Shown here piece by piece: positions 1 to 64,000 of a DNA stretch of 64,000 nucleotides. A program made the position numbers and the translations under genes. The notes beneath the pieces are model-generated. The model saw only the letters and a program-made list of their open reading frames with translations. It did no database searches and was not told the DNA's origin. Positions within the stretch are counted from its first letter, which is position 1; every line of letters begins with the position of its first letter. Source of the stretch: Parerythrobacter lacustris (GTDB lineage: Bacteria; Pseudomonadota; Alphaproteobacteria; Sphingomonadales; Sphingomonadaceae). The DNA is taken from NCBI RefSeq assembly GCF_024626475.1, contig NZ_JANKHH010000004.1, positions 62,001 to 126,000 on the forward strand. The letters run 5' to 3'.

Positions 1-23
1 AGGATATCGAGAAGCTGCTGTAA
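1..23 (+). CDS. 3' end of an unidentified upstream gene
   Basis: The window opens with an in-frame tail reading D-I-E-K-L-L followed by TAA at 21-23. Too little is visible to assign a function. It is inferred to be coding only because the reading frame ends in a stop just upstream of the well-formed ribosome binding site of the next gene. Confidence 0.4.
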
Positions 24-71
24 CCACGCCGGGCTGCGCCCCGAATTGCGGTCCGAGGCAAGGAGGGCGGA

Positions 72-410
72 ATGCTCGAATCGATCAACCAGTGGTTTCT
101 TTCGCTCGGCGCGGAATACGGGGTGAACCCCTATATTTTCGGCGGGATTTACGTCGGTGCGATCCCGTTCTTCATCCTCTCGATCGGCTGGCTGGTGCGC
201 CGCGCCAAGGCTGGGAAATCGACCGTCTTGCCGACGCTGTGTGCAGGGTTCTGTTTCGTTTCGGCCTATATCTATCTCGCCATCGCCGGGCGGAATATTC
301 CGCTGTGGGTATGGATATTCCTCGGCGCTCTGATCGTCTACGGCGCATGGTCGAGCATCCGCGACACACGGCGCAAGATCGCGGCGGCGAAGTCGGAAAG
401 CCCCGAATGA
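72..410 (+). CDS. small integral membrane protein, unknown function
   Basis: This encodes a 112-residue protein with three hydrophobic stretches (about residues 22-43, 52-72 and 76-94) and a charged, basic C-terminal tail, so it is predicted to sit in the inner membrane. A strong ribosome binding site (AGGAGGG, 60-66) lies five bases before the ATG, which supports this start. It lies in the same direction as dnaE, but a 26-base-arm inverted repeat separates the two, so co-transcription is uncertain. I recognise no family and assign no function. Confidence 0.65.
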   Translation: MLESINQWFLSLGAEYGVNPYIFGGIYVGAIPFFILSIGWLVRRAKAGKSTVLPTLCAGFCFVSAYIYLAIAGRNIPLWVWIFLGALIVYGAWSSIRDTRRKIAAAKSESPE

Positions 411-411
411 T

Positions 412-489
412 CGTCATCCCAGCGAAAGCTGGGATCGGGTTCAAACTTGCACCAGACCGAGAACGATCCCAGCTTTCGCTGGGATGACG
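412..489. repeat. long perfect inverted repeat (REP-like intergenic palindrome)
   Basis: The arms at 412-437 and 464-489 are perfect reverse complements over 26 bases, each containing CCCAGCGAAAGCTGGGATC or its complement, with a 26-base loop. Each arm is itself partly self-complementary (CCCAGC...GCTGGG), so a cruciform or double hairpin can form. It begins one base after a stop codon. Elements of this kind are dispersed in many copies in sphingomonad genomes. It could end transcription between the small membrane gene and dnaE, but has no T-run. Confidence 0.85.
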
Positions 490-553
490 AATAAGGAGCA
501 AAAAGCTCCGTCTGACCGTTGGCGAATCCCGTTACTCCCACCATAGTGCGGCC

Positions 554-3500
554 ATGGCCTATGCCCCCTTCGTTCCGCTGCGTGTTCTCTCGTCCTACTC
601 GATGCTCGAAGGGGCGATCGACCCGAAAAACATCGCCAAACTGGCGAAGGAGCGCGGGTTCCCCGCCATCGCTATTGCCGACCGCAACGGCCTTTATGGC
701 GCGGTCATGTTCGCGTCTGCCTGCGTGGCGGAAGGGGTACAGCCGATCATCGGGACCTTGCTGGGTGTTGCGCGTGACGACAGCGGCCGGCAGGTCGATT
801 ACCTGCCCCTCTACGCGCAGGACGAGGCCGGTTACGACAATCTATGCCATCTCGTGTCGAAGGCGCATCTCGACCGTCCGCTGGAGCTTGCCCCGCATGT
901 CAGGCTCGCGGATCTGGAAAGTCATACCGAGGGGCTGATCGCGCTGACCGGCGCGGGCGAGGGGGCACTGACCGACCTGCTGGCAAACGGGCAGGTCGAT
1001 GCCGCCGAGGCGCTGCTTGACAAGCTCCAGGCCCTGTTTCCCGAGCGGCTCTATATCGAAATCGCGCGGCGCGGGAACGCGGCCGAACAGGCCGCGGAAG
1101 GGGCGTTGCTCGATCTCGCCTATGCGCGCGACCTGCCGCTGGTCGCGACCAATCCGGCCAATTTCGCCGAACCGCACATGCATTCGGCGCACGACGCCAT
1201 GCTGTGCATCGCCGGTTCGACCCATATCGAGGCGGAAGACCGCCCGCGTTCGAACCGCGAAGCGTGGGTGAAGTCGGCGCGGATGATGCAGGAGGCCTTC
1301 GCCGACTTGCCCGAGGCCATCGCCAACACCCTCGTCATCGCGCAGCGCTGTGCCTACGCGCCGCCCCATCGCGACCCGATCCTGCCCAGCCTCGCCGGCG
1401 ACCTCGAGGCCGAAGCGAGGATGCTGGCAGAGGACGCGCGCAAGGGCCTCGAAGCGCGGCTCGCGCCTTATGGCGAGATGGCGCCGGACGAGCGCCAGAC
1501 CTATTTCGACCGGCTCGATTTCGAGGTCGGGGTGATCAACCAGATGGGCTTTCCCGGCTACTTCCTGATCGTTGCCGATTTTATCAAATGGGCGAAGGAT
1601 CACGATATTCCGGTCGGGCCGGGGCGCGGCTCGGGCGCGGGCTCGCTGGTCGCCTGGGCGCTCACCATCACCGATCTCGATCCGATCCGGCTGGGGCTGC
1701 TGTTCGAGCGCTTCCTCAACCCTGAACGCGTTTCGATGCCCGACTTCGATATCGACTTCTGCGAAACGCGGCGCGGCGAGGTGATCCGCTACGTCCAGCA
1801 GAAATACGGCCACGATCACGTCGCGCAGATCATCACCTTCGGCAAGTTGAAGGCGCGCGCGGTGTTGCGCGATACCGGGCGCATCCTGCAGATGAGCTAC
1901 GGCCATGTCGACCGTCTGTGCAAGATGGTGCCCAACCACCCGACCGATCCGTGGACGCTGCCGCGCGCGCTCAACGGGGCGGCCGATTTCCGCCGCGAGT
2001 ACGAGAACGACAACGAGGTCAAGCGGCTGGTCGATCTCGCGATGCAGCTCGAAGGTTTTCCGCGCAACAGCTCGACCCATGCGGCGGGGGTGGTGATCGG
2101 CGACCGGCCGCTGGCTCAACTGGTGCCGCTCTACCGCGATCCGCGGTCGGATATGCCGGTGACGCAGTACGACATGAAGAATGTCGAGAGCAGCGGGCTG
2201 GTGAAGTTCGACTTCCTCGGCCTCAAGACGTTGTCGGTGCTGCAGAAGGCGGTGAAGCTGCTCGAGAAGCGCGGCATCGCGGTCGATCTGGGCGCGCTCG
2301 CATGGGACGATCCGGCGGTGTTCCAGCTGCTCAAGTCGGGCAACACGGTGGGCGTTTTCCAGCTGGAATCGGAAGGGATGCGCCGCACGCTGACCGCGGT
2401 GAAGCCGACCAAGTTCGAGGACATCATCGCGCTCGTCTCGCTCTACCGGCCCGGCCCGATGGACAACATCCCGCTGTTCGGCAAGCGCAAGGCGGGCGAG
2501 GTGCCGATCGAATACCCGCATCCCAAGCTCGAGGGCATCCTTGCCGAAACCTACGGCATTTTCGTCTATCAGGAGCAGGTGATGCAGGCGGCGCAAATCC
2601 TCGCCGGCTACTCGCTCGGCGATGCCGACCTCCTGCGCCGCGCGATGGGCAAGAAGAACCAGGCAGAGATGGACAAGCAGCGCGCGCGCTTCATCGAAGG
2701 CTGCAAGAGCGTATCCGACATCGACGCGCGGAAGGCGTCGGAACTGTTCGATTTGATCGACAAGTTCGCCGGATACGGCTTCAACAAGTCGCACGCCGCC
2801 GCCTACGCTCTGCTTGCCTACCAGACCGCGTGGCTCAAGGCGCATTACCCGCATGAATTCTACGCCGCATCGATGTGTTTCGACATGCACCAGTCGGAAA
2901 AGCTGGCACTGTTCGTCGACGATGCGCGGCGCCACGGGGTCGAGATCGCGCCGCCCGACGTCAATCGCTCCGAGGCGGAGTTCACCGTCGAACAGACCGA
3001 CGACGGATATGCTGTGCGCTATGCGCTCGCGGGAATCCGCAACGTCGGCGAGAAGGCGATGGAGGCGCTGGTCGCCGAACGCGAGGCGCGTGGCTGGTTC
3101 GAGAACCTCAAGGAACTGTTCGAACGCCTGCCCAAGGGCAGTATGAATTCACGCCAGCTTGAAGGGCTGATCTGCGCGGGCGCACTGGACCAGCTCGAGC
3201 GCAATCGCGCCAAGCTGTTCGAAAATGCGGACCTGTTGCTGGCGGTGGCGGACAGCGCGGCGCGCGAGCGCGAAAGCGGGCAGGGTGGCCTGTTCGGCGG
3301 CGAGGATGCAAACCACGACACTCTGCGCCTCAGGGATGTCGAGGAATGGTCGCGCGCCGACCGGATGGCGAGGGAGCGCGAGAATTTCGGGTTCTATTTC
3401 TCGGCCCACCCGGTGCAGCAATTCTGGCCGGTCGCCTCCGCCAATGGAGCGCGCACCATCCAGAGCCTGATGGAAGCGGGTGCGCCCCCGGGCGGCCGTC

Positions 3501-4027
3501 AGCCGGCGGTGATGGCGGCAATGGTCGAGAAGGTGAACAAGGGGCGGACCCGCAAGGGCAAGGATTTCGTCCGCGCCGATTTCTCCGACCAGACTGGCCA
3601 GTTCAGCGCCGCCTGTTTCGAGGAATCACTGGTCGAGAACTTCATCCGCTGGGCACAGGAGGGGACCTGCATCCTGCTCAACGTCGAGCTCGATTCGCCC
3701 AGTCCCGACGAACCGCCGCGGATCACCGTGCGCGGCGCGCGGCCGCTCGACGAGGTCAAGGGCGGCTCGCGCATGTTGCTGACACTCGACGTGCGTGATG
3801 CGGCGGCGCTGCACGATCTTAAGCTCGAGCTCGGCCCCGGAACCCCGGGCCATGGCGAGGTCATGGTGACCTTGCGCACCGGCGCGGACATCGAACCGCA
3901 GCTCCGGCTTGGGCGGGACTATGCACTCGATGGCGAACTGGCGGAGCGGCTCGCGGCGATCGAGGGCCTCGACAAGGTTTCGCTGACCACCCGCCGTGGG
4001 GCGACGCACCTACGGCTCGTCGCCTGA
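554..4027 (+). CDS. dnaE: DNA polymerase III alpha subunit (DnaE1)
   Basis: Replicative DNA polymerase catalytic subunit, 1157 residues, very close to the E. coli length of 1160. The N-terminal PHP domain starts with FVPLRVLSSYSMLEG, where the first metal-ligand histidine position appears to be Leu. The palm carries GPGRGSGAG near residue 355 and the catalytic PDFDIDF motif at 396-402 (D397, D399, D401). The finger motif YQEQVM and a helix-hairpin-helix region follow, then an OB-fold near residues 985-1060 (KGKDFVRADFSD). The ATG at 554 has no convincing Shine-Dalgarno, but the N-terminus matches the family. Its stop overlaps the convergent gene behind it by 18 bases. Confidence 0.97.
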   Translation: MAYAPFVPLRVLSSYSMLEGAIDPKNIAKLAKERGFPAIAIADRNGLYGAVMFASACVAEGVQPIIGTLLGVARDDSGRQVDYLPLYAQDEAGYDNLCHLVSKAHLDRPLELAPHVRLADLESHTEGLIALTGAGEGALTDLLANGQVDAAEALLDKLQALFPERLYIEIARRGNAAEQAAEGALLDLAYARDLPLVATNPANFAEPHMHSAHDAMLCIAGSTHIEAEDRPRSNREAWVKSARMMQEAFADLPEAIANTLVIAQRCAYAPPHRDPILPSLAGDLEAEARMLAEDARKGLEARLAPYGEMAPDERQTYFDRLDFEVGVINQMGFPGYFLIVADFIKWAKDHDIPVGPGRGSGAGSLVAWALTITDLDPIRLGLLFERFLNPERVSMPDFDIDFCETRRGEVIRYVQQKYGHDHVAQIITFGKLKARAVLRDTGRILQMSYGHVDRLCKMVPNHPTDPWTLPRALNGAADFRREYENDNEVKRLVDLAMQLEGFPRNSSTHAAGVVIGDRPLAQLVPLYRDPRSDMPVTQYDMKNVESSGLVKFDFLGLKTLSVLQKAVKLLEKRGIAVDLGALAWDDPAVFQLLKSGNTVGVFQLESEGMRRTLTAVKPTKFEDIIALVSLYRPGPMDNIPLFGKRKAGEVPIEYPHPKLEGILAETYGIFVYQEQVMQAAQILAGYSLGDADLLRRAMGKKNQAEMDKQRARFIEGCKSVSDIDARKASELFDLIDKFAGYGFNKSHAAAYALLAYQTAWLKAHYPHEFYAASMCFDMHQSEKLALFVDDARRHGVEIAPPDVNRSEAEFTVEQTDDGYAVRYALAGIRNVGEKAMEALVAEREARGWFENLKELFERLPKGSMNSRQLEGLICAGALDQLERNRAKLFENADLLLAVADSAARERESGQGGLFGGEDANHDTLRLRDVEEWSRADRMARERENFGFYFSAHPVQQFWPVASANGARTIQSLMEAGAPPGGRQPAVMAAMVEKVNKGRTRKGKDFVRADFSDQTGQFSAACFEESLVENFIRWAQEGTCILLNVELDSPSPDEPPRITVRGARPLDEVKGGSRMLLTLDVRDAAALHDLKLELGPGTPGHGEVMVTLRTGADIEPQLRLGRDYALDGELAERLAAIEGLDKVSLTTRRGATHLRLVA

Positions 4028-4378
4028 TTCCTCGGATTCCCCTGCGTCTGCCGGTTCGGCGAGCGGTCGCGCGAAAATCCCCGTCCAGCGTGACAGTGCC
4101 AACAGCAGGACCGGCAGCATCATGGTGTTGACCATGTCGTGCACGCTGCTCCAGATATAGGGGTTCTTCTCGATCTCGAGATTGAAGAGGATGTCGTTCA
4201 CCTCGTTGGCGAGCGCCACCAGCAGCACCGGCACCAGCGTGCGCCACTGCCAGGTCTTCCAGCCGAACATGATGCAGCTGGCCGCGTAGACGATCAGCGC
4301 GACATAGATATGTAGCGCATCCTTGGCGAGGCCGGTCAGGTCGACCGCCACCAGCTTGAAATCGTAGAGCCACTGCAT
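4010..4378 (-). CDS. small polytopic membrane protein, hypothetical
   Basis: A 122-residue protein with three or four hydrophobic segments (about residues 22-38, 48-60, 85-98) and an acidic tail (ESEESGDEP). I start it at MQWLYDFK (4378) because the longer frame would run into the divergent acyl-CoA ligase leader. It is convergent with dnaE and overlaps its 3' end by 18 bases. The internal ALANEVNDIL and HDMVNTMMLP segments suggest a VanZ-like small membrane protein, but this is only a resemblance. Confidence 0.6.
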   Translation of the reverse strand: MQWLYDFKLVAVDLTGLAKDALHIYVALIVYAASCIMFGWKTWQWRTLVPVLLVALANEVNDILFNLEIEKNPYIWSSVHDMVNTMMLPVLLLALSRWTGIFARPLAEPADAGESEESGDEP

Positions 4379-4463
4379 CGCGCGCCGGTTTAGGCCGATT
4401 GCCAAGGCTGGCAAGCGCGGGCATGACATGCGGCAGAAGATAATCGAGAGGAGAGAGACGGCG

Positions 4464-6068
4464 ATGGCTTCTTTGGGCGCGATGCAGGACTGGACCATGC
4501 GCATCACCCACGTGATCGATCACGCGGCGCGCGAGGCTGGAACCCGCGAAATAGTCAGCCGCTGGGCTGACGGCAGCGAGACCCGGACCGACTGGGCGGG
4601 CATCCGGCGCGACGCGCTGAAGATGGCGCAGGCGCTGCAGGCGCTCGGCATCCGCAAGGGCGACCGCGTCGCGAGCCTGGCCATGAACCATTCGCGGCAT
4701 CTGGTCAGCTGGTACGGCGTCGCCGGGATGGGCGGGGTGCTCCACACGGTCAACCCGCGGCTGTTCGACGACCAGCTCGAATATATCGTCAACCACGCCG
4801 AAGACCGCGTGCTGTGCTACGACGCGGCGTTCCAGCCGATCGTCGACCGGATGAAAGACCGCTGGACTACCGTCGAGCACTACGTCTGCTACGATTCCGG
4901 CGCACACTCGACCGCCTTCGAGGACTGGATTGGCGCGCAGGACGGCGATTTCGAATGGGTCACGGGCGGCGAAACCGATCCTTGTATGATCTGCTACACC
5001 AGCGGCACGACCGGCAACCCCAAGGGGGTGCAGTACGAGCACCGCTCGACCCTGATGCACGCTTTGGCAGGACTGCAACCGGCGGCGTTCAACTTCAGCT
5101 CGGCGAGCGTGATGCTGCCGGTGGTGCCGATGTTCCATGCCGCCAGCTGGGGCTTGCCCTATGCCGGGGCGATGGCGGGGATCAAATTCGTCTTCTCCGC
5201 GGTCAACGACCCGGCGGTGCTGCATGAACTGATGCTGCGCGAAGGGGTTACCGACAGCGCGGGAGTGCCGACGGTGTGGCTCGCGCACTTCCAATATTGC
5301 GACAAGCAAGGCATCGACCTGCCGCCTCTCAAGGCCGCAACGATCGGCGGCTCGGCGGCGCCCAAATTCATGATCGAACGGCTGATGCGGAACGGCACCC
5401 GCGTACAGCATGCCTGGGGCATGACCGAAACCAGCCCCATCGGCACGGTCGGCGGGCCGACCTTCGATTGGGACCAGCTCAGCTTCGAAGAGAAGGTGGC
5501 CAAGACCGCGATGCAGGGCCGCCCGGTGTTCGGGGTCGAGCTGCGCACGGTCAGCCTTGACGACATGCTTACCCCGCTGCCGCGTGATGGCGAGACTTCC
5601 GGCGCGCTGCAGATCCGCGGGCCGTGGATCATCAAGCGCTATTTCAAGGCCGAGCAGGACGCGACCCATAATGATGGCTGGTTCGATACCGGCGACGTCG
5701 GCATCATCCACCCCGACGGCACGCTGCAGCTCACCGACCGGACCAAGGACGTCATCAAGTCGGGCGGCGAGTGGATCAGTTCGGTCGAACTCGAGAACGC
5801 CGCGGTCGGCCATCCGGCGGTGGCGGAGGCGGCCTGCGTTGGCATGTTTCACCCCAAGTGGGACGAACGCCCGGTGCTGTTCGTGGTGAAGAAGGAAGGC
5901 GCGGAGTGCTCGGCCGACGATATCATCGCGCACCTCACGCCGCTGATCGCCAAGTGGTGGCTGCCCGATGCGGTGGAGTTCGTCGATGACATTCCGCACA
6001 CCGCCACTGGCAAGATCAGCAAGAAGGACCTGCGCGACCGGTTCGCCGATTACCGGCTGGCGGAGTAG
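4464..6068 (+). CDS. fatty-acid/acyl-CoA ligase, AMP-forming
   Basis: This 534-residue enzyme of the adenylate-forming superfamily is expected to activate a medium- or long-chain carboxylic acid with ATP and CoA. The P-loop-like A3 motif is [12 protein letters not shown], near residue 175. A5 is WGMTETSP near 314, A7 is WFDTGDVG near 407 and A8 is [15 protein letters not shown], and the C-terminal lysine motif is [10 protein letters not shown]. The ATG at 4464 is preceded by GAGGAGAGA at nine bases, better than the ATG at 4428. It is divergent from the small membrane gene, followed by a repeat element, and probably monocistronic. Substrate range cannot be read from sequence. Confidence 0.92.
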
Positions 6069-6074
6069 GACATT

Positions 6075-6211
6075 CCTCCCCATCGACTTGCGATGGGGAG
6101 GTGGCAGCGCGAAGCGCTGACGGAGGGGTGGGATGGATGCACCCAATCGCGCCAAAGCCCCTCCACCGCCCTGCGGGCGGTCCCCCTCCCCATCGCAAGA
6201 CGATGGGGAGG
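6075..6211. repeat. composite palindromic intergenic repeat with two identical hairpins
   Basis: The same hairpin, CCTCCCCATCG, five bases, CGATGGGGAGG, occurs at 6075-6101 and again at 6185-6211. The stem is 11 perfect base pairs in both. Between them lie GGAGGGGT/CCCCTCC and AGCGC/GCGCT segments that can also pair, so the whole 137-base block is a nested palindrome. It fills the gap between the acyl-CoA ligase and the next gene and looks like a dispersed intergenic element. Confidence 0.8.
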
Positions 6212-6230
6212 TTAGCAAAAGGAAAATTGG

Positions 6231-6665
6231 ATGGCTGAGACCACATTTATCGACCCGACCCCCGCCGGTTTCCAGGCGTTCAAGGACCTGCCGCGCGACG
6301 AGCCGATCCATATGCTCAACCTGCTGCGCTATCGCGAGCTGGCGGAATATCCCGCGGGGCACGAGCACCATGGCAAGGGCTGGACCGGGCGGCGCGCCTA
6401 TGAGGAATATGGCAAGACCAGCGGCCCGATCTTCCGCCGGGTCGGTGGCAGCATCGTGTGGCGCGGGACTTTTCAGGCGATGGTCACCGGGCCGGAGTCC
6501 GAGCGGTGGGACGACGGCTTCGTCGCGCAGTACCCGAACAGTGCGGCGTTCTTCGCAATGATCAAGGATCCGGATTACCAGCTGGCGGTGGTCAACCGCA
6601 GCGCCGCGCTGGTCGACAGCCGCCTGGTCCGGTTCATGCCGGGCGAAGGCGGGGAAGGTTTCTAG
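6231..6665 (+). CDS. DUF1330-family protein
   Basis: A 144-residue soluble protein with the small alpha/beta ferredoxin-like barrel style of DUF1330: IHMLNLLRYRE at residues 24-34, a central YGKTSGPIFRRVGG segment, and WDDGFVAQYPNSAAFFAMIKDPDY near 95-120. The biochemical role of the family is unknown. AAGGA lies seven bases upstream of the ATG. Its stop codon overlaps that of the convergent small gene. It follows the repeat block, so linkage with the ligase is doubtful. Confidence 0.8.
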   Translation: MAETTFIDPTPAGFQAFKDLPRDEPIHMLNLLRYRELAEYPAGHEHHGKGWTGRRAYEEYGKTSGPIFRRVGGSIVWRGTFQAMVTGPESERWDDGFVAQYPNSAAFFAMIKDPDYQLAVVNRSAALVDSRLVRFMPGEGGEGF

Positions 6666-6835
6666 TCGGCGATTTCGCCGCGCTCGGCCTCGCGTCGGCT
6701 GACGACATAGGCGTAGCCCACGGCGACCAGCAGCACCACACCGCTTCCGCCGATGACAAAAGCCGAGTTGAACATCACCGCGACCACGATCAAAAGGACC
6801 GACGCGAGCAGGATAGTTTGGGTCAGTTTCGACAT
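6662..6835 (-). CDS. tiny two-helix membrane protein
   Basis: A 57-residue protein with two adjacent hydrophobic helices (about 6-22 and 27-44) and a charged tail. The start MSKLTQ (6835) is chosen over the longer frame because the extra 23 residues are Arg/Gly-rich and unlike a coding N-terminus. The product is unknown; a small inner-membrane protein is the only safe inference. It is convergent with the DUF1330 gene, with which it shares stop-codon bases. Confidence 0.55.
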   Translation of the reverse strand: MSKLTQTILLASVLLIVVAVMFNSAFVIGGSGVVLLVAVGYAYVVSRREAERGEIAD

Positions 6836-6980
6836 GGATGCGCCCCTTCGCTGGATGTTATCGGCAGGCCCCCGCGTTACCCGGCACGTCGAGCCTCCTG
6901 CCATTGCTAGATTGCGAGCGTTAACAAAGTGTCGCCGCCAATTCTTACCGCGCCGCTAGGCATGGCGGGGCATTGCGCGC

Positions 6981-8066
6981 TCACAGCAGCCGCAACTGCC
7001 CGCCGACTTCGGGACGCCGGAACTGCGAGCAGTCGAGCTCGATCCGGTCCCTGCCGACCCCCGCGCGCTTGCAGGCTATTCGGAAACGGGCGCGGAACAG
7101 GTCGGCCCACACCCCGCTCGGCTTCATCCGGGTGAAGAAATCGGGGTCGTTTTCTCTCCCGCCCCGGATCGAGCGGACGATGCTCATCACCTTACCCGCG
7201 CGGTCGGGGTAATGGACTTCGAGCCATTCACGGAACAGCGGCGCGACCTCATGCGGCAGGCGCAGCGGGATCCAGCTGGCGGATCGCACCCCGATCGCCC
7301 CGGCGCGTTCGATCAGCCGCTCCATGAATTCGTCGGTGATTGCCGGGATGACCGGCGCGATGGAGATATGCGCCTGGACCCCCGCCGCAGCCAGTTTCTC
7401 CAGCGCGGCCAATCGCTTGGCGGGCGAAGCGGCGCGCGGTTCGAGCTTGCCCGACAGCACCGGGTCTAGCGACGTTACCGAGATCGAAACGGCGGTCAGC
7501 TTGTGCTTGGCCAGCTCCGCCAGCAGGTCGAGATCGCGCAGCACCCGGTCGCTCTTGGTGGTGATGGTCACCGGATGCCGCGCCTCGAGGCACACTTCGA
7601 GCACTTGCCGTGTTATCGCATAGCGCGCCTCGATTGGCTGGTAGGGGTCGGTGTTTGTCCCCATCGCGATGAATTGCGGCTTGTAGGCGGGCTTGGCGAG
7701 CGTCCGCCGCAGGATCTCCGCTGCATTCGGCTTGGCGAACAACCGCGTCTCGAAATCGAGCCCGGGGGAAAGGTCGTGATAGGCATGGGTCGGGCGGGCG
7801 TAGCAGTAGACGCAGCCATGCTCGCACCCGCGATAGGCGTTGATCGAGCGGTCGAACGGCACATCGGGCGAGGAATTGAAGGTGACGATAGTCTTGGGGA
7901 ATTCCTCGGTCACCGTGGTGCGCAGTTTGACCGGTGGTCCGTCGAAAGTTTGCACATGGTCGCGCCAGTCGCCGTCGACTTCGCGCTCCGCCAGCCCGAA
8001 GCGGGTCGGCACCGCCCCCGACTGGGCACCGCGGCCGTTGATGGCTGGTTCGAGGGGACGACGCAT
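6981..8066 (-). CDS. PA0069/Rv2578c-family radical SAM protein
   Basis: A 361-residue radical SAM enzyme. The CX3CX2C cluster motif is CEHGCVYCYARP near residues 83-94, after the family hallmark SPDVPFDRSINAYRG. FIAMGTNTDPYQP and TITTKSDRVLRD continue the barrel. The start MRRPLEP (8066) matches the family N-terminus (a short basic leader, then NGRGA). The reaction is unknown; the family is related in layout to spore photoproduct lyase. A perfect alphaproteobacterial LexA box sits 5 bases upstream of the start, so DNA-damage induction is likely. No Shine-Dalgarno is seen, so the mRNA may be leaderless. Confidence 0.9.
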   Translation of the reverse strand: MRRPLEPAINGRGAQSGAVPTRFGLAEREVDGDWRDHVQTFDGPPVKLRTTVTEEFPKTIVTFNSSPDVPFDRSINAYRGCEHGCVYCYARPTHAYHDLSPGLDFETRLFAKPNAAEILRRTLAKPAYKPQFIAMGTNTDPYQPIEARYAITRQVLEVCLEARHPVTITTKSDRVLRDLDLLAELAKHKLTAVSISVTSLDPVLSGKLEPRAASPAKRLAALEKLAAAGVQAHISIAPVIPAITDEFMERLIERAGAIGVRSASWIPLRLPHEVAPLFREWLEVHYPDRAGKVMSIVRSIRGGRENDPDFFTRMKPSGVWADLFRARFRIACKRAGVGRDRIELDCSQFRRPEVGGQLRLL

Positions 8067-8071
8067 GTTGA

Positions 8072-8086
8072 GAACATACACAGAAC
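8072..8086 (-). promoter_or_regulatory. LexA (SOS) box of the alphaproteobacterial type
   Basis: The plus strand reads GAACATACACAGAAC, i.e. GAAC-N7-GAAC; read toward the radical SAM gene it is GTTC-N7-GTTC, the perfect alphaproteobacterial LexA operator. It lies 5 bases before that gene's start codon, a position where bound LexA would block transcription. Confidence 0.8.
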
Positions 8087-8244
8087 ATGACGAGATAACC
8101 AGAGTGCGTTTTGGGCGCTGTGGTCCTGATCCGGTGGAGAGTTCGGCGATGCAATTGAGACAGAACCGGATCGTGCGATGAATCCGGGAATGAGGCACAA
8201 ACCGTTAGATAAGGTCTGCCGTACCAGAATCCGAATTTGAAAGC

Positions 8245-8415
8245 TCAAGTACCACGATCAGGGCGAAAGCGGCTGTAGAATATCAAAACAATTGGAGCAA
8301 AAACGAAGATTGTCATCAATAAAAGTTTCGTAGGCAATCCGACGTTATGCTCATCAAGGAAAAAGTCAGTCATGTAAATTGTGAGGCTGAAGAGATAGAA
8401 ATAAAGAATTTTCAT
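8245..8415 (-). CDS. AT-rich small membrane protein, orphan
   Basis: A 56-residue frame starting MKILYFYLFSL, with a good AGGGGA ribosome binding site five bases before the ATG at 8415. Two hydrophobic helices (about 3-14 and 28-46) are joined by a charged loop (DFFLDEHN) and it ends RFRPDRGT. The stretch 8200-8470 is clearly richer in A and T than its surroundings, suggesting recent acquisition or a relic. I recognise no family. Confidence 0.45.
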   Translation of the reverse strand: MKILYFYLFSLTIYMTDFFLDEHNVGLPTKLLLMTIFVFAPIVLIFYSRFRPDRGT

Positions 8416-8542
8416 AATCATCCCCTGGCTGGCGTCGAGCCAAACGTAGATCGCTAGACTCACCCGCTATGTAATCTCCTGGCAATCAGCAAGACCTAGT
8501 ACGGGTCGGTTCGCAGCTTTCTCATCCAAGCGGCGCATGGAC

Positions 8543-9070
8543 TTACCGTTCCCGCAGCCGCGGCATCAGCTCCACGAAATTGCACGGCCTGTTCCGGCTG
8601 TCGAGTTGTTCGGCGAGGATCCCGTCCCAGCCGTCCTTCACCGCGCCGTTCGAGCCGGGGAGGGCGAAGATGTAGGTTCCGCGCGCCAGCACGGCGAGGG
8701 CGCGGCTTTGTACCGTGCTGGTGCCGATGGTCGAATAGCTGATCATGCGGAACAGCTCGCCGAAGCCGGGGATGTCCTTGTCCTTCACCCGCTCGAGTGC
8801 TTCGGGGGTCACGTCGCGCCCGGTCAGGCCGGTGCCGCCGGTCGAGACGATAGCGTCCACGCCCGGATCGTCGATCCAGGTGTTGAGTCGCTGGACCAGC
8901 GTGTCGGCATCGTCGCGCTCGATCGCGCGGGCGGCAAGCTTGTGCCCCGCTGTCTTGATCCGTTCGGCGAGGATATCGCCCGAGGTGTCGTCGGCAGCGG
9001 TGCGGGTGTCGGAAACGGTGAGCAGGGCGATGTTGATCGGCTTGAACTTCCGCGCGGGGTCTATCGCCAT
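8543..9070 (-). CDS. moaB: molybdenum cofactor biosynthesis protein B (MoaB/MogA family)
   Basis: A 175-residue molybdopterin-binding domain protein expected to adenylylate or bind molybdopterin during molybdenum cofactor synthesis in the cytoplasm. Family motifs are ALLTVSDTR at residues 15-23, STGGTGLTGRD near 80-90, PGFGELFR near 105, IGTSTVQSRA near 118 and FALPGSNGAV near 138. It is the last gene of a minus-strand run: UDG-like, lytic transglycosylase, moaB, with a 10-base gap from the transglycosylase. No other molybdenum cofactor gene is in the window. Confidence 0.93.
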   Translation of the reverse strand: MAIDPARKFKPINIALLTVSDTRTAADDTSGDILAERIKTAGHKLAARAIERDDADTLVQRLNTWIDDPGVDAIVSTGGTGLTGRDVTPEALERVKDKDIPGFGELFRMISYSTIGTSTVQSRALAVLARGTYIFALPGSNGAVKDGWDGILAEQLDSRNRPCNFVELMPRLRER

Positions 9071-9080
9071 CGCTTGCCCG

Positions 9081-10850
9081 TCAGTCGCGCCGCGTCAGGC
9101 GCACGCCGCCGCCGCCGCTGAGTTCGGGGAAGGTCGGCCACATGCCCTGCGCCAGTGCCTCGCGGGTGGGCGAAGCGCCGCCCGCCTGCCGCTCGTACAT
9201 CCAGTAGTTGCGCATCACGATGGCGACATATCCGCGCGTCTCCCAATAGGGGATGCTCTCCATATAGAGCAGCGCGTCGCCCTGGTCGTTGACCTCGGTG
9301 TTCCACCGCGTGATCGGGCTGAGGCCGGCGTTGTAGGCGGCCATGATCTTGGGCAGCAGCCCGCCGGTGGCACTGCTGTCGCGCAGCATGGCAAGATGCT
9401 CCTGCCCGAACGCAAGGTTGACCTCGGGATTGTTGAGATCGCTGGCATTGCCCGCGACGCCCAGCTTGCCGGCATGGTCGCGCGCGGCGGCGGGCATGAT
9501 CTGCATAAGCCCGCGCGCGCCGGCGGGGCTGACCACGGCGGCGCGGAAGTTCGATTCCTGCAGCGTGTGGGCATAGGCGAGCGCGGGGTCGACCTTCCAC
9601 CCGTTGACCGGCACCCAGCGTGGTGCGGGATAGCGCAACGAGGGTTCGGACTGCGCACCGCGCGGGGCGTTGTGCGCCATCCACAGCTGGGTCGAGGGCA
9701 GGCCGAGCTCGCGCGCAAGGCGCGAGAGTTCGTCATACTGCGATGGATCGCCGATCCGCGCCTGGTGGCGCAGGACTTCGTCGGCGAGATCGCTGCGGCC
9801 GATCTCGGACAGCGCGACCGCGGTGCGGACATTGGGGACATTGCGCAGGTCCTGCCAGTCGGCCTGGTTGAAGTCGGCCGTCTGGCGTTCGCGCGGAGGT
9901 TTCTGGCCCAGCTGCTCGAGTGCGAGCATGCCGTAGAGCGTCTCGTCCATCCGCGCTGCACCGCGCAGCAGCTCGGCGGATTTTTCCGGCTGGCGGCAGC
10001 GGGTCAGCGCGCGGCTTGCCCAGTAGTAACCGGCGGCGGACAGTTCGGGGTTGACCGCGCGCTGGCCGGCCCGCTCGAAATGGGTCGCGGCGGTGTCGCA
10101 ATCATTGAGCCGCCAGGCAGAGAGGCCGGCGACCCAGTCGCCTTCCGCCACCCATGCGCCCGAACCTTCGCCCACGGTGCGAGCCATGCCAAGCGCGGCG
10201 GCATCCTGGTTCTCGATGTAATAGCTCCAGGCGACGCGCTGGCGCCATTCGGCGCGCGCTTCGGCGCTGAGCTGCGCGTCGATCCCGTCGAGCAGCAGCC
10301 GCGCGCCCTCGGGGTCGTCGTTCTTGATATGATCGAGGATACCGCTGCGGATCGAGGAGGGCATCGAGCCGTCCTCGACGCTGCGCGGCAGGATGCGCTT
10401 GGACGCATACCCCTGACTGACGAATGCCTGCTGTCCCGGCACGGGGTAATAGGCGTCGAGCCCGCGCTTCTGGCCGAGAGTCACCAGCTTCTCGCTGTGC
10501 GGCAGGTCGGTCCCGGCGGAAAGCCAGGTGCGGACCTGCTCGGCCTCGACCTTCGGACTGCCAGCGTGGAGGTAGAATTCGGCCAGCGCGACCTGGTGCA
10601 GCGGGCCGTCTGTGCGCTGCTCGAGCAGTGTCTGGACCTCGGCCCACTTCTCCCGGTCGATCGCGGTGAACAGCTGGCGGTAATACTCCTTCTCGGCGTT
10701 CGAGAGGAGTTCCGGCACATTGGTCGAGGTGGCGCGGGCGCGGAAATAGTCGGCGGCGGAGGAATTGGCGAGGGCGGGAGTGGCTGTGGCGGCGCCCGTG
10801 GCAGCAAGCGCCAGAGCCAGGGCCATGCGTACGGGGCGGGTTCTTGTCAC
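9081..10850 (-). CDS. soluble lytic murein transglycosylase (Slt-type)
   Basis: A 589-residue periplasmic enzyme that cleaves peptidoglycan glycan strands with anhydromuropeptide release. A signal peptide (TRTRPVR, then a hydrophobic run ending near TPALA, residue 28) is present from the GTG start at 10850, where GGAAGG precedes; the ATG eight codons in would lack the basic n-region. The middle is an alpha-helical superhelix. The SLT catalytic domain lies at about 440-570, with the acid residue in HTLQESNF and the motif GARGLMQIMP. The start lies one base from the stop of the upstream UDG-like gene, so they are likely co-transcribed. Confidence 0.93.
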   Translation of the reverse strand: MTRTRPVRMALALALAATGAATATPALANSSAADYFRARATSTNVPELLSNAEKEYYRQLFTAIDREKWAEVQTLLEQRTDGPLHQVALAEFYLHAGSPKVEAEQVRTWLSAGTDLPHSEKLVTLGQKRGLDAYYPVPGQQAFVSQGYASKRILPRSVEDGSMPSSIRSGILDHIKNDDPEGARLLLDGIDAQLSAEARAEWRQRVAWSYYIENQDAAALGMARTVGEGSGAWVAEGDWVAGLSAWRLNDCDTAATHFERAGQRAVNPELSAAGYYWASRALTRCRQPEKSAELLRGAARMDETLYGMLALEQLGQKPPRERQTADFNQADWQDLRNVPNVRTAVALSEIGRSDLADEVLRHQARIGDPSQYDELSRLARELGLPSTQLWMAHNAPRGAQSEPSLRYPAPRWVPVNGWKVDPALAYAHTLQESNFRAAVVSPAGARGLMQIMPAAARDHAGKLGVAGNASDLNNPEVNLAFGQEHLAMLRDSSATGGLLPKIMAAYNAGLSPITRWNTEVNDQGDALLYMESIPYWETRGYVAIVMRNYWMYERQAGGASPTREALAQGMWPTFPELSGGGGVRLTRRD

Positions 10851-10851
10851 G

Positions 10852-11613
10852 TCAGCCTTCCGTCCAATCGAGCCAGCGCTGCCACAACTGCTTGCGGCGG
10901 CCTGCCGAGCGCAGGAGTTCGCCGAGGGTTGGGGCAGCCATTAACGGCACGCTGACCCCGTCATGGTTAAAAACCCGTAAAGTGGCAGCAGCTTGCGCCG
11001 TATCGTGGCCCAAAAGCGGCAGAATGTTGCGCCCGAAGGCAATGATACGATTCGGGGCCGCAAGCGCGACGTGATGCGCAAGCAGATCGCCCAGCCCATC
11101 GGCCTTGAGCCGGTCCCACTCGGGCAGCGGGGTATGGCGAGGGAGAGCAGCAGCGAGATAGGTCTGGTTCGTGCCAAGACCCGCTGCTGCGAGGAACCCT
11201 GCGAGCAGCTTGCCTTCGGGTCCGGACATCAAGGTCTCGCGGTCCACCTCTTCTGGTTCGGGCACCACGACCATCAGTTCCGCGCCCGCAAGTCCGCGTG
11301 GGGCGATGCGCGGGAAGCTGCCCCCAGCGTCGAGCGTGTCCGATTCGAGCCACCAGCGATGGAAGGCGGAAAGGTCCGTCGGCCAGCCCGCCCGCTCGCC
11401 GCCGATCGCGACGCGCGGCTTGTCGGGCACAAGCGCGCGGCGCTGCGGCTGGGTGGCGGAAGGTACGGGGGCAGGTGCCGTCGCCTCCGCTTCGGGCGTG
11501 GCGAGCCAGTCCGTAACGTCATCGGCGAAGTCCGTATCGACCCCGGCCAGCCGCCACCAGTCGAGCGCGGCCTCGAATTCCTGCATCAGTGGGGGGGATT
11601 GCCGCTCGTCCAT
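10852..11613 (-). CDS. uracil-DNA-glycosylase-superfamily-like protein, probably catalytically degenerate
   Basis: A 253-residue protein starting MDERQSPP. After an Ala/Pro-rich linker (about 45-65) there is a Rossmann-like region with LMVVVPEPEEVDRE near 115, GKLLAGFLAAAGLG near 137 and NRIIAFGRNILPLLG near 195. This order resembles family 4/5 uracil-DNA glycosylases. However, the usual GE-x-PG motif reads VPEPEE, the HPS-like motif near the C-terminus reads AAPTLGELL, and no Fe-S cysteines are visible. I therefore infer a structural homologue rather than an active glycosylase. It heads the operon with slt and moaB. Its start is 100 bases from the divergent ETF-QO gene. Confidence 0.65.
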   Translation of the reverse strand: MDERQSPPLMQEFEAALDWWRLAGVDTDFADDVTDWLATPEAEATAPAPVPSATQPQRRALVPDKPRVAIGGERAGWPTDLSAFHRWWLESDTLDAGGSFPRIAPRGLAGAELMVVVPEPEEVDRETLMSGPEGKLLAGFLAAAGLGTNQTYLAAALPRHTPLPEWDRLKADGLGDLLAHHVALAAPNRIIAFGRNILPLLGHDTAQAAATLRVFNHDGVSVPLMAAPTLGELLRSAGRRKQLWQRWLDWTEG

Positions 11614-11713
11614 AGCTTGCAGCGGTCTTGACCTGTCGCGCCGCAGTATACAAGGCATTGCGGCAACTTCTGCGCGGGTGACACCGCGCCCGGCAACGAG
11701 GAAACGAGACGCA

Positions 11714-13375
11714 ATGAGCGGCGCAAACATCGAACGCGAGTCCATGCCCTGCGACGTGGTGATCGTCGGCGGAGGCCCGGCCGGCCTCGCCGCCGCGATC
11801 CGGCTGAAGCAGATCAATTCCGAGCTCGAAATCATCGTGCTTGAGAAAGGTTCGGAGATAGGCGCGCATATCCTGTCGGGCGCAGTGGTGGACCCCAAGG
11901 CGCTCGACGAACTGCTGCCCGACTGGCGCACACAGGGCTGCCCGATGGCGCAGACCCCGGTGACCGACAACTGGCACTGGGTGCTGTCGAAGGGCAAGAG
12001 CTACCCGATGCCGCATCTGATGATGCCGCCCTTCATGTCGAACAACGGCTGCTATACCGGCTCGCTCGGCAACCTCACCCGCTGGCTGGCCGAGCAGGCC
12101 GAAGGGCTGGGGGTGATGGTGTTCCCCGGCTTCCCCGCAGCAGAAGTGATCATCGACGAGAACGGCGCGGTGGCAGGCGTGATCACGCAGGATATGGGCG
12201 TCGCCGCCGACGGCAGCCACAAGGGCGATTTCCAGCCGGGGATGGAGATCCACGCGAAGTATACCCTTTTCGCCGAGGGCGCGCGCGGCAACCTCACCAA
12301 GCGGATGAAGGCAAAGTTCGACCTCGAGGCCGACTGCCAGCCGCAGGTCTACGGGCTCGGGATCAAGGAACTGTGGGACATTGATCCAGAGAAGCACGTG
12401 CCGGGACGGGTGATCCACACTCAGGGCTGGCCGCTGTCCGAAAGCGACACTTGGGGCGGGGGCTTCCTCTACCACCAGGCCAACGGCCAGGTCGCCTTGG
12501 GCTTCGTCACGGCGCTCGACTACAAGAACCCCTATGTCGCGCCGTTCCAGGAATTCCAGCGCTGGAAGCAGCACCCGGCGATCCGCGAATATCTCGAAGG
12601 CGGCACCCGCGTCGCCTATGGCGCGCGCGCGATCAACGAGGGCGGCTGGCAGAGCGTGCCGAAGCTCGCCTTCCCCGGCGGCGCGCTGATCGGCTGCGCG
12701 GCGGGCTTCGTCAACGTGCCCCGGATCAAGGGCAGCCACACCGCGATGAAGAGCGGGATGCTGGCGGCGGAAAGTGTCGCAGCCGCGATCGCGGCGGGCG
12801 CGGAAAAGACCGAGCTGATGGATTACGATGCGGCGGTGCGCGAGAGCTGGATCGCCAAGGAACTGAAGCAGGTGCAGAACGCCCAGCCGATCATCGCCAA
12901 GTTCGGCGGCGATGTCGGCACCGTGCTCGCGGGGATCGACATGTGGATGCGCCAGCTGAAGATCGGCCTGCCGATCAGCATGAAGCACCACCGCGATTAC
13001 GAGGAGCTCCAGCGCGCCGACCTCCACCAGCCGATCGCCTATCCCAAGCCCGACGGCAAGATCAGCTTCGACCGGCTGACCAGCGTGGCCTTCAGCTTTA
13101 CCAACCACGCGGAAGACCAGCCATGCCACCTGATCCTCAAGGATCGCGCGCTGCAGAAGGAAAGCGAGCTGAAAGTCTTCGCCGGCCCCTCGACTCGCTA
13201 TTGCCCCGCCGGGGTCTACGAATGGCTGACCGACGAGGATACGGGCGAGGCTCGGTTCCAGATCAACAGCCAGAACTGCGTCCACTGCAAGACCTGCGAC
13301 ATCAAGGACCCCAACCAGAACATCGAATGGGTGACGCCGGAAGGCGGCGGCGGGCCGAATTATCCGAATATGTGA
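11714..13375 (+). CDS. electron transfer flavoprotein-ubiquinone oxidoreductase
   Basis: A 553-residue inner-membrane-associated enzyme passing electrons from ETF to ubiquinone, linking fatty-acid and amino-acid oxidation to respiration. The FAD-binding motif VVIVGGGPAGLAAA is at residues 16-29. The family segment KGSEIGAHILSGAVVDP follows. The C-terminal 4Fe-4S ligand region is NCVHCKTCDIKDPNQNIEW, with an earlier cysteine in YCPAGVYEW. The ATG at 11714 sits after GAGGAAACGAGA. Length matches bacterial ETF-QO. It runs parallel to the next gene with a 15-base gap. Confidence 0.95.
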   Translation: MSGANIERESMPCDVVIVGGGPAGLAAAIRLKQINSELEIIVLEKGSEIGAHILSGAVVDPKALDELLPDWRTQGCPMAQTPVTDNWHWVLSKGKSYPMPHLMMPPFMSNNGCYTGSLGNLTRWLAEQAEGLGVMVFPGFPAAEVIIDENGAVAGVITQDMGVAADGSHKGDFQPGMEIHAKYTLFAEGARGNLTKRMKAKFDLEADCQPQVYGLGIKELWDIDPEKHVPGRVIHTQGWPLSESDTWGGGFLYHQANGQVALGFVTALDYKNPYVAPFQEFQRWKQHPAIREYLEGGTRVAYGARAINEGGWQSVPKLAFPGGALIGCAAGFVNVPRIKGSHTAMKSGMLAAESVAAAIAAGAEKTELMDYDAAVRESWIAKELKQVQNAQPIIAKFGGDVGTVLAGIDMWMRQLKIGLPISMKHHRDYEELQRADLHQPIAYPKPDGKISFDRLTSVAFSFTNHAEDQPCHLILKDRALQKESELKVFAGPSTRYCPAGVYEWLTDEDTGEARFQINSQNCVHCKTCDIKDPNQNIEWVTPEGGGGPNYPNM

Positions 13376-13390
13376 GGAGGAGGGGCGGGA

Positions 13391-13900
13391 TTGTCGCGAC
13401 CAGACCTGTTGATTCCCTACGAATGGCCCCGAAGGCCGCGTAAAGAGCTGATCCTGCCTTCAGCGCCCGGAGTTTATGCGCTTTTCCTTCGGGATGGCGC
13501 TAAGCTTCCTGTGATTGACCCGCCCACTGATAGGCTCATTTATATCGGGCTGGGTAAATCGCTTGCCCGGCGTTGCCATTTTCGCGGTCGAACCGAAGGT
13601 CACTCACCTCGGCGCAGTCTCGCCGCACTCGTGTGCAACGAGCTCAAGCTCAAGCCGTTTTTGGGAGCGAACGGAAACTATAAATTTGATCAGGAAGGGG
13701 AGCGCCGTCTTGATGAATGGATGCATCGTAACCTTCTAATGGCGTTTGCCCTAACTGATGACTTGGAACGTGTAGAAGGCGAGTTAATTGTGAGATTTGC
13801 GCCTCCGCTCAATTTGAACAAATGCGCGCAGTCGCCAAGCCATCGAGCGGTCTCTTCGCTTCGTGCTTCCTTGCTTGAACGCGCGAGAAATCAGGCGTGA
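13391..13900 (+). CDS. GIY-YIG-nuclease-like protein
   Basis: A 169-residue protein with APGVYALFL near 27-35 and RLIYIGLGKSLARR near 47-60, which correspond to the two beta strands and the arginine helix of a GIY-YIG domain; a glutamate follows near the end (RVEGELIVRFAPPLNLN). It starts with TTG after an excellent GAGGAGGAGGGG. Base composition is visibly lower in GC than the flanking ETF-QO and ispE, which hints at transfer. The role is unknown; stand-alone GIY-YIG proteins often act in defence or repair, but nothing here shows that. Confidence 0.7.
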   Translation: MSRPDLLIPYEWPRRPRKELILPSAPGVYALFLRDGAKLPVIDPPTDRLIYIGLGKSLARRCHFRGRTEGHSPRRSLAALVCNELKLKPFLGANGNYKFDQEGERRLDEWMHRNLLMAFALTDDLERVEGELIVRFAPPLNLNKCAQSPSHRAVSSLRASLLERARNQA

Positions 13901-13931
13901 AGCCTGCGGTATCTTTAGTCAGAGCCACCTG

Positions 13932-14840
13932 ATGCGCGAAACCGCCTACGCCAAGATCAACCTCGCGCTGCATGTCCGCAGGCGGCGGGAGGATGGGTAT
14001 CACGAGCTTGAGACCTTGTTCGCCTTTGTCGATGCCGGCGATGTGCTGAGCGCGCGGCCTGCTGCGCAGGACAGCCTGCATGTGGTGGGTGAATTTTCGG
14101 GCGCGCTGCATCCTGCCCCCCTCCCCACGGGGGAGAAGTTGGGGGTGGGAGGGCTGCGGTCTGACTATCAGGCCGAAGCAAGCCCCCCTCCCGACCTCCC
14201 CCCTCACGGGGGGAGGGGATTTGGCGCGCTCGACAATCTCGTCGGCCGTGCGCTCAATGCCCTCCCGCGCCCACAAGGGCTCGCGGTCACGCTCGAGAAA
14301 AATCTCCCCGTCGCGGCGGGCCTGGGCGGCGGATCGGCGGATGCGGGGGCGGTGTTCCGGATGGTCGAGGCGCTGCATGGCCTGCCCGAAGACTGGCCAG
14401 CTCGCGCGGCCAAGCTCGGCGCGGATGTCCCCGCCTGCGTGCTCAGCCGCACCCATATCGGGCTTGGCACCGGCACCGAGCAGGTCGAGGTCGAGGACGA
14501 TCTCGCCGGGACCCCGGTTTTGCTGGTCAATCCGAGGGTGCCGCTCTCGACCGGGCCGGTGTTCAAGGCGTGGGACGGGAAAGATCGCGGCGCGCTCCCC
14601 GATGGTCCGGCGAGCCGGATCGCGAGGGATGGGCGCAACGACCTCGAAGCACCCGCAATCTCGCACTGCCCGGTGATCGCCAAAGTGCTGGCGGCGCTGC
14701 AAGCCACCAACCCGTGGCTCGCCCGTATGTCCGGCTCGGGCGCGACCTGCTTTGCGCTTTACGACACGCCTGAGGCGCGCGACGCCGCGCAAGCCGCCGT
14801 GCCGCGCGAATGGTGGACAATGCTGGGCGCGCTGCGATGA
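13932..14840 (+). CDS. ispE: 4-diphosphocytidyl-2-C-methyl-D-erythritol kinase
   Basis: Phosphorylates CDP-methylerythritol in the MEP isoprenoid pathway. The GHMP-kinase signature is PVAAGLGGGSADAGAVF near residues 129-145; the N-terminal ETAYAKINLALHV and the C-terminal ARMSGSGATCFALYD are typical. It is 302 residues, longer than the usual 280-290, because residues 61-96 are encoded by a palindromic repeat (14113-14218) inserted without breaking the frame. They give a Pro/Gly-rich segment (LPTGEKLGVGG...SPPPDLPPHGGRG). The insert replaces a surface loop in the first half of the fold, so the enzyme may still work, as the rest is intact. The ATG at 13932 matches the family start. Confidence 0.93.
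   Translation: MRETAYAKINLALHVRRRREDGYHELETLFAFVDAGDVLSARPAAQDSLHVVGEFSGALHPAPLPTGEKLGVGGLRSDYQAEASPPPDLPPHGGRGFGALDNLVGRALNALPRPQGLAVTLEKNLPVAAGLGGGSADAGAVFRMVEALHGLPEDWPARAAKLGADVPACVLSRTHIGLGTGTEQVEVEDDLAGTPVLLVNPRVPLSTGPVFKAWDGKDRGALPDGPASRIARDGRNDLEAPAISHCPVIAKVLAALQATNPWLARMSGSGATCFALYDTPEARDAAQAAVPREWWTMLGALR
14113..14218. repeat. palindromic repeat inserted in frame inside ispE
   Basis: A left arm with CTCCCCACGGGGGAGAAG and GGGGGTGGGAGGGCT (to 14155) and a right arm from 14180 with AGCCCCCCTCCC and CTCACGGGGGGAGGGG are imperfect reverse complements around a 24-base centre. The style is that of the dispersed intergenic repeats of these genomes, but this copy lies inside a conserved gene and is translated, adding about 36 residues. 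Confidence 0.75.
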
Positions 14841-14857
14841 GCCAACCTTGCCGACTC

Positions 14858-14924
14858 CCGTTCGTGCTGAGCCTGTCGAAGCACACGCTGCGCGCCTGCC
14901 CTTCGACAGGCTCAGGGCGAACGG
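14858..14924. repeat. REP-type palindrome between ispE and the next gene
   Basis: The arms at 14858-14881 and 14901-14924 match as reverse complements with two mismatches (GAGCCTGTCGAAG against CTTCGACAGGCTC). This is the widely dispersed proteobacterial REP sequence. Its right end abuts GGAGG (14923-14927), which serves as the ribosome binding site of the next gene. Confidence 0.85.
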
Positions 14925-14934
14925 AGGTTGGAGC

Positions 14935-15663
14935 GTGAGCGAGGCCTATCGCATCCTCGGCACACCGCGTGCGGGCGGAATTCTGATCGTCGCCGACCAT
15001 GCGTCCAATCGTGTGCCGGAGGATATCGATCTCGGCATCGATCCAACGTTGCTCGACCAGCACATCGCAATAGATATCGGAGTGGCGGAGGTCGCCGAAT
15101 TTCTAGTCCGCGAAACCGGCTGCGCCGCTTTCCTAGGCAATGTCAGCCGCCTGGTGTGCGACTTCAACCGCGACGAAGACCAGCCGGGCACCATTCCCGC
15201 AACCAGTGACGGGCATGCGATCCCCGGCAATGAGCTGTGTGACACCGCGCGCGAAGCGCGGCTGGCCCGGTTCTTCTTTCCCTATCACAACGCGCTGGCG
15301 GCCTTGCTGGCGGAGCATCCCCCCGCGCTGATCCTGTCGCTGTACAGCTTCACTCCGCGGCTTGCCAGCAGCGATGAGCCGCGTCCGTGGCACTGCGGGG
15401 TGCTCTACAACGAAGACGAGCGCGCGGCGCGGTTGGCGATCCCGCTGATCGAGCAGAGGGGCATGATCGTCGGCGACCAGCTGCCCTATTCTGGCAAGCT
15501 GCTCAACGCCACGATGAACCGCCATGCCGAGGCGAACGGTCACCCCTATTTCGGGCTGGAGGTGCGGCAGGACCTGATCGGCGATGCAGTCGGGCAAGCT
15601 CGCTGGGCCGCGCTCATCGCACCGGTTCTCGATCGGGTCGTGCAGCAGTTGCAGCACGGCTAG
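14935..15663 (+). CDS. N-formylglutamate amidohydrolase-family protein
   Basis: A 242-residue protein of the N-formylglutamate deformylase-like family, expected to hydrolyse an N-acyl amino acid using a metal. Features are ILIVADHASNRVPED near residues 17-31, VCDFNRDEDQPG near 77-88, HNALAALLAEHPPALILSLYSFTP near 118-141 and LEVRQDLI near 206. The GTG at 14935, with GGAGG seven bases upstream, is preferred: the longer frame would translate the REP palindrome. True substrate is unknown; such proteins are often annotated generically. No histidine-utilisation genes are near. Confidence 0.85.
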   Translation: MSEAYRILGTPRAGGILIVADHASNRVPEDIDLGIDPTLLDQHIAIDIGVAEVAEFLVRETGCAAFLGNVSRLVCDFNRDEDQPGTIPATSDGHAIPGNELCDTAREARLARFFFPYHNALAALLAEHPPALILSLYSFTPRLASSDEPRPWHCGVLYNEDERAARLAIPLIEQRGMIVGDQLPYSGKLLNATMNRHAEANGHPYFGLEVRQDLIGDAVGQARWAALIAPVLDRVVQQLQHG

Positions 15664-15738
15664 GGCGGGCCAAAGTTCGTCTCGCTTGACCGGGCCGAGC
15701 ATCGCCGCGATGGCAAGGCGACACACCGAGAGGGGCCA

Positions 15739-17460
15739 ATGACCGCCAAGTTCGACAAATCCCGCCTGCCAAGCCGCCACGTTTCGGTCGGCCCGGAGCG
15801 CGCGCCGCACCGTTCCTATTATTATGCGATGGGGCTCACCGAGGAGGAGATTGCGCGCCCGTTCGTCGGCATCGCAAGCGCGGGCAATGACAGCGCGCCG
15901 TGCAACACCACGCTCGATGCGCAGGCGGATATCTGCCGCCAGGGAGTGAACGAGGCGGGCGGGATGCCGCGCCGCTTCAACACTATCACCGTAACCGACG
16001 GTATCGCGATGGGCCATCAGGGCATGAAGAGCTCGCTGGTCAGCCGCGAGGTGATCGCCGATTCGGTCGAGCTGTCGGTGCGCGGGCATTGCTATGACGC
16101 GCTGGTTGGCTTTGCCGGTTGCGACAAGAGCCTGCCCGGCATGATGATGGCGATGCTGCGGCTCAATGTGCCGTCGATCTTCGTCTATGGCGGCTCGATC
16201 CTGCCGGGCAGTTTCCACGGCAAGGACGTGACGGTGGTCGATGTGTTCGAGGCTGTCGGCCAGCATGCGGCGGGCAATTGCCCCCTGCAGGAGCTGATCG
16301 CGCTGGAGAAGGTCGCCTGCCCCGGCCACGGTGCCTGCGGCGGCCAGTTTACCGCCAACACCATGGCCTGCGTCGGCGAGGCAATCGGATTGTCCTTGCC
16401 GAACAGCAATATGACCCCCGCACCTTACAGGTCGCGTGAGGAAATCGCAGTGACAGCGGGGCGACAGGTGATGGCGCTGCTGGAGCGCAATCTCCGCCCA
16501 CGCGATATCTGCACCCGCGCAGCGTTCGAGAATGCCGCCCGGGTTGTGGCGGCGACGGGCGGCTCGACAAACGCCGCGCTCCACCTTCCCGCCATGGCGA
16601 ACGAATGCGGGATCGAGTTCGACCTGTTCGACGTCGCTGAGATATTCAAATCAACACCTTACATCGCGGATTTGAAGCCGGGCGGGAAGTATGTTGCCAA
16701 GGACATGCACGAGGCGGGCGGAGTCTATATGGCGATGAAGACGCTGCTCGACGGAAGTTTCCTCGATCCTGAGCCGCTGACTGTTACCGGCAAGTCGATC
16801 GGCGAGAACCTCGAAGAGATCACATGGAACCCCGACCAGAAGGTGTTCTACGATGTGAAGACCCCGATCACTCCCACCGGCGGTGTGGTCGGCCTGAAAG
16901 GCTCGCTCGCGCCCGACGGGGCGATCGTCAAGGTCGCGGGGATGGAACGACTCCGGTTCAGCGGCCCCGCGCGGGTGTTCGATTGCGAGGAGGAAGCCTT
17001 CGCCGCGGTCGAGCGGCGCGATATCGCCGAGGGCTGCGTGATCGTGATTCGCTACGAAGGGCCGAAGGGCGGTCCCGGCATGCGCGAGATGCTCTCGACC
17101 ACCGCCGCGCTTTACGGCCAGGGCATGGGCGAGAAGGTCGCGCTGATTACCGACGGGCGGTTTTCCGGCGCGACGCGCGGCTTCTGCATCGGTCATGTCG
17201 GCCCTGAAGCCGCCGATGGCGGGCCGATCGCGCTGGTTGAGGATGGCGATACAATCACCATCGACGCCGTCGTGGGCACGATCGAGCTCGAGGTTTCCGA
17301 AAATGTGCTGGCCGAGCGGCGCAAGGCGTGGCAGCCGCGCGCGAACGACTACCAGTCGGGCGCGCTGTGGCGCTATGCCCAGAACGTCGGCCCCGCGAGC
17401 GGCGGCGCGGTAACGCACCCGGGTGCGCGGACGGAAAAGCATGTCTTTGCGGATATCTAG
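15739..17460 (+). CDS. ilvD: dihydroxy-acid dehydratase
   Basis: Converts 2,3-dihydroxy-3-methylbutanoate (or the methylpentanoate) to the 2-oxo acid in valine, leucine and isoleucine synthesis. It has 573 residues, the shorter IlvD/Edd type. Cluster cysteines are in [11 protein letters not shown] near residue 54, [12 protein letters not shown] near 127 and [14 protein letters not shown] near 198. The C-terminal [22 protein letters not shown] motif (split here by the family as DGRFSG and GHVGPEA) is intact. Its last 20 bases overlap the start of a lipoprotein gene in another frame, beginning a tightly packed four-gene run. Confidence 0.96.
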
Positions 17461-17821
17461 CCTCGGCTTCGCAGCGCTCGCGCTGGCGGGCTGTTCGGGC
17501 GAAGCGCCGGTCCAGCCGCAGGCGGAGGAGGGCGCGAAGCCGATCGATTGCGCGCTGGGCGAAGGGAGCGATTTCGGCGCCTATTGCTTCGTCGAGAACG
17601 GCGAGGTGGAGGGGCAGGAAGTGCTGACGATCCGGCACCCCGACGGGGGCTTTCGCCGATTTACTGTCAACCCCGACGGTAGCGGTCTTTCGGTCGCGGA
17701 CGGGGCAGACGCGGCGCGAAATGCGTTGATAGAGAATGGCGAACGGCTCGAAGTGGTTGTCGGGGAGGACCGCTATCGCCTACCCGTGCGGGACCATGAC
17801 GCAGGCGCTCCGAAAAACTGA
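17441..17821 (+). CDS. small secreted lipoprotein, unknown function
   Basis: A 126-residue protein with a signal sequence and lipobox (LALAGC, cysteine near residue 17), so it should be lipid-anchored. The mature part has [19 protein letters not shown], with two cysteines that could pair, and a small beta-rich domain ([17 protein letters not shown]). The ATG at 17441 lies inside the end of ilvD and the 3' end overlaps nnr by 26 bases. Translational coupling of all three is therefore likely. I recognise no named family. Confidence 0.8.
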
Positions 17822-19223
17822 CCAGGTGCTCACCGTCGCCCAGATGCAGGCGGCGGAGCAGGCGCTTATTGATGCCGGGACCAGCGTGAACGAACTGATG
17901 CAACGCGCTGGGCGCGGCGCGGGCGAGATCGTCTGGCGGATGGCGGCGGGGCGCAAGGTCACTGTGCTGTGCGGGCCGGGCAACAACGGCGGCGACGGCT
18001 ATGTCATCGCGCAACTGCTGCACGAACGCGGGGTGCCGGTGCGGGTGGTCGCGCCGATCGAGCCGAAGACCGATGCGGCGAGGAGCGCCCGTGCACTTTA
18101 CACCGACGCGATGGCGGCGAGCGGCATGGGTATTTCGGGCGCGGTGTTCGTCGACTGCCTGTTCGGCAGCGGGCTGACCCGCGAGCTGTCCAACGAACTG
18201 GCCGGGCTGGTCGAAGGGCTGTTCCTGTCACATGAGATGGCGGTCGCGGTCGATCTGCCGAGCGGGGTCGAGGCGGACAGCGGCCAATGCTTAGACCGGC
18301 TCGGCGAGTATCGCGCCACCATCGCGCTGGGGGCATGGAAGTTCGCGCATTTCAGCGGGCCTGGCGCGACCCAGATGGGGCGGCTGCATCTCGTCGAGAT
18401 CGGTGTGCCGAAGGTCGGCAGCGGCGCCTACCTCATGCCGCGCGCGCGCATTGCGCCGCCGTGGCTCGGCGCGCACAAATATACCCGCGGGCTGCTCGCG
18501 GTGATCGCCGGGCAGATGCCGGGCGCGCCGATGCTGGCCGCCAAAGCCGCGATGCGCGCCGGGGCCGGCTATGTGAAGCTGTTCACCCCCGAAATGCCCC
18601 AAGGCGTACCATCCAGCCTCGTGGTCGATACGCAGGCGCTCGACGTATCGCTCGAGGATCCGCGGATCGACGCGCTGCTGATCGGGCCGGGGCTGGGGCT
18701 GGGCGAGGATGCGCGCGAGCGGTTACGGCTCGCGCTCGACCTCCAACTGCCCACCGTGCTGGATGCCGATGCGCTGCACCTGCTCGACTATGCGATGCTG
18801 CAGGATGCCGAGCCCGAGAACATTGTCGTCACCCCGCACGACGGCGAGTTGCGGGCGCTGTGCGAGACCTTCGGTGTAACCGGTGACTGCAAGCGCAGCC
18901 GCGCGGCGGGGCTGCAGGCCGCGACGGGTATGGCGGTCATCGCCAAGGGGGCCGACACGACCGTCCACGGCGAGGGGGAGTTGAACGGCGAGACGATCCT
19001 CACCGGGCTGTTCCGCCCCGCGCCAAGCTGGCTTTCGGTCGCGGGGAGCGGCGATGTGCTCGCCGGGATCGCCGCCAGCCGGCTTGCAAGCGGCGAAGAG
19101 CCCTTCGATGCGGCGGTGCAGGCGGTCTGGCTGCACGGCGAAGCGGCACGTCTCACAGGTCCCGCATTCACCGCCGACGATCTTGCCGCGCAGGTTTCTG
19201 CCGCGATGGCCGCGCTGCGTTGA
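17796..19223 (+). CDS. nnr: bifunctional NAD(P)H-hydrate epimerase / ADP-dependent NAD(P)H-hydrate dehydratase
   Basis: A 475-residue two-domain repair enzyme that restores damaged NADHX/NADPHX. The N-terminal YjeF-type epimerase domain (about 1-205) has VLCGPGNNGGDGYV and VAVDLPSGVEAD. The C-terminal dehydratase/kinase-like domain (about 225-475) has KYTRGLLAVIAG, LIGPGLGLG, VVTPHDGELRAL and the ATP/ADP loop VAGSGDVLAGI. I chose the ATG at 17796 (MTQALRK), which overlaps the lipoprotein gene. The stop is shared with the TTG start of the next gene. Confidence 0.95.
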   Translation: MTQALRKTDQVLTVAQMQAAEQALIDAGTSVNELMQRAGRGAGEIVWRMAAGRKVTVLCGPGNNGGDGYVIAQLLHERGVPVRVVAPIEPKTDAARSARALYTDAMAASGMGISGAVFVDCLFGSGLTRELSNELAGLVEGLFLSHEMAVAVDLPSGVEADSGQCLDRLGEYRATIALGAWKFAHFSGPGATQMGRLHLVEIGVPKVGSGAYLMPRARIAPPWLGAHKYTRGLLAVIAGQMPGAPMLAAKAAMRAGAGYVKLFTPEMPQGVPSSLVVDTQALDVSLEDPRIDALLIGPGLGLGEDARERLRLALDLQLPTVLDADALHLLDYAMLQDAEPENIVVTPHDGELRALCETFGVTGDCKRSRAAGLQAATGMAVIAKGADTTVHGEGELNGETILTGLFRPAPSWLSVAGSGDVLAGIAASRLASGEEPFDAAVQAVWLHGEAARLTGPAFTADDLAAQVSAAMAALR

Positions 19224-20413
19224 GCGAATTCTCCGAAATTGTCCGCGTTGCCGCCAAGGGTGACGGGGTGACATCGGACGGGCGGCATGTGCCGCTCGCC
19301 GCGCCGGGTGACCGGGTCGCGGCCGATGGCACGGTTCTAGCCGGGCCGCACCACGCTGATCCGCCCTGCCGCCATTTTCCGCAGTGCGGCGGGTGCCAGT
19401 TGCAGCATCTCGACGAGGATAGCTGGCATGCATTCGTCACCGCGCGCGTGGTCAATGCGGCAACGGGTCATGAGCTCGTTCCGGAGGAGGTGCTCACGAC
19501 CTGGTGCTCGCCCCCTGCCAGCCGGCGGCGCGCGACGCTGCATGCAATTCGGGGCAAGGGCGCAGCAGTCGGTTTTCGCGAGCAGGGTTCGCACCGCATC
19601 GTCGACCAACGCGAATGCCCGGTGCTGCGGCCGGAGTTGCAGGCGCTGGTCGGGCCGCTGCGGGAATTGCTCGAAGCGCTCGGCGGGAAGGGCGGCTGCG
19701 ATGTCCACCTCGCGCTCGCCGAGCAGGGCGTAGTATGCGAGTTGCGCAAGCTGGAAGTCGACGGGCTGCGCACCATCGAGCGGCTGACCGAATTCGCCCA
19801 GAACCACGGTCTTGCTAGATTGACTGTCGACCAAGGCTACGGCGCGGAGACGCAATGGGAGCCAGAGCCTGCGACGGTTCGCCTTGGCGGCGTGTCGCTC
19901 GGTCTGCCGCATGATGCGTTCCTCCAGCCGACCGAGGATGGCGAGGCCGCGCTGCTCGCCGATGCGCGCGAATGGCTGGCGGGCGCGACGACGGTCGCCG
20001 ATCTGTTCGCGGGACTGGGTACTTTTGCCTTCGGCCTTGCAGGCCAGTCCAAAGTCCTCGCGGTGGAAGCAGCGCGCGATTCTCATCTCGCGTGCAGGGC
20101 CGCTGCGGCTGTGCAGGGCCTGCCGGTTCACGCACTGCATCGCGACCTGTTCCGCACCCCGTTGACGACCAGCGAACTGAACCGGTTCGGCGCGGTCCTG
20201 CTCGACCCGCCCCGGGCGGGCGCACGCGAGCAATGCGCGCAGCTCGCCGCAAGCACGGTCGAGCGGGTGGTCTACATCAGCTGCAACCCCTCAAGCTGGG
20301 CGCGTGATGCGCGGCAACTGGTCGAGGGCGGCTATCGCCTCGCCAAGCTGCGTCCCATTGGCCAGTTCCGCTGGTCGACCCATGTCGAGCTCGCCAGCCT
20401 GTTCGTGCGCTAG
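19220..20413 (+). CDS. TrmA/RumA-family RNA (uracil-5-)-methyltransferase
   Basis: A 397-residue SAM-dependent RNA m5U methyltransferase. The 4Fe-4S cysteines are CRHFPQCGGC (CX5CX2C) at about 50-59, with the fourth in RECPVL near 135. The SAM site is ADLFAGLGTFAFGL near 262, followed by LLDPPRAG near 331 and the nucleophile motif YISCNPSSWARDA near 352. This is the RlmD/RumA layout, but which rRNA or tRNA uridine is modified cannot be said. A short TRAM-like N-terminal stretch is present. It starts with TTG in a TTGA overlap with nnr. Confidence 0.92.
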   Translation: MSEFSEIVRVAAKGDGVTSDGRHVPLAAPGDRVAADGTVLAGPHHADPPCRHFPQCGGCQLQHLDEDSWHAFVTARVVNAATGHELVPEEVLTTWCSPPASRRRATLHAIRGKGAAVGFREQGSHRIVDQRECPVLRPELQALVGPLRELLEALGGKGGCDVHLALAEQGVVCELRKLEVDGLRTIERLTEFAQNHGLARLTVDQGYGAETQWEPEPATVRLGGVSLGLPHDAFLQPTEDGEAALLADAREWLAGATTVADLFAGLGTFAFGLAGQSKVLAVEAARDSHLACRAAAAVQGLPVHALHRDLFRTPLTTSELNRFGAVLLDPPRAGAREQCAQLAASTVERVVYISCNPSSWARDARQLVEGGYRLAKLRPIGQFRWSTHVELASLFVR

Positions 20414-20422
20414 ATCAATCTC

Positions 20423-21211
20423 TTATCGGCGCAACATGGCAAGAATCTGCTGGTCCAGCCAGTCGCGCGCATGGGGCTCGACATAGGCGTGGCTGGCCCC
20501 TTCGCAGCGGCGAACTTCACCCTGATTTTCAGCCGATAGATCACTCGGCCACTGCGCCTCGAACACTTGCGCGGTGCGGTCGTTGGCGGCGAGCAGGATC
20601 ACATAGGGCTTGCCGGAAGCATCGAGCCCGCGTGCCATTTCCTGTGCGAGGCTGCTTGGTGCGGGCGCGCGCGACGTGGCCTGGCGCAGGCCGCCCGCCA
20701 GCCTCGCGAGGCTGACCTTGCCGGTCGCCAAGCGGAGCAATTCGCGCGGATTTTTCAGTTTTTCGAGGTAGCGGGAGCGGACCGCTGCAGGCGGGAGCGC
20801 CCCGGTGTCGTCCTCGATCGTCCACGGGTTGGACAGGACCAGCGCATCGCACAGATCGCCCTGCGCCAGCATCAGCGCGCTGGCGGCGTCGCAATTGCCG
20901 AAGGCGACGACGCGCTGCATATTCGGCGCAATCGCCCGAAAGGCTTCAAGCGCGGCGTAGATGTCCTTCCCGCTCTTGCGGAAGCCGCGATTCTCTCCAT
21001 CGCTGTCGCCTACACCGCGCCGGTCGAAGCGGAACACGGGGAACCCCGCCGCCGCGATCCGGGCGGCAAGGCGGGATTGGCCCTGGAATGCGCCCGAGCG
21101 GATTTCGTTGCCCCCGCTGACGATCAGCAGGCCGGTGGTGCCGGGTGCGGTATCGATCGTGCCGACGCAAGTCCGCCCCTGGCATTCGAAGGTTAGGTGC
21201 AGGCGGCTCAT
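20423..21211 (-). CDS. exosortase A system-associated hydrolase 1
   Basis: A 262-residue alpha/beta-hydrolase-fold protein typical of XrtA exopolysaccharide loci. The oxyanion region is IVSGGNEIRSG near 30-40, and FRFDRRGVGDSDG near 61 is the family signature. The nucleophile elbow reads FGNCDAAS, so Cys107 takes the place of the serine in the usual G-x-S-x-G. The final histidine is in EGASHAYVEP. Substrate unknown. Start MSRLHLTF (21211) overlaps the stop of the gene upstream by four bases, so they are translationally coupled. Confidence 0.88.
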   Translation of the reverse strand: MSRLHLTFECQGRTCVGTIDTAPGTTGLLIVSGGNEIRSGAFQGQSRLAARIAAAGFPVFRFDRRGVGDSDGENRGFRKSGKDIYAALEAFRAIAPNMQRVVAFGNCDAASALMLAQGDLCDALVLSNPWTIEDDTGALPPAAVRSRYLEKLKNPRELLRLATGKVSLARLAGGLRQATSRAPAPSSLAQEMARGLDASGKPYVILLAANDRTAQVFEAQWPSDLSAENQGEVRRCEGASHAYVEPHARDWLDQQILAMLRR

Positions 21212-21894
21212 TCGCCCGTCAGCCCGATCGCAATGATGGCGGCAAGCGCATCGGCCTGCTCCGGATCCTCGTCCGGTTCGGCGCGCAGCCACAGCGGACT
21301 GCCGCCGATCGTCTCGTGGTCGATATCGATGGCGGAGGAGGCTGTCGGCACATCGGATTCGGTAAGGCCGTGGTAGAATCGGCTACCGATTTCCCATCCC
21401 GCCGCGACGATCCCTTGCGTGTCGGCGAGCTTGGAAAGTTCGGCCATCGTTTCCTTGTTTCCGGTTTCCTGCGACGCGATCGTGCGCGCCCGCAGCAAGG
21501 CGCGGACGGCGTTGCGCCCGGCGATTGGCGCATAACGCCAGCCGGGCAAATCGGCCGGCGCAAAGATCGCGCCGCTCCTGACGCAAAAACAGTGTGTTGC
21601 GCGGAAATGTTCGGACGCGGCAACCGCAGCTGTCCTGAGTGTTTCGAGCGTGACGTCGCGCTGTGCGACCAGGCTGTCGTTCGTTCCGGGCAGGTCGGGA
21701 AGGAAGCTGTCGATCCCCGAAAGGTCGAGCCGGTGCATGATTTCAACCAGTTGCCGGCGAAACTTGTTGGCTTCGTCGAACAGCGGCGGGACCACCAGCA
21801 GGCGATGCTTGCGCCCCTTGTCGAACACCAGCGCGGCTTCTTCGCGTGTCCCCCCGCCGATATCGGGAGCGGGCCAGGCGGTCACTGCCCGCAT
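21208..21894 (-). CDS. exosortase A system-associated hydrolase 2-like protein
   Basis: A 228-residue protein with VVPPLFDEANKFRRQL near 34-49 and FLPDLPGTNDS near 64-74, matching the layout of the second alpha/beta hydrolase of XrtA loci. At the expected nucleophile elbow it reads CVRSGAIFA, with no canonical G-x-S-x-G, so it may be inactive or use another residue. It is encoded between the acyl carrier protein and hydrolase 1, with a four-base overlap to the latter. Sequence is weakly conserved, so confidence rests partly on position. Confidence 0.7.
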   Translation of the reverse strand: MRAVTAWPAPDIGGGTREEAALVFDKGRKHRLLVVPPLFDEANKFRRQLVEIMHRLDLSGIDSFLPDLPGTNDSLVAQRDVTLETLRTAAVAASEHFRATHCFCVRSGAIFAPADLPGWRYAPIAGRNAVRALLRARTIASQETGNKETMAELSKLADTQGIVAAGWEIGSRFYHGLTESDVPTASSAIDIDHETIGGSPLWLRAEPDEDPEQADALAAIIAIGLTGE

Positions 21895-21896
21895 AG

Positions 21897-22208
21897 TCAG
21901 CCTTCGATCACCTTCATCTCGGCAAAGGCGAGCAACGCACCATAGGTTTCGAGCATTTCGCCGTCGACATCGTCATCCTCGATCACGATATCGAGCCGGT
22001 CTTCCATCTCGGTCAAAAGGCCGGCGACGGCCATCGAATCGAGTTCGGGCAGATGGCCGAACAGGCCGGTTTCGCCATCGAACGCCTCGACCGTCTCGCG
22101 GTCCAACCCCAGCACATCGGCGATGATCGCGCGCAGTTTGTCGTCGATCGCCTGTCGGCTTGGCGGCAAACCGCGCCGCTGGTGGTCCTGCTCGGTGCTG
22201 CCGGTCAT
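21897..22208 (-). CDS. acyl carrier protein of the XrtA locus
   Basis: A 103-residue carrier protein. The phosphopantetheine attachment motif is LPELDSMAV with Ser58; the surrounding helices (KLRAIIADVLGL before, LLTEMEDRLDIVIEDDDVDGEML after) are the normal ACP fold with an acidic recognition helix. The N-terminal 20 residues are an extra tail. The start at MTGSTEQ (22208) fits. It lies two bases upstream of the hydrolase 2-like gene. It should carry the acyl or aminoacyl group made by the locus's ligase and decarboxylase. Confidence 0.9.
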   Translation of the reverse strand: MTGSTEQDHQRRGLPPSRQAIDDKLRAIIADVLGLDRETVEAFDGETGLFGHLPELDSMAVAGLLTEMEDRLDIVIEDDDVDGEMLETYGALLAFAEMKVIEG

Positions 22209-22244
22209 AATGCGCCGCAATCCCCTGACTATGCGGCGCTGCCC

Positions 22245-23219
22245 TTAGCCCCCGGTCTTGCTCGCCGCAAGCCGCCTGACAAGGCGCTTCACCAGTGCGG
22301 GCCAGGCGCGCGGGTTGCCCGGGTTGAGACAGTCGATCCGGTAGCGCGGGCGGTCGAGTTCCATCCAGTCGCGCTTGTAGGGATCGTTGCCGGTGCCGAA
22401 ATCGATAAGCGCGACCTGGTCGACATCGATCACCCGTTCGAACAGCGCAGCGCTGAGCGTGGTCCCCGCACTGAGGTGCTTCATCGCCTCGAGATGCGCC
22501 AGCTTGTGGATGTAGGCGGTTCCATCTTCCACCGTCCAGAACTGCGCTGCGACCGGCTCGCCAGCGTGACGCGCGATCCCCAGCCGCATTCGCCCTGCCG
22601 CCGCCTCGGCCTCGGCAAAGCGGCGCAGCAGCACAGGGTCGCCCTCTTCGGGCTTCCAGCTTTCGGCATAGATCGCCTCGTAGTCAGTCCAGGCAACTGC
22701 GTCGAAATCGGTAAGGATTGCGACCTCGACTTTCTTCGCCTTGCGTTTGAGCGTGGTGCGCATCTGGCCCGGGCGGGTGGCCCAGTAATCGGCAAAGTTG
22801 CGATCGCCCACCTCGAGCACGTGGTTGTGGTCGCACTGGGTGCGCTCGACGTGCCAGCCGGAGGCGCGGAACGCTCGTTCCAGCCGGGTCGAATCGCCCG
22901 ATTCGCCGGGCACCGGTGCCATGACGATCCGCGAGCGCCCGCGCCGCAATCTACGGGCGAGCTCTGCCAGCAGTTCGGCATCGTCGCCATGCGGGGCCCA
23001 GGTGAAGCTGTACCAGTTGGTGAGCGCATCGAGCCTATCGTCGTGGTCTGCGAAGCACAGCGCCACCTGCCGCCCGTCCTTCTCGGCCGTGGCGATCAGC
23101 ACCTTCTCTGCCCGTTCCTCTACCAAGGCGAGCCATTCGGCGCGCGCAAACGGGCCCATCGGCACGAAATTCATCGCTTGCAGGGCGTTAACCGTCTTAT
23201 GGTAGCTGACCGTCGTCAC
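22245..23219 (-). CDS. GNAT/FemAB-like (BioF2-type) acyltransferase
   Basis: A 324-residue protein. YWATRPGQMRTTLKRKAKKV near 145-164, YAESWKPEEG near 190, GEPVAAQFWTVEDGTAYIHKLAH near 227 and DFGTGNDPYKRDWM near 280 are typical of the acetyltransferase (BioF2/CelD-like) group found next to XrtA acyl carrier proteins. Predicted to transfer an acyl group to a cytoplasmic acceptor. The GTG at 23219 has AGGA eight bases upstream; an ATG at 23174 is the alternative. The divergent ligase starts only 27 bases away. Confidence 0.8.
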   Translation of the reverse strand: MTTVSYHKTVNALQAMNFVPMGPFARAEWLALVEERAEKVLIATAEKDGRQVALCFADHDDRLDALTNWYSFTWAPHGDDAELLAELARRLRRGRSRIVMAPVPGESGDSTRLERAFRASGWHVERTQCDHNHVLEVGDRNFADYWATRPGQMRTTLKRKAKKVEVAILTDFDAVAWTDYEAIYAESWKPEEGDPVLLRRFAEAEAAAGRMRLGIARHAGEPVAAQFWTVEDGTAYIHKLAHLEAMKHLSAGTTLSAALFERVIDVDQVALIDFGTGNDPYKRDWMELDRPRYRIDCLNPGNPRAWPALVKRLVRRLAASKTGG

Positions 23220-23246
23220 CTTCGAATCCTGCCTTGCCGGAGCCTC

Positions 23247-24773
23247 ATGTCCCTAGCGTCTATTCCCGTTGCGAAGCCGCTCGACCATCTGGCCGAATGC
23301 GGAGCCGCTGGCGACCCCGCGCTGGTGTTGCGCGCCGAGACGCTTACTTTCGAGGCCTTAAGAAGCCGTGTTTCGCGCCTCGCGCAATGGCTGGCGGACC
23401 GCGTTCCCGAAAAGGGCTCTAGGGTGGCAAGCTGGGCAGCTAAGGGTGAATTGACCTGCCTCATGCCGCTCGCCGCAGCGCGAGCGGGCCTGATCCACGT
23501 TCCGATCAACCCGCTGCTCAAGCGCGCGCAAGTAGCGCATATTCTCGCCGATAGCGGCGCGGTGCTGCTGGTCGGTACCAAATCGCGCATCGCCTTATTG
23601 GAAGAGGGCGATATCGACCCGAACTGCCGCGCGATCGAGGAGGGTGAAGCGCTCGCGCAGGCGATTGAACTGCCGTCCGGTCTCCCGCCAAGCGAGGCCG
23701 ACCCTTCGAACCTCTGCGCCATCCTCTACACCAGCGGGTCGACCGGGCGGCCCAAGGGCGTGATGCTGAGCCATGCGAACCTGTGGCTCGGCGCGGTGAG
23801 CGTGGCGGATTACCTCGACATGGCGAAGGATGACGTCACGCTGGCGGTGTTGCCGCTGTCGTTCGACTACGGGCAGAACCAGCTCTTCAGCACCTGGTAC
23901 GCAGGCGGCTGCGTGGTGCCGCTCGACTATCTCTTCCCGCGCGACGTCGTGAAGGCCTGCGCGAAGCATGGCGTCACGACGCTCGCCGCCGTGCCGCCGC
24001 TATGGGTCCAACTGACCGAGATCGACTGGTCCGAAGAGGCCGTGACGTCGATGCGCCGCCTGACCAACAGCGGTGGCGCGCTGACGACCGATCTGGTGCG
24101 CGATCTGCGCCGGATTTTCCCCGCTGCGCTGCTGTTCCCGATGTACGGGCTGACCGAGGCGTTCCGCTCGACCTATCTCGACCCTTCGCTGGTTGATAGC
24201 CACCCGACCTCGATGGGCAGCGCGATTCCCTTCGCCGAAATCCTTGTGATCGATGATCGGGGCAATATCGCCGCACCGGGCGAGGAGGGCGAGCTGGTCC
24301 ATTGCGGGCCGCTGGTGGCGCAAGGATACTGGCAGGACCCCGAACGTACCGCCGAACGGTTCAGGCCCGGCCCTGCAGCCTCCGAATTCGGCGGCATGGC
24401 GGTGTGGTCGGGCGATCGGGTCAAACGCGATGGAGACGGATTGCTATATTTCGTCGGGCGGCGCGATGCGATGATCAAGAGCGCGGGCAACCGTATCAGT
24501 CCGCAGGAAGTCGAGGACGCCGCGCTCGCCAGCGGGCTGGTGGCCGAAGCGGTGGCGCTGGGCGTAGCGGACGAACGGCTCGGCCAGGCGGTGCATCTGG
24601 TGGTGCGCGCCGATCCGGGCGCGAGCGATGCCGAAGCGGCTCTGCCAAAATTCCTCGCGCGCGAACTGCCCAATTTCATGCAGCCGCAGGCGATCCACTG
24701 GCGCGCGGAGATGCCGCTCAATCCCAACGGCAAGATCGACCGCACCGCACTCAAGCAGGAGATTGGCGGATGA
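23247..24773 (+). CDS. acyl-CoA/ACP ligase (AMP-forming), exosortase A-associated
   Basis: A 508-residue adenylate-forming enzyme characteristic of XrtA loci. A3 is ILYTSGSTGRPKGVMLSH near 159-176, A5 is YGLTEAFRSTYLDP near 299, A8 is FVGRRDAMIKSAGNRISP near 403, and the C-terminal lysine is in NPNGKIDRTAL. It probably loads an acid onto the neighbouring acyl carrier protein or CoA. GGAG precedes the ATG by five bases. It overlaps the decarboxylase gene by four bases (ATGA), showing translational coupling. Substrate unknown. Confidence 0.93.
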   Translation: MSLASIPVAKPLDHLAECGAAGDPALVLRAETLTFEALRSRVSRLAQWLADRVPEKGSRVASWAAKGELTCLMPLAAARAGLIHVPINPLLKRAQVAHILADSGAVLLVGTKSRIALLEEGDIDPNCRAIEEGEALAQAIELPSGLPPSEADPSNLCAILYTSGSTGRPKGVMLSHANLWLGAVSVADYLDMAKDDVTLAVLPLSFDYGQNQLFSTWYAGGCVVPLDYLFPRDVVKACAKHGVTTLAAVPPLWVQLTEIDWSEEAVTSMRRLTNSGGALTTDLVRDLRRIFPAALLFPMYGLTEAFRSTYLDPSLVDSHPTSMGSAIPFAEILVIDDRGNIAAPGEEGELVHCGPLVAQGYWQDPERTAERFRPGPAASEFGGMAVWSGDRVKRDGDGLLYFVGRRDAMIKSAGNRISPQEVEDAALASGLVAEAVALGVADERLGQAVHLVVRADPGASDAEAALPKFLARELPNFMQPQAIHWRAEMPLNPNGKIDRTALKQEIGG

Positions 24774-25996
24774 AGCCGCTCGGCCCGATACCCGCCGGAT
24801 TCGAGACCATTGATGGCGAGCTGGCGATTGGCGGCATGACCGCAAGCGCACTGGTCGAGCAGGCGGGGCGCACCCCGCTCTTCGTCTATTCGCGCGCGCA
24901 TCTGGACCGCCGGATGGCCGAATTGCGCGCCGCCGTGCCCACGCGGATCGGCATCAATTACGCGATCAAGGCCAACTCCTTCGCGGGGGTGCTCCAACAT
25001 ATGGCCGCGCTGGTAGACGGTTTCGACATCGCTTCGGGCGGCGAGCTGGCGATGGCGCAGGCGGCAGGTCTCGACCCCGCGCGGATCAGTTTCGCTGGCC
25101 CTGGCAAGCGCGACAGTGAGCTCGAATCGGCGATCGCAGCGGGCGTGACGCTCAACTGCGAATCGGATGGCGAGGTCGATCGGGCGCTGGCCATCGGCGC
25201 GCGCCAGGGTATCGCGCCGCACATCGCCCTGCGGGTCAACCCCAGCTTCGAGCTGCGCGGATCGGGCATGAAGATGGGCGGCGGAGCCAAGCCCTTCGGC
25301 ATCGACGAGGAACTGGTGCCAGCTATCGCGCGCAAGGCGATTCTGGCAGGGGCCGAGTGGCGCGGGCTGCATATCTTCACCGGTAGCCAGGCGCTGTCGG
25401 CCGAAGCGATCATCGAGACGCAGGGTAATGTGCTCGATCTTGCAAGCCGTCTGGCCGACGAGATCGGCGCGCCGCTGCCCAAACTCAACATGGGCGGCGG
25501 GTTCGGCATCCCCTATTTCCATGGCGACGAGCCGCTCGACATTGTCGCCATCGGTGCAGCTTTGGGGGAACGACTGGCGAGTCTGCCGGAGATACTCATC
25601 GATACCGAGCTCTGCATCGAACTCGGCCGCTATCTCGTCGGCGAAGCGGGGGTTTACCTGACCCGCATCGTCGACCGCAAGGTCAGCCACGGAACCACCT
25701 TCCTCGTCACCGACGGGGGGCTGCACCACCAGCTCGCTGCCTCGGGCAATTTTGGCACCGTGGTGCGCCGCAACTATCCGGTCGCTATCGCGAGCCACTT
25801 CGATGCGGCGGCGGAAGAAGAGGTCTATGTCGTCGGGTGCCTGTGCACTCCGCTCGACCGGCTGGCCGATGGCGCGATGCTGCCACGCGCGGATGTCGGC
25901 GATCTGGTCGCGGTGTTCTGCGCCGGAGCCTACGGCGCCAGCGCCTCTCCCAGCGCGTTCCTCGGGCAGGGGCCGGCAGCCGAAGTGCTGGTTTAA
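24770..25996 (+). CDS. PLP-dependent decarboxylase, exosortase A-associated (LysA/ornithine decarboxylase-like)
   Basis: A 408-residue alanine-racemase-fold decarboxylase. The PLP lysine is in INYAIKANSF near residues 60-69, followed by DIASGGELAMAQAAG. The glycine-rich phosphate loop is LNMGGGFGIPY near 240-250, and the active cysteine/aspartate region is VVGCLCTPLDRLADG near 356. This subfamily occurs with ACP and AMP ligase in XrtA loci; the likely products are an amine or amino-group-bearing acyl chain. Last gene of the plus-strand pair; a stem-loop follows at 26008-26035. Confidence 0.93.
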   Translation: MKPLGPIPAGFETIDGELAIGGMTASALVEQAGRTPLFVYSRAHLDRRMAELRAAVPTRIGINYAIKANSFAGVLQHMAALVDGFDIASGGELAMAQAAGLDPARISFAGPGKRDSELESAIAAGVTLNCESDGEVDRALAIGARQGIAPHIALRVNPSFELRGSGMKMGGGAKPFGIDEELVPAIARKAILAGAEWRGLHIFTGSQALSAEAIIETQGNVLDLASRLADEIGAPLPKLNMGGGFGIPYFHGDEPLDIVAIGAALGERLASLPEILIDTELCIELGRYLVGEAGVYLTRIVDRKVSHGTTFLVTDGGLHHQLAASGNFGTVVRRNYPVAIASHFDAAAEEEVYVVGCLCTPLDRLADGAMLPRADVGDLVAVFCAGAYGASASPSAFLGQGPAAEVLV

Positions 25997-26177
25997 CCTT
26001 TGCAGTCAAGCCGTCCCGGAATGGGACTTGGGCTTACTAAACATCGGGAAACGCAAAAAGGCTAACCGGATGTTCACCCTTTTTGGCGAGGAAGGCCGCC
26101 TGTCCCGCGGGTGCGGAAGGCCAGGTCGCTCCTGCCTTGCGCGCAATGCCCGCCCAACCAGGCAAGGATGCGCATCG
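25997..26177 (+). promoter_or_regulatory. leader/promoter region of the polysaccharide export operon
   Basis: This 181-base gap holds a stem-loop, AAGCC-GTCCC, loop GGAAT, GGGAC, then GGCTT after a three-base bulge (26008-26035). A second inverted repeat follows, CAAAAAGG (26054-26061) with CCTTTTTG about fifteen bases on. Neither has a trailing T-run, so an operator or mRNA structure is as likely as a terminator. No clear -35/-10 or sigma-54 site was recognised. A promoter for the downstream eps operon most probably lies here, by position only. Confidence 0.45.
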
Positions 26178-26822
26178 ATGCCGAAGTACCGTTCCACCGT
26201 CCTCCTCGCGAGCAGCGCGATCGCCGCGCTTGCATTGCAGGGCTGCGCCACATCCAGCGGCCCCGAACTGCCGCCGGCCAATGTCGTGCCGCTGCAGGAA
26301 GGGCCGGGCGAGGAATACATCATCGGCCCGATGGACGAGCTGACGATCCACGTCTGGCGCAACCCTGAACTCGGCGCCGAGAAGATCCAGGTCCGCCCCG
26401 ACGGGCGCATCACCACGCCGCTGGTGACCGACCTGCCGGCGGCGGGCAAGACCCCGACCATGCTGGCGCAGGATATCCGCCTGCAGCTCTCGCAATATAT
26501 CGAGGAGCCGCTGGTTTCGGTGATCGTCAACCAGGCGAACAGCACCTTTGGCCAGCAGATCCGGATCATCGGCGCGACCGAGAAGCCCGCTTCGATGCCC
26601 TATCGTGCGAACATGACCGTGCTCGACGCGATGATCGCAGTCGGCGGGCTCAGTGAATTCGCGGCTGGCAACCGGGCCAAGCTGATCCGCTTCGACAAGC
26701 AGAAGGGCCGGCAGGTCGAATACAGCCTGCGGCTCGGCGACCTGCTCAAGAAGGGCGAAAGCCGCGCCAACGTCCTGCTGATGCCGGGCGACGTGATCAT
26801 CATCCCGGAAAGCATGTTCTGA
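26178..26822 (+). CDS. XrtA-system polysaccharide export lipoprotein (Wza-like)
   Basis: A 214-residue outer-membrane polysaccharide export protein. Signal peptide with lipobox LALQGC (cysteine near residue 21). The export domain starts YIIGPMDELTIHVWRNPEL near 49-67, continues VRPDGRITTPLV near 74, and SLBB-like repeats follow (IRIIGATEKPAS near 134, LLMPGDVIIIPE at the end). Predicted to form the outer-membrane pore for the exopolysaccharide. The ATG at 26178 gives a proper signal peptide. First gene of the long plus-strand operon. Confidence 0.94.
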   Translation: MPKYRSTVLLASSAIAALALQGCATSSGPELPPANVVPLQEGPGEEYIIGPMDELTIHVWRNPELGAEKIQVRPDGRITTPLVTDLPAAGKTPTMLAQDIRLQLSQYIEEPLVSVIVNQANSTFGQQIRIIGATEKPASMPYRANMTVLDAMIAVGGLSEFAAGNRAKLIRFDKQKGRQVEYSLRLGDLLKKGESRANVLLMPGDVIIIPESMF

Positions 26823-26838
26823 GAAGGCGGCCGAGAGA

Positions 26839-28362
26839 ATGAACGAAGTCTTCGAAGATCTGCGGACAGCGGTCTATTCGGTCTGGCGGCGACGCTGGCT
26901 GGCGCTGTGCGTGGCCTGGGGCGTGTGCGTACTGGGCTGGCTGGTGGTCGCGCTGATCCCCAACAAGTACGAATCAAACGCGCGGATCTATGTCCAGCTC
27001 GACGATGTGCTCGCCGAACAGCTCGAGATCGCGGGCGGCGCCGAGCGCGACATCACCCGCGTCCGCCAGACGCTCACCAGTTCGGTCAATCTCGAGAAGG
27101 TCATCCGCTCGACCCGGTTGGGCGAGGGGGTCGACGATCCGCGCAAGATGCAATCGGCGATCGAGAGCCTGACCAAGGCGGTCGAGATCAAGAGCGAAGA
27201 AGACAACCTGTTCGAACTCGCTGCCGAGATCGGCAAGAGCGACCTGTCCGATTCCGAGAACGCCAAGCTGGCGCAGGACGTGGTGCAAAAACTGATCGAC
27301 ATCTTCCGTGAGGAAAACATCGCCGGCAACCGCGGCGAAGTGGCCGAGACGGTGGTGTTTCTCGACAAGCAACTCGAAGACCGCAAAGAAGAACTCGAAG
27401 CCGCCGAACAGCGCCGCATCGCGTTCGAATCCGAACATCCCGATTTGATTGGCGGGGCCGACGGCGTATCCAGCCGGTTGCAGACGATCCGTTCCGAGCT
27501 GCGCGATGTCGAGGCCGACCTTGCCGCCGCTTCGGCAGCGCTCGCGGGGATCGACGGCCAACTCGCCGGCACCCCGCGCACTGTGGCTGGCGGCGCAGGC
27601 GACACCGGCAGCGCCCGCGCGGCACTGGGACAGGCACAGTCGAATCTCGCCGGCTTGCAAGCGCGCGGCTTGACCGACAGCCACCCCGATGTCGTCTCGG
27701 CGAAGAAGCAGGTCGATCTGCTCCGCCGTCAGGCTGCAAACGAGAATCCCAACACTACGGGTTCGCCCAATCCGGCCTACAGCGCACTGCTGTCGATCAA
27801 GTCCGAGCGGCAGGCGAACGTCCAGGCGCTATCGGCCCGCAAGGCGGCGCTCAACGCGGACCTCTCCTCCCTGATGGCCAACCAGGCCGACGAACCTGCG
27901 GTTGCCGCCGAAGCAAACCGCATCAGCCGCGACTATACCGTGCTCAAGGACAAGTATGACGAGCTGCTCAACAACCGCGAAGAAATGCGGCTGCGCGGGC
28001 AGGTCGAGAACGAGCGCAGCTCGTTCAAGTTCGAGGTGATCGACCCGCCGACCTCGCCGCGCGTCCCGTCGGCCCCGAACCGGCCGCTATTGTTGCTCGG
28101 CGTGCTGTTCGCCGGGATCGCGGCCGGCGTGGGCGCGGCCTTTGCGATCGGCCAGCTCAAGTCGACTTTCTCGACCACAGGCGGGCTCGAGCGGGCGCTC
28201 GACCTTCCGGTGCTGGGGGCGATTTCGCAGACGCTGACCGATGCCAAGCGGCAGCTCCAGCGCAAGCGGATGAAGCAGTTCTACGGTGCCTCAGCGGCGC
28301 TGGGCGGCCTCTGCGTCGCCCTGCTGGCGATCGAGTTCGTCCAGCGCGGCATGGTGGCGTGA
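26839..28362 (+). CDS. XrtA-system polysaccharide chain-length determinant (Wzz-like)
   Basis: A 507-residue inner-membrane protein. An N-terminal transmembrane helix (about 20-41, LALCVAWGVCVLGWLVVALI) is followed by YESNARIYVQLDDVLAEQL, a long periplasmic coiled coil (roughly 160-380), then SPRVPSAPNRP and a second helix near 414-436. A further hydrophobic stretch lies at about 482-500. It should set glycan length with the following tyrosine kinase, as in Wzz/Wzc pairs. It sits 16 bases after the export lipoprotein gene. Confidence 0.93.
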   Translation: MNEVFEDLRTAVYSVWRRRWLALCVAWGVCVLGWLVVALIPNKYESNARIYVQLDDVLAEQLEIAGGAERDITRVRQTLTSSVNLEKVIRSTRLGEGVDDPRKMQSAIESLTKAVEIKSEEDNLFELAAEIGKSDLSDSENAKLAQDVVQKLIDIFREENIAGNRGEVAETVVFLDKQLEDRKEELEAAEQRRIAFESEHPDLIGGADGVSSRLQTIRSELRDVEADLAAASAALAGIDGQLAGTPRTVAGGAGDTGSARAALGQAQSNLAGLQARGLTDSHPDVVSAKKQVDLLRRQAANENPNTTGSPNPAYSALLSIKSERQANVQALSARKAALNADLSSLMANQADEPAVAAEANRISRDYTVLKDKYDELLNNREEMRLRGQVENERSSFKFEVIDPPTSPRVPSAPNRPLLLLGVLFAGIAAGVGAAFAIGQLKSTFSTTGGLERALDLPVLGAISQTLTDAKRQLQRKRMKQFYGASAALGGLCVALLAIEFVQRGMVA

Positions 28363-28372
28363 GGAGCGAGAG

Positions 28373-29458
28373 ATGACCGAACATACCAAGATCCCGCTCC
28401 CCGGTGGCGAAGAGCCCAAGGAAAGCTCGCTGTTCGAACGCGCCAGCGGTGCCTTCGGCTTCGATCCGTTCAAGCCGGCCCCGATCAAGGGCAAGCTGCC
28501 CGAACCGGAAATGAAGCGCGCCAAGGTGCGGCAGAAGGTGGAGGCGCCCGAAGTCCTGGCAGTACCGGCTCAGCCACCTCACGTCCAGCCACCTCAAGCT
28601 CCGGCACCTGCAGTCCCGCAGACGCCGCTGACGACCTCCTCGCCTATCCCCGTCGCCTATGAAGCGCCGGTGCCTGCGCCCATCGCGCCGTCGGAAGTCG
28701 TCGTGCAGCAGGACGTCGGCTGCGTCGAACTGTCCGGGCCGACCTTCGATGTCGACCGCGAGCATCTGCGCGAACAGGGACTGATCGTGCCTGAGGCGAC
28801 CGCCGGTGCGCTGCGCGAGGAATTCCGTATCGTGAAACGCCAGCTGCTCGGCACCGCGAGACAGAAGGGCACTGCGCTTTCGCGCCGCATCCTGGTCTCC
28901 TCGCCGCATCCGGGCGAAGGCAAGACCTTCTGCGCGTCAAACCTCGCGATTTCGATGGCGTGCGAGCGTGACGGCGAGGTGCTGCTGGTCGATGCCGATT
29001 TCGCCAAGCCGTCGATTCTCTCGACCTTCGGCCTGCCCAAGGGGCCGGGCCTCATGGACTGCCTGGCCGACGAATCGATCAAGCCGGAAGATCTGGTGCT
29101 CGGGACCGATATTCCGGGGCTGTGGATCCTGCCCGCCGGCAACCAGACCAATACCGACAGCGAATACCTTTCGAGCGAACGCACCGCCGAGGTGCTCGAC
29201 CGGCTGACGATGGGTGCGCCGCACCGGATGGTGATCTTCGATTCGCCGCCGGCACTCGCTGCCTCGCCGGCGGCAGAACTGGCTAAGCATGTCGGGCAGA
29301 CGGTGCTCGTCGCGCGCGCCGATGTAACCGGGCGCAATGCGCTCGAGGATGCCTATCGCCTGCTTTCCGGCTGCAGCGACGTGAAGCTGCTGCTCAACGC
29401 GACCCAGTTCAGCCCGAGCGGGCGGAACTTCGGGTCTTACTACGGTTACGGGGAGTAA
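28373..29458 (+). CDS. XrtA-associated tyrosine autokinase (BY-kinase, CpsD/CapB-like)
   Basis: A 361-residue cytoplasmic kinase. After a Pro-rich linker (about 65-95) the kinase domain starts near 135. Walker A is SSPHPGEGKTF with Lys184; Walker A' is VLLVDADFAKPS near 205; Walker B is MVIFDSPPALA near 287. The C-terminal tail contains tyrosines (GSYYGYGE) that are the usual autophosphorylation sites. It pairs with the upstream chain-length protein to control export. The ATG at 28373 follows GAGGAGCGAGAG. Confidence 0.94.
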   Translation: MTEHTKIPLPGGEEPKESSLFERASGAFGFDPFKPAPIKGKLPEPEMKRAKVRQKVEAPEVLAVPAQPPHVQPPQAPAPAVPQTPLTTSSPIPVAYEAPVPAPIAPSEVVVQQDVGCVELSGPTFDVDREHLREQGLIVPEATAGALREEFRIVKRQLLGTARQKGTALSRRILVSSPHPGEGKTFCASNLAISMACERDGEVLLVDADFAKPSILSTFGLPKGPGLMDCLADESIKPEDLVLGTDIPGLWILPAGNQTNTDSEYLSSERTAEVLDRLTMGAPHRMVIFDSPPALAASPAAELAKHVGQTVLVARADVTGRNALEDAYRLLSGCSDVKLLLNATQFSPSGRNFGSYYGYGE

Positions 29459-29464
29459 CCCGCT

Positions 29465-31093
29465 ATGACGCGTCTCATCCTTCTTGCCGGCAGCGCGGTT
29501 TCCGTGCTGGCCCTTGTAACCCCTGCCGTAGCGCAGGAGAGCGAAGAGGGCCGCTCGCAGCGGACCACTGTTCAGCCCTATATCGAAGTGAGCCAGATCG
29601 GCGTGGTCACCCTCTCGCCCGACGAGGATGCGGTGACCTACACTCAGGCCGCGGTCGGGGTCGATGCGCAGGTCAACGGGCGCAACACCGGCGGCTCGCT
29701 GTCGATCCGCTACGAATACAACAAGAGTTATGACGACGACACGCCCGACAGCGACACCGTAAGCGGTGTGGCACGCGGTTACGCCTCGATCGTGCCGCAG
29801 GTGCTTACCGTCGACGTCGGCGGCCTTGCTGCGCGGACACGGGTCGACGGCAATGGCGGCGCGACGCTCAACCCGCTCAATGGCGAGGACAGCGAGAGCC
29901 GGATCTATTCCGCCTATGCAGGACCTACGCTCAACACACGGGCAGGCGATGTCGCCATCGCGGCGCAGTACCGCGTCGGATACACCAAGGTCGAGCAGCC
30001 GGATGCACTGGTGCTCACACCTGGCGCCGATCCGGTCGATGTGTTTGACGACAGCATCAGCCAGCGCGCCTCGGTGCATGTCGGGACCAGCCCCGGCGAG
30101 CCGCTGCCCATTGGCGTCGGCCTCGGGGCTGGCTGGGCGCAGGAAGATGTCTCCAACCTCGACCAGCGGGTGCGTGACATCTACGCGCGCGCCGATGTGA
30201 CCGTTCCGGTCTCGCATTCGGTCGCGCTGGTGGGCGGGATCGGCTACGAGGATGTCGTGGTTTCCAGCCGCGATGCGTTGCTCGACACCAACGGCCAACC
30301 GGTCATCGGCAACGATGGCCGTCTGGTGACCGACAAAAGCCAGCCACGCCAGATCGCGTTCGAGGCTGATGGCCTGATCTGGGATGCCGGGGTCGTCTGG
30401 CGGCCGAGCAGCCGCACTGCGTTCGAGGCGCACTACGGTCGCCGCTACGATTCGGACACCTACCATGGCAGCTTCGCCTGGGCGCCGAGCAGCCGCAGCT
30501 CGCTCAACGTGTCGGTCTACGATTCGGTTTCGGGCTTCGGCGGGCAGCTCAACACCGCGCTCGCCAACCTGCCGACCGAATTCAACGTCGCACGCAATTC
30601 GCTGACCGGCGATCTCGGCGGCTGTGTCGCCAGCGTCGAAGGCAGCCAGTGCCTCACCGGCGCGCTCGGTTCGGTCCGCTCGTCGGTGTTCCGCTCGCGC
30701 GGGGTTTCGGCCAGCTACACCACTGCAATCGGCCGGATGACGGCGGGAATCGGCGCGGGTTACGACCGGCGCAAGTTCCTCGCACCCGAAAACACCGTGC
30801 TCGCCGACGCGAACGGCGTGGTCGACGAAGCCTTCTACGGTTCGGTCTTCCTTTCGGGCGATCTGGGTCGCCGCGCCAATTTCAGCACCAACGCCTATGC
30901 CACCCTGTTGCAGAGCGGCTTCGACCAGCAGGGCGAAGTCCTGGCGACCGGTGCATCGGCTTCGTACAACCGGTCTTTGACCGACCGCCTGTCGCTGCGC
31001 GCGGCGGTTGCACTCGACCATATCGATAGTGACCTCGATCTCGAGGACCTGACCGCCGCATCGGGCCTGCTCGGCCTGCGCTACGGTTTCTGA
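29465..31093 (+). CDS. PEP-CTERM/XrtA-associated outer-membrane beta-barrel protein
   Basis: A 542-residue secreted protein with a signal peptide ending near PAVAQ (residue 23), rich in alternating polar/aromatic strands and ending in a terminal Phe (GLLGLRYGF), the classical outer-membrane barrel C-terminus. It matches by style and position the family of large barrels always found in XrtA loci, which may act in glycan secretion. One internal disulphide is possible (GGCVASVEGSQC near 380-391). It starts seven bases after the kinase stop. Confidence 0.88.
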   Translation: MTRLILLAGSAVSVLALVTPAVAQESEEGRSQRTTVQPYIEVSQIGVVTLSPDEDAVTYTQAAVGVDAQVNGRNTGGSLSIRYEYNKSYDDDTPDSDTVSGVARGYASIVPQVLTVDVGGLAARTRVDGNGGATLNPLNGEDSESRIYSAYAGPTLNTRAGDVAIAAQYRVGYTKVEQPDALVLTPGADPVDVFDDSISQRASVHVGTSPGEPLPIGVGLGAGWAQEDVSNLDQRVRDIYARADVTVPVSHSVALVGGIGYEDVVVSSRDALLDTNGQPVIGNDGRLVTDKSQPRQIAFEADGLIWDAGVVWRPSSRTAFEAHYGRRYDSDTYHGSFAWAPSSRSSLNVSVYDSVSGFGGQLNTALANLPTEFNVARNSLTGDLGGCVASVEGSQCLTGALGSVRSSVFRSRGVSASYTTAIGRMTAGIGAGYDRRKFLAPENTVLADANGVVDEAFYGSVFLSGDLGRRANFSTNAYATLLQSGFDQQGEVLATGASASYNRSLTDRLSLRAAVALDHIDSDLDLEDLTAASGLLGLRYGF

Positions 31094-31110
31094 CGCTGGG
31101 GGACGTAACA

Positions 31111-32256
31111 ATGTTCGACGATTTCTATGGGCTTACGGGGCGTCCGTTCCAGCTGACCCCCGACCCGAATTTCTATTTCGAGAGCACGACGCACCGCAAG
31201 GCGCTGTCGTACCTCGGCTATGGCCTCGCGCAGGCGGAAGGCTTCATCGTCATCACCGGCGAAATCGGCTCGGGTAAGTCGACTCTGGTCGCGCATCTGA
31301 TGCAGAAGATCGACCGCGAGCAAATGACCGTGGGCCAGGTGGTGACCAGCAACCTCGATGGCGAGGAACTGGTGCATGTCGCGGCGCAGAGCTTCGGGCT
31401 CGACGTCGAAGGCCACGACAAGGCAGCTGCGCTCGGTGCGATCGAGAGCTTCCTCCACGACGAAGCGCGCGCGGGCCGCCGCTGCCTGCTGGTGGTCGAC
31501 GAATCGCAGAACCTGTCGGTCGAGGCGCTCGAAGAGCTGCGCATGCTGTCAAACTTCCAGCTCGGCGCGCATCCGCTGCTCCAGCTGCTGCTACTCGGCC
31601 AGCCCGAATTCAAACAGGTCCTCGCGCAGCATGGCGAGCTCGAGCAGCTACGCCAGCGGGTGATCGCGGCGCATCATCTCGAAGCGATGGAGCCGGGTGA
31701 AATCGAGCCCTACATCAAGCACCGCCTCGAATGCGTCGGCTGGCAGGGCAACCCCGATTTCGACCAGCGCGTATTCGCCGAACTCTACACCGCGACCGGC
31801 GGTATCCCGCGCAAGGTCAACCAGGTGGTGACCCGCCTGCTGCTGCTCGGCGCGGTCGAGCAGCGTTCGCGGATCGACAACGCCATGCTGAGTTCCGTCC
31901 TGTCAGAAATGCAGCACGACAACGCTTTCCCCGAAGCCGCGCCCAAGCCGATGGAAAAGCTCTCGCCGGCTCCCCCGCCAGGCCCGGTCAAGCACGTTGC
32001 CTACCCGCAGCCAGCGCCTCCCGTGCGGGTCGAGGCCCTGCTGGCAGAGCGTGACGCACAGATCTCGGAATTGCAGCAGGCGGTCGTCGAGCTGGCCGAA
32101 AGCGTCGAGAACGGCAGCGGAAGCGGATCGGACGAGATCAAGCACCGGATCGATGCGCTCGAACAACGGCTCGAAGAGCAGGAGCGCATGGTGCGCCACG
32201 TCCTGACCATGATGATCGAATGGATGGAAAGCAGCCAGTCGCGCGCTGCTGCCTGA
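31111..32256 (+). CDS. XrtA-associated AAA ATPase (ExeA-like)
   Basis: A 381-residue ATPase beginning MFDDFYGLTGRPFQLTPDP, the ExeA-type leader. Walker A is GEIGSGKST with Lys56, Walker B is CLLVVDESQNLS near 128, sensor region LLLLGQPEF near 157, and ATGGIPRKVNQ near 228. The C-terminal 100 residues have a Pro-rich linker and a coiled coil (QISELQQAVVELAESV). Probably energises or regulates assembly at the inner membrane; the partner is unknown. Confidence 0.93.
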   Translation: MFDDFYGLTGRPFQLTPDPNFYFESTTHRKALSYLGYGLAQAEGFIVITGEIGSGKSTLVAHLMQKIDREQMTVGQVVTSNLDGEELVHVAAQSFGLDVEGHDKAAALGAIESFLHDEARAGRRCLLVVDESQNLSVEALEELRMLSNFQLGAHPLLQLLLLGQPEFKQVLAQHGELEQLRQRVIAAHHLEAMEPGEIEPYIKHRLECVGWQGNPDFDQRVFAELYTATGGIPRKVNQVVTRLLLLGAVEQRSRIDNAMLSSVLSEMQHDNAFPEAAPKPMEKLSPAPPPGPVKHVAYPQPAPPVRVEALLAERDAQISELQQAVVELAESVENGSGSGSDEIKHRIDALEQRLEEQERMVRHVLTMMIEWMESSQSRAAA

Positions 32257-32269
32257 GGAGTTCCGACCG

Positions 32270-33172
32270 ATGAAACATGCGCCGATCGAGGCTGCTCCGG
32301 TCGTCAATGGCCCGATCGTCAACGGCCTGTCGGTCGATGTCGAGGACTGGTTCCAGGTCGGTGCGTTCGAGAACGTCATCGGGCGCGGCGACTGGGACAG
32401 CCTGTCGCTGCGCGTCGAGGACAACGTGCTGCGCATCCTCGACCTGTTCGACGAGGCGGAAGTCAAGGCGACTTTCTTCACTCTCGGCTGGGTGGCGAAG
32501 CGCCATGGCGCGCTTATGCGGCGGATCGTGGAAGCGGGGCATGAACTGGCCAGCCACGGTTACGATCATGCGCGGGTCTTCACCTTCGACCGGAAGGAAT
32601 TCGCCGAAGATATCCGCAAGGCGCGGACTATCCTCGAGGATGCTTCGGGTGCGAAGGTGATCGGCTATCGCGCACCGAGCTTCTCGTTCGACCAGCGCAC
32701 CCCATGGGCCTATATGGAACTCGCCGAGCAGGGCTACGCCTATTCTTCCAGCGTCGCACCGGTGGCGCATGACCATTATGGTTGGAAGGAAGCTCCGCGC
32801 TTCGCGTTCAAACCGCTGCCGTGGTCCGATCTGGTCGAAATCCCGGTCACCACAGCGATTCTCGGCGGCAAGCGGGTCGCGGCGGGGGGCGGGGGCTTCT
32901 TCCGCGTGCTGCCCTACGGCTTCTCGCGCTGGGCGATCCGGCAGGTCAACCGCCGAGATGCCCGGCCGGCAGTGTTCTATTTCCACCCGTGGGAGATCGA
33001 TCCCGACCAGCCGCGCGTCCCCAATGCGCCGATCAAGTCGCGGCTGCGGCACTATACCAATCTCGACCGGATGGCCCCCAAGTTGCGCGAACTGGTGCAC
33101 GAATTCGCCTGGGGGCGAATGGACGTGCTGGCGCACCGTGAGGCGGCCATCGCGGAAGAGCTGGCGGCGTGA
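32270..33172 (+). CDS. XrtA-system polysaccharide deacetylase (DUF3473-containing)
   Basis: A 300-residue NodB-type deacetylase. Metal and catalytic motifs: LSVDVEDWFQ near 20-29 (Asp), ATFFTLGWVAKRH near 67, LASHGYDHARVF near 92 (two His), and YRAPSFSF near 132. The C-terminal DUF3473 part has FYFHPWEIDPDQP near 240. It should remove acetyl groups from the exopolysaccharide. No signal peptide is visible, so it acts in the cytoplasm or at the membrane. It overlaps the FemAB gene by four bases. Confidence 0.94.
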   Translation: MKHAPIEAAPVVNGPIVNGLSVDVEDWFQVGAFENVIGRGDWDSLSLRVEDNVLRILDLFDEAEVKATFFTLGWVAKRHGALMRRIVEAGHELASHGYDHARVFTFDRKEFAEDIRKARTILEDASGAKVIGYRAPSFSFDQRTPWAYMELAEQGYAYSSSVAPVAHDHYGWKEAPRFAFKPLPWSDLVEIPVTTAILGGKRVAAGGGGFFRVLPYGFSRWAIRQVNRRDARPAVFYFHPWEIDPDQPRVPNAPIKSRLRHYTNLDRMAPKLRELVHEFAWGRMDVLAHREAAIAEELAA

Positions 33173-34233
33173 ATGCGCCTTTTCCCCTGGCCATGGAGAC
33201 GGTGAGCCTCGTCGACCTGCGCGATCCCGGTGAGGTTGCGCGGATCGAAGGCTTCGTCGCCGAACACAGGGGGAGCCTGTTTCATCGCCCGGCATGGCTG
33301 CACGCGGTCGAACAGGGGACGGGGCAGCGCGCGTTGGGGCTGGTTGCCGAGAAATGCGGATCGCTCACCGGCTGGTTACCCTTGACCGATGTCCACTCCC
33401 CGCTGTTCGGGCGGGCGCTGGTTTCTAGCGGTTTTGCCGTTGGCGGCGGGCCGCTGGCTGAGCGCGAGAGCACCGCAAAACAGCTCTGCCGCTCGGCACA
33501 GGAAATGGCTGTTCGCCTCTCCTGCTCGGGGATCGAACTTCGCTCGGGCGGCGCTCCGGCGGACTGGGAAAGCTGGGATCACACCCACTGCGGTTTCGAG
33601 CGGGCGCTCGCCGACACCGACGAAGCCGAACTGCTGGCGGTGCCGCGCAAGCAGCGCGCCGAAGTGCGCAAGAGCCTCGATCTCGACCTTGATGTCTCGG
33701 TCGGCAGCGGGCCACAAGATCGGGCAGCGCATTATGCGGTCTATGCCGAAAGCGTGCGCAATCTCGGTACGCCCGTTTTCCCGCGCAGCCTGTTCGATGC
33801 GATGCTCGACCGGTTCGGCGACGATGCGGACATCATGACAATCCGCCATCGCGGTGAGGCGGTGGCGAGTGTGCTTTCGTTCTACCATCGCGGCGCGGTG
33901 TTGCCGTATTGGGGCGGCGGCACCCTTGCCGCCCGCGTCCTGCGCGCCAACGAGCGGATGTATTTCGAACTCATGCTGCATGCGCGGCGCAAGGGCTGCG
34001 ATAGCTTCGACTTCGGACGCTCGAAAACCGGTAGCGGACCTTACAGTTACAAGAAGAACTGGGGTTTCGAGCCCCAACCGCTGAGCTACGCGCGCTGGAC
34101 CGCGCCGGGCGCGACGCCGCGCGACATCGATCCGACCAGCGACGCCTATTCGACAAAGATCGCACTGTGGAAGCGGTTGCCGCTTGCCGTCGCGAATGCT
34201 GTGGGTCCGCATATCGCCAAAGGACTGGCGTGA
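33169..34233 (+). CDS. XrtA/PEP-CTERM system FemAB-family protein
   Basis: A 354-residue double-GNAT-fold protein of the FemAB class. Landmarks: EHRGSLFHRPAWLHAVEQ near 29-46, LPRKQRAEVRK-like segment (VPRKQRAEVRKSL) near 158, NLGTPVFPRSLFDAML near 198, and SFDFGRSKTGSGPYSYKKNWGFEP near 283. Presumed to transfer an aminoacyl or acyl group, perhaps onto the glycan precursor. It starts with GTG in a GTGA overlap with the deacetylase stop and ends in a TGATG overlap with the glycosyltransferase. Confidence 0.92.
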   Translation: MNAPFPLAMETVSLVDLRDPGEVARIEGFVAEHRGSLFHRPAWLHAVEQGTGQRALGLVAEKCGSLTGWLPLTDVHSPLFGRALVSSGFAVGGGPLAERESTAKQLCRSAQEMAVRLSCSGIELRSGGAPADWESWDHTHCGFERALADTDEAELLAVPRKQRAEVRKSLDLDLDVSVGSGPQDRAAHYAVYAESVRNLGTPVFPRSLFDAMLDRFGDDADIMTIRHRGEAVASVLSFYHRGAVLPYWGGGTLAARVLRANERMYFELMLHARRKGCDSFDFGRSKTGSGPYSYKKNWGFEPQPLSYARWTAPGATPRDIDPTSDAYSTKIALWKRLPLAVANAVGPHIAKGLA

Positions 34234-35465
34234 TGGGCGAAATCCTGTTCCTCGCGCACCGGATCCCGTTTCCGCCAGATCGCGGCGACAAGATCCGTTC
34301 GCACCACCTGCTGAGGGCGCTAGCAGCCATCGCGCCGGTCCATGTCGCGACCTTTGGCGAAACCGATGCCGACATGCTGGCTGAACTTGAGCTGGCGGCG
34401 GTCGCTGCATCGCACCGGCTGGTCCGCCGCACCAAGCCGCTGAACCGGGCAGGGATCGAGGCGCTGCTCTTCGCCAAGCCGGTCAGTCTTACGGCGTTCG
34501 ACCATCAGGACCTGCGCACATGGATCGCGCGAGTGCTTTCCGAACGGCCGATCGACACGATCTTCGTCTTTTCCGGCCAGATGGGCCAGTACATTCCGCC
34601 GGACTTCGCCGGGCGCGTGGTGGTCGATCTATGCGACGTCGATTCCGCCAAGTTCGAAGCCTATGCGGAAAAAGGTCACCCGCCGCGTTCGATCATCGAC
34701 CGGCGCGAAGGAAAACTGCTGGCGAAGGAAGAATCCTGCCTGGCCGCGCGCGCCGAACGGGTGTTGCTCGTCAGCGCGAACGAAGCCGCATTGTTCCGGG
34801 GCCGGATCGCTGCACCGATGCAAGGCAAGGTAGCGGCGCTGCGCAACGGGATCGACGCAAGGTTCTTCGACCCGGAAAAGGCGGGCGGGGAGTCACCCTT
34901 TGATGGGCAAGTGGGGCCGCATTTGGTCTTTACAGGCCAGATGGATTACCCGCCCAACATCGCGGCGGTCACGCGGGTTGCCCGCTCAATTCTTCCGGAA
35001 ATCCGCAAGACCCATCCCGACGCCCGTTTCCACATCGTCGGCCGCGCGCCGACCGAGCAGGTCCGGCGGCTCGGGCAGATCTCCGGAGTCGAGGTGTGGG
35101 GCGAAGTGCCCGATGTGCGGCCCTATCTCGCCCATTGCGACGTAGTCCTTGCGCCGCTCATGATCGCGCGCGGGATCCAGAACAAGGTGCTCGAGGCGAT
35201 GGCGATGGCGCGGCCGGTCGTCCTGTCGCCCGAGGCCGCCAACGGCATTGATGGCGGGGACGGCGAGCATTTCCTCGTGGGCCGCGACGATGCCGCGCTG
35301 ACCGGCCACATTCTTGATCTGTTGGCCGATCCCCAACGGGCAGGCGCAATTGGCCTTGCAGCACGCGAGTACGTGGTCGCCCACCAGAGCTGGGAAGCGA
35401 TGCTGAAGGGCATGGCCGCGATCGTCGGGCGTGAACCGGAAAACGAGGCACGCCGTGTCGCCTGA
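34233..35465 (+). CDS. XrtA-system glycosyltransferase (GT4-like)
   Basis: A 410-residue glycosyltransferase: N-terminal FLAHRIPFPPDRGDKIRSHH near 5-24 is the family signature; the Rossmann C-terminal half has LVFTGQMDYPPNI near 231, HIVGRAPT near 269 and APLMIARGIQNKVLEAMAMARPVV near 308, the donor-binding region. Expected to add a sugar to the repeat unit on the cytoplasmic face. Start overlaps the FemAB stop; the end overlaps the exosortase start by 11 bases. Confidence 0.93.
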   Translation: MGEILFLAHRIPFPPDRGDKIRSHHLLRALAAIAPVHVATFGETDADMLAELELAAVAASHRLVRRTKPLNRAGIEALLFAKPVSLTAFDHQDLRTWIARVLSERPIDTIFVFSGQMGQYIPPDFAGRVVVDLCDVDSAKFEAYAEKGHPPRSIIDRREGKLLAKEESCLAARAERVLLVSANEAALFRGRIAAPMQGKVAALRNGIDARFFDPEKAGGESPFDGQVGPHLVFTGQMDYPPNIAAVTRVARSILPEIRKTHPDARFHIVGRAPTEQVRRLGQISGVEVWGEVPDVRPYLAHCDVVLAPLMIARGIQNKVLEAMAMARPVVLSPEAANGIDGGDGEHFLVGRDDAALTGHILDLLADPQRAGAIGLAAREYVVAHQSWEAMLKGMAAIVGREPENEARRVA

Positions 35466-37008
35466 AGCCGCCGCCGCAATGCCTCAGGCGGGCAAGTCGC
35501 TCCTGACGGCCTGGCGCAGCGGGTTGATCCGGCTTGCCGCCGCGTGGCTCGCGCTGGGTATCGCCACCTGGCGCGACTGGGCGGCGATGCTCGACCAGTG
35601 GTGGAACATCTCGACCTATAATCACATCCTGTTCGTCCCGCTGATCGTCGGATGGCTGATCCATTTGCGCCGCCGCGAACTGGTGGAGATCGAGCCCGCG
35701 CCTTGGTGGCCGGGTCTCGCCCCGCTGGCTGCGACAATGCTGGTCTGGCTGATCGGTTCGGTTGCCGGGGTCAATATCGTCAGCCAGACCGGCGCGGTGG
35801 CGAGCCTGATCGTGATCGTGCCCGCCATCCTCGGTCCGCGCGTCGCGCTCGCCTGTGCTTTTCCGCTAGCCTACCTCCTGTTCCTCGTTCCATTCGGCGA
35901 CGAGATGGTCCCGACCCTGCAAATGGTCACCGCCGACATTGTTATCTGGCTGACCCACCTGAGCGGGATCGAGGCGGTAATCGACGGCGTGTTCATCGAC
36001 ACACCAGTGGGCCTGTTCGAAGTTGCCGAGGCCTGCTCGGGCGTCAAATTCCTCGTTGCCATGATCGCGCTTGGCGTGCTGGTCTGCTACGCCTGCTTCC
36101 GGGGCTGGATGCGCCGTGCGATCTTCATGACTGCCGCGATCGCTCTGCCGATACTTGCCAATGGCGTCCGCGCATGGGGCACGATCTTCATCGCGCAGTC
36201 GCAGGGCATCGAATTTGCCGTGGGCTTCGATCACATATTTTACGGCTGGGTGTTCTTCGCCATTGTCGTGTTCCTGCTGCTGGCGGCATTCTGGCGCTGG
36301 TTCGACCGCGAACCCGACGAGCTCGGCCTCGATTTTCAGGACCACGTCCATAGCGACTGGTTGGCCCGGCTGTCCGGCGCGGATGCGAAACCCCAGGCGC
36401 ATCTCGCTTCGGTTGTTGCGCTGCTTTCGGTCGTGTTCGCCTGGAACCTCTCCGTCTCTTCGGTCGAGGCGGCTATCCCGGAGCAGATCGAATTGCCGCA
36501 GGTGAATGGCTGGCAGCGCGTTGACCCTGTGTCGCAGGTGGATTGGCAGCCGCGCTTTGCGGGGGCCGATCATACTCTGTTCGGGCGCTACCGCGACGCA
36601 GCGGGGCGCGAAGTGGATGTCGCCTATGCGCTCTACGCTGCGCAATCCGAGGGTCGCGAAGCTGGCGCAGCGGGCGAGGGCGCGCTGATTCCCGACACCC
36701 CGTGGCGCTGGGTCGCGCCCTGGATCACCGATACCGAAGCCATGGGCGAAGAGTTGATGGCCTATGGCGACCTGCGCCGCCATGCGGTCACCAGCTACCG
36801 CACCGGTGATACGCTGACCGGCAGCGCGGCGCGTCTCAAGCTGCACTCGATGAAGGGTCGATTGACCATTGCCGGCGAGCCAACCATGACCCTCATCCTT
36901 TCGGTCGAGGGAACCGATAGCCGAACTGCCGAGCAGACCATCGCCGATTTCACCGCAGCTACCGGTGATCGCGGCGAATGGATGGACCGCATCGCCGGGC
37001 TGCGATAG
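35455..37008 (+). CDS. xrtA: exosortase A fused to an EpsI domain
   Basis: A 517-residue protein. Residues 1-290 are the polytopic exosortase with the cysteine-transpeptidase triad: Cys194 in EACSGVKFL, Arg239 in NGVRAWG, His260 in GFDHIFYGW. These would cleave PEP-CTERM sorting tails at the membrane. Residues from about 315 on are a periplasmic EpsI-like domain (PQVNGWQRVDPVS, GREVDVAYALY, LKLHSMKGR), elsewhere a separate gene. The GTG at 35455 with GAGG six bases before is chosen; GTG 35431 and ATG 35479 are alternatives. No PEP-CTERM substrate is encoded in the window. Confidence 0.95.
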   Translation: MSPEAAAAMPQAGKSLLTAWRSGLIRLAAAWLALGIATWRDWAAMLDQWWNISTYNHILFVPLIVGWLIHLRRRELVEIEPAPWWPGLAPLAATMLVWLIGSVAGVNIVSQTGAVASLIVIVPAILGPRVALACAFPLAYLLFLVPFGDEMVPTLQMVTADIVIWLTHLSGIEAVIDGVFIDTPVGLFEVAEACSGVKFLVAMIALGVLVCYACFRGWMRRAIFMTAAIALPILANGVRAWGTIFIAQSQGIEFAVGFDHIFYGWVFFAIVVFLLLAAFWRWFDREPDELGLDFQDHVHSDWLARLSGADAKPQAHLASVVALLSVVFAWNLSVSSVEAAIPEQIELPQVNGWQRVDPVSQVDWQPRFAGADHTLFGRYRDAAGREVDVAYALYAAQSEGREAGAAGEGALIPDTPWRWVAPWITDTEAMGEELMAYGDLRRHAVTSYRTGDTLTGSAARLKLHSMKGRLTIAGEPTMTLILSVEGTDSRTAEQTIADFTAATGDRGEWMDRIAGLR

Positions 37009-37018
37009 GGCGCGCGCC

Positions 37019-38917
37019 ATGTGCGGGATCGCGGGCATCTTTCATCACGGCACGGCCAAGCCGGTCGATCCTATGCGGGTCGAGCGGATGTGCGACGCGC
37101 TGGTTCATCGCGGCCCTGACGGATCGGGTGTGTGGACCGTGCATGGCATCGGCCTCGGTCATCGCCGCCTCTCCATCATTGATCTCGCCGGCTCTCCGCA
37201 ACCGATGCATTCGGTCGACGGGCGCGCGGTGATCGTGTTCAACGGCGAGATTTACAACTACCAGGAACTGCGCCGCGAACTCGTTGCCGATGGGGCGAAG
37301 TTCCGCACGCAGGGCGATACCGAAGTCATCCTCGCGGCATGGCAGCGCTGGGGCGTCGGTTGCCTCGAACGGCTGCATGGCATGTTCGTCTTCGCAATCT
37401 ATGACCTCGACAAGAAGCAGTTATTGCTCGCGCGCGACCGGCTGGGGGTGAAGCCGTTGTTTACCGTGCAGCTTAGCGACGGGAGCCTCGCCTTCGCGTC
37501 TGAGCTGAAAGGCCTGCTGGCGCATCCGCTGCTCCGCCGCGAGGTCGATCCGCTGGCGATCGAGGACTACATGACCTGGGGTTACGTCCCCGATCATCGC
37601 AGTTTCCTCAAGGGTGTGAGCAAGCTCCCCGCCGGGCATTTCCTTCTGCTCGAGCAGGGCAAGGGAATGCAGCCGACGCGACAGTGGTGGGACATCGATT
37701 TCCGCCACCGCCACAAGGGCAAGGCGGAAGACCTGTCGGTCGAACTGCTGCACCACCTGCGCAGCGCGGTGACCTCGCGCATGGTGGCGGATGTGCCGCT
37801 GGGCGCGTTCCTTTCGGGCGGGGTCGACTCCTCTTCGGTGGTTGCGCTGATGGCCGAAGCGAGCGCCGAGCCGGTACGGACCTGCTCGATCGGATTCGAT
37901 GTCGCCGCGCTCGACGAAACCGCCTATGCCGATCAGGTCGCCAGGCTCTTTCATACCGATCACCGTTCGCGGCAGGTCGATCCCGACGATTTCGGGGCGA
38001 TCGATACGCTTGCCGGGATGTTCGACGAGCCCTTTGCCGATGCTTCCGCATTGCCGACCTGGCGGGTCAGCCAGCTGGCGCGCGAAACGGTGACAGTGGC
38101 CCTGTCGGGAGATGGTGCGGACGAAGCCTTTGCTGGTTACCGCAGGCAGGTGTTCCATGCACGCGAGGAACAGGCGCGGGCGGTGCTGCCGCAGGCGCTC
38201 CGGGGGCCGGTGTTCGGCGGACTGGGTAAGGTGTGGCCGAAGGCGGACTGGGCACCGCGGCCCTTGCGGGCAAAGTCGACCTTGCTGTCGCTCGCGGGTG
38301 AAGGCGAGGCGGGATACGCCGCCGCGCTCGCGGTTACCACGCCGATGCAGCGCGGTGCGATCTATTCGCAGCGGTTCGCTAAAGGGCTGGGCGGCTATCG
38401 CGGCGAGCAGCCATTCATTGATCTGATGCGCAAGGCTCCGGCCACCAGCGGGCTCGACCGGGCGCAATATGCCGATCTCAAGTTCTGGCTTCCGGGCGAT
38501 ATCCTGACCAAGGTCGATCGCACCAGCATGGCGGTAAGTCTGGAGGCACGCGAGCCGCTGCTGGACCACAGGTTGATCGAGTTCGCCGCCGGCCTGCCGC
38601 ACCGCCTGCGCATTCGCGGCTCGCAGGGCAAATGGCTGCTCAAGCACACGATGGAGCGCTATCTGCCGGAGGATATCCTCTACCGCCCGAAGCAGGGTTT
38701 CGTGACCCCGATCAGCCACTGGTTTCGCGGCCCGCTGGCGGGAGAGGCGCGAGCCCTGGCAGACAGCTCGCTCGCCGTGCGCGCAGGATGGTTCGAACGC
38801 GGGAGCGTTGCCCGGATTGCAGAGCAGCATATCGCCGGAACATCGGACCATGGCCGGCTGCTGTGGCAACTGGTGATGCTCGAAAGCTCGCTCAGGCATC
38901 TCAAGGTTTCCGCCTAA
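37019..38917 (+). CDS. XrtA-system amidotransferase (asparagine-synthetase-like)
   Basis: A 632-residue class II glutamine amidotransferase. The N-terminal nucleophile is Cys2 (MCGIAGIFHHG), with RGPDGSG near 33-39 and VVFNGEIYN-like VFNGEIYNYQE near 76. The synthetase half has the PP-loop LGAFLSGGVDSSSVVAL near 262, VALSGDGADEAFAGY near 361 and LPGDILTKVDRTSMA near 494. It should amidate a glycan or precursor. Last of the continuous eps operon; the ATG lies 11 bases after xrtA. Confidence 0.95.
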   Translation: MCGIAGIFHHGTAKPVDPMRVERMCDALVHRGPDGSGVWTVHGIGLGHRRLSIIDLAGSPQPMHSVDGRAVIVFNGEIYNYQELRRELVADGAKFRTQGDTEVILAAWQRWGVGCLERLHGMFVFAIYDLDKKQLLLARDRLGVKPLFTVQLSDGSLAFASELKGLLAHPLLRREVDPLAIEDYMTWGYVPDHRSFLKGVSKLPAGHFLLLEQGKGMQPTRQWWDIDFRHRHKGKAEDLSVELLHHLRSAVTSRMVADVPLGAFLSGGVDSSSVVALMAEASAEPVRTCSIGFDVAALDETAYADQVARLFHTDHRSRQVDPDDFGAIDTLAGMFDEPFADASALPTWRVSQLARETVTVALSGDGADEAFAGYRRQVFHAREEQARAVLPQALRGPVFGGLGKVWPKADWAPRPLRAKSTLLSLAGEGEAGYAAALAVTTPMQRGAIYSQRFAKGLGGYRGEQPFIDLMRKAPATSGLDRAQYADLKFWLPGDILTKVDRTSMAVSLEAREPLLDHRLIEFAAGLPHRLRIRGSQGKWLLKHTMERYLPEDILYRPKQGFVTPISHWFRGPLAGEARALADSSLAVRAGWFERGSVARIAEQHIAGTSDHGRLLWQLVMLESSLRHLKVSA

Positions 38918-39065
38918 GACTCTGGAAAGGAGTCACAATCCTTCTAGATCGGCCCAATCTGGTGCAGCTTCGAAAAAGCGGCGGAAAATAATAGTTTGCC
39001 AACAGAGTCCTGCGTCCTGTAGTTTGCACCGGAACAACAACCGCATTCATGATGAGGGGTCGTCA

Positions 39066-40025
39066 ATGGATCGTGTCGGGCCAGGTCTGGAAAACGTCGC
39101 GAGCGAGGCAGCGGAGTCGGTCGATCCGGTGATGCCGCTCGACCAGCGGGACGAAGCTTTTGTAATGCGAAGCGCGATGCCCGAGGGTATCCCGCAAGCC
39201 CTGTTCGAACTGACCCAGCTCGAAACCTTCTACCAGGAAGAATATCAGGCGCTCTGGAGCTATATGCGCCCCAATGGGCGCCCGAGCTTCACCCCGCCGA
39301 TGCTGGGGGAATTCGAACGCTGGCAGGACCTGATCGGAAAGAGCTTCGGCTCCGGCGGCGTTCCGCTGCGCTATCTCATCCTCGGTAGCCGCTCGCCCGG
39401 AGTGTTCTGCTTCGGCGGCGATCTCGACCTGTTCCAGCGCCTCATCCGCGATCGCGATCGCGACGGGCTGGTGCGTTACGGCCACCGCTGCTGCAAAATA
39501 CTCCACCGCAACATGAACACGCTCGACATTCCGATGTTGACCATCGGGCTGGTCGAAGGCGCGGCGCTCGGTGGGGGGTTCGAAGCGTTGCTGTCGTTCG
39601 ACTATATCGTGGCGGAGCGCGATGCCACCTTCGGCCTGCCCGAGGTGATGTTCGGCCTGTTTCCCGGCATGGGCGCGCATGCTTTCCTCAGCCGCAAGCT
39701 GGGCAGCGCGATGGCCGACCGGCTGATCGTGTCGAACGAAACCTATACCGCCGAACAGATGTACGAGATGGGCCTCGTCCATGTGCTCGCCGAACCGGGT
39801 GAGGGGCTCAATGCCTGCCGCGAATTCATCCGCAAGTCTGAACGGAGGCATGCCGGCCTCGTCGGCGCGCGCAGGGCGACCAGGATCGCGTGGAACCTAG
39901 AATTGCAGGAACTGACCCGGATCACCGAACTGTGGGCCGACACCGCGCTCCAGCTGAGCGAGCAGGACCTGCGGATCATGAACCGGCTGACCAGCGCGCA
40001 GCAAAGGCTCGCCGACGCCGCCTAG
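39066..40025 (+). CDS. rpfF: RpfF-like crotonase, putative DSF-family signal synthase
   Basis: A 319-residue crotonase-fold protein whose sequence follows RpfF: FYQEEYQALWSYM near 55, RYLILGSRSPGVFCFGGDLDLF near 102-123 (shown in two parts RYLILGSRSPG and VFCFGGDLDLF), GAALGGGFEALLS near 166, LPEVMFGLFPGMGA near 191. The two catalytic glutamates of RpfF correspond to Glu173 and Glu193, keeping the 20-residue spacing. RpfF makes cis-2-unsaturated fatty-acid signals from acyl-ACP. The N-terminal 45 residues are extra. AGGGG lies eight bases before the ATG. No RpfC/RpfG receptor is nearby. It may instead supply an acyl group to the XrtA locus. Confidence 0.85.
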   Translation: MDRVGPGLENVASEAAESVDPVMPLDQRDEAFVMRSAMPEGIPQALFELTQLETFYQEEYQALWSYMRPNGRPSFTPPMLGEFERWQDLIGKSFGSGGVPLRYLILGSRSPGVFCFGGDLDLFQRLIRDRDRDGLVRYGHRCCKILHRNMNTLDIPMLTIGLVEGAALGGGFEALLSFDYIVAERDATFGLPEVMFGLFPGMGAHAFLSRKLGSAMADRLIVSNETYTAEQMYEMGLVHVLAEPGEGLNACREFIRKSERRHAGLVGARRATRIAWNLELQELTRITELWADTALQLSEQDLRIMNRLTSAQQRLADAA

Positions 40026-41140
40026 CCGCTCGCGCCGTGGCCAAGCGCCATATATTCGTCGCTCTGCATCTCGTTGAGGCGGCTGACCGTGCGTTCGAAC
40101 TCGAAGCTGCCGTCGCCCGCCTGATATAGGTTTTCCGGTTCGGCAGCGGCGGTCGCGAACAGCTTAACGCGGTGCTCGTAGAGGGCGTCGATCAGCGTCA
40201 CGAAACGCGCCGCCTCGTTGCGGTCTTCGGGCCCCATCTGGGGGATGCCGACGATGAAGACCGTGTGGTAATATCTTGCAATCGCGAGATAGTCGCTCGC
40301 CCCGCGCGCTTGACGACAGAGCCGGGAGAAGCTGAACACTGCAACGCCCTTGAGCGACTTTGGCACATGGATCGTCCGCCCGCCGCCGACATCGAGCTCG
40401 GCGGTCGGGACATGCGCCGCATCCTCGGGCGCGAAATCGGTGAGTTGAAAGAATGCCTGGCGGATGCGGGCGGTTGCCTCCTCACCGATCGGCGCATGCC
40501 AGCTGTCGATTCCGCCGATCCGTTCGAGCCGGTAATCCACCGGGCCGTTGAGCGGGACAACATCGAGCCGTTCCTTCACCAGCTCGATGAAGGGCAGGAA
40601 ATGCTCGCGATTGAGCCCGTCCTTGTAAAGATCGTCCGGCGGGCGGTTCGACGTGGTGACGACGGTGACGCCGCGATCGACGATCAGCGCGCGGAACAGG
40701 CGGCTCATGATCATCGCATCGGCGCTGTTGTTGACCACCATCTCGTCGAAGCACAGGCAGCGCACGTCCTCCGACAACTGGACAGCAACGGGCGGGATCG
40801 GATCGCCGCTCTCCTTCTTGCGTTCCTCACGCAGCAGCGCGTGAACATCCTGCATGAACGCGTGAAAGTGGACCCTTCGCTTGCGGTTGATCGACAGGCA
40901 GTCGTGAAACAGGTCCATCAGCATCGACTTGCCGCGCCCGACACCGCCCCACATATAGACCCCGCACGGTGCAGGCGGCGGCCCCTTGAGCGCGCGCCAC
41001 AGCACGCTGCCGCGCTTGGGAACGGCCTCGAGTTCCTCCTGCAAACGCCCGAGGCGCTCCGCAGCGGCGCGCTGTTCGGGATCGGGGCGCAGTTCGCCGT
41101 TCGCGATCATCGCCTCGTATCGGGCGATCACGCGGCTCAT
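40022..41140 (-). CDS. zapE: cell division protein ZapE (AFG1-like ATPase)
   Basis: A 372-residue P-loop ATPase of the AFG1/LACE1 family, linked in E. coli to Z-ring dynamics. Walker A is GGVGRGKSMLMD near 64-75, followed by HFHAFMQDVH; Walker B is CLCFDEMVV near 128; sensor-like TTSNRPPDDLYKDGLNR near 160 and FSFSRLCRQARGASDY near 265 are diagnostic. It is the third gene of sdhB-thioesterase-zapE and overlaps the thioesterase by four bases. Its stop overlaps that of the convergent rpfF-like gene. Confidence 0.94.
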   Translation of the reverse strand: MSRVIARYEAMIANGELRPDPEQRAAAERLGRLQEELEAVPKRGSVLWRALKGPPPAPCGVYMWGGVGRGKSMLMDLFHDCLSINRKRRVHFHAFMQDVHALLREERKKESGDPIPPVAVQLSEDVRCLCFDEMVVNNSADAMIMSRLFRALIVDRGVTVVTTSNRPPDDLYKDGLNREHFLPFIELVKERLDVVPLNGPVDYRLERIGGIDSWHAPIGEEATARIRQAFFQLTDFAPEDAAHVPTAELDVGGGRTIHVPKSLKGVAVFSFSRLCRQARGASDYLAIARYYHTVFIVGIPQMGPEDRNEAARFVTLIDALYEHRVKLFATAAAEPENLYQAGDGSFEFERTVSRLNEMQSDEYMALGHGASG

Positions 41141-41598
41141 CGCGGCAGGAATTTCCGGACGATGCCGGAGAAGGACGCGACGATCTCGGCCTCGCCTTCT
41201 TGCTCCACCGTGCCGCGCACGAAAACCAGCTTGCCGGTTTCGCGCATGATTTCGGTCACTGCATCGAGCGGCTTGTCTCTCTTGCCCGCGCCGGTGAACT
41301 GGGTCGACAGCTCAAGCGTGACCGAGGGGCCCGCATTGCCGGTGCCGAGCGTGTGCATGGTGGTGAACAGCGAGATATCGATCAGCGCCAGCGTCACCGC
41401 GCCATGCACGATCCCTTGCAGGTTTTCGTGCTTGCGTTCGGGAAACATGCGCAACCGGCTCTTTCCGTCCTCGACCCGGGTGATGAGCTTGCCCATCACC
41501 GCGCCGTTGAACAGCGTCGGGTCCTTCAGGTTCCAGTGCTTCCAGCCCGGATTTTCGGGGTCCGGGCTGTGATCGAATACGTCTTCGGAAAGCGCCAC
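41137..41598 (-). CDS. PaaI-like hotdog-fold thioesterase
   Basis: A 153-residue hotdog thioesterase. ENLQGIVHGAVTLALIDISLF near 58-78 (in two parts ENLQGIVHGAV and TLALIDISLF) holds the usual H-G-G-like/helix motif, here VHGAV; SVTLELSTQFTGAG near 91 is the following strand. It should hydrolyse an acyl-CoA, substrate unknown. It lies between sdhB (one-base gap) and zapE (four-base overlap). Confidence 0.85.
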   Translation of the reverse strand: MALSEDVFDHSPDPENPGWKHWNLKDPTLFNGAVMGKLITRVEDGKSRLRMFPERKHENLQGIVHGAVTLALIDISLFTTMHTLGTGNAGPSVTLELSTQFTGAGKRDKPLDAVTEIMRETGKLVFVRGTVEQEGEAEIVASFSGIVRKFLPR

Positions 41599-41599
41599 G

Positions 41600-42385
41600 T
41601 CAGATCGCGCGTTCGGCCATCATCTTCTTGGTTTCGGCGATCGCCTTGGCCGGGTTGAGGCCCTTGGGGCAGACGTTGGCGCAGTTCATGATGGTGTGGC
41701 AGCGATAGAGCCGGAACGGATCCTCGAGCGCGTCGAGCCGCTCTCCGGTCATCTCGTCGCGGCTGTCCGCCAGCCAGCGATAGGCCTGAAGCAGGATCGC
41801 CGGGCCAAGGAACTTGTCGCTGTTCCACCAGTAGCTCGGGCAAGAGGTCGAGCAGCAGGCGCACAGGATGCACTCATACAGCCCGTCGAGCTTCTCGCGC
41901 TGCTCGGGCGATTGCAGCCGTTCCTTGCCGCTCGGGGTCGGCGTCACCGCCTGCAGCCATGGCCGGATCGACGCATATTGCGCATAGAAATGGGTGAAAT
42001 CGGGCACCAAATCCTTGATCACGTCCATATGCGGCAGCGGGGTGATGCGCACTTCGCCCGACTTGAGATCCTCGATCGCTGTGGTGCAGGCGAGGCCGTT
42101 CTTGCCGTTCATGTTCATCGAGCACGACCCGCAGATCCCTTCGCGGCAGGAACGCCGGAAAGTCAGCGTCGGATCGATCTCGTTCTTGATCTTGATCAGC
42201 GCGTCGAGGACCATCGGCCCGGTCTGGTCGAGGTCGAGCTCGAAGGTATCGTAGCGCGGGTTCTCGCCGCTGTCCGGATCGTAGCGGTAGATCTTGAATT
42301 TGCGCAGCTTGCCGCCGCCCTCGGCCGAATGCGCACGGCCCTTGCCGGTGATCTTCGAGTTCTTCGGGAGGGTGAAAGTCGCCAT
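41600..42385 (-). CDS. sdhB: succinate dehydrogenase iron-sulfur subunit
   Basis: A 261-residue respiratory complex II subunit carrying three clusters: 2Fe-2S ligands in [15 protein letters not shown] near 80-94, then [16 protein letters not shown] near 172 and [14 protein letters not shown] near 230. Electrons pass from SdhA to ubiquinone. Length is normal for alphaproteobacteria. It heads a minus-strand operon with the thioesterase and zapE. sdhA and sdhCD are not adjacent: the next gene upstream is a divergent SDR, so the rest of complex II must be outside the window. Confidence 0.97.
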
Positions 42386-42517
42386 GGTCCGCCGAGTCCT
42401 GTTGCTTCGCCAGACTTTCTAGCGTTTCGTGCCAAGAGAGCAAGGCGGCGAACATGCAAGTGTCGCAACGCCCGATCGCCCGCTTGCAAGAATGGGATAG
42501 TGACCCAAGTGAACAAT

Positions 42518-43264
42518 ATGGACGGTGCAGGACAGCAGGTTGGCACATGGCCGCGGTGTGCAGCGATCTTCGGTGCTTCCGGGGGGATCGGTTCGGCACT
42601 GTGCAGCGAACTCGCCGCGCGTGGCGTGGCAACGATTCACGCCGGAAGTCGTAGCGGTCGCGTGCCGCAAGACCAGGCGATTCGGCCTTTTCGTTTCGAG
42701 CTCGAAGACGAAACCTCGATCTCGGCAGCAGCCGATGCCATGCGGAATGCGCCGCCCGATCTGGTGATCGTGGCGAGCGGTGTCCTGACCTTGCCCGATG
42801 GAACCGGGCCGGAGCGCAGCTACAAATCGCTCGATCCGGTTGTCATGGCGCGGGTGTTCGCCGCCAACACCATCGGTCCGGCTCTTGTTGCCAAGCACAT
42901 GCTGCCGCTCCTGCCGCGCGACCGGCGAGCGGTCCTTGCAGCCTTGTCGGCCCGGGTCGGCTCGATCGGTGACAACCGCGTGGGGGGATGGCACAGTTAC
43001 CGCGCGAGCAAGGCGGGGCTCAACATGCTGGTCCGCAACTTTGCCATCGAACTCGGTCGGACCCACAAGCAGGCGGTGGTCGTGTCATTGCATCCGGGCA
43101 CGGTCGACACGGCCCTGTCGGAGCCGTTCCGGGCCAATCTGCCTGATGGGCAACTGACGGACCCGGACGGCGCAGCGCGCAATCTGCTCGGCGTGATCGA
43201 TGGCCTCATCCCCGCCGACAGTGGGCAACAGTTCGACTGGAAGGGCGGGCGGGTTCCGGATTAG
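42518..43264 (+). CDS. short-chain dehydrogenase/reductase (C-factor-like)
   Basis: A 248-residue Rossmann oxidoreductase. The NAD(P) motif is FGASGGIGSALC near 17-28. The catalytic set is LSARVGSI (Ser) near 142 and YRASKAGLNML (Tyr, Lys) near 160. VVVSLHPGTVDTALSEPF near 186 is typical of the C-factor/CsgA-like group. Substrate unknown. No Shine-Dalgarno is evident: ATG 42518, GTG 42509 and GTG 42500 are all possible starts. Divergent from sdhB across about 130 bases. Confidence 0.88.
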   Translation: MDGAGQQVGTWPRCAAIFGASGGIGSALCSELAARGVATIHAGSRSGRVPQDQAIRPFRFELEDETSISAAADAMRNAPPDLVIVASGVLTLPDGTGPERSYKSLDPVVMARVFAANTIGPALVAKHMLPLLPRDRRAVLAALSARVGSIGDNRVGGWHSYRASKAGLNMLVRNFAIELGRTHKQAVVVSLHPGTVDTALSEPFRANLPDGQLTDPDGAARNLLGVIDGLIPADSGQQFDWKGGRVPD

Positions 43265-43399
43265 CCCTCAATCGCAAGTCAAAGGCCGTCCGTTGAATTC
43301 ATTTTCCTACACGATCACGCCTGGTTAAACCCACTACCGCTCTTTCAAACCGTGATTTTTTCTCGAGCGAATTCCGAGCTGCCGACCGGTTGGACTTTG

Positions 43400-43421
43400 G
43401 TGTCGCCTTAGTGTCGCCTTT
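43400..43421. repeat. short tandem direct repeat in an AT-richer intergenic gap
   Basis: GTGTCGCCTTA at 43400-43410 is followed directly by GTGTCGCCTTT at 43411-43421. It lies in the 160-base gap (43265-43424) between two convergent genes; that gap also has an A/T-rich run with TTTTTT near 43355 but no clear hairpin terminator. Confidence 0.6.
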
Positions 43422-43424
43422 CGA

Positions 43425-44228
43425 TCAAGCGGACGGGAGGGGTTTGCGGCTCGGCAACAGCTCTTCGCACACGGCGTAGGTTCGCTCGTTGTCGACATCG
43501 ATCGCCAGCGCGCCGTCGGCGAAGAATGTCGCTTCCATGGTGATCCCGAACCGCTTGCCGACGCGGCGGATGGCGCTGGGGGCGGAGACGAGCTTGAGGC
43601 CCATGAGCGCGATGTTGAACAGGCCGAAGGCGCGGATCATCCGGTCGCGGTTCTTCTGAAACTGCCCGCCCTCGCGAAACGCCTCGGCGGCGGCGAAGGC
43701 CTTGCGATTGGCAAGGCCATAGATGTTGCAATTGGCGTAACCGCCGTCGCGAAATTCGTAGAAGTTGCGCTGGCCCTCCGGATGGGCGGTGCGCACATCC
43801 TCCGCGCGCGCAAGCGCAAGGGTCGCATCGGCCCGTGCCATTGTCGACCTAACTTGTTCGAAGCCGTCCTCGCTCAGCAGCACGTTGTCGGCTGTGGTGA
43901 TGACGAAGGGACCTTCGTCGTCTTTCGCCGCAGCGGTCACGCTGTCGACGATGCCGTGATGCGAATCGACGAATAGGATCTTTGTCCCGCAATCGGCATA
44001 GCGACCGAGCAGCTTGCCCACTTCGGCCTGCGCCTCCGGCTCGATCGAGATGCGGATTTCGGAGAGGTTGCTGCGCGATGTGACTGTGTCGAGCACCCAT
44101 TCGATCAGCGGTTTGCCGCAGATCGGGGCGAGGCACTTGTGCGATACCCCTGCGCGTTCGGCGAGCGGGTTGACAACACCGGCGCGCTGCGCGGCGAGGA
44201 TGATGACTATGGCCGGTCGGTCGCTCAA
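43425..44228 (-). CDS. nucleotidyltransferase (NTP-transferase/MobA-like)
   Basis: A 267-residue GT-A-fold nucleotidyltransferase. The N-terminal signature is IVIILAAQRAGVVNPL near 6-21 with the sugar-site HKCLAPICGKPLIEWVL near 30; the metal aspartate region is FVITTADNVLLSEDG near 107. The canonical G-x-G-x-R/K loop reads AAQRAGVVNP, unusual. It presumably activates a small alcohol or phosphate with NTP; the substrate is unknown. It lies three bases after the ATP-grasp gene on the same strand, so the two form an operon. Confidence 0.8.
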   Translation of the reverse strand: MSDRPAIVIILAAQRAGVVNPLAERAGVSHKCLAPICGKPLIEWVLDTVTSRSNLSEIRISIEPEAQAEVGKLLGRYADCGTKILFVDSHHGIVDSVTAAAKDDEGPFVITTADNVLLSEDGFEQVRSTMARADATLALARAEDVRTAHPEGQRNFYEFRDGGYANCNIYGLANRKAFAAAEAFREGGQFQKNRDRMIRAFGLFNIALMGLKLVSAPSAIRRVGKRFGITMEATFFADGALAIDVDNERTYAVCEELLPSRKPLPSA

Positions 44229-44231
44229 GGC

Positions 44232-45239
44232 TTACTCCATCAATCCGTGGCGGCGCAGGCTTTCGGCGAGGATCGTCTCGATCAGCTGTTCCTGCGTCCA
44301 GCCCGCCAGAACCGCCGCGCGGCCAAACACCTTCTCGGACCACAGATTGCAATTGAGATTGAGCTCGAGGAAGGTGATCTCGCCGGTCTGCTCATTCACG
44401 CGGAATTCGAACCTGCCGTAATCGAACGGCCGGTAATCCTCCCACGCCAGCCGCGTATAGTCGGCGATTCGCGCGATCATCGCCTGGTCCTCGAACGGGT
44501 CGAGCGAGTATTTCTGGCTCCGGTCGACCAGGTCGCGCTTTTCCTGATAGGTCCGCAGATGCGACGGATCGGCCTGGCGGAAGATGAGCATCGGCAGGAT
44601 TTGCGGCTGGCCGTCGATCGTCACCACCGGCACCTCGACATCGCTGCCGTCGATGAAGGGCTCAACGATGGCATCGTGGCCCAGCGCTTGGACCCCGTGC
44701 ACCGCGGCCTTGACGCTGTCCCAGTCGGTTGCATCATGCACGCCCCAGCTGGCGCTGGAGTTGTTGGGCTTGACGACGAAGCGTTTTCCCTCGGGGCATT
44801 TGGCCGGATCGACCGGTGCACCGCGGCGATAGATCGCCCAGGGCGCAGTCGGCACACCAGCGCTGCGCACCGCCATCTTGGCCAGATGCTTGTCGTCCGA
44901 CAGGCCGCGGATGATCGGGCTGGCACCAAGGTAGGCGATCTCGGCGCGTTCGCACAGCAGCGGGCACAGCATCTCCGAATTGAAGAACCCCGCGCGGTTG
45001 AGCAGCGGGAAGACGAAATCGACATCGGGCTTGTCCCACAGGATGTCGAAATTGTTCGAGATCTTGAGGTTCAGGCCGAGGCCGCTCAACACCTGCGACA
45101 TTTCGCGATGGTACTTCGCATGGTTGCCGTCTTCGGGATTGCCGGTGCCGTCCCAAAGGGCGTTCTTGGCGAGGAAAAGGATGCGAATCCGTTTCTTCGC
45201 GGCAGCAGAGATGGTCTTCGGAGCGGGAAATGCCGGCAA
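44232..45239 (-). CDS. ATP-grasp ligase (D-Ala-D-Ala-ligase-like), paralogue 1
   Basis: A 335-residue ATP-grasp protein. IRILFLAKNALWDG near 19-32; PEDGNHAKYHREM near 35; FVFPLLNRAGFFNSEML near 75; the ATP-binding lysine loop FVVKPNNSSASWGVHD near 153; VEPFIDGSDVEVPVV near 193; and metal/ATP residues in FLELNLNCNLWSEKV near 298. It should join an amine to a carboxylate through an acyl phosphate. It is about half identical by eye to the protein at 46809-47831. The TTG start follows AAAGG. Substrate unknown. Confidence 0.85.
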   Translation of the reverse strand: MPAFPAPKTISAAAKKRIRILFLAKNALWDGTGNPEDGNHAKYHREMSQVLSGLGLNLKISNNFDILWDKPDVDFVFPLLNRAGFFNSEMLCPLLCERAEIAYLGASPIIRGLSDDKHLAKMAVRSAGVPTAPWAIYRRGAPVDPAKCPEGKRFVVKPNNSSASWGVHDATDWDSVKAAVHGVQALGHDAIVEPFIDGSDVEVPVVTIDGQPQILPMLIFRQADPSHLRTYQEKRDLVDRSQKYSLDPFEDQAMIARIADYTRLAWEDYRPFDYGRFEFRVNEQTGEITFLELNLNCNLWSEKVFGRAAVLAGWTQEQLIETILAESLRRHGLME

Positions 45240-45336
45240 GTCGTGCGACCTTTAAAGTTCTTCGTAGACCGGCCCCATAAATCCGCTATTCCCCAAAAGA
45301 AACCATAATACGGGCGGGGCATACAAAGGGTCGCAT

Positions 45337-46802
45337 ATGCAGCCGCTAAACACCACGGCACCTGTTTCCTCAATCCAGTGCCAGCCATCCCATGATCGTG
45401 CGATCGAATTGCTGTCGTCGGGCGGCGATGCACGCATCCTGGTCGATCCGGCATCGTGCCTCAACCAGTACCTTTCCACCCCCTATCCGCGCGAGGTGAT
45501 CGCCTACGCTTCATCGACGGCGAACGATATAGGTGCGGACGCCTTTGCGCGGGTGGTTGCATTGGTCGAAGCGGGGCTGGATGACTACACCTGTGCTCTG
45601 GAAGCGATGCGGGTGCGGTTGCGCAGGATCTTTGCGCTCGACCGCGATTGCGATGTCGTGTTTGCTGCCTCGGGAACGGATCTCGAATACGTGCCACTCG
45701 CCGGTGTCGCGGACGCTGCGATGGGCGGGGTGCACAACATCCTCCTCGGCGCGGATGAGGTCGGCAGCGGCTGCATCCATTCGGCACGCGGACGCCATTT
45801 TGCCGACCGCACGCCGCTTGGCATCACATCGGAAAGCGGAGCCCCGGTGGACGGGCTGGCGCGGGTTTCGCTGGTCGACATAGCTGGCGTTCGGCTTCGG
45901 GCACAGTGCGAACATCGGGCGAAATCGAAGCGGATATCTCGTGCGAGATCGAACAGGCGCAGAAACGGGGGAAGCACGCACTGGTGCATCTGGTCCACGG
46001 CTCGAAGACGGGCCTGATCCTGCCCCGGCTCGACGCGCTGGACCGGCTGATGGTGCGGTGGTCCGGCGCGGCCAGTTTCGTGATCGATGCCTGCCAGGTC
46101 CGCATCGCGCCCGGGATGGTTGGCAGCTATCTCGAACGCGGCGCCATCGTGATGCTCACCGGCTCGAAGTTCGTCGGCGGCCCGCCCTTCAGCGGGTTTG
46201 CGCTCGTTCCGCCGCAGTGGAAGGCACGGGCGGGCAATGTGCCGTCCGGCCTCGCGCGCATATTTCGCCGGGCCGAATGGCCGGCGGACTGGCCAGGCGT
46301 CGCTTGCTTGCCCGAAACCGGGAATCCCGGCTTGCAGTTGCGGCTGGAGGCTTCGTTATTCGAGCTCGAAAGGTTCGCCGCGCTCCCGGTCGAACGGGCA
46401 GAGAGCGTGATCGCTGCGTTCGGCGCAGCGATTGGCGACCATTTGCTCGCAATCGAAGGCATCGAAATCGTTTCGCCGTGCGAGCCGGGTTTGTCCGGGG
46501 AGGCCGAGGACCACCCGCTCGAAATGCGTACGCTCGTCACTCTGGACGTTTCGTCGATGCCGCAGGCCCGCACGTTCGACGATGCACAGGCGTTGCATCG
46601 CCGGATCGCCTGTGCCGGGATCAGGCTCGGCCAGCCGGTGCGCTGCCGCAAGCTGGCGGACGGCTGCTGGGCTGGCACACTGCGGATCGGACTGTCGATG
46701 CCGCAAATTGTTGTGCTGGCTGCGCTCGACGACATGGCGATGCGCGAAGTGCTGGCATCCGACATGCGCCGCATCGCTGCGGTGTTCGACCTCGCGAGCT
46801 GA
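45337..46802 (+). pseudogene. PLP-dependent aminotransferase-like gene with a single frameshift
   Basis: Two frames together encode one fold-type-I PLP protein of about 488 residues. The first part (45337 to about 45900) has LVDPASCLNQYL and VVFAASGTDLEYVPL (phosphate-binding region). The second (from about 45903 to 46802) has FVIDACQVRI (Asp/Gln over the pyridine ring) and LTGSKFVGGPPFSG with the Schiff-base lysine at 46167-46169. The frame changes at the GGG run 45899-45901: adding one G restores VRLRGTVRTSGEIEADI. Both halves are otherwise intact and free of stops. This could be a very recent mutation or a sequencing error. It lies between two ATP-grasp paralogues on the opposite strand. 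Function unknown. Confidence 0.8.
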
Positions 46803-46808
46803 TTTGAC

Positions 46809-47831
46809 TCAGGCGGTGGGCGCGATCAGCCCGGTCCGCCGCCAGCTTTCAGCCAATAGCGTTTCGAGCAGATCGGCGTGGCTGAAGCCAGCGTATCCCG
46901 CCGCCTTGGCCATCACCTTCTCCGACCAAAGATTGCAGTTGAGATTGATCTCGATGAAGTTGAACTCACCGGTTTTGAGATCAAGGCGGAACTCGATGCG
47001 GCCATAATCGAACGGCAGCAATTCGCGCGCGACCTTGCTCGCCAATTCGGTGATCTTCGGCGCAAATTCGGGGTGCTCGAAGGTCTTGAGCGCGGCTTTC
47101 TCGGTGTTCTGCACCAAGTCGCGCTTTTCATAGTAGGTCCACAGTTTCTGCGTGTCCTCACGCTCGTACCACAGCATCGGCAGTGCGACAGGCCGGTCCT
47201 TGATGGTGATGAAGGCGCACTGGATATCATAGCCGTCGAGATAGGGCTCGACGATCGCATCATGGCCCTGACCGTGGATATTGGCGATGGCATTGGTGAC
47301 ACCGTTCCAGTCGAAGGCGTCGGAAATGCCCCAGCTCGCGGATGAGGCGTTGGGCTTGATCACCCAGCGGCCATCGGGCGCGGCGGGCAGATCGTTTTCC
47401 AGCACGGGCGCGCCGCGGCGATAGCAGAACCAGTCCGCAGTCGGCACGCCGGCATGCGTCGCGACCAGCTTGGAGACGGATTTGTCGTCCCCCAAACCGC
47501 GCAGGAACGGCATGGCCCCGAGGTAGGGGATGCGGTGCATGTTGCACAGCAAAGGGATCAGCATCTCGCTGTTGACGAAACCGCCGCGATTGAGCAGCGG
47601 AAAGACGAAATCGGTGTCGGGTTGTTCGAACAGCGTCTTGTAGGTGTTCGACAGGCGAAGGTTTAGTCCGAGGTTTTCCAGCGTCGTGCGCACTTCGTGA
47701 TGATAGATCGCATGATTGCCGTCTTCCGGGTGCATCCCGCCGCCGAACAAAGCGTGCTTGGCCATGAACAGAAGCCGCACCCGTTCCTTCGCTTCGGCCG
47801 GGATACGAAGGGGTTCGATTGCACGGGTCAT
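46809..47831 (-). CDS. ATP-grasp ligase (D-Ala-D-Ala-ligase-like), paralogue 2
   Basis: A 340-residue ATP-grasp protein with the same order as the gene at 44232-45239: VRLLFMAKHALFGGG near 18, PEDGNHAIYHHEV near 35, FVFPLLNRGGFVNSEML near 76, WVIKPNASSASWGISD near 156, VEPYLDGYDIQCAF near 197, and FIEINLNCNLWSEKV near 302. The strongly shared blocks show gene duplication, while the middle (substrate-facing) part differs, so the two may act on different partners or in sequence. ATG 47831 follows AAGGATC. Convergent with the frameshifted PLP gene. Confidence 0.85.
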   Translation of the reverse strand: MTRAIEPLRIPAEAKERVRLLFMAKHALFGGGMHPEDGNHAIYHHEVRTTLENLGLNLRLSNTYKTLFEQPDTDFVFPLLNRGGFVNSEMLIPLLCNMHRIPYLGAMPFLRGLGDDKSVSKLVATHAGVPTADWFCYRRGAPVLENDLPAAPDGRWVIKPNASSASWGISDAFDWNGVTNAIANIHGQGHDAIVEPYLDGYDIQCAFITIKDRPVALPMLWYEREDTQKLWTYYEKRDLVQNTEKAALKTFEHPEFAPKITELASKVARELLPFDYGRIEFRLDLKTGEFNFIEINLNCNLWSEKVMAKAAGYAGFSHADLLETLLAESWRRTGLIAPTA

Positions 47832-47902
47832 AGCGGATCCTTGTCGTGGGTAAGGCGCTTCCACTAATCTCCATCATCGACCGGGAAAAGGGCCAATTGT
47901 GC

Positions 47903-48799
47903 TCAGACCCCGGCGCGCCGCGCCGTATCGAGGATCGCACCGACGAAGCCCTCGGGATCGTCCTCCTGAATGAAATGCCCGCCCTTGAGGGTCCGGTGAA
48001 GCGGGTTGTCGCGTGCGCCGGGAACGCGTTCGCGGAACATGGCATCGCCGCCCCGGGTGATCGGATCGCCATCGGAAAAACAGCAGGTGAAGGGCCTGTC
48101 GAAGGTCTCGAGCACCTTCCACGCTTCGATCTGCGCGGGCACCTCGACATTCTCCCCCAGCGGGACCAGCGACGGGAAGATCCGCGCGCCCGCCTTGCTG
48201 GCGCGGGTGTCGTAAGGCGCGTCGTAGGCAGCAACCACGTGATCCGGCAACTCGGTCGTGGTCGCGCGCTGGAGAATGCCGCCGATCGGGAACACCGGGC
48301 TGTATTTCGAAAACGCGCGCCATTTGGCGAAGGCGGGCGGCGGCTCCTGGCCGGCAGGAAGCCCGCCATTCGACAGGACCACACCGGCGAAGCAGTCGGG
48401 CATCGCCGTCACCAGCCGCAAGCCAACCAGCGATCCCCAGTCCTGGCACGCGAGGATGACGTTGCCCAGGCCCATCGCCTCGAACCATTCGCGCATCCAC
48501 GCGACGTGACCGGCATAAGTATACGCGCCCTTGTCGGTGGGCTTGTCGGATTTGCCGAACCCGATGAGGTCGGGCGCGATCACGCGATAGCCTGCCTCGA
48601 CCACCGGTCCGATCATCTTGCGATAAAGATAGCTCCAGCTCGGCTCGCCGTGCATCATCAGCACCGGGGTGGCCTCGCGCGGGCCTTCATCGACATAGTG
48701 CAGCCGCAAGCCGTCGCTAAGCAGGTGATATCTGGGATCGAACGGATAGTCCGCCAAACCTGCAAACCTATCATCCGGCGTGCGATGTACCTTCGCCAT
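47903..48799 (-). CDS. haloalkane dehalogenase-like alpha/beta hydrolase
   Basis: A 298-residue hydrolase. The nucleophile is Asp120 in ACQDWGSLVG, and Trp121 after it is the halide-stabilising tryptophan of haloalkane dehalogenases; the oxyanion motif is HGEPSWSYLYR near 50-60 and the base is His in GGHFIQEDDPEG near 276. These favour true dehalogenase chemistry (subfamily I, DhlA/DhmA style). The native substrate is unknown. GGGAGAGACC precedes the ATG. It is divergent from a methyltransferase gene across 61 bases. Confidence 0.9.
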   Translation of the reverse strand: MAKVHRTPDDRFAGLADYPFDPRYHLLSDGLRLHYVDEGPREATPVLMMHGEPSWSYLYRKMIGPVVEAGYRVIAPDLIGFGKSDKPTDKGAYTYAGHVAWMREWFEAMGLGNVILACQDWGSLVGLRLVTAMPDCFAGVVLSNGGLPAGQEPPPAFAKWRAFSKYSPVFPIGGILQRATTTELPDHVVAAYDAPYDTRASKAGARIFPSLVPLGENVEVPAQIEAWKVLETFDRPFTCCFSDGDPITRGGDAMFRERVPGARDNPLHRTLKGGHFIQEDDPEGFVGAILDTARRAGV

Positions 48800-48860
48800 G
48801 GTCTCTCCCTCTTTTGCAACCTATCTTGCCGCGAAGGGCGCGAAAGGGAAGGGGAAAACG

Positions 48861-49496
48861 ATGGGTCTGGCCAGCTGGTGGGATGCGCATGGTGTGCCGC
48901 GCGTGATCAGGTTCGCATGCGGCATGCCCGCAATCATGAAGCTGCGTTCGAAGGTCGTCCCGCTGGCGGAGGGAGAAGTGTTCGAACTCGGCTGCGGGGG
49001 CGGGATCAACCAGCAGTTCTACCGCGCCGATGCGATCACCCGCTACGCCGGGATCGATCCGGGCGGCAAGCTGCTCGAATACGCCCGCGTCGAGGCGGAG
49101 AAGAAGGGCTGGCGGGCCGATATTCGCGACGGGGTAGGGGAGGCCATTCCGTTTGGCGACGAAAGCTTCGATACCGTCGTGTGCACCTACACCTTGTGCT
49201 CAGTGCAGGACCAGGCGCAAGTGGTGCGCGAGATGCGGCGCATACTGAGGCCTGGCGGAAGGCTCTTGTTCCTCGAGCATGGACGGGCTCCTGATGCCAA
49301 GGTGGCGCGGTTCCAGGACCGGATCGAGCCGTGGTGGATGCCTTTTGCCGGCGGGTGCCATCTGACCCGGCCTGTCACCTCCGCCGTGCGCGCCGGGGGG
49401 TTTGCGGTCGAGCCGATGGGGGCAAGATACCTCGACAAGACGCCCAGATCGCTCGGCTGGAACGAATGGGGCGTCGGGATCAAGCAAGGGGGCTGA
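48861..49496 (+). CDS. class I SAM-dependent methyltransferase
   Basis: A 211-residue Rossmann methyltransferase (Methyltransf_11-like). Motif I is VFELGCGGGINQQFY near 40-54; motif II around YAGIDPGGKLLEYA near 63; SFDTVVCTYTLCSVQD near 101 and LRPGGRLLFLEHGR near 131 are the following motifs. Acceptor unknown; the tail (GARYLDKTPRSLGWNEWG) resembles small thiol or lipid methylases. Chosen start ATG 48861 follows AGGGGAAAACG. Confidence 0.88.
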   Translation: MGLASWWDAHGVPRVIRFACGMPAIMKLRSKVVPLAEGEVFELGCGGGINQQFYRADAITRYAGIDPGGKLLEYARVEAEKKGWRADIRDGVGEAIPFGDESFDTVVCTYTLCSVQDQAQVVREMRRILRPGGRLLFLEHGRAPDAKVARFQDRIEPWWMPFAGGCHLTRPVTSAVRAGGFAVEPMGARYLDKTPRSLGWNEWGVGIKQGG

Positions 49497-49497
49497 A

Positions 49498-49521
49498 GGC
49501 GGGAGCGCGCACGCTCCCGCC
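49498..49521. terminator. GC-rich hairpin between convergent genes
   Basis: GGCGGGAGCG, loop CGCA, CGCTCCCGCC: a ten-base perfect stem two bases after the methyltransferase stop and 12 bases before the rne stop. No long T-run follows, so it is a likely but imperfect bidirectional terminator. Confidence 0.6.
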
Positions 49522-49532
49522 CCAACGCATTG

Positions 49533-52214
49533 CTATTCGCCGAACGTGCGCTGCCACCAGCCGCGCCGCGAGGTGCCGTTCTCGGTAACCTCTTCCGTCG
49601 CAGATTCTTCGGGCGCAGCTTCGGTTTCGACCGGATCGGCTTTCTTCCGGCGAGTCCGCTTGGGCTTTTCTGCCGGGGCCTCTGCCGCAGCCTCCTCCGC
49701 CTGGACGTCCTCCGCAGGAATCGCGGCGACAGGCGCGGGTTCGGCCTTCTTCCGGCGCGCGCGCGGCTTAGGCTTGACCTCTGCCTCTTCTTCGACGGCA
49801 GGCGCTGCTTCCGCTTCGCTCTCTTCTGCCTTCCTGCGACGCGGGCGACGCTTGGGCTTAGCTTCCTCGGCGACCACCTCGGCCGTCTCCGGCGAACCGT
49901 CCGGACCGGCAACCACTGCCATGTCCTCGGCTACCTGCTCGGCAATCACCTCGGCCGTTTCGGCTTCGCTTCCCTCGCCAGCACCATCCTCGCTGTCGCG
50001 GTTGCGACCGCCACGGCGACCACGCCCGCCACGGCGGCGACGCTTCTTCTTCTGCTCGCCATTGTCGGTTTCGGTGCCTTCGTCGGAGGAATCGTCATCA
50101 GAAGAATCCTCGGCATCGGTGTCTTCGCCGTCGCCGTTCTCGCCGTTCTCGTCGCGCTTCTTGCGGTTGCGCCCGCCGCGGCGGCGGCGCTTCTTTCGCG
50201 CACCATCGTCGTCGCGATCCCGGTCGCGGCTCCGTTCGCTTTCCTCTTCGCGCTCGTCGCCTTCGTCCGCTTCATCCTCTTCGGGATAGACCTCGTCATC
50301 CTCGTCATCGACGATCGGTTCGAACTTCGGAGCCTGCGACGGACGCGGGCCCGAGCTCGACACGTGCATCTTGGCACCCTCGTCCTCGCCCTCCGGCACG
50401 ACTTCGACATTCACGCCATAGCGGTCTTCGATCTCGACCAGATCGGCGCGCTTGGCGTTGAGCAGGTAAACCGCGGCCTCGGTGCTGGCGGCGAGGGTGA
50501 TCAGCGTTCCCTTGCCCTTGGCTGCTTCATCCTCGATCAGGCGCAGCGCAGAAAGCCCCGCGCTCGATGCTGTGCGGACGAGCCCGGTGCCGTCGCAGTG
50601 CGGGCAGTCGCGGGTGGTCGCCTCGAGCACGCCGGTGCGCAGCCGCTGCCGGCTCATTTCCATCAGTCCGAAGCCCGAAATGCGCCCGACCTGGATGCGC
50701 GCGCGGTCGTTCCTCAGGGCATCCTTCATCGCCTTTTCGACTTTGCGGATGTTGGAGTTGTACTCCATGTCGATGAAGTCGATCACGACCAGACCGGCCA
50801 TGTCGCGCAGGCGCAGCTGGCGGGCGATTTCCCTGGCGGCTTCGAGGTTGGTCGCGGTCGCGGTCGCCTCGATCCCGTGTTCCTTGGTCGAGCGGCCCGA
50901 GTTGATGTCGATCGACACCAGCGCCTCGGTCGGGTTGATCACCAGATAGCCGCCTGATTTGAGCTGGACCACCGGATCGTACATCGCGCGGAGCTGATCC
51001 TCGGCGCCGTAGCGCTGGAATAACGGGACGGGATCGGAATAGGCCTTCACCCGGCGTGCGTGGCTCGGCATCAACAGCTTCATGAAGCTCTTGGCGAGCT
51101 TATAGCCCTCCTCGCCCTCGACGACGACTTCCTCGATTTCCTTGTTGTAGATATCGCGGATCGCGCGCTTGATCAGGTCGCTGTCCGAATGAATCAGCGC
51201 CGGAGCCGCCGAAGCAAGCGTCTTTTCGCGGATTTCGTCCCACAAGCGGGCGAGATAGTCAAAGTCGCGCTTGATCTCGGGCTTGGTACGGCTGAGCCCT
51301 GCGGTGCGGACGATCAGCCCCATCGACTTGGGCAGCTTGAGATCGCCGACGATCGACTTGAGACGCTTACGGTCCTGCGCGCTTGATATCTTGCGAGAGA
51401 TGCCGCCGCCATGGCTGCTGTTCGGCATGAGTACGGTGTAACGACCGGCAAGGCTGAGGTAGGTGGTCAGGGCAGCACCCTTGTTGCCACGCTCTTCCTT
51501 GACGACCTGGACCAGCAGCACCTGGCGGCGCTGGATGACGTCTTGGATCTTATAGCGGCGGCGAAGCTCCTGGCGGCGGGCGCGGACTTCGTCGACTTCT
51601 TTGGCGCGGCTTCTGCTGCCCTTGCCCTTGCCCTTAGTCTGGCGGCGGCCGCGTCCGCGACCCCGGCGATTGCCGTTCTCACCGTCTTCGTCGGCTTCGG
51701 AGGCTTCGTCATCCTCGTCGTCGTCTTCGTCGTCGCCGTTCTCGAGCTGGCCTTCATCGATGGTCGAAACATGATCCTTGTCGGACGTGTCGATCTCCTC
51801 GACTCCGTCTTCGGCCATATCTTCGGCCAGCGCCTCGCCGGACTGCTCGTCTTCGGCGTCGTATTCGTCGCCCGGCATTTCGCCGCGATCTTCTTCTTCG
51901 GCACGCAGGCGGGCCTCTTCCTCAGCAGCCTCGGCCTCCTCGGCCAGCAGGCGCTCGCGGTCTTCCTTGGGGATCTGGTAGTAGTCGGGGTGGATTTCGC
52001 TGAAGGCGAGGAAACCGTGACGATTGCCGCCGAAGTCGACGAAAGCCGCCTGCAGCGATGGCTCGACCCTGGTTACCTTGGCGAGATAGATATTGCCCTT
52101 GATCTGCTTGTGTTCGGCAGATTCGAAATCGAATTCCTCAATCCGGTTTCCCTTGAGCACCGCCACCCGAGTTTCTTCGGTGTGGCGCGCATCGATAAGC
52201 ATGCGGGTTGCCAT
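49533..52214 (-). CDS. rne: ribonuclease E
   Basis: An 893-residue endoribonuclease, core of the RNA degradosome. The N-terminus MATRMLIDARHTEETRVAVL and S1-domain start (QIKGNIYLAKVTRV) are split by an acidic then basic insertion (about residues 85-215, runs of Asp/Glu then RGRGRGRR). The catalytic DNase-I-like region has VVIDFIDMEYN near 476 and the Zn-link is CPHCDGTG near 535. The C-terminal tail (about 600-893) is disordered with alternating acidic and Arg-rich blocks and ends GWWQRTFGE, consistent with RNA- and protein-binding sites. The ATG at 52214 matches the family. Confidence 0.96.
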   Translation of the reverse strand: MATRMLIDARHTEETRVAVLKGNRIEEFDFESAEHKQIKGNIYLAKVTRVEPSLQAAFVDFGGNRHGFLAFSEIHPDYYQIPKEDRERLLAEEAEAAEEEARLRAEEEDRGEMPGDEYDAEDEQSGEALAEDMAEDGVEEIDTSDKDHVSTIDEGQLENGDDEDDDEDDEASEADEDGENGNRRGRGRGRRQTKGKGKGSRSRAKEVDEVRARRQELRRRYKIQDVIQRRQVLLVQVVKEERGNKGAALTTYLSLAGRYTVLMPNSSHGGGISRKISSAQDRKRLKSIVGDLKLPKSMGLIVRTAGLSRTKPEIKRDFDYLARLWDEIREKTLASAAPALIHSDSDLIKRAIRDIYNKEIEEVVVEGEEGYKLAKSFMKLLMPSHARRVKAYSDPVPLFQRYGAEDQLRAMYDPVVQLKSGGYLVINPTEALVSIDINSGRSTKEHGIEATATATNLEAAREIARQLRLRDMAGLVVIDFIDMEYNSNIRKVEKAMKDALRNDRARIQVGRISGFGLMEMSRQRLRTGVLEATTRDCPHCDGTGLVRTASSAGLSALRLIEDEAAKGKGTLITLAASTEAAVYLLNAKRADLVEIEDRYGVNVEVVPEGEDEGAKMHVSSSGPRPSQAPKFEPIVDDEDDEVYPEEDEADEGDEREEESERSRDRDRDDDGARKKRRRRGGRNRKKRDENGENGDGEDTDAEDSSDDDSSDEGTETDNGEQKKKRRRRGGRGRRGGRNRDSEDGAGEGSEAETAEVIAEQVAEDMAVVAGPDGSPETAEVVAEEAKPKRRPRRRKAEESEAEAAPAVEEEAEVKPKPRARRKKAEPAPVAAIPAEDVQAEEAAAEAPAEKPKRTRRKKADPVETEAAPEESATEEVTENGTSRRGWWQRTFGE

Positions 52215-52640
52215 TCAAATGTCTCCAAACGCCGCCGGGCGGGGCAGACCCCAAGCAGGACGGGCGTTCATATATGTGGAAGCCGCCCGCCGAGAGTGGC
52301 GTAGCGGCGATATCGGACCGGTCATGGCGCAGTTTGCGCCCGTACCGGGGTGATGTGTCTGCGGAAGAGAGAATGCGCGTCGAGCGTGCGGCCATCGCCG
52401 ACCATGCAGCGACATCGGCGATGCGCCGTGTCGTCTGGGTCGGGGGGAGGCTTCTCATGTCTGCATCAACCTGTTGCGAACCCGGTTTCGATTATCCGGG
52501 ACCATCTGTTGGCCTGCGGGTCCGGTCGCTTGTAAGGCTCGGGAACGGAGGCGAAACTGGTTTTGATGGGCTAGCACCGTGGGTTTCGCATCGCAACCAT
52601 ATTGCGCAACCATGCCGCAACACCGTAACGAGAACCGGCA
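52215..52640. other. 426-base intergenic region between rne and the amidase gene
   Basis: The region lies between the divergent starts of rne and the amidase. It should hold both promoters and the rne 5' leader, a site of autoregulation in other bacteria. One clear inverted repeat is CATCGCCGA (52393-52401) with TCGGCGATG (52415-52423), nine base pairs around a 13-base loop. I found no convincing small gene and no tRNA. Several weak open frames exist but lack ribosome binding sites. Confidence 0.6.
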
Positions 52641-53513
52641 ATGTCATTGCGTGCGCAAATCCTGCTGGTTTTTCTCGTACCGGTTTTTCTGGTCGGCGGG
52701 CTGGTGGCGTTCGGGCTGACGATACCGATCCCCCATCTTGGCCGCGCCTATGTCATCAAGTTCGATTTGCCCGAGGCGGGATCGCCCGTCGACCTGCCCG
52801 AGATCCTCGGGCCGGAGGATCGTTCGCGGCCCTTGATAGTGATCGATGCAGGTCATGGCGGCAAGGACCCGGGTGCCAGCGGCGCGGGATTCCGCGAGAA
52901 GGATGTCGTGCTGGGACTCGCCATCGCCCTGCGCGACGAGTTGCTCCGGCAGGGCGGGGTGCGCGTCGCCCTGACTAGGAGTGACGACCGCTTCCTTGTG
53001 CTGGAGGAACGCCCGGAGATCGCGCGCCGCCTCAATGCCGACCTGTTCATCTCGATCCACGCGGACTCCGCCGGTGAAATCCGCGATGTCAGCGGCGCCA
53101 GCATCTATACCCTGTCGAGCGAAGCTTCGAGCGAGGCGGCTGCTCGTTTCGCCGAACGGGAGAATAACGCCGACCGGGTCAATGGTGTGGCCTTGGAGGG
53201 GACGAGCGACGAGGTAAGCACCATTCTGGTCGAACTTGCGCAGCGCCGGGTGCAGGAAACCAGCGCCGAATTTGCTGTCCTGATCACGCGCGAAGGGCAG
53301 GGCACGCTGCGCTTCCACCCGCAGGCGCGCCGCTCGGCGGCGCTGGCCGTGCTGCGCGCGCCGGATGTCCCTGCGGTGCTCTACGAATCCGGCTACATCA
53401 CCAACCCGGCCGATGCCGCACGACTGACCTCCGAGCAGGGCAAGCAAGATTTCGCCGAAGCGATGGCCCGCGCGATCCGCATCTTCTTCGCCCGGCAGTC
53501 GGGTTCGACGTGA
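52641..53513 (+). CDS. N-acetylmuramoyl-L-alanine amidase (AmiC-like, Amidase_3)
   Basis: A 290-residue zinc amidase cutting the bond between MurNAc and the stem peptide, needed for daughter-cell separation. An N-terminal hydrophobic anchor or signal (about 5-30). Zinc ligands and catalytic residues: IDAGHGGKDPG near 70, REKDVVLGLA near 87, FISIHADS near 137, YESGYITNPADA near 249. No AMIN domain is seen. It lies 73 bases upstream of the PBP1A gene in the same direction, so both probably work together in wall remodelling. Confidence 0.93.
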   Translation: MSLRAQILLVFLVPVFLVGGLVAFGLTIPIPHLGRAYVIKFDLPEAGSPVDLPEILGPEDRSRPLIVIDAGHGGKDPGASGAGFREKDVVLGLAIALRDELLRQGGVRVALTRSDDRFLVLEERPEIARRLNADLFISIHADSAGEIRDVSGASIYTLSSEASSEAAARFAERENNADRVNGVALEGTSDEVSTILVELAQRRVQETSAEFAVLITREGQGTLRFHPQARRSAALAVLRAPDVPAVLYESGYITNPADAARLTSEQGKQDFAEAMARAIRIFFARQSGST

Positions 53514-53586
53514 TGCAAAGCCCCCGTAGATAAGCCTCAAACCGGCTGGCGCGATGCGGAATCGGCGTGCTAAAGGCCCGGTCACC

Positions 53587-56136
53587 ATGGCTGAAAGCAC
53601 GCTTCAATCGATCAGTTACCGCATCCGGCGCGAGGCCAGCGGTGTCTTCAATTGGGTGAAGGCTAAGACCCGTCCGGTGAACGAGTGGTTCGGTCGCAAT
53701 TGGCGGCACAAGCGCTGGTTCCGCTGGCTGAGTTCAGCACTGGGCGCGTTCCTGCTGGTGTTTCTGGCTGGCTACATAGTGCTCACGCGCAATCTGCCCG
53801 ATGTCGAAACGCTGCGCGACTACCAGCCGCCGCTGCCCACGGTGGTGCGCGGCTACGACGGCGAAATCGTTCACAGCTATGCCCGCGACCGGCGAGTCCA
53901 GTTGCAATATGCCGATTTCCCTGAACCGCTGATCGAGGCGTTCCTTGCGGCGGAGGACAAGACCTTCTTCAGCCACGGCGGGATCGACGCGGGCGGGCTG
54001 TTTGGCGCAGTCATCGACTATGTCAGCAAGATGGGCAGCGGCGAGCGTGCGGTCGGCGGGTCGACGATAACCCAGCAGGTGGCGAAGAACATCTTCCTGT
54101 CGAAGGAGTATTCGATCACCCGCAAGCTCCGCGAAATGATCCTGGCTCGGCGTATCGAAGGCGTGCTGAGCAAGGAGGAAATTCTCGAGCTTTACCTCAA
54201 CGAAATTCCGCTCGGCCGCCGCAGTTTCGGAGTCCAGGCGGCGGCGAGGACATATTTCGACAAGGATGTTGCCGATCTCGAACTGCAAGAGGCAGCGTTC
54301 CTCGCGATCCTGCCCAAGGCACCCGAGACCTACAGCCGCGAAAAGAATTTCGACGAAGCAATCTCGCGGCGCAATTTCGTCCTCGACCAGATGGCAGAGA
54401 ACGAGTTCGTCACCCCGGCCGAGGCCGCCGCTGCCAAGGCAGCGCCGCTCGGCATCGTACCAGCACGCACCCAGCGTTCGGCAGATGCGGGTTACTTTCT
54501 CGAGGAGGTGCGGCGGCAACTGCTCGAAGACTTCGGCGAAACAGCCGAGAATGGCCCCAACAGCGTCTACGCCGGCGGCCTGTGGGTGCGGACCTCGCTC
54601 GACCCTGAGTTGCAGGCTGCCGCACGCGACGCGCTGCGCCAGGGCCTCATCCGTTACCACGCAGGAAGAGGCTGGAGCGGCCCACTCGCAACGATCGATT
54701 TCGACGACGGGCCGTGGGCCAGTCAACTGGCTGCGTCACCGCTTGGCATCAATTACCAGAACTGGCGCGTCGGCGTTGTCACCGAACGCAATGGCGGGAG
54801 CGCGCAAGTCGGATTTTCCGACGGCAAGACCGCACCGCTCACCGGATTGCCGCAGGCGATCAAGGTGGGCGATGTTACCGCAGTTCGGCCGTCGGGCAAC
54901 GGCTATGCGGTTGGTACGGTACCCGCCGTCTCCGGCGGATTTGTCGCGCAGGCACCGCAGACCGGGAGAATTCTTGCGATGCAGGGCGGGTTTGACGACC
55001 GGCTGTCGGACTTCAACCGCGCCACACAGGCGGACCGCCAGCCTGGTTCGACGATCAAGCCATTCGTCTATGCCTCCGGGCTCGACAACGGCATGACCCC
55101 GGCGAGCGAGATTCCCGACCAGACATATTGCTATTACCAAGGCTCGAACCTCGGCGAGAAGTGCTTCCGCAACTCCGGTGGCGGCGGGGGCGGCGTGCAC
55201 ACCATGCGGTGGGGGCTGGAGCAGTCGCGCAACCTGATGACGATCCACATCGCGATGGAGACGGGCATGCCCAAGGTGATCGACACCTTCGAGACGATGG
55301 GCATCGCGGACGAGGGCGTTTACAAGCCGTATCCCGCCTTCGCGCTGGGCGCGGGCGAGACCAAGGTGATCAATATCGTCAATGCCTATTCGGCGTTGGC
55401 AAACCACGGCAGACTCAACCGGCCGACGCTGATCGACTATGTTCAGGACCGCAAGGGCAAGGTTATCTGGCGCGCCGACCAGCGCGATTGCAACCGGTGC
55501 GACATGGAAGAGTGGGACGGCAAGCCGATGCCGCGCTTCGGCTTGTCGGGCGTGCAGGCGATGGACCCGCGCACTGCCTACCAGACCGTCCATATGCTCG
55601 AAGGCGTGATCCAGCGCGGGACAGCGACCGTGCTGCGCAGCCTCGACATGCCGATGTTCGGCAAGACGGGGACCACCACCGGGCCGACCGACGTATGGTT
55701 CATCGGCGGTACCTCGGACCTCATCGCCGGGGTTTATCTGGGATATGACACGCCGCGCAATCTGGGCGGCTATGCGCAGGGCGGCACGGTTTCGGCACCA
55801 ATCATCAAGGCGTTTTTCGAGAAGGCCAAGCCAAAGCTGCGGCCCGAACCCTTCGTTGCCCCGGCGGGTGTACGGATGGTGCGGGTCGATCGCCTCTCAG
55901 GCAAGCGCGTGTTCGATGGCTGGCCGACCGGTGATCCCAAGGGCTCGATCATCTGGGAAGCCTTCAAGCCCGACACCGAACCACCCCGGGCGACCCGGCG
56001 CGATGAAATCGAAGCCAAGCGGCAGGAAATTCTCGCGCTTATCAGGCGCGGGCAGCGGGCGGCACGCACCGAAGAGCAGGAAGTCGTCGAGACCGACCAG
56101 CAGGACTTCGTCGAAGGTCAGGGCGGCATCTACTGA
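53587..56136 (+). CDS. mrcA: penicillin-binding protein 1A (bifunctional glycosyltransferase/transpeptidase)
   Basis: An 849-residue class A PBP. One transmembrane helix (about 47-66) follows a basic cytoplasmic tail. The GT51 domain has AAEDKTFFSHGGID near 122, GGSTITQQVAKNIFLS near 156 and RKLREMILARRIE near 178. The transpeptidase domain has the active serine in QPGSTIKPF near 487, the SRN motif in EQSRNLMT, and the KTG box GKTGTTTGPTDVWF near 695. The C-terminal 80 residues are charged. Start MAESTLQS (53587) is preferred over the in-frame upstream start. Confidence 0.95.
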   Translation: MAESTLQSISYRIRREASGVFNWVKAKTRPVNEWFGRNWRHKRWFRWLSSALGAFLLVFLAGYIVLTRNLPDVETLRDYQPPLPTVVRGYDGEIVHSYARDRRVQLQYADFPEPLIEAFLAAEDKTFFSHGGIDAGGLFGAVIDYVSKMGSGERAVGGSTITQQVAKNIFLSKEYSITRKLREMILARRIEGVLSKEEILELYLNEIPLGRRSFGVQAAARTYFDKDVADLELQEAAFLAILPKAPETYSREKNFDEAISRRNFVLDQMAENEFVTPAEAAAAKAAPLGIVPARTQRSADAGYFLEEVRRQLLEDFGETAENGPNSVYAGGLWVRTSLDPELQAAARDALRQGLIRYHAGRGWSGPLATIDFDDGPWASQLAASPLGINYQNWRVGVVTERNGGSAQVGFSDGKTAPLTGLPQAIKVGDVTAVRPSGNGYAVGTVPAVSGGFVAQAPQTGRILAMQGGFDDRLSDFNRATQADRQPGSTIKPFVYASGLDNGMTPASEIPDQTYCYYQGSNLGEKCFRNSGGGGGGVHTMRWGLEQSRNLMTIHIAMETGMPKVIDTFETMGIADEGVYKPYPAFALGAGETKVINIVNAYSALANHGRLNRPTLIDYVQDRKGKVIWRADQRDCNRCDMEEWDGKPMPRFGLSGVQAMDPRTAYQTVHMLEGVIQRGTATVLRSLDMPMFGKTGTTTGPTDVWFIGGTSDLIAGVYLGYDTPRNLGGYAQGGTVSAPIIKAFFEKAKPKLRPEPFVAPAGVRMVRVDRLSGKRVFDGWPTGDPKGSIIWEAFKPDTEPPRATRRDEIEAKRQEILALIRRGQRAARTEEQEVVETDQQDFVEGQGGIY

Positions 56137-56215
56137 CGGCCGGAGCGGGCGGGGCTTCCCTTTACAATCCAATTCCGTCCGCTAAGCGGGCCGCCAATCT
56201 GTTGGAGTGAACGCC

Positions 56216-57343
56216 ATGCGTGCCGAAGGGCAGGCCCATATCGACCGGATCGAAGCCGCGCTGCAACTCGTCCGCCAGTCGCTCGACTGGGAGCGTGCTT
56301 TGCGCCGGCTGGAGGAACTGAATTCCCGCGTACAAGACCCTTCGCTGTGGGACAATCCGAAGGAAGCGCAGGCGATCGGCCGCGAACAGAAGCAGCTCGA
56401 AACCTCGGTCAATACGGTGAAGGCGATCTCAAGCGAGATGGCCGACGCGATCGAATTCGTCGAGATGGGTGAGGCGGAAGGCGACGACGACATCGTCGCC
56501 GAGGGACTTGCCACGCTCGCCAGCCTCGCCGAACGGGCGGATGCCGACAAGGTACAGGCGCTCCTTTCCGGCGAGGCAGATGGCAACGATACCTATCTCG
56601 AAATCCACGCCGGCGCAGGCGGTACGGAGAGCCAGGACTGGGCCGAGATGCTGTTCCGAATGTATGCCCGCTGGGCCGAACGCAAGGGCTTCAAGGTCGA
56701 AACGGTCGAATACCAGGCGGGCGATGCCGCAGGGATCAAGTCCGCAACGCTGCTGTTCAAGGGTGAAAACGCCTATGGCTATGCCAAGACCGAGAGCGGG
56801 GTGCATCGGCTGGTGCGCATCAGCCCCTACGACAGCAGCGCGCGGCGCCACACCAGCTTCAGCTCGGTGTGGGTCTATCCGGTGATCGACGACACGGTCG
56901 ACATCGAGATCAACCCGGCCGACCTCAAGATCGACACTTACCGCGCGTCGGGCGCCGGCGGGCAGCACGTCAATACGACCGATTCCGCCGTCCGCATCAC
57001 CCACCAACCCAGCGGCATCGTGGTCGCCAGCCAGGTCGACCGCAGCCAGCACAAGAACCGCGACATCGCGATGGGCATGCTGCGCGCACGCCTTTACGAA
57101 GAGGAAATGCGCCGGCGCGAGGAGGCAGCAAGCGCCGAGCATTCGTCGAAGAGCGATATCGGCTGGGGCCACCAGATCCGCAGCTACGTCCTCCAGCCAT
57201 ACCAGATGGTGAAGGATCTGCGCACCGGTGTAACCTCGACAAACCCGGATGCCGTGCTCGACGGGGCGCTGGACGACTTCATCGCCGCCTCGCTGGCGCA
57301 GCGTGTCACGGGTGAGACCGTCGACGTTGAGGACGTGGAATAG
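56216..57343 (+). CDS. prfB: peptide chain release factor 2
   Basis: A 375-residue RF2 recognising UGA and UAA. The GGQ hydrolysis motif is ASGAGGQHVNTTDSAVRI near 243; the codon-recognition loop reads SPYDSSARRHTSF near 204, with SPY in place of the SPF tripeptide of E. coli. The reading frame is continuous, so the programmed +1 frameshift used for autoregulation in many bacteria is absent. ATG 56216 has GGAG eight bases before it; GTG 56207 is too close to that site. Confidence 0.95.
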   Translation: MRAEGQAHIDRIEAALQLVRQSLDWERALRRLEELNSRVQDPSLWDNPKEAQAIGREQKQLETSVNTVKAISSEMADAIEFVEMGEAEGDDDIVAEGLATLASLAERADADKVQALLSGEADGNDTYLEIHAGAGGTESQDWAEMLFRMYARWAERKGFKVETVEYQAGDAAGIKSATLLFKGENAYGYAKTESGVHRLVRISPYDSSARRHTSFSSVWVYPVIDDTVDIEINPADLKIDTYRASGAGGQHVNTTDSAVRITHQPSGIVVASQVDRSQHKNRDIAMGMLRARLYEEEMRRREEAASAEHSSKSDIGWGHQIRSYVLQPYQMVKDLRTGVTSTNPDAVLDGALDDFIAASLAQRVTGETVDVEDVE

Positions 57344-57403
57344 GTGCTCTGGCCAGCAGCGTTGCCATTTGCGCAACTTGCCGGTGCCGCCTAGATGTTA
57401 TCC

Positions 57404-58147
57404 ATGACCCGCGCCGCGCTCCTCGCTCTCGTGCTACCTGTCGCGCTCGCCGCCATATCCTGCACGCCGCCTGCGTCCGATCGCCGCGAATCCTCGCGGC
57501 AGTTCCCGGAGCCTGACCGCCCGGTTTCCTCGCTCGGCTCGAACGAGTTCTCGACCGAAACCACGCGTGACAATCGCGGTGAAGCGGAGACGGTGATGGA
57601 TCTCGCCGGAATTGAGACCGGCATGACGGTGGCCGATATCGGGGCCGGCGAAGGCTATTATACCGTCCGCCTCGCCGACCGAGTGGGCAAGGGCGGACGC
57701 GTGCTGGCGCAGGATATCGACGATGCCGCGCTCGGGCGGCTCGGCACGCGGATCGAGCGCGAGCGGTTCGACAATGTCTCGATCAAGCTCGGCGCTCCGG
57801 ACGATCCACGACTGCCCGAGAACAGCTTCGACCGGATATTCCTCGTCCACATGTACCACGAGGTGCAGGAGCCTTACGCGTTCCTGTGGCGGATGTGGCC
57901 CGCGCTCCGCGAAAACGGACAGATCATCGTGGTCGATGTCAACCGGCCGACCGACCAGCACGGGATCGATCCGTTGCTGTTGTCGTGCGAATTCCGCAGC
58001 GCCGGGTTCGAACTGGTGGCATTCAAGGACAAGCCTGAGCTTGCGGGGTACTATGCACAGTTCAAGCGAGCCGCTAACAGGCCCGAGCCAAAAGACATAA
58101 AGCCGTGCCGAGGGTCGCCGCAAGATGCGGGCAATGCAACCGGCTGA
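57404..58147 (+). CDS. exported methyltransferase-like lipoprotein
   Basis: A 247-residue protein with a signal peptide and possible lipobox (LAAISC, cysteine near residue 20), followed by a class I SAM methyltransferase domain: VADIGAGEGYYTVRLADRVG near 75 (motif I), LAQDIDDAAL (II), RIFLVHMYHEVQEP near 145 and GQIIVVDVNRP near 172. Domain and export signal both look real, which is odd because SAM is cytoplasmic. The domain may bind another ligand. Two ATGs (57395, 57404) are close; both keep the signal. Confidence 0.82.
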   Translation: MTRAALLALVLPVALAAISCTPPASDRRESSRQFPEPDRPVSSLGSNEFSTETTRDNRGEAETVMDLAGIETGMTVADIGAGEGYYTVRLADRVGKGGRVLAQDIDDAALGRLGTRIERERFDNVSIKLGAPDDPRLPENSFDRIFLVHMYHEVQEPYAFLWRMWPALRENGQIIVVDVNRPTDQHGIDPLLLSCEFRSAGFELVAFKDKPELAGYYAQFKRAANRPEPKDIKPCRGSPQDAGNATG

Positions 58148-58172
58148 GGTTGCCTGAAAGAGTGGAATTGTA

Positions 58173-59579
58173 ATGAGTTTCAAGGGACTGAGCCCGATCG
58201 TTTACGGCGGCCGCGAAGTGTGGCCGCTGGTTGAGGGGGGCAAGGGCGTGTCGGCCACCAATCATCTGAGTTCGGGCGCGTGGGCCGCTGCCGGCGGCAT
58301 CGGCACGGTCAGCGCGGTCAATGCAGACAGCTACGACGAGGACGGCAACCCGGTCCCCCAAGTCTACCCCCAAGCAACCCGCAAGGAGCGTTTCGAGCAG
58401 CTCGTTCGCTATGCGATCGACGGTGCCACCGAACAGGTGAAGCGCGCGCACGAGATTGCCGGGGGCAAGGGCGCGATCAACATCAATGTGTTGTGGGAAA
58501 TGGGCGGCGCCCCGCAGGTGCTCGAGGGCGTGCTCGAGAACTGCAAGGGCCTGATTACCGGCGTCACCTGCGGTGCAGGCATGCCCTACAAGCTGGCCGA
58601 GATCGCCCAGCGCCACAACGTGCATTATCTCCCTATCATCAGCTCGGCGCGCGCCTTCCGCGCGCTGTGGAAGCGCAGCTATTCCAAGGTGCCCGAACTG
58701 ATGGCGGCGGTGGTCTATGAAGACCCGTGGCTGGCCGGCGGGCACAATGGCCTGTCCAATGCCGAGGACCCGCGCGTGCCGGAAGACCCGTACCCCCGGG
58801 TCAAGGCGCTGCGCGAGACCATGCGCGCCGAGGGTGTGTCGGAGGATACTGCTATCGTCATGGCTGGGGGAGTTTGGTTCCTGCGCGAATGGAACGACTG
58901 GATCGACAATCACGAACTGGGCAAGATCGCGTTCCAGTTCGGCACACGGCCGCTACTGACGCACGAAAGCCCGATCCCGCAGGTATGGAAGGACATGCTG
59001 CGCACGGTCGAGCCGGGTGACGTGCTGCTGCACAAGTTTTCACCCACCGGTTTCTATTCGAGTGCGGTCAAGACGCCGTTCCTCTACGACCTGATCCATC
59101 GCAGCGAGCGCCAGATCCCGATCTTCAAGCGTGACGAGGAAGAGGGCACCGTGCCGCTCTCCGACCATGGCAAGGCGAAGTATTTCTGGGTCCATCCGGG
59201 CGACCAGCGCAAGGCGCTCGCCTGGATGCACGAGGGCTTCACCGAGCCGCTCAAGACGCCGGACAATACGGTGGTCTTCGTCACCCCCGAAAGCGCCGAG
59301 CAGATCCGCGCCGACCAGCAGGGGTGCATGGGCTGCCTCAGCCACTGCCAGTTCTCGAGCTGGAAGGATCACGACGATCACACCACCGGCCGCCTGGCCG
59401 ACCCGCGCAGCTTCTGCATCCAGAAGACCCTGCAGGACATCGCCCACGGCGGCGACCCGGACGAGAACCTCGCCTTCGCCGGACACGCCGCTTACCGCTT
59501 CAAGCAGGACCCGTTCTATTCGAACAACTTCACCCCCACGGTGAAGGAACTGGTGGACCGGATTCTGACCGGGGATTGA
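58173..59579 (+). CDS. NAD(P)H-dependent flavin oxidoreductase / nitronate-monooxygenase-like
   Basis: A 468-residue FMN-dependent TIM-barrel protein. Landmarks: SATNHLSSGAWAAAGGIGT near 29-47, INVLWEMGGAPQVLEG near 104, GLITGVTCGAGMPYKLAEIA near 124, HYLPIISSARAF near 152, GGHNGLS near 182 and AIVMAGGVWFLREW near 229. It is about 100 residues longer than typical enzymes; the extra C-terminal part has a cysteine group, GCMGCLSHCQFSSW near 386-399 and FCIQKTL near 413, which could bind metal or an Fe-S cluster. Its stop overlaps the start of the next gene. Confidence 0.85.
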   Translation: MSFKGLSPIVYGGREVWPLVEGGKGVSATNHLSSGAWAAAGGIGTVSAVNADSYDEDGNPVPQVYPQATRKERFEQLVRYAIDGATEQVKRAHEIAGGKGAININVLWEMGGAPQVLEGVLENCKGLITGVTCGAGMPYKLAEIAQRHNVHYLPIISSARAFRALWKRSYSKVPELMAAVVYEDPWLAGGHNGLSNAEDPRVPEDPYPRVKALRETMRAEGVSEDTAIVMAGGVWFLREWNDWIDNHELGKIAFQFGTRPLLTHESPIPQVWKDMLRTVEPGDVLLHKFSPTGFYSSAVKTPFLYDLIHRSERQIPIFKRDEEEGTVPLSDHGKAKYFWVHPGDQRKALAWMHEGFTEPLKTPDNTVVFVTPESAEQIRADQQGCMGCLSHCQFSSWKDHDDHTTGRLADPRSFCIQKTLQDIAHGGDPDENLAFAGHAAYRFKQDPFYSNNFTPTVKELVDRILTGD

Positions 59580-60286
59580 TGATAGTGGCGGCAGGCGACC
59601 GACCGGCCACGCCGCCGCCCCTCCGCAATGTATGGCGGGAGTTTGCCGCCGCTCCCAAGCTTGCGATAGGGCCTCTGCGACCACCCGTCACCATATCGGG
59701 GGCTGGGCGGGGACGACCGGTTATGGTCATTCCCGGGATGATGTCTGGAGACAGCTCGACAGCCTATCTGCGCCGGTCGCTCGAGGCTTCGGGATTCGAC
59801 GTGCGCAAGTCGGGCATCACCTTCCAAACAGGCATCGAAGCGACGCGGTTCGGGAGCCTTCAGGCACGCGTTTTGAATATTCGCGAGGCAACCGGCAAGA
59901 AGCCGTTGCTGGTCGGGTGGAGCCTTGGCGGATTGTATGCGCGCGCGCTCGCCCATGCAGCGGCGAAAGATGTTGCAATGATCATGTCGCTCGGTTCCCC
60001 TTTTTCGGGCCCTCGGACCGCCAATCGTGCATGGCGGCTCTACAATCTCGTCAACGACCATTCGGTTGATAGTCCGCCGATCGCAATCGATGTGTCGTGC
60101 AAACCGCCGGTGTTTACGATAGCCGCTTGGTCGCGTCGGGACGGGATCGTCTCGGTTGCCAGCGCCCAAGGCTTGCCTGAGGAAAGCGACGAGACGCTCG
60201 AACTCCCCGGCTCCCATTTCGACTTGGGCACGTCGAGTCGCTGCGTGCGCCCAGTAATCGAGCGCCTGGGCAGGGTGCCCGAATAG
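59579..60286 (+). CDS. alpha/beta hydrolase (lipase/esterase-like)
   Basis: A 235-residue hydrolase. The oxyanion/lid region is PVMVIPGMMSGDSSTAYLRR near 48-67, the nucleophile elbow is VGWSLGGLYAR near 113 (G-x-S-x-G), the acid probably in AAWSRRDGIVS near 178, and the histidine in PGSHFDLG near 210. No signal peptide. It starts with an ATG overlapping the previous stop (TGATG), so coupled to the oxidoreductase gene. Substrate unknown. Confidence 0.82.
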   Translation: MIVAAGDRPATPPPLRNVWREFAAAPKLAIGPLRPPVTISGAGRGRPVMVIPGMMSGDSSTAYLRRSLEASGFDVRKSGITFQTGIEATRFGSLQARVLNIREATGKKPLLVGWSLGGLYARALAHAAAKDVAMIMSLGSPFSGPRTANRAWRLYNLVNDHSVDSPPIAIDVSCKPPVFTIAAWSRRDGIVSVASAQGLPEESDETLELPGSHFDLGTSSRCVRPVIERLGRVPE

Positions 60287-60289
60287 GGC

Positions 60290-61306
60290 CTAGACCAGCG
60301 CATCCAGCACCTGGTCTGGCGGTCTGTGTCCGTCGGCCCAGAAGCGGATGTTGGCGATCACCTTGGCGCCCGATGCCTCGCGGCCTTCGCGGGTAGCGCT
60401 GCCGATGTGGGGGAGAGTCATCACATTGGGATGCGCGAGAAGGCGCGGGTCGACCTGCGGTTCGTCCGGATAGACGTCGAGACCGGCCCCGGCGAGCTTG
60501 CCCGATTCCAGTGCCGCGATCAGCGCCTCCTGATCGACCAGCTCGCCTCGCGCGGTGTTGATGAAGGATGCCCCCTCCGGCATCAGGCCGAACCGCCGTG
60601 CATCCATGAAGCCGATGGTCGAAGCGGTGGCCGGACAATGCAGCGTCAAAATGTCGGCCGCGGCGATCAGATCGTCGACATTCTCGACATAGCGCGCGCC
60701 GAACATCGATTCGAGCGCCCGCGGCAGCGGCTTGCGGTTGTGATAGGCGATTTCCAGCCCGAAGGCGCGAGCGCGGTGCGCGACCGCCTGCCCAATCCGG
60801 CCCATGCCGACGATGCCGAGGACCTTGCCGCCCAGCTGCCTGCCCAGCATCCGCGACGGGGCCCAGCCGGTCCATTCGCCGCTCCGCACCAGTGCTACGC
60901 CCTCGCGGACCCGGCGCGGCACGCCGATGATCATCTCCATCGTGATATCGGCGGTATCGTCGGTGAACACGCCCGGCGTGTTGGTGACCATGATCCCGCG
61001 GTCGCGCGCGGCCTTCAGGTCGATATGGTCGGTTCCCGCGCCGAAATTGGCGATCAGGCCGAGCCGGTCGCTCGCTCCGGCGATCAGTTCGGCATCGATG
61101 CGGTCGGTCACCGTGGGGACGAGCACGTCGCAATCCTGCATCGCTGCGGAAAGCTGATCGCGGGTGAGGGGTTCGTCGCCAACGTTTAGCACTGCATCGA
61201 ACAACTCGCCCATGCGCGCTTCGACGCTCGGCATCAGGTGGCGAGTGACAATGACGCGAGGGCTGCCTTCGACGCGGCGGGACGATCGATTGTGCGCGGA
61301 ATCCAT
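60290..61306 (-). CDS. D-2-hydroxyacid dehydrogenase (glyoxylate/hydroxypyruvate reductase-like)
   Basis: A 338-residue NAD(P)-dependent dehydrogenase. ANFGAGTDHIDLKAARDRGI near 84 leads into the NAD loop LGIVGMGRIGQAVAHRA near 161. The catalytic arginine is in NTARGELVD near 245, Glu in LDVYPDEPQVD near 274 and His in LPHIGSATREGR near 296. Predicted to reduce glyoxylate or hydroxypyruvate. Start MDSAHN (61306). Its end meets the hydrolase end with a three-base gap (convergent). Confidence 0.92.
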   Translation of the reverse strand: MDSAHNRSSRRVEGSPRVIVTRHLMPSVEARMGELFDAVLNVGDEPLTRDQLSAAMQDCDVLVPTVTDRIDAELIAGASDRLGLIANFGAGTDHIDLKAARDRGIMVTNTPGVFTDDTADITMEMIIGVPRRVREGVALVRSGEWTGWAPSRMLGRQLGGKVLGIVGMGRIGQAVAHRARAFGLEIAYHNRKPLPRALESMFGARYVENVDDLIAAADILTLHCPATASTIGFMDARRFGLMPEGASFINTARGELVDQEALIAALESGKLAGAGLDVYPDEPQVDPRLLAHPNVMTLPHIGSATREGREASGAKVIANIRFWADGHRPPDQVLDALV

Positions 61307-61405
61307 GTCGGCGGGGCTAAGCTGGGGGCGTCTGACGGTCAAGCCGCTTGCGCAAGCGATGCGTCCCGCTTGAAGCACCCCCGTCGCTCGTTCTAGGGGA
61401 AGGGC

Positions 61406-61876
61406 ATGACCATGCGAATCCTAGCCGCGGCCCTTATCCTCCTGGCCGCCCTGGCGACTCCCGGCTCGGCGCAGGATCGGGAGGTTCCCTATTGGGCCAC
61501 GATCAAGACCGACGAGCTCAACATGCGGGTCGGGCCGAGCGTGGAATACAAGATCGCCTGGGTCTACAAGCGCAAGGGGCTGCCGGTGAAGGTGATCCGG
61601 GTGGTCGAGGGCTGGCGGCTGATCCGTGACCACGACGGCGACGAGGGCTGGGTCACCGCCAACCTGCTCTCCGCCGAGCGCGGCGGGCTGGTTGTCGGCG
61701 AGGGGTTGGTGGCAATGCGCGAAAGCCCAAGTTCCGCCAGCAAACTGCGCTGGAACGCCCAACCGGGAGTAGTCGGAAAGCTGGGCGAGTGCGAAGCCGG
61801 TTGGTGCCGGTTCGATGTCGCCGGGCGCGCCGGTTGGGTCGAAGCCGGACGGTTGTGGGGTGCCGGCGAGCCCTGA
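61406..61876 (+). CDS. secreted SH3-domain protein
   Basis: A 156-residue exported protein with a signal peptide (cleavage near GSAQ, residue 23). Two bacterial SH3 repeats follow: TDELNMRVGPSVEYKIAWVYKRKGLPVKVI (start of first, about 37-66, described by TDELNMRVGP and VYKRKGLPVKV) and GLVAMRESPSSASKL near 101. GDEGWVTANLL and AGWVEAGRLWG close each unit. Such domains bind cell-wall peptide. It is followed by a strong hairpin terminator. Confidence 0.88.
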   Translation: MTMRILAAALILLAALATPGSAQDREVPYWATIKTDELNMRVGPSVEYKIAWVYKRKGLPVKVIRVVEGWRLIRDHDGDEGWVTANLLSAERGGLVVGEGLVAMRESPSSASKLRWNAQPGVVGKLGECEAGWCRFDVAGRAGWVEAGRLWGAGEP

Positions 61877-61904
61877 TCCGCTCTATTCGGCCGCCACCAA
61901 CAAT

Positions 61905-61931
61905 AAGGGGCGGCACCAATTGCCGCCCCTT
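61905..61931. terminator. bidirectional hairpin terminator
   Basis: AAGGGGCGGCA (61905-61915), loop CCAAT, TGCCGCCCCTT (61921-61931): an 11-base perfect stem, followed by TTGG on the plus strand and AA-rich TTATTG on the other. It lies between the convergent SH3 gene and a lipoprotein gene and serves both. Confidence 0.85.
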
Positions 61932-61954
61932 TGGTATTTACCGGTGATGGCAGT

Positions 61955-62362
61955 TTACATCCCTGCGGCCGCGTCTTTGCGCTTCATCACCGTCACTTTT
62001 TCACCGTCGTCATTAGTGGCGACATAGCTGCCGTCTGCAGCCGGTTCACCGTCGGTCCAGCAAACCGGCGCCGAACCCTCTGCCGCCGCATTGAAGCAGG
62101 TCTGGTCCTTGGTCATCGCCACGGTTCCGCGTTCGGCTTCCTTGCCATCGGCCATAACGGTGTAGTTGTTTGCCGCATCGATTGTGACCGTTGTTTTCGC
62201 ACCATCGGCAGCGGTCACATCATAGGTGCCGGCCAGAACCTCCTCAGCCGGAGCTTCGGCAGCAGCGGTCTCGGTGGTTGCAGTTTCACCCTCTTTCGGT
62301 GCCTCGGATTTCGAACACGCAGCCAGCGCAATGCAACCGGCGATCAGAATCAGTTTTTTCAC
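61955..62362 (-). CDS. small lipoprotein, unknown function
   Basis: A 135-residue lipoprotein with signal MKKLILIAGCIALAAC (start GTG at 62362, GAGGGG seven bases before), lipobox LAAC near residue 16. An Ala/Glu/Thr-rich linker (about 17-45) leads to a beta-rich domain with two cysteines (DQTCFNAAAEGSAPVCW near 85) that could form a disulphide. An in-frame ATG at 62404 would add 14 residues before the signal and is less likely. No family recognised. Confidence 0.82.
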   Translation of the reverse strand: MKKLILIAGCIALAACSKSEAPKEGETATTETAAAEAPAEEVLAGTYDVTAADGAKTTVTIDAANNYTVMADGKEAERGTVAMTKDQTCFNAAAEGSAPVCWTDGEPAADGSYVATNDDGEKVTVMKRKDAAAGM

Positions 62363-62443
62363 GGTGGTTCCCCTCTCGTTGAGAGCGCGCACGATACCAT
62401 TCATCTCCGGCAGTGCCGAGTCTTCAGTTAGGCGAACCGGGAA

Positions 62444-63640
62444 TCAGGCGAGTTCGACCGCGATCGCCGTCGCCTCGCCGCCGCCAATGCACAGGCTCGC
62501 GACGCCGCGCTTCTTGCCCTGATGCTTGAGCGCATTGATCAGCGTCACCACGATCCGCGTGCCGCTCGCGCCGATCGGATGGCCCAGCGCGGTCGCGCCG
62601 CCGTTGACGTTGATCTTCGCGTGATCGATCCCGATGTCGCGCATGGCGAACATGGCAACGCAGGCGAAAGCCTCGTTGACTTCCCACAGGTCGACGTCGT
62701 CGACGCCCCAGCCCGCGTTCTTGAGCACTTTCTCGATCGCGCCAACCGGGGCGACGGTGAAGTCTTTCGGCTCGCGCGCATGGGCCGCCATGCCGACGAT
62801 CTTCGCCGCCGGCTCAAGCCCCTTCTCGGCTGCCACGCTGGCGCGGGTGAGAACCACCGCCGCCGCGCCATCGGAAATCGAGCTGGAAGTTGCGGCGGTA
62901 ATCGTGCCATCTTTGGCGAAGGCGGCACGCAGGGTCGGGATCTTGTCCGGCTTGCCTTTGCCGGGCTGCTCGTCGGTATCGACTGTCATTTCGCCCGCGC
63001 GTGTGGCGAAGGTGACTGGCACGACTTCGCCCGCGAATGCCCCGCTTTCGATCGCGGCATTGGCGCGGCGCAGGGATTCGATCGAATAGCCGTCCATGTC
63101 TTCGCGGGTGAGCTGGTACTCGTTCGCGGTATCCTGCGCGAAAGTGCCCATCGCACGGCCTTCCTCGTAAGCGTCTTCAAGCCCGTCGAGGAACATATGG
63201 TCGTAGGCGGTGTCGTGGCCGATGCGCGCGCCCGAGCGGTGCTTCTTGAGCAGGTAGGGCGCATTGGTCATGCTCTCCATCCCGCCCGAGACGACGAAAT
63301 CGATCGAGCCGCTGGCGAGCGCCTCTGCGCCCATGATGATCGTCTGCATCCCGCTGCCGCACACCTTGTTGACCGTGGTCGCCTGGACCGACTTGGGCAG
63401 CCCGGCCTTGATCGTCGCCTGGCGGGCAGGGGCCTGGCCGAGCCCGGCGGGCAGGACGCAGCCCATGTATACGCGGTCGAAGTCCTCGCCCGAAACCCCC
63501 GAGCGTTCCACCGCAGCCTTGACCGCCGCTGCGCCAAGATCGGTCGCGGAAACATCGGACAGAGCACCCTGCATGCCGCCCATCGGGGTACGGGCATAGG
63601 ACAGGATGACGATCGGATCGGCTTCGGAGAACTGCGGCAT
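62444..63640 (-). CDS. acetyl-CoA acetyltransferase (thiolase)
   Basis: A 398-residue thiolase. The acyl-accepting Cys is in [11 protein letters not shown] near 93, the active His in [17 protein letters not shown] near 350, and the second Cys in [14 protein letters not shown] near 384. This is the thiolase II (biosynthetic/acetoacetyl-CoA) layout, used in either acetoacetyl-CoA formation or fatty-acid degradation. Start MPQFSEAD. Divergent from the partial aldehyde dehydrogenase gene. Precise role cannot be told without neighbours outside the window. Confidence 0.94.
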
Positions 63641-63806
63641 GGGGTGTATCCTTGGCTGCTGAATTTGTCAGCCTGCGCTGTAGTGCTGCACTGCGGCGAA
63701 GGCAAACGGGATAGGTATTCGCGCCTCGGTACGTCGTCCCGTTTCGCTTGTGTTTGCCGCACCGCTGCGCAACAACGGTGGCAAAGCGAAACCTTTAGGA
63801 GAGCAT

Positions 63807-64000
63807 CATGGCCGCCGATCACGCAAGCGAGCTTCAGTCCATCCTCGACAAACAGCGCAAGGCCTTCACCGCATCGCGCCCCGAAAGCCTCGACGTGCGC
63901 CGCGACCGCATCAAGCGGGCGATCGCGCTGCTGGTCGATCATGGCGACGCGCTGTGCGATGCGATGAGTGAAGATTTCGGCAGCCGCAGCCGGCAGCAGA
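63807..64000 (+). CDS. coniferyl-aldehyde-dehydrogenase-like protein (5' end only)
   Basis: The first 64 residues (MAADHASELQSILDKQRKAF then RRDRIKRAIALLVDHGDALCDAMSEDFGSRS) match the N-terminal helix region of class 3-like/coniferyl aldehyde dehydrogenases. The window ends before the catalytic cysteine and cofactor motifs, so the activity is inferred from this end only. AGGAGA lies five bases before the ATG. Confidence 0.75.

Follow-up and report, generated by a model that had tools for sequence, protein, structure and literature searches.

The ispE locus and its in-frame insert

Within the window (the whole stretch of 64,000 nucleotides that was analysed), ispE carries an additional in-frame segment. 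The host genome comprises 3.06 Mb in 12 contigs with completeness rated 100%, and its closest named relatives, judged by IspE, belong to Erythrobacter and Porphyrobacter. The gene is present in a single copy, being the sole ispE match in the genome. The following features were assigned:

13932 to 14840, + strand: ispE, encoding 4-diphosphocytidyl-2-C-methyl-D-erythritol kinase, 302 amino acids (NF011202, E 6.7e-80)
14112 to 14222, + strand: the in-frame insert, 37 codons (residues 61-97) that insert-free IspE lacks (protein alignment; pLDDT below 50 at residues 62-97)
14100 to 14107, + strand: GGCGCGCT, left copy of an 8-bp direct repeat flanking the insert, a candidate target duplication (from the sequence; other carriers have no shared copy)
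14223 to 14230, + strand: GGCGCGCT, right copy of the same direct repeat (from the sequence; other carriers have no shared copy)

The insert is 111 nt long and lies entirely within the ispE open frame. The spacing between the AYAKIN and GLGGGSAD motifs was 125 residues in the window IspE and exactly 88 in all insert-free Erythrobacteraceae-type loci compared; among 77 named relatives, it was 88 residues in 67, 87 in one and 95-122 in nine. The initial annotation had described about 36 residues of IspE as encoded in frame by a palindrome, which was correct, because the insert amounts to 37 residues relative to insert-free relatives. It had also proposed aligning IspE from relatives, and this alignment showed that the segment is missing from most of them and is thus no general property of related IspE proteins. 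Since the IspE of insert-free relatives lacks exactly that segment, the insert is, judging from these alignments, a recent gain in ispE. Its 3' end is located just ahead of the conserved DNLV motif, four residues before the DNLV Asn. This Asn is the counterpart of Asn65 in the E. coli enzyme, a residue that we take to adjoin the nucleotide site.

A genome-wide family of paired hairpin units

The insert contains a palindromic element composed of two units in inverted orientation:

14117 to 14216, both strands: palindromic element, an inverted pair of units with a full-length match to model R1 (fold z -3.5)
14116 to 14152, + strand: unit 1, a degenerate hairpin (CCCCCTCCCC-ACG-GGGGAG) plus a G-rich tail (TTGGGGGTGGGAGGG) (from the sequence and family alignments)
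14182 to 14218, - strand: unit 2, the inverted counterpart of unit 1, a C-rich tail followed by a hairpin (CCTCCCCCC-TCAC-GGGGGGAGG) (from the sequence and family alignments)

In the family unit, a G-rich tail (YYGGGGGTGGGGGT) comes after a hairpin with the consensus CCCCTCCCC-loop-GGGGAGGGG, and in the paired element the tails of the two units point toward each other over a spacer of variable length. R1, a covariance model built from 20 family copies with no ispE copy included, matched the insert with 59.2 bits on one strand and 56.0 bits on the other (E 9.9e-11 for the window and 4.7e-9 for the genome). The match lies wholly within the frame 13932-14840, confirming that a palindrome is situated inside ispE. 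The insert strand was predicted to fold with -74.9 kcal/mol, compared with -59.8 +/- 4.3 kcal/mol in dinucleotide shuffles (0 of 200 shuffles reached this value).

A search of the genome with R1 identified 25 distinct places at E 1e-3 or better, ispE among them. These places lie both inside and outside genes, so the repeat is not unique to ispE. The family is patchily distributed, being present in 22 of 40 sampled relatives, and the R1 search of these 40 did not find it in two genomes of the same genus (G001 and G002). No conserved GTAG or CGTC tag was found on the unit ends, either in family alignments or in the flanks of 29 copies inspected by eye. Rfam returned just microRNA-type chance matches to the element, far under their thresholds, and no model of the Rickettsia palindromic elements (RPE) matched in NCBIfam scans. 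Elsewhere in the window, a sequence at 6076-6210 that scores 26.7 bits is a weak relative of the element. It has the hairpins TCCCCATCG...CGATGGGGA and lies in the gap separating the gene at 4428-6068 from the one at 6231-6665.

Copies in other genes

Based on codon usage and open frames, nine of the 25 copies lie in frame within genes and 16 look intergenic, in agreement with the description of the ispE palindrome as intergenic in style. The in-gene copies are found in ispE, ligA (two copies; L116), glyS (two copies; L118), trmD (L114), and three further genes (L115, L117 and L122), whose products are an ABC-F ATPase (L115), the large subunit of a terminase and an HTH protein. The gene identities were backed by Pfam, with the match of the HTH protein slightly under the Pfam cut-off. 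Taking an assumed coding fraction of about 88%, nine in-gene copies out of 25 is far below the expectation for random landing, as would be expected if most hits in genes had been purged. Among the intergenic copies, 70 of 96 frames (73%) were free of stops, compared with 57 +/- 4 in dinucleotide shuffles, an excess that is only approximate because the frames of one palindrome are not independent.

For LigA, GlyS and TrmD, alignments to PDB homologs reach the edge of each insert and restart beyond it. Both LigA inserts were missing from all 13 other genomes searched, and the GlyS inserts were missing from most of the 13, with a related insert at GlyS site 1 in G035. A third segment in glyS is repeat-like but degenerate. 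Additionally, members of the family were found in frame in ileS and egtB of a relative with a draft genome (G141).

Forms and history of the insert in relatives

Full two-unit copies occupy the same IspE loop in the window species, G035, G141 (L141), Porphyrobacter sp. TH134, MAG L167, Erythrobacter sp. EC-HK427 and Aurantiacibacter xanthus. At this loop, Erythrobacter sp. WG, Porphyrobacter MAG bin-4 and MAG clean1750 have one-unit (half) copies, and L161 has a short remnant. The hairpin is read in one frame in the window species (PLPTGE...) and A. xanthus (PLPEGE...), and in another frame (PPSLGGG...) in G035, G141, L167 and L169. A single fixed reading frame for the element was therefore rejected, with the window species and G035 using different frames at the same site.

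In a quick IspE tree, the window species falls in a clade of 29 made up of eight carriers of some form of the insert and a nested group of 21 non-carriers; outside this clade lie A. xanthus and EC-HK427. One origin for all IspE inserts was rejected, as the well-supported branches of the tree need at least two changes per class. Two histories would account for this: loss, remaking and exchange of an old insertion, or more than one hit at the IspE site. In a separate observation, the ispE inserts of L006, L039, L167 and L169 are much more alike than the fourfold-degenerate sites of their genes (for example, 9% versus 49% difference), across lineages separated in the tree.

Among B-frame carriers, the inserts differ by 8-18%, against 27-52% at fourfold sites of the genes that contain them. 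Moreover, the B-type spacer was seen in ispE copies only, among the loci compared. These two findings tend to favour two alternatives to independent insertion: exchange of the insert among lineages by recombination, or a constraint that acts on the DNA. Constraint of this kind would be expected if the ispE mRNA hairpin or the DNA palindrome were itself under selection, for example through mRNA stability or ribosome pausing, with the protein merely tolerating it, and the strong predicted fold is in line with such a role. We nevertheless regard it as unlikely: recombination of the loop between lineages yields the same pattern and is consistent with the ispE-only spacer, a near-identical insert is found in EC-HK427 in another clade of the gene tree, and close relatives manage without the insert.

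Unrelated palindromes in IspE and GlyS

A family-wide scan detected ispE in 387 of 398 genomes. Among its best matches, those that were split or long led to at least the following carriers of an IspE insert derived from an unrelated palindrome: G003 and G270 (VCPERSRG...RPSTSLG), G192 (at the loop used in the window), G180 (HPGLVPGST...) and G079 (PAKAGAQ...WAPAFAGAQ). Each of these four palindromes is a genome-wide repeat with many further copies. The insert of G180 starts near CGTC and may be a member of the tagged REP kind. Specifically in GlyS, the loop between ARWLVEE and LAEQAA (site 2; L118, L242 and L243) contains unrelated repeat-derived segments in different genera, for example TPAQAGVQ...LDSRLRGNDE in G016 and SPLPGGEGPGVG...HPQPLPSREG in G008. 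The IspE insert of the window is one case of many: its genome has nine in-gene copies, and no fewer than five families of palindromes occur in IspE when the whole bacterial family is considered.

Loop lengths in IspE vary across the family, and in-frame insertions of about 17-52 amino acids in G154 (L054), G065 (L051) and G295 (L036) showed no clear genome-wide palindrome on follow-up. Both observations would suit an ordinary extension of a Pro/Gly-rich low-complexity loop, with the palindrome as a by-product of GC-rich codons. For the window insert this reading is very unlikely and is refuted by the copies found genome-wide: the held-out covariance model matched it as one of 25 places, the same sequence occurs between genes and in unrelated proteins, and half copies of unit size sit at the same IspE site. 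In the IspE of G091 (L035), a different loop is expanded by a short ASTG tandem repeat of about 12 amino acids.

Apparent tolerance of the insert by the enzyme

The ispE frame is intact in all carriers. The dN/dS of the IspE core was 0.08-0.16 between carriers and 0.11-0.14 between non-carriers, and that of the insert was about 0.5 or more. By these ratios, the IspE core is under strong purifying selection despite the insert. An AlphaFold2 model based on a 30-sequence alignment had a mean pLDDT of 87.7; 232 of the 302 residues, including most of the core, scored at least 90, residues 62-97 scored below 50, and the top structural matches of this model in Foldseek were IspE enzymes. In the model, the insert contributes about 37 extra residues that are apparently floppy. 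The proposal that the repeat had entered the enzyme without breaking it accordingly appears sound, given a single-copy gene, an open frame in every carrier, a core dN/dS of about 0.1 and a confidently predicted core fold.

Chance open frames are common in GC-rich DNA, as the 73% of stop-free frames in intergenic copies illustrates, and ispE could in principle be broken or split, the long frame being a by-product. Such decay is highly improbable, because this is the only ispE of a genome rated complete, the frame and the low core dN/dS are maintained in all carriers, and the alignment shows that the window IspE has retained the conserved kinase motifs. Although repeats of this type break assemblies, and contigs of the draft G141 end near copies, the chance that a repeat was wrongly joined into ispE is negligible, since the insert is interior to a contig of 543 kb, and genomes that were sequenced independently, including G035 with its single 3.2-Mb contig, also have inserts at this place.

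Presumed mobility and proposed mechanism

It is very probable that a small, non-autonomous, REP/BIME-like palindromic repeat integrated into ispE and has been kept as an in-frame, stop-free insert in a surface loop. The sequence comparisons and the structural model indicate a tolerated, REP-like element that is presumably translated and presumably mobile. RAYT (NF047646) had no match in this genome (G000), and no relation between RAYT and element copy number was found across 40 genomes. RAYT was rejected as the mobiliser, being absent from G000 and from the element-rich genomes G003, G008, G017 and G022. On target-site duplication the signs are mixed: the GGCGCGCT repeat flanks the window insert, but no duplication is common to the other ispE carriers or to the LigA or GlyS sites. 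Because neither a consistent target-site duplication, nor RAYT, nor a link between RAYT and copy number was found, we infer mobility from copy number and patchy presence.

In the mechanism that we propose, a REP/BIME-like element of about 80-115 bp, made of two inverted units each with a hairpin and a G-rich tail, would integrate into ispE. The DNA might move as single-stranded hairpin units with the help of a trans-acting factor. Insertions out of frame or in structured parts of the protein would be purged, and the survivors would occupy loops, where they would be translated as disordered Pro/Gly-rich linkers and be close to neutral. The ispE insert would have been retained because it is in frame, free of stops and placed in a surface loop. 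Counting against this explanation, the insert differs less than the fourfold sites in several carrier pairs (for example, 9% versus 49%), a pattern not expected if a single old insertion had simply drifted neutrally.

Quite possibly, although we lean slightly against it, unrelated palindrome families convergently add disordered loops at the same sites of essential enzymes (IspE and GlyS) in Sphingomonadaceae/Erythrobacteraceae, and the loops also pass between lineages by short-tract recombination or same-site re-insertion. If so, free-living bacteria would keep gaining protein loops from mobile palindromes.

Relation to known repeats

Rickettsia palindromic elements (Ogata et al. 2000, as described in PMC2229807) are about 105-146 bp long, occur between genes and fused in frame in conserved protein genes, and are tolerated by the enzyme tested, guanylate kinase (PMC2229807). 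The resemblance to these elements noted by the initial annotation holds as an analogy: the window family is likewise a palindromic repeat with many copies, found in frame in conserved genes (ispE, ligA, glyS and trmD) and absent from orthologs. It does not belong to that sequence family. Unlike the Rickettsia elements, it is GC-rich, has a different sequence matched by no RPE model, resides in a host outside Rickettsiales, and has one-unit and two-unit forms at one site.

Di Nocera et al. (2013, PMC3733652) described REPs with a GTAG or CGTC tag that lie, in many bacteria, within the ORFs of core genes as monomers or dimers and encode 20-30 residues, with inverted dimers common; the host genes named there include a DNA ligase gene of O. 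terrae and, in E. litoralis and S. alaskensis, truB and genes for tRNA synthetases. The window family (the CCCCTCCC family) is similar in its hairpin units, often in inverted dimers, and in its presence in ORFs of core genes, but has neither the GTAG nor the CGTC tag. The main text of PMC3733652 contains no mention of the CCCCTCCC motif, IspE or glycyl-tRNA synthetase.

BIME/REP sequences associated with RAYT (Y1 HUH) transposases share the short hairpin units, often in inverted pairs, and the mostly intergenic location. They show no obvious target duplications; in the window family no duplication is common to the carriers, although an 8-bp direct repeat flanks the window insert. Unlike those sequences, the window family occurs in a genome with no RAYT match, shows no relation to RAYT in copy number (40 genomes) and has no GTAG/GGAG tag. 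MITEs are similar in being short and non-autonomous with terminal inverted repeats, but here no target-site duplication is common to the carriers, and a limited search found no related transposase ends.

No earlier account of the motif was found in the sphingomonad literature covered, which took in few subscription papers and no supplementary files. The kind of element is already known (Rickettsia RPE and intragenic GTAG/CGTC REPs, including those of E. litoralis), and the sequence family appears to be undescribed. The window family is considered a new member of this known kind, because intragenic REPs and RPEs are known, neither tag is present and no prior description was found. The unusual part is the convergent sites in IspE and GlyS and the series of half and full copies.

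'Selfish DNA in protein genes', best known from Rickettsia, is here seen in free-living relatives too, in a repeat family that appears to be undescribed. A single site in an essential enzyme provides a natural series (empty, one-unit, two-unit and remnant forms), and together with the convergent IspE and GlyS loops this series makes repeat entry into proteins, persistence and any gained peptide function testable. Annotators of these genomes should bear in mind that a Pro/Gly-rich stretch in a core enzyme may derive from a repeat.

A second, unrelated palindrome (GTTCGTGCTGAGCCTGTCGAAG / CTTCGACAGGCTCAGGGCGAAC) is located at 14851-14931 in the window, starting about 10 nt past the ispE stop, with 38-nt arms that are 79% complementary. 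Sequences like it appear translated in the ABC-F ATPase of this genome (L115, VRPELVEG...PSTSSGRT) and in the IleRS of G141 (L134).

Follow-up and report, generated by a model that had tools for sequence, protein, structure and literature searches.

Which product, if any, is made jointly by two related ATP-grasp ligases, a nucleotidyltransferase (NTase) and a PLP enzyme whose genes lie together in Parerythrobacter lacustris? The locus is part of the window, by which we mean the whole stretch of 64,000 nucleotides that was analysed (G000:C7:62001-126000, from a genome of 3.06 Mb in 12 contigs). It is composed of the following features, given in window coordinates.

43425-44228, minus strand: NTase, a MobA-like nucleotidyltransferase of 267 amino acids (PF12804)
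44232-45239, minus strand: AG1, the PLP-associated kind of ATP-grasp ligase (335 amino acids, TTG start; PF07478, AF2 model)
45240-45336, no strand: intergenic region of 97 bp that separates AG1 from the divergently oriented PLP gene (from the coordinates)
45337-46017, plus strand: N-terminal piece of the PLP-family gene, homologous to about 45,885 and out of frame beyond that point
45906-46802, plus strand: C-terminal piece of the PLP-family gene, in another frame that is open from 45,759
46809-47831, minus strand: AG2, a second ATP-grasp ligase of 340 amino acids (PF07478), from a clade often found without a PLP gene

The initial annotation had recognized a group of four genes here, and their identities, strands and positions stand, except that the PLP gene occupies two reading frames rather than one. 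The AG1 and NTase genes share the minus strand and are separated by three bases, exactly as had been described (44232-45239, then 43425-44228), and the PLP-type gene lies on the plus strand between AG1 and AG2. The two ATP-grasp proteins had been called related, and they are indeed 52-54% identical.

We assign a probability of roughly 45% to the reading that this locus belongs to a conserved module producing an amino-acid-amidated, nucleotide-activated envelope precursor, with the PLP protein and AG1 serving as an optional branch. The module is found mainly in one alphaproteobacterial order, and its core is an ATP-grasp protein of the AG1/AG2 type (AG) together with the NTase. We infer the chemistry from the genes, folds, linkage, co-occurrence and motif states that we observed. 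First, the NTase would use a nucleotide to activate a phosphorylated small molecule or sugar. Second, AG would use ATP to form an acyl phosphate, and an amino-acid-like carboxylate would be joined to an amine on the activated unit. In the optional branch, the PLP enzyme would produce an amino acid in modified form, perhaps an epimer, for use by AG1 as its own ligase. Finally, the finished and lipid-linked unit would be flipped outward for an envelope glycoconjugate, by a flippase where one is present.

The NTase resembles the MobA-like NTP transferases (PF12804, 40.9 bits against a cut-off of 27; also TTHA0179, IspD and KdsB) and retains their nucleotide-site motifs. Its family profile matches TTHA0179 (PDB 2dpw) with an E-value of 9.5e-18, and residues K31, D114, D244 and D246, which we presume to have catalytic roles, are invariant in 11 sequences. 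In contrast to this general likeness, the named equivalogs are remote, with scores of 16.8 bits for IspD (cut-off 181.3) and 16.7 bits for MobA (cut-off 151.85). The protein falls far under the cut-off of every NCBIfam model that it touched, including those for IspD, MobA, GlmU and RmlA.

Both ligases match PF07478 (53.9 bits for AG1, 48.8 bits for AG2), and the AG1 model (pLDDT 88.2) superimposes on Pseudomonas aeruginosa DdlB with a Z-score of 30.6 over 300 residues (2.5 Å, 22% identity). An alignment of 19 AG proteins with the genome's own Ddl reveals that the ATP and metal residues are retained while the substrate motifs are swapped. Specifically, the Lys, Glu and Asn of the ATP/Mg core and the GR arginine are common to both, whereas ERxVS, GEDGxxQG, EGSSVG, YDxxAKY and NTxPGMT of Ddl are all replaced, and EDGNHAxYHxE, NRxGFxNSE, SSASWG, TYxEKR and NLNCNLW are found in AG proteins at the Ddl substrate sites. 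We take the former motifs to be those that define Ddl and hold D-alanine. With the Ddl model TIGR01205 (cut-off 245.65 bits), the two AG proteins score 73.8 and 71.6 bits, compared with 253.2 bits for the genome's own Ddl. An ordinary D-Ala-D-Ala ligase was therefore rejected, and the prospect raised with the initial annotation, that these proteins might group with such ligases, is answered by the same scores and motifs. Glutathione synthetase is absent among the listed family, sequence and fold matches of these proteins.

The PLP protein belongs to a family that we aligned from 42 members, among which 64 columns are invariant. The predicted structure of the homologue from locus L022 (pLDDT 91.4) exhibits fold type I of class V, with NifS, 2-aminoethylphosphonate transaminase (AEPT) and alanine-glyoxylate transaminase (AGT) leading the structure search at Z-scores of 21-24 (best match Z 23.9, 338 residues, 3.4 Å). 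The SGTD, DACQ, TGSK and LRxxxS motifs align with those of these class V enzymes, but identities in the fold table are only 9-19%, and most family members have about 465-520 residues compared with about 350-390 for most of the class V chains listed. In profile searches, the window pieces have no PF00266 match at E<=1, two of 42 relatives touch this family at E<=0.1 (best E 0.0099), and the lead member has no match in Pfam or NCBIfam.

Residues K277 and D250 are invariant in the 42 members and in ten distant relatives. In an alignment with three class V proteins from this genome, K277, D250 and R456 fall on the lysine, the aspartate and the C-terminal arginine, respectively. R456 was left out of the count for the ten distant relatives because one of them (L169) fails to align at that end. 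These three residues, like the cysteine of the desulfurases, presumably play the roles that we assign to them. A cysteine desulfurase of the NifS/SufS kind was rejected, since the two members shown have no cysteine at the corresponding position of the C-terminal loop. The term 'aminotransferase' in the earlier description of this protein is an assignment of fold only.

Distant PLP relatives reside beside NRPS genes or decarboxylases rather than polysaccharide genes, an observation that runs against an envelope role. Among the plasmid relatives, those at L170 and L173 follow NRPS or NRPS/PKS genes, as seen directly upstream of the relatives in S. medicae and R. jaguaris, and the one at L172 lies near D-amino-acid genes. 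A gene for a pyridoxal-dependent decarboxylase accompanies the relative in L171 and also in L175, which came from the class draw. A plasmid search with the L022 protein returned only distant rhizobial relatives (33 records), which are 27-37% identical to the query and carry the label 'hypothetical' in four annotated regions. The possibility that the PLP gene is viral cargo was rejected; 29 pattern matches were obtained in viral_contigs, and none was confirmed.

Another candidate is a branch off the metabolism of the cell wall or of D-amino acids, wherein an epimerase- or racemase-like class V PLP enzyme would furnish D-amino acids for a divergent ligase of the D-Ala-D-X kind and the product would alter peptidoglycan or a similar stem. 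Ddl is the nearest solved fold for AG1 (Z 30.6). Furthermore, one PLP relative adjoins genes for a D-alanine aminotransferase and a D-aminopeptidase. We nevertheless judge this explanation to be improbable, given that the genome already has its own Ddl that scores over the cut-off (253.2 bits), that every Ddl substrate motif compared is replaced in AG, and that the gene linked to AG encodes an NTP transferase rather than a Mur ligase.

The PLP branch is probably disabled in this strain by the frame break, whereas AG1, AG2 and the NTase are still open. The PLP protein is encoded in the 45337-46017 frame for its N-terminal part and in the 45759-46802 frame for its C-terminal part. The family profile yields two overlapping matches, covering model positions 11-203 in the first piece and 189-489 in the second, which places the break near 45,885-45,905. 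The C-terminal piece holds the predicted PLP lysine, within TGSKF. The pieces together retain 62 of the 64 invariant columns, and the two exceptions are a serine that has changed and an arginine located where the frame breaks. Because so many invariant columns are retained, the break is either recent or an assembly error. The persistence of an open AG1 gene beside a broken PLP gene could mean that the loss is recent, that AG1 has a second substrate or that the assembly contains an error.

A long decay of the PLP gene is not supported. The window pieces are about 3-10 points below the identity predicted from the AG1 trend when the 12 nearest loci listed are considered, but averaged over 67 loci their divergence is ordinary, with 21 of the 67 loci having a lower mean residual. 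On reading the sequence near 45,885 we saw no slippery heptamer, which is weak evidence against a programmed frameshift. The PLP match of one genome in the order draw (G297) is likewise imperfect, with one internal stop.

How widely is this arrangement conserved? The initial annotation proposed that co-occurrence in related genomes would bear on whether these genes form a pathway, and the association is indeed conserved. A first set comprised 17 loci around AG1 relatives, one of them in this genome. Among the 16 from elsewhere, five include a PLP gene divergent to AG1 and nine include an NTase within the stretch. A genome scan then gave 329 AG1 relatives, and the best 80 loci were examined. 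Because these loci are the ones closest to AG1, the share with a PLP gene is biased upward: a PLP gene or piece is present beside AG1 in 76 of these best 80 loci. The PLP match exceeds 1 kb in one open frame in 71, and 69 have a full-length open frame (the frame of L078 stops short, and the match in L099 carries on in a different one). A further match is cut by a contig end (L118), and the short matches are located at contig ends (L053, L077) or are remnant-like (L069, L070). No PLP match was present in four of the 80 (L039, at a contig end, L075, L082 and L088). An NTase resides in the stretch in 22 of the best 80 loci and a second AG gene in eight. Informative names among these loci are those of what we take, with the help of the tree's family labels, to be sphingomonad genera. 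Gene calls for the loci are longest open reading frames rather than curated genes, and some starts are wrong.

A draw of 296 genomes from the order provides a less biased sample than the best 80 loci. Of these genomes, 37 have a PLP match and 89 an AG match. With a limit of E<=1e-25 the NTase is present in 209, of which 113 pass E<1e-65; the flippase, at E<=1e-30, is present in 114. All but one of the PLP genomes also contain AG (36 of 37; Fisher p ~1e-20, with kinship ignored), and in each of these 36 the PLP and AG genes are adjacent and divergently oriented, with 94-302 bp between match ends. The exception is G238, which carries a divergent PLP relative without AG. Strong NTase matches (E<1e-65) are found in 86 of the 89 AG genomes (not in G092, G093 and G118) versus 27 of the 207 genomes without AG; this cut-off and that for strong flippase matches (E<1e-90) were set after viewing the result tables. 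The NTase gene lies within 280 bp of AG in at least 44 of the 89 AG genomes, with gaps of up to 277 bp, and in many other AG genomes it is located elsewhere.

No PLP match exists in 53 of the 89 AG genomes, and the gene is split in the window, from which we conclude that the core does not need it. The notion that an amine is 'ligated twice' also fails as a rule, since only six of the 89 ATP-grasp genomes (G000, G006, G178, G191, G281 and G301) have two matches, and the second match of G191 is a fragment at a contig start. Outside the order AG is rare but does occur. It was detected in three of 289 genomes of the class draw, this genome included, and in six of 200 genomes of the phylum draw, including this genome and a member of its family. 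A strong AG match (E 6.7e-132) in the phylum draw comes from G680, which shares the class but lacks the mark for this order. PLP matches were obtained in three of 190 class-draw genomes, again with this genome included.

Perhaps the locus instead represents two unrelated units, NTase/AG2 and PLP/AG1, joined by insertion at a permissive site between sdhB and rne and having no joint function. AG1 and AG2 fall into different starred clades of the tree, in which some long branches are flagged, and AG2 is 90% identical to a protein of the same genus in L032. AG2 and NTase genes are adjacent without a PLP gene in L033 (same genus) and L031, and many genomes have only one of the units. Linkage at the sdhB site could owe much to shared ancestry. 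However, nine loci whose stretch contains no sdhB (L079, L092, L096, L099, L101, L109, L110, L112 and L113) likewise have PLP/AG1 next to the NTase, and strong NTase matches occur in 35 of the 37 PLP genomes compared with 78 of the 259 without PLP. We therefore consider a chance assembly of unrelated units to be quite unlikely.

The envelope role proposed by the initial annotation gains support from a linked polysaccharide flippase, whose gene was missing from the original list of four and is located elsewhere in this genome (G000:C1:520522-521775), without an NTase gene beside it. The homologue from L120 matches PF01943 (Polysacc_synt) with 44.8 bits, over the cut-off of 28.2, and is in this respect like a Wzx-type polysaccharide flippase. 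It differs from typical Wzx systems in pairing with the NTase, and no surrounding glycosyltransferase cluster was noticed; no recurring glycosyltransferase was noticed in the locus gene lists either, in which a minority of the genes were compared with a family library. An NTase-family gene lies within 350 bp of an L120-type PF01943 gene in at least 33 genomes, and within 75 bp in 30. In G178, the genes for AG2, NTase, flippase (30% identical to the query), AG1 and PLP protein stand in a row between sdhB and rne. The order in G188 is flippase, PLP, AG1, NTase. A PF01943 gene adjoins AG-NTase in G007, and in G310 a flippase gene of this family is divergent to AG1-NTase at a distance of about 1.3 kb.

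Other neighbourhoods are more varied. In G020, a sugar-transfer-associated ATP-grasp gene (PF14397) is inserted between NTase and AG. A different NTase, 40% identical to that of the window, resides beside the flippase gene of G001, which belongs to the same genus, while G000 and G004 each have a single NTase match beside AG; this looks like one NTase paralogue standing in for another. We also evaluated the XrtA exopolysaccharide cluster as a partner, given that the end of its amidotransferase gene is only about 4.5 kb distant. It was not counted as part of the module because only 27 of the best 80 stretches have it, some stretches being short.

A Wzx-type flippase accompanies the core in many members of the window's family. 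At E<=1e-30, the flippase is found in 47 of 69 AG genomes inside family f1 and in none of the 20 outside it, and 67 genomes have the flippase without AG. These absences, and the carriers that lack AG, suggest that the flippase may belong with the NTase alone.

This pattern leaves room for a soluble or secreted product. The PLP enzyme and AG might make a modified dipeptide or another small amide, to which the NTase would add a nucleotide or phospho group, and the link to the flippase would then be a general trait of the NTase family. Consistent with such a metabolite, strong NTase matches occur in 18 of the same 20 AG genomes outside f1 that have no flippase, and the distant PLP relatives that directly follow NRPS or NRPS/PKS genes are in keeping with small-molecule synthesis. 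Weighing on the other side are the side-by-side NTase and flippase genes of at least 33 genomes and the flippase genes directly beside AG or PLP in G178, G188 and G007. We regard the soluble metabolite as a somewhat unlikely explanation.

The kinds of enzymes in this module are familiar, whereas their combination and the PLP family appear to be undescribed within the literature searched, in which coverage of subscription journals was mostly lacking and no account of the gene set was found. NCBIfam cut-offs are not reached by either ATP-grasp protein, the NTase or the PLP pieces. A survey of amidoligases that Iyer and colleagues published in 2009 may reportedly have touched some ATP-grasp neighbourhoods. 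A role in anti-phage defence was rejected, with PADLOC returning no families for P0001, P0002, P0003, P0006 and the L120 flippase.

More speculatively, and with considerable doubt, the envelope-precursor reading could be extended to a parallel assembly route of sphingomonads that resembles a small cell-wall precursor pathway and leads to an undescribed amino-acid-amidated surface polymer. In such a route, the new PLP family would make an unusual amino acid, the re-tooled Ddl-type ligase would attach it, the MobA-like NTase would activate the carrier and the flippase would export the product.

The PLP proteins constitute a clear and widely retained family, one whose lead member matches nothing in Pfam or NCBIfam, and this family is tied to a re-specialised ligase of the Ddl fold. 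The co-occurrence table defines a gene set for direct testing, and identification of the product would extend the known chemistry of a large group of bacteria, possibly by a surface molecule.

At lower coordinates than the two ATP-grasp ligase genes (AG1, 44232-45239; AG2, 46809-47831) and the MobA-like nucleotidyltransferase gene (43425-44228), the window contains an apparent exopolysaccharide cluster of the XrtA/PEP-CTERM kind. Apart from the amidotransferase and the crotonase, assignments there come from reading of the ORFs.

Genes flanking the island (window coordinates)
22245-40025: apparent XrtA/PEP-CTERM cluster as a whole, including the XrtA amidotransferase (TIGR03108, 932 bits)
End of that cluster: RpfF-related crotonase
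42482-43264: short-chain dehydrogenase gene, with sdhB on one side and the nucleotidyltransferase gene on the other

Relatives of the short-chain dehydrogenase occur in 14 of the 80 stretches scanned, which surround the best 80 of 329 AG1 relatives.

Relatives of the island genes also occur in other settings. A nucleotidyltransferase gene paired with a Wzx-type flippase gene (PF01943) lies near valine-catabolism-like or Nmad3 genes at six loci (L119, L120, L122, L126, L128 and L131), where ATP-grasp genes do not adjoin the pair. A strong ATP-grasp relative is present in G680, a genome not marked as belonging to the same order (L178, 7472-8515), and the 16-kb stretch around it has no nucleotidyltransferase or PLP enzyme match. 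At L145 (3521-6664), from another alphaproteobacterial family, a gene for an ABC substrate-binding protein separates two distant ATP-grasp genes, and sensor-like membrane proteins surround all three.

On rhizobial plasmids, distant relatives of the class V-fold PLP-type enzyme, annotated as hypothetical proteins, are encoded directly 3' of very large NRPS or NRPS/PKS genes (L170, 14998-16533; L173, 12019-13515). At L171 and L175, the gene for the PLP relative forms a tandem pair with one for a pyridoxal-dependent decarboxylase, placing two PLP enzymes side by side.

The PLP enzyme gene, split between two frames in the window genome, appears reduced to short remnants at L069 (8529-11005) and L070 (9381-9602) and carries a frame change at L099 (8425-9790), in each case adjoining an open AG1 gene. 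Damage to this gene is therefore not unique to the window genome.
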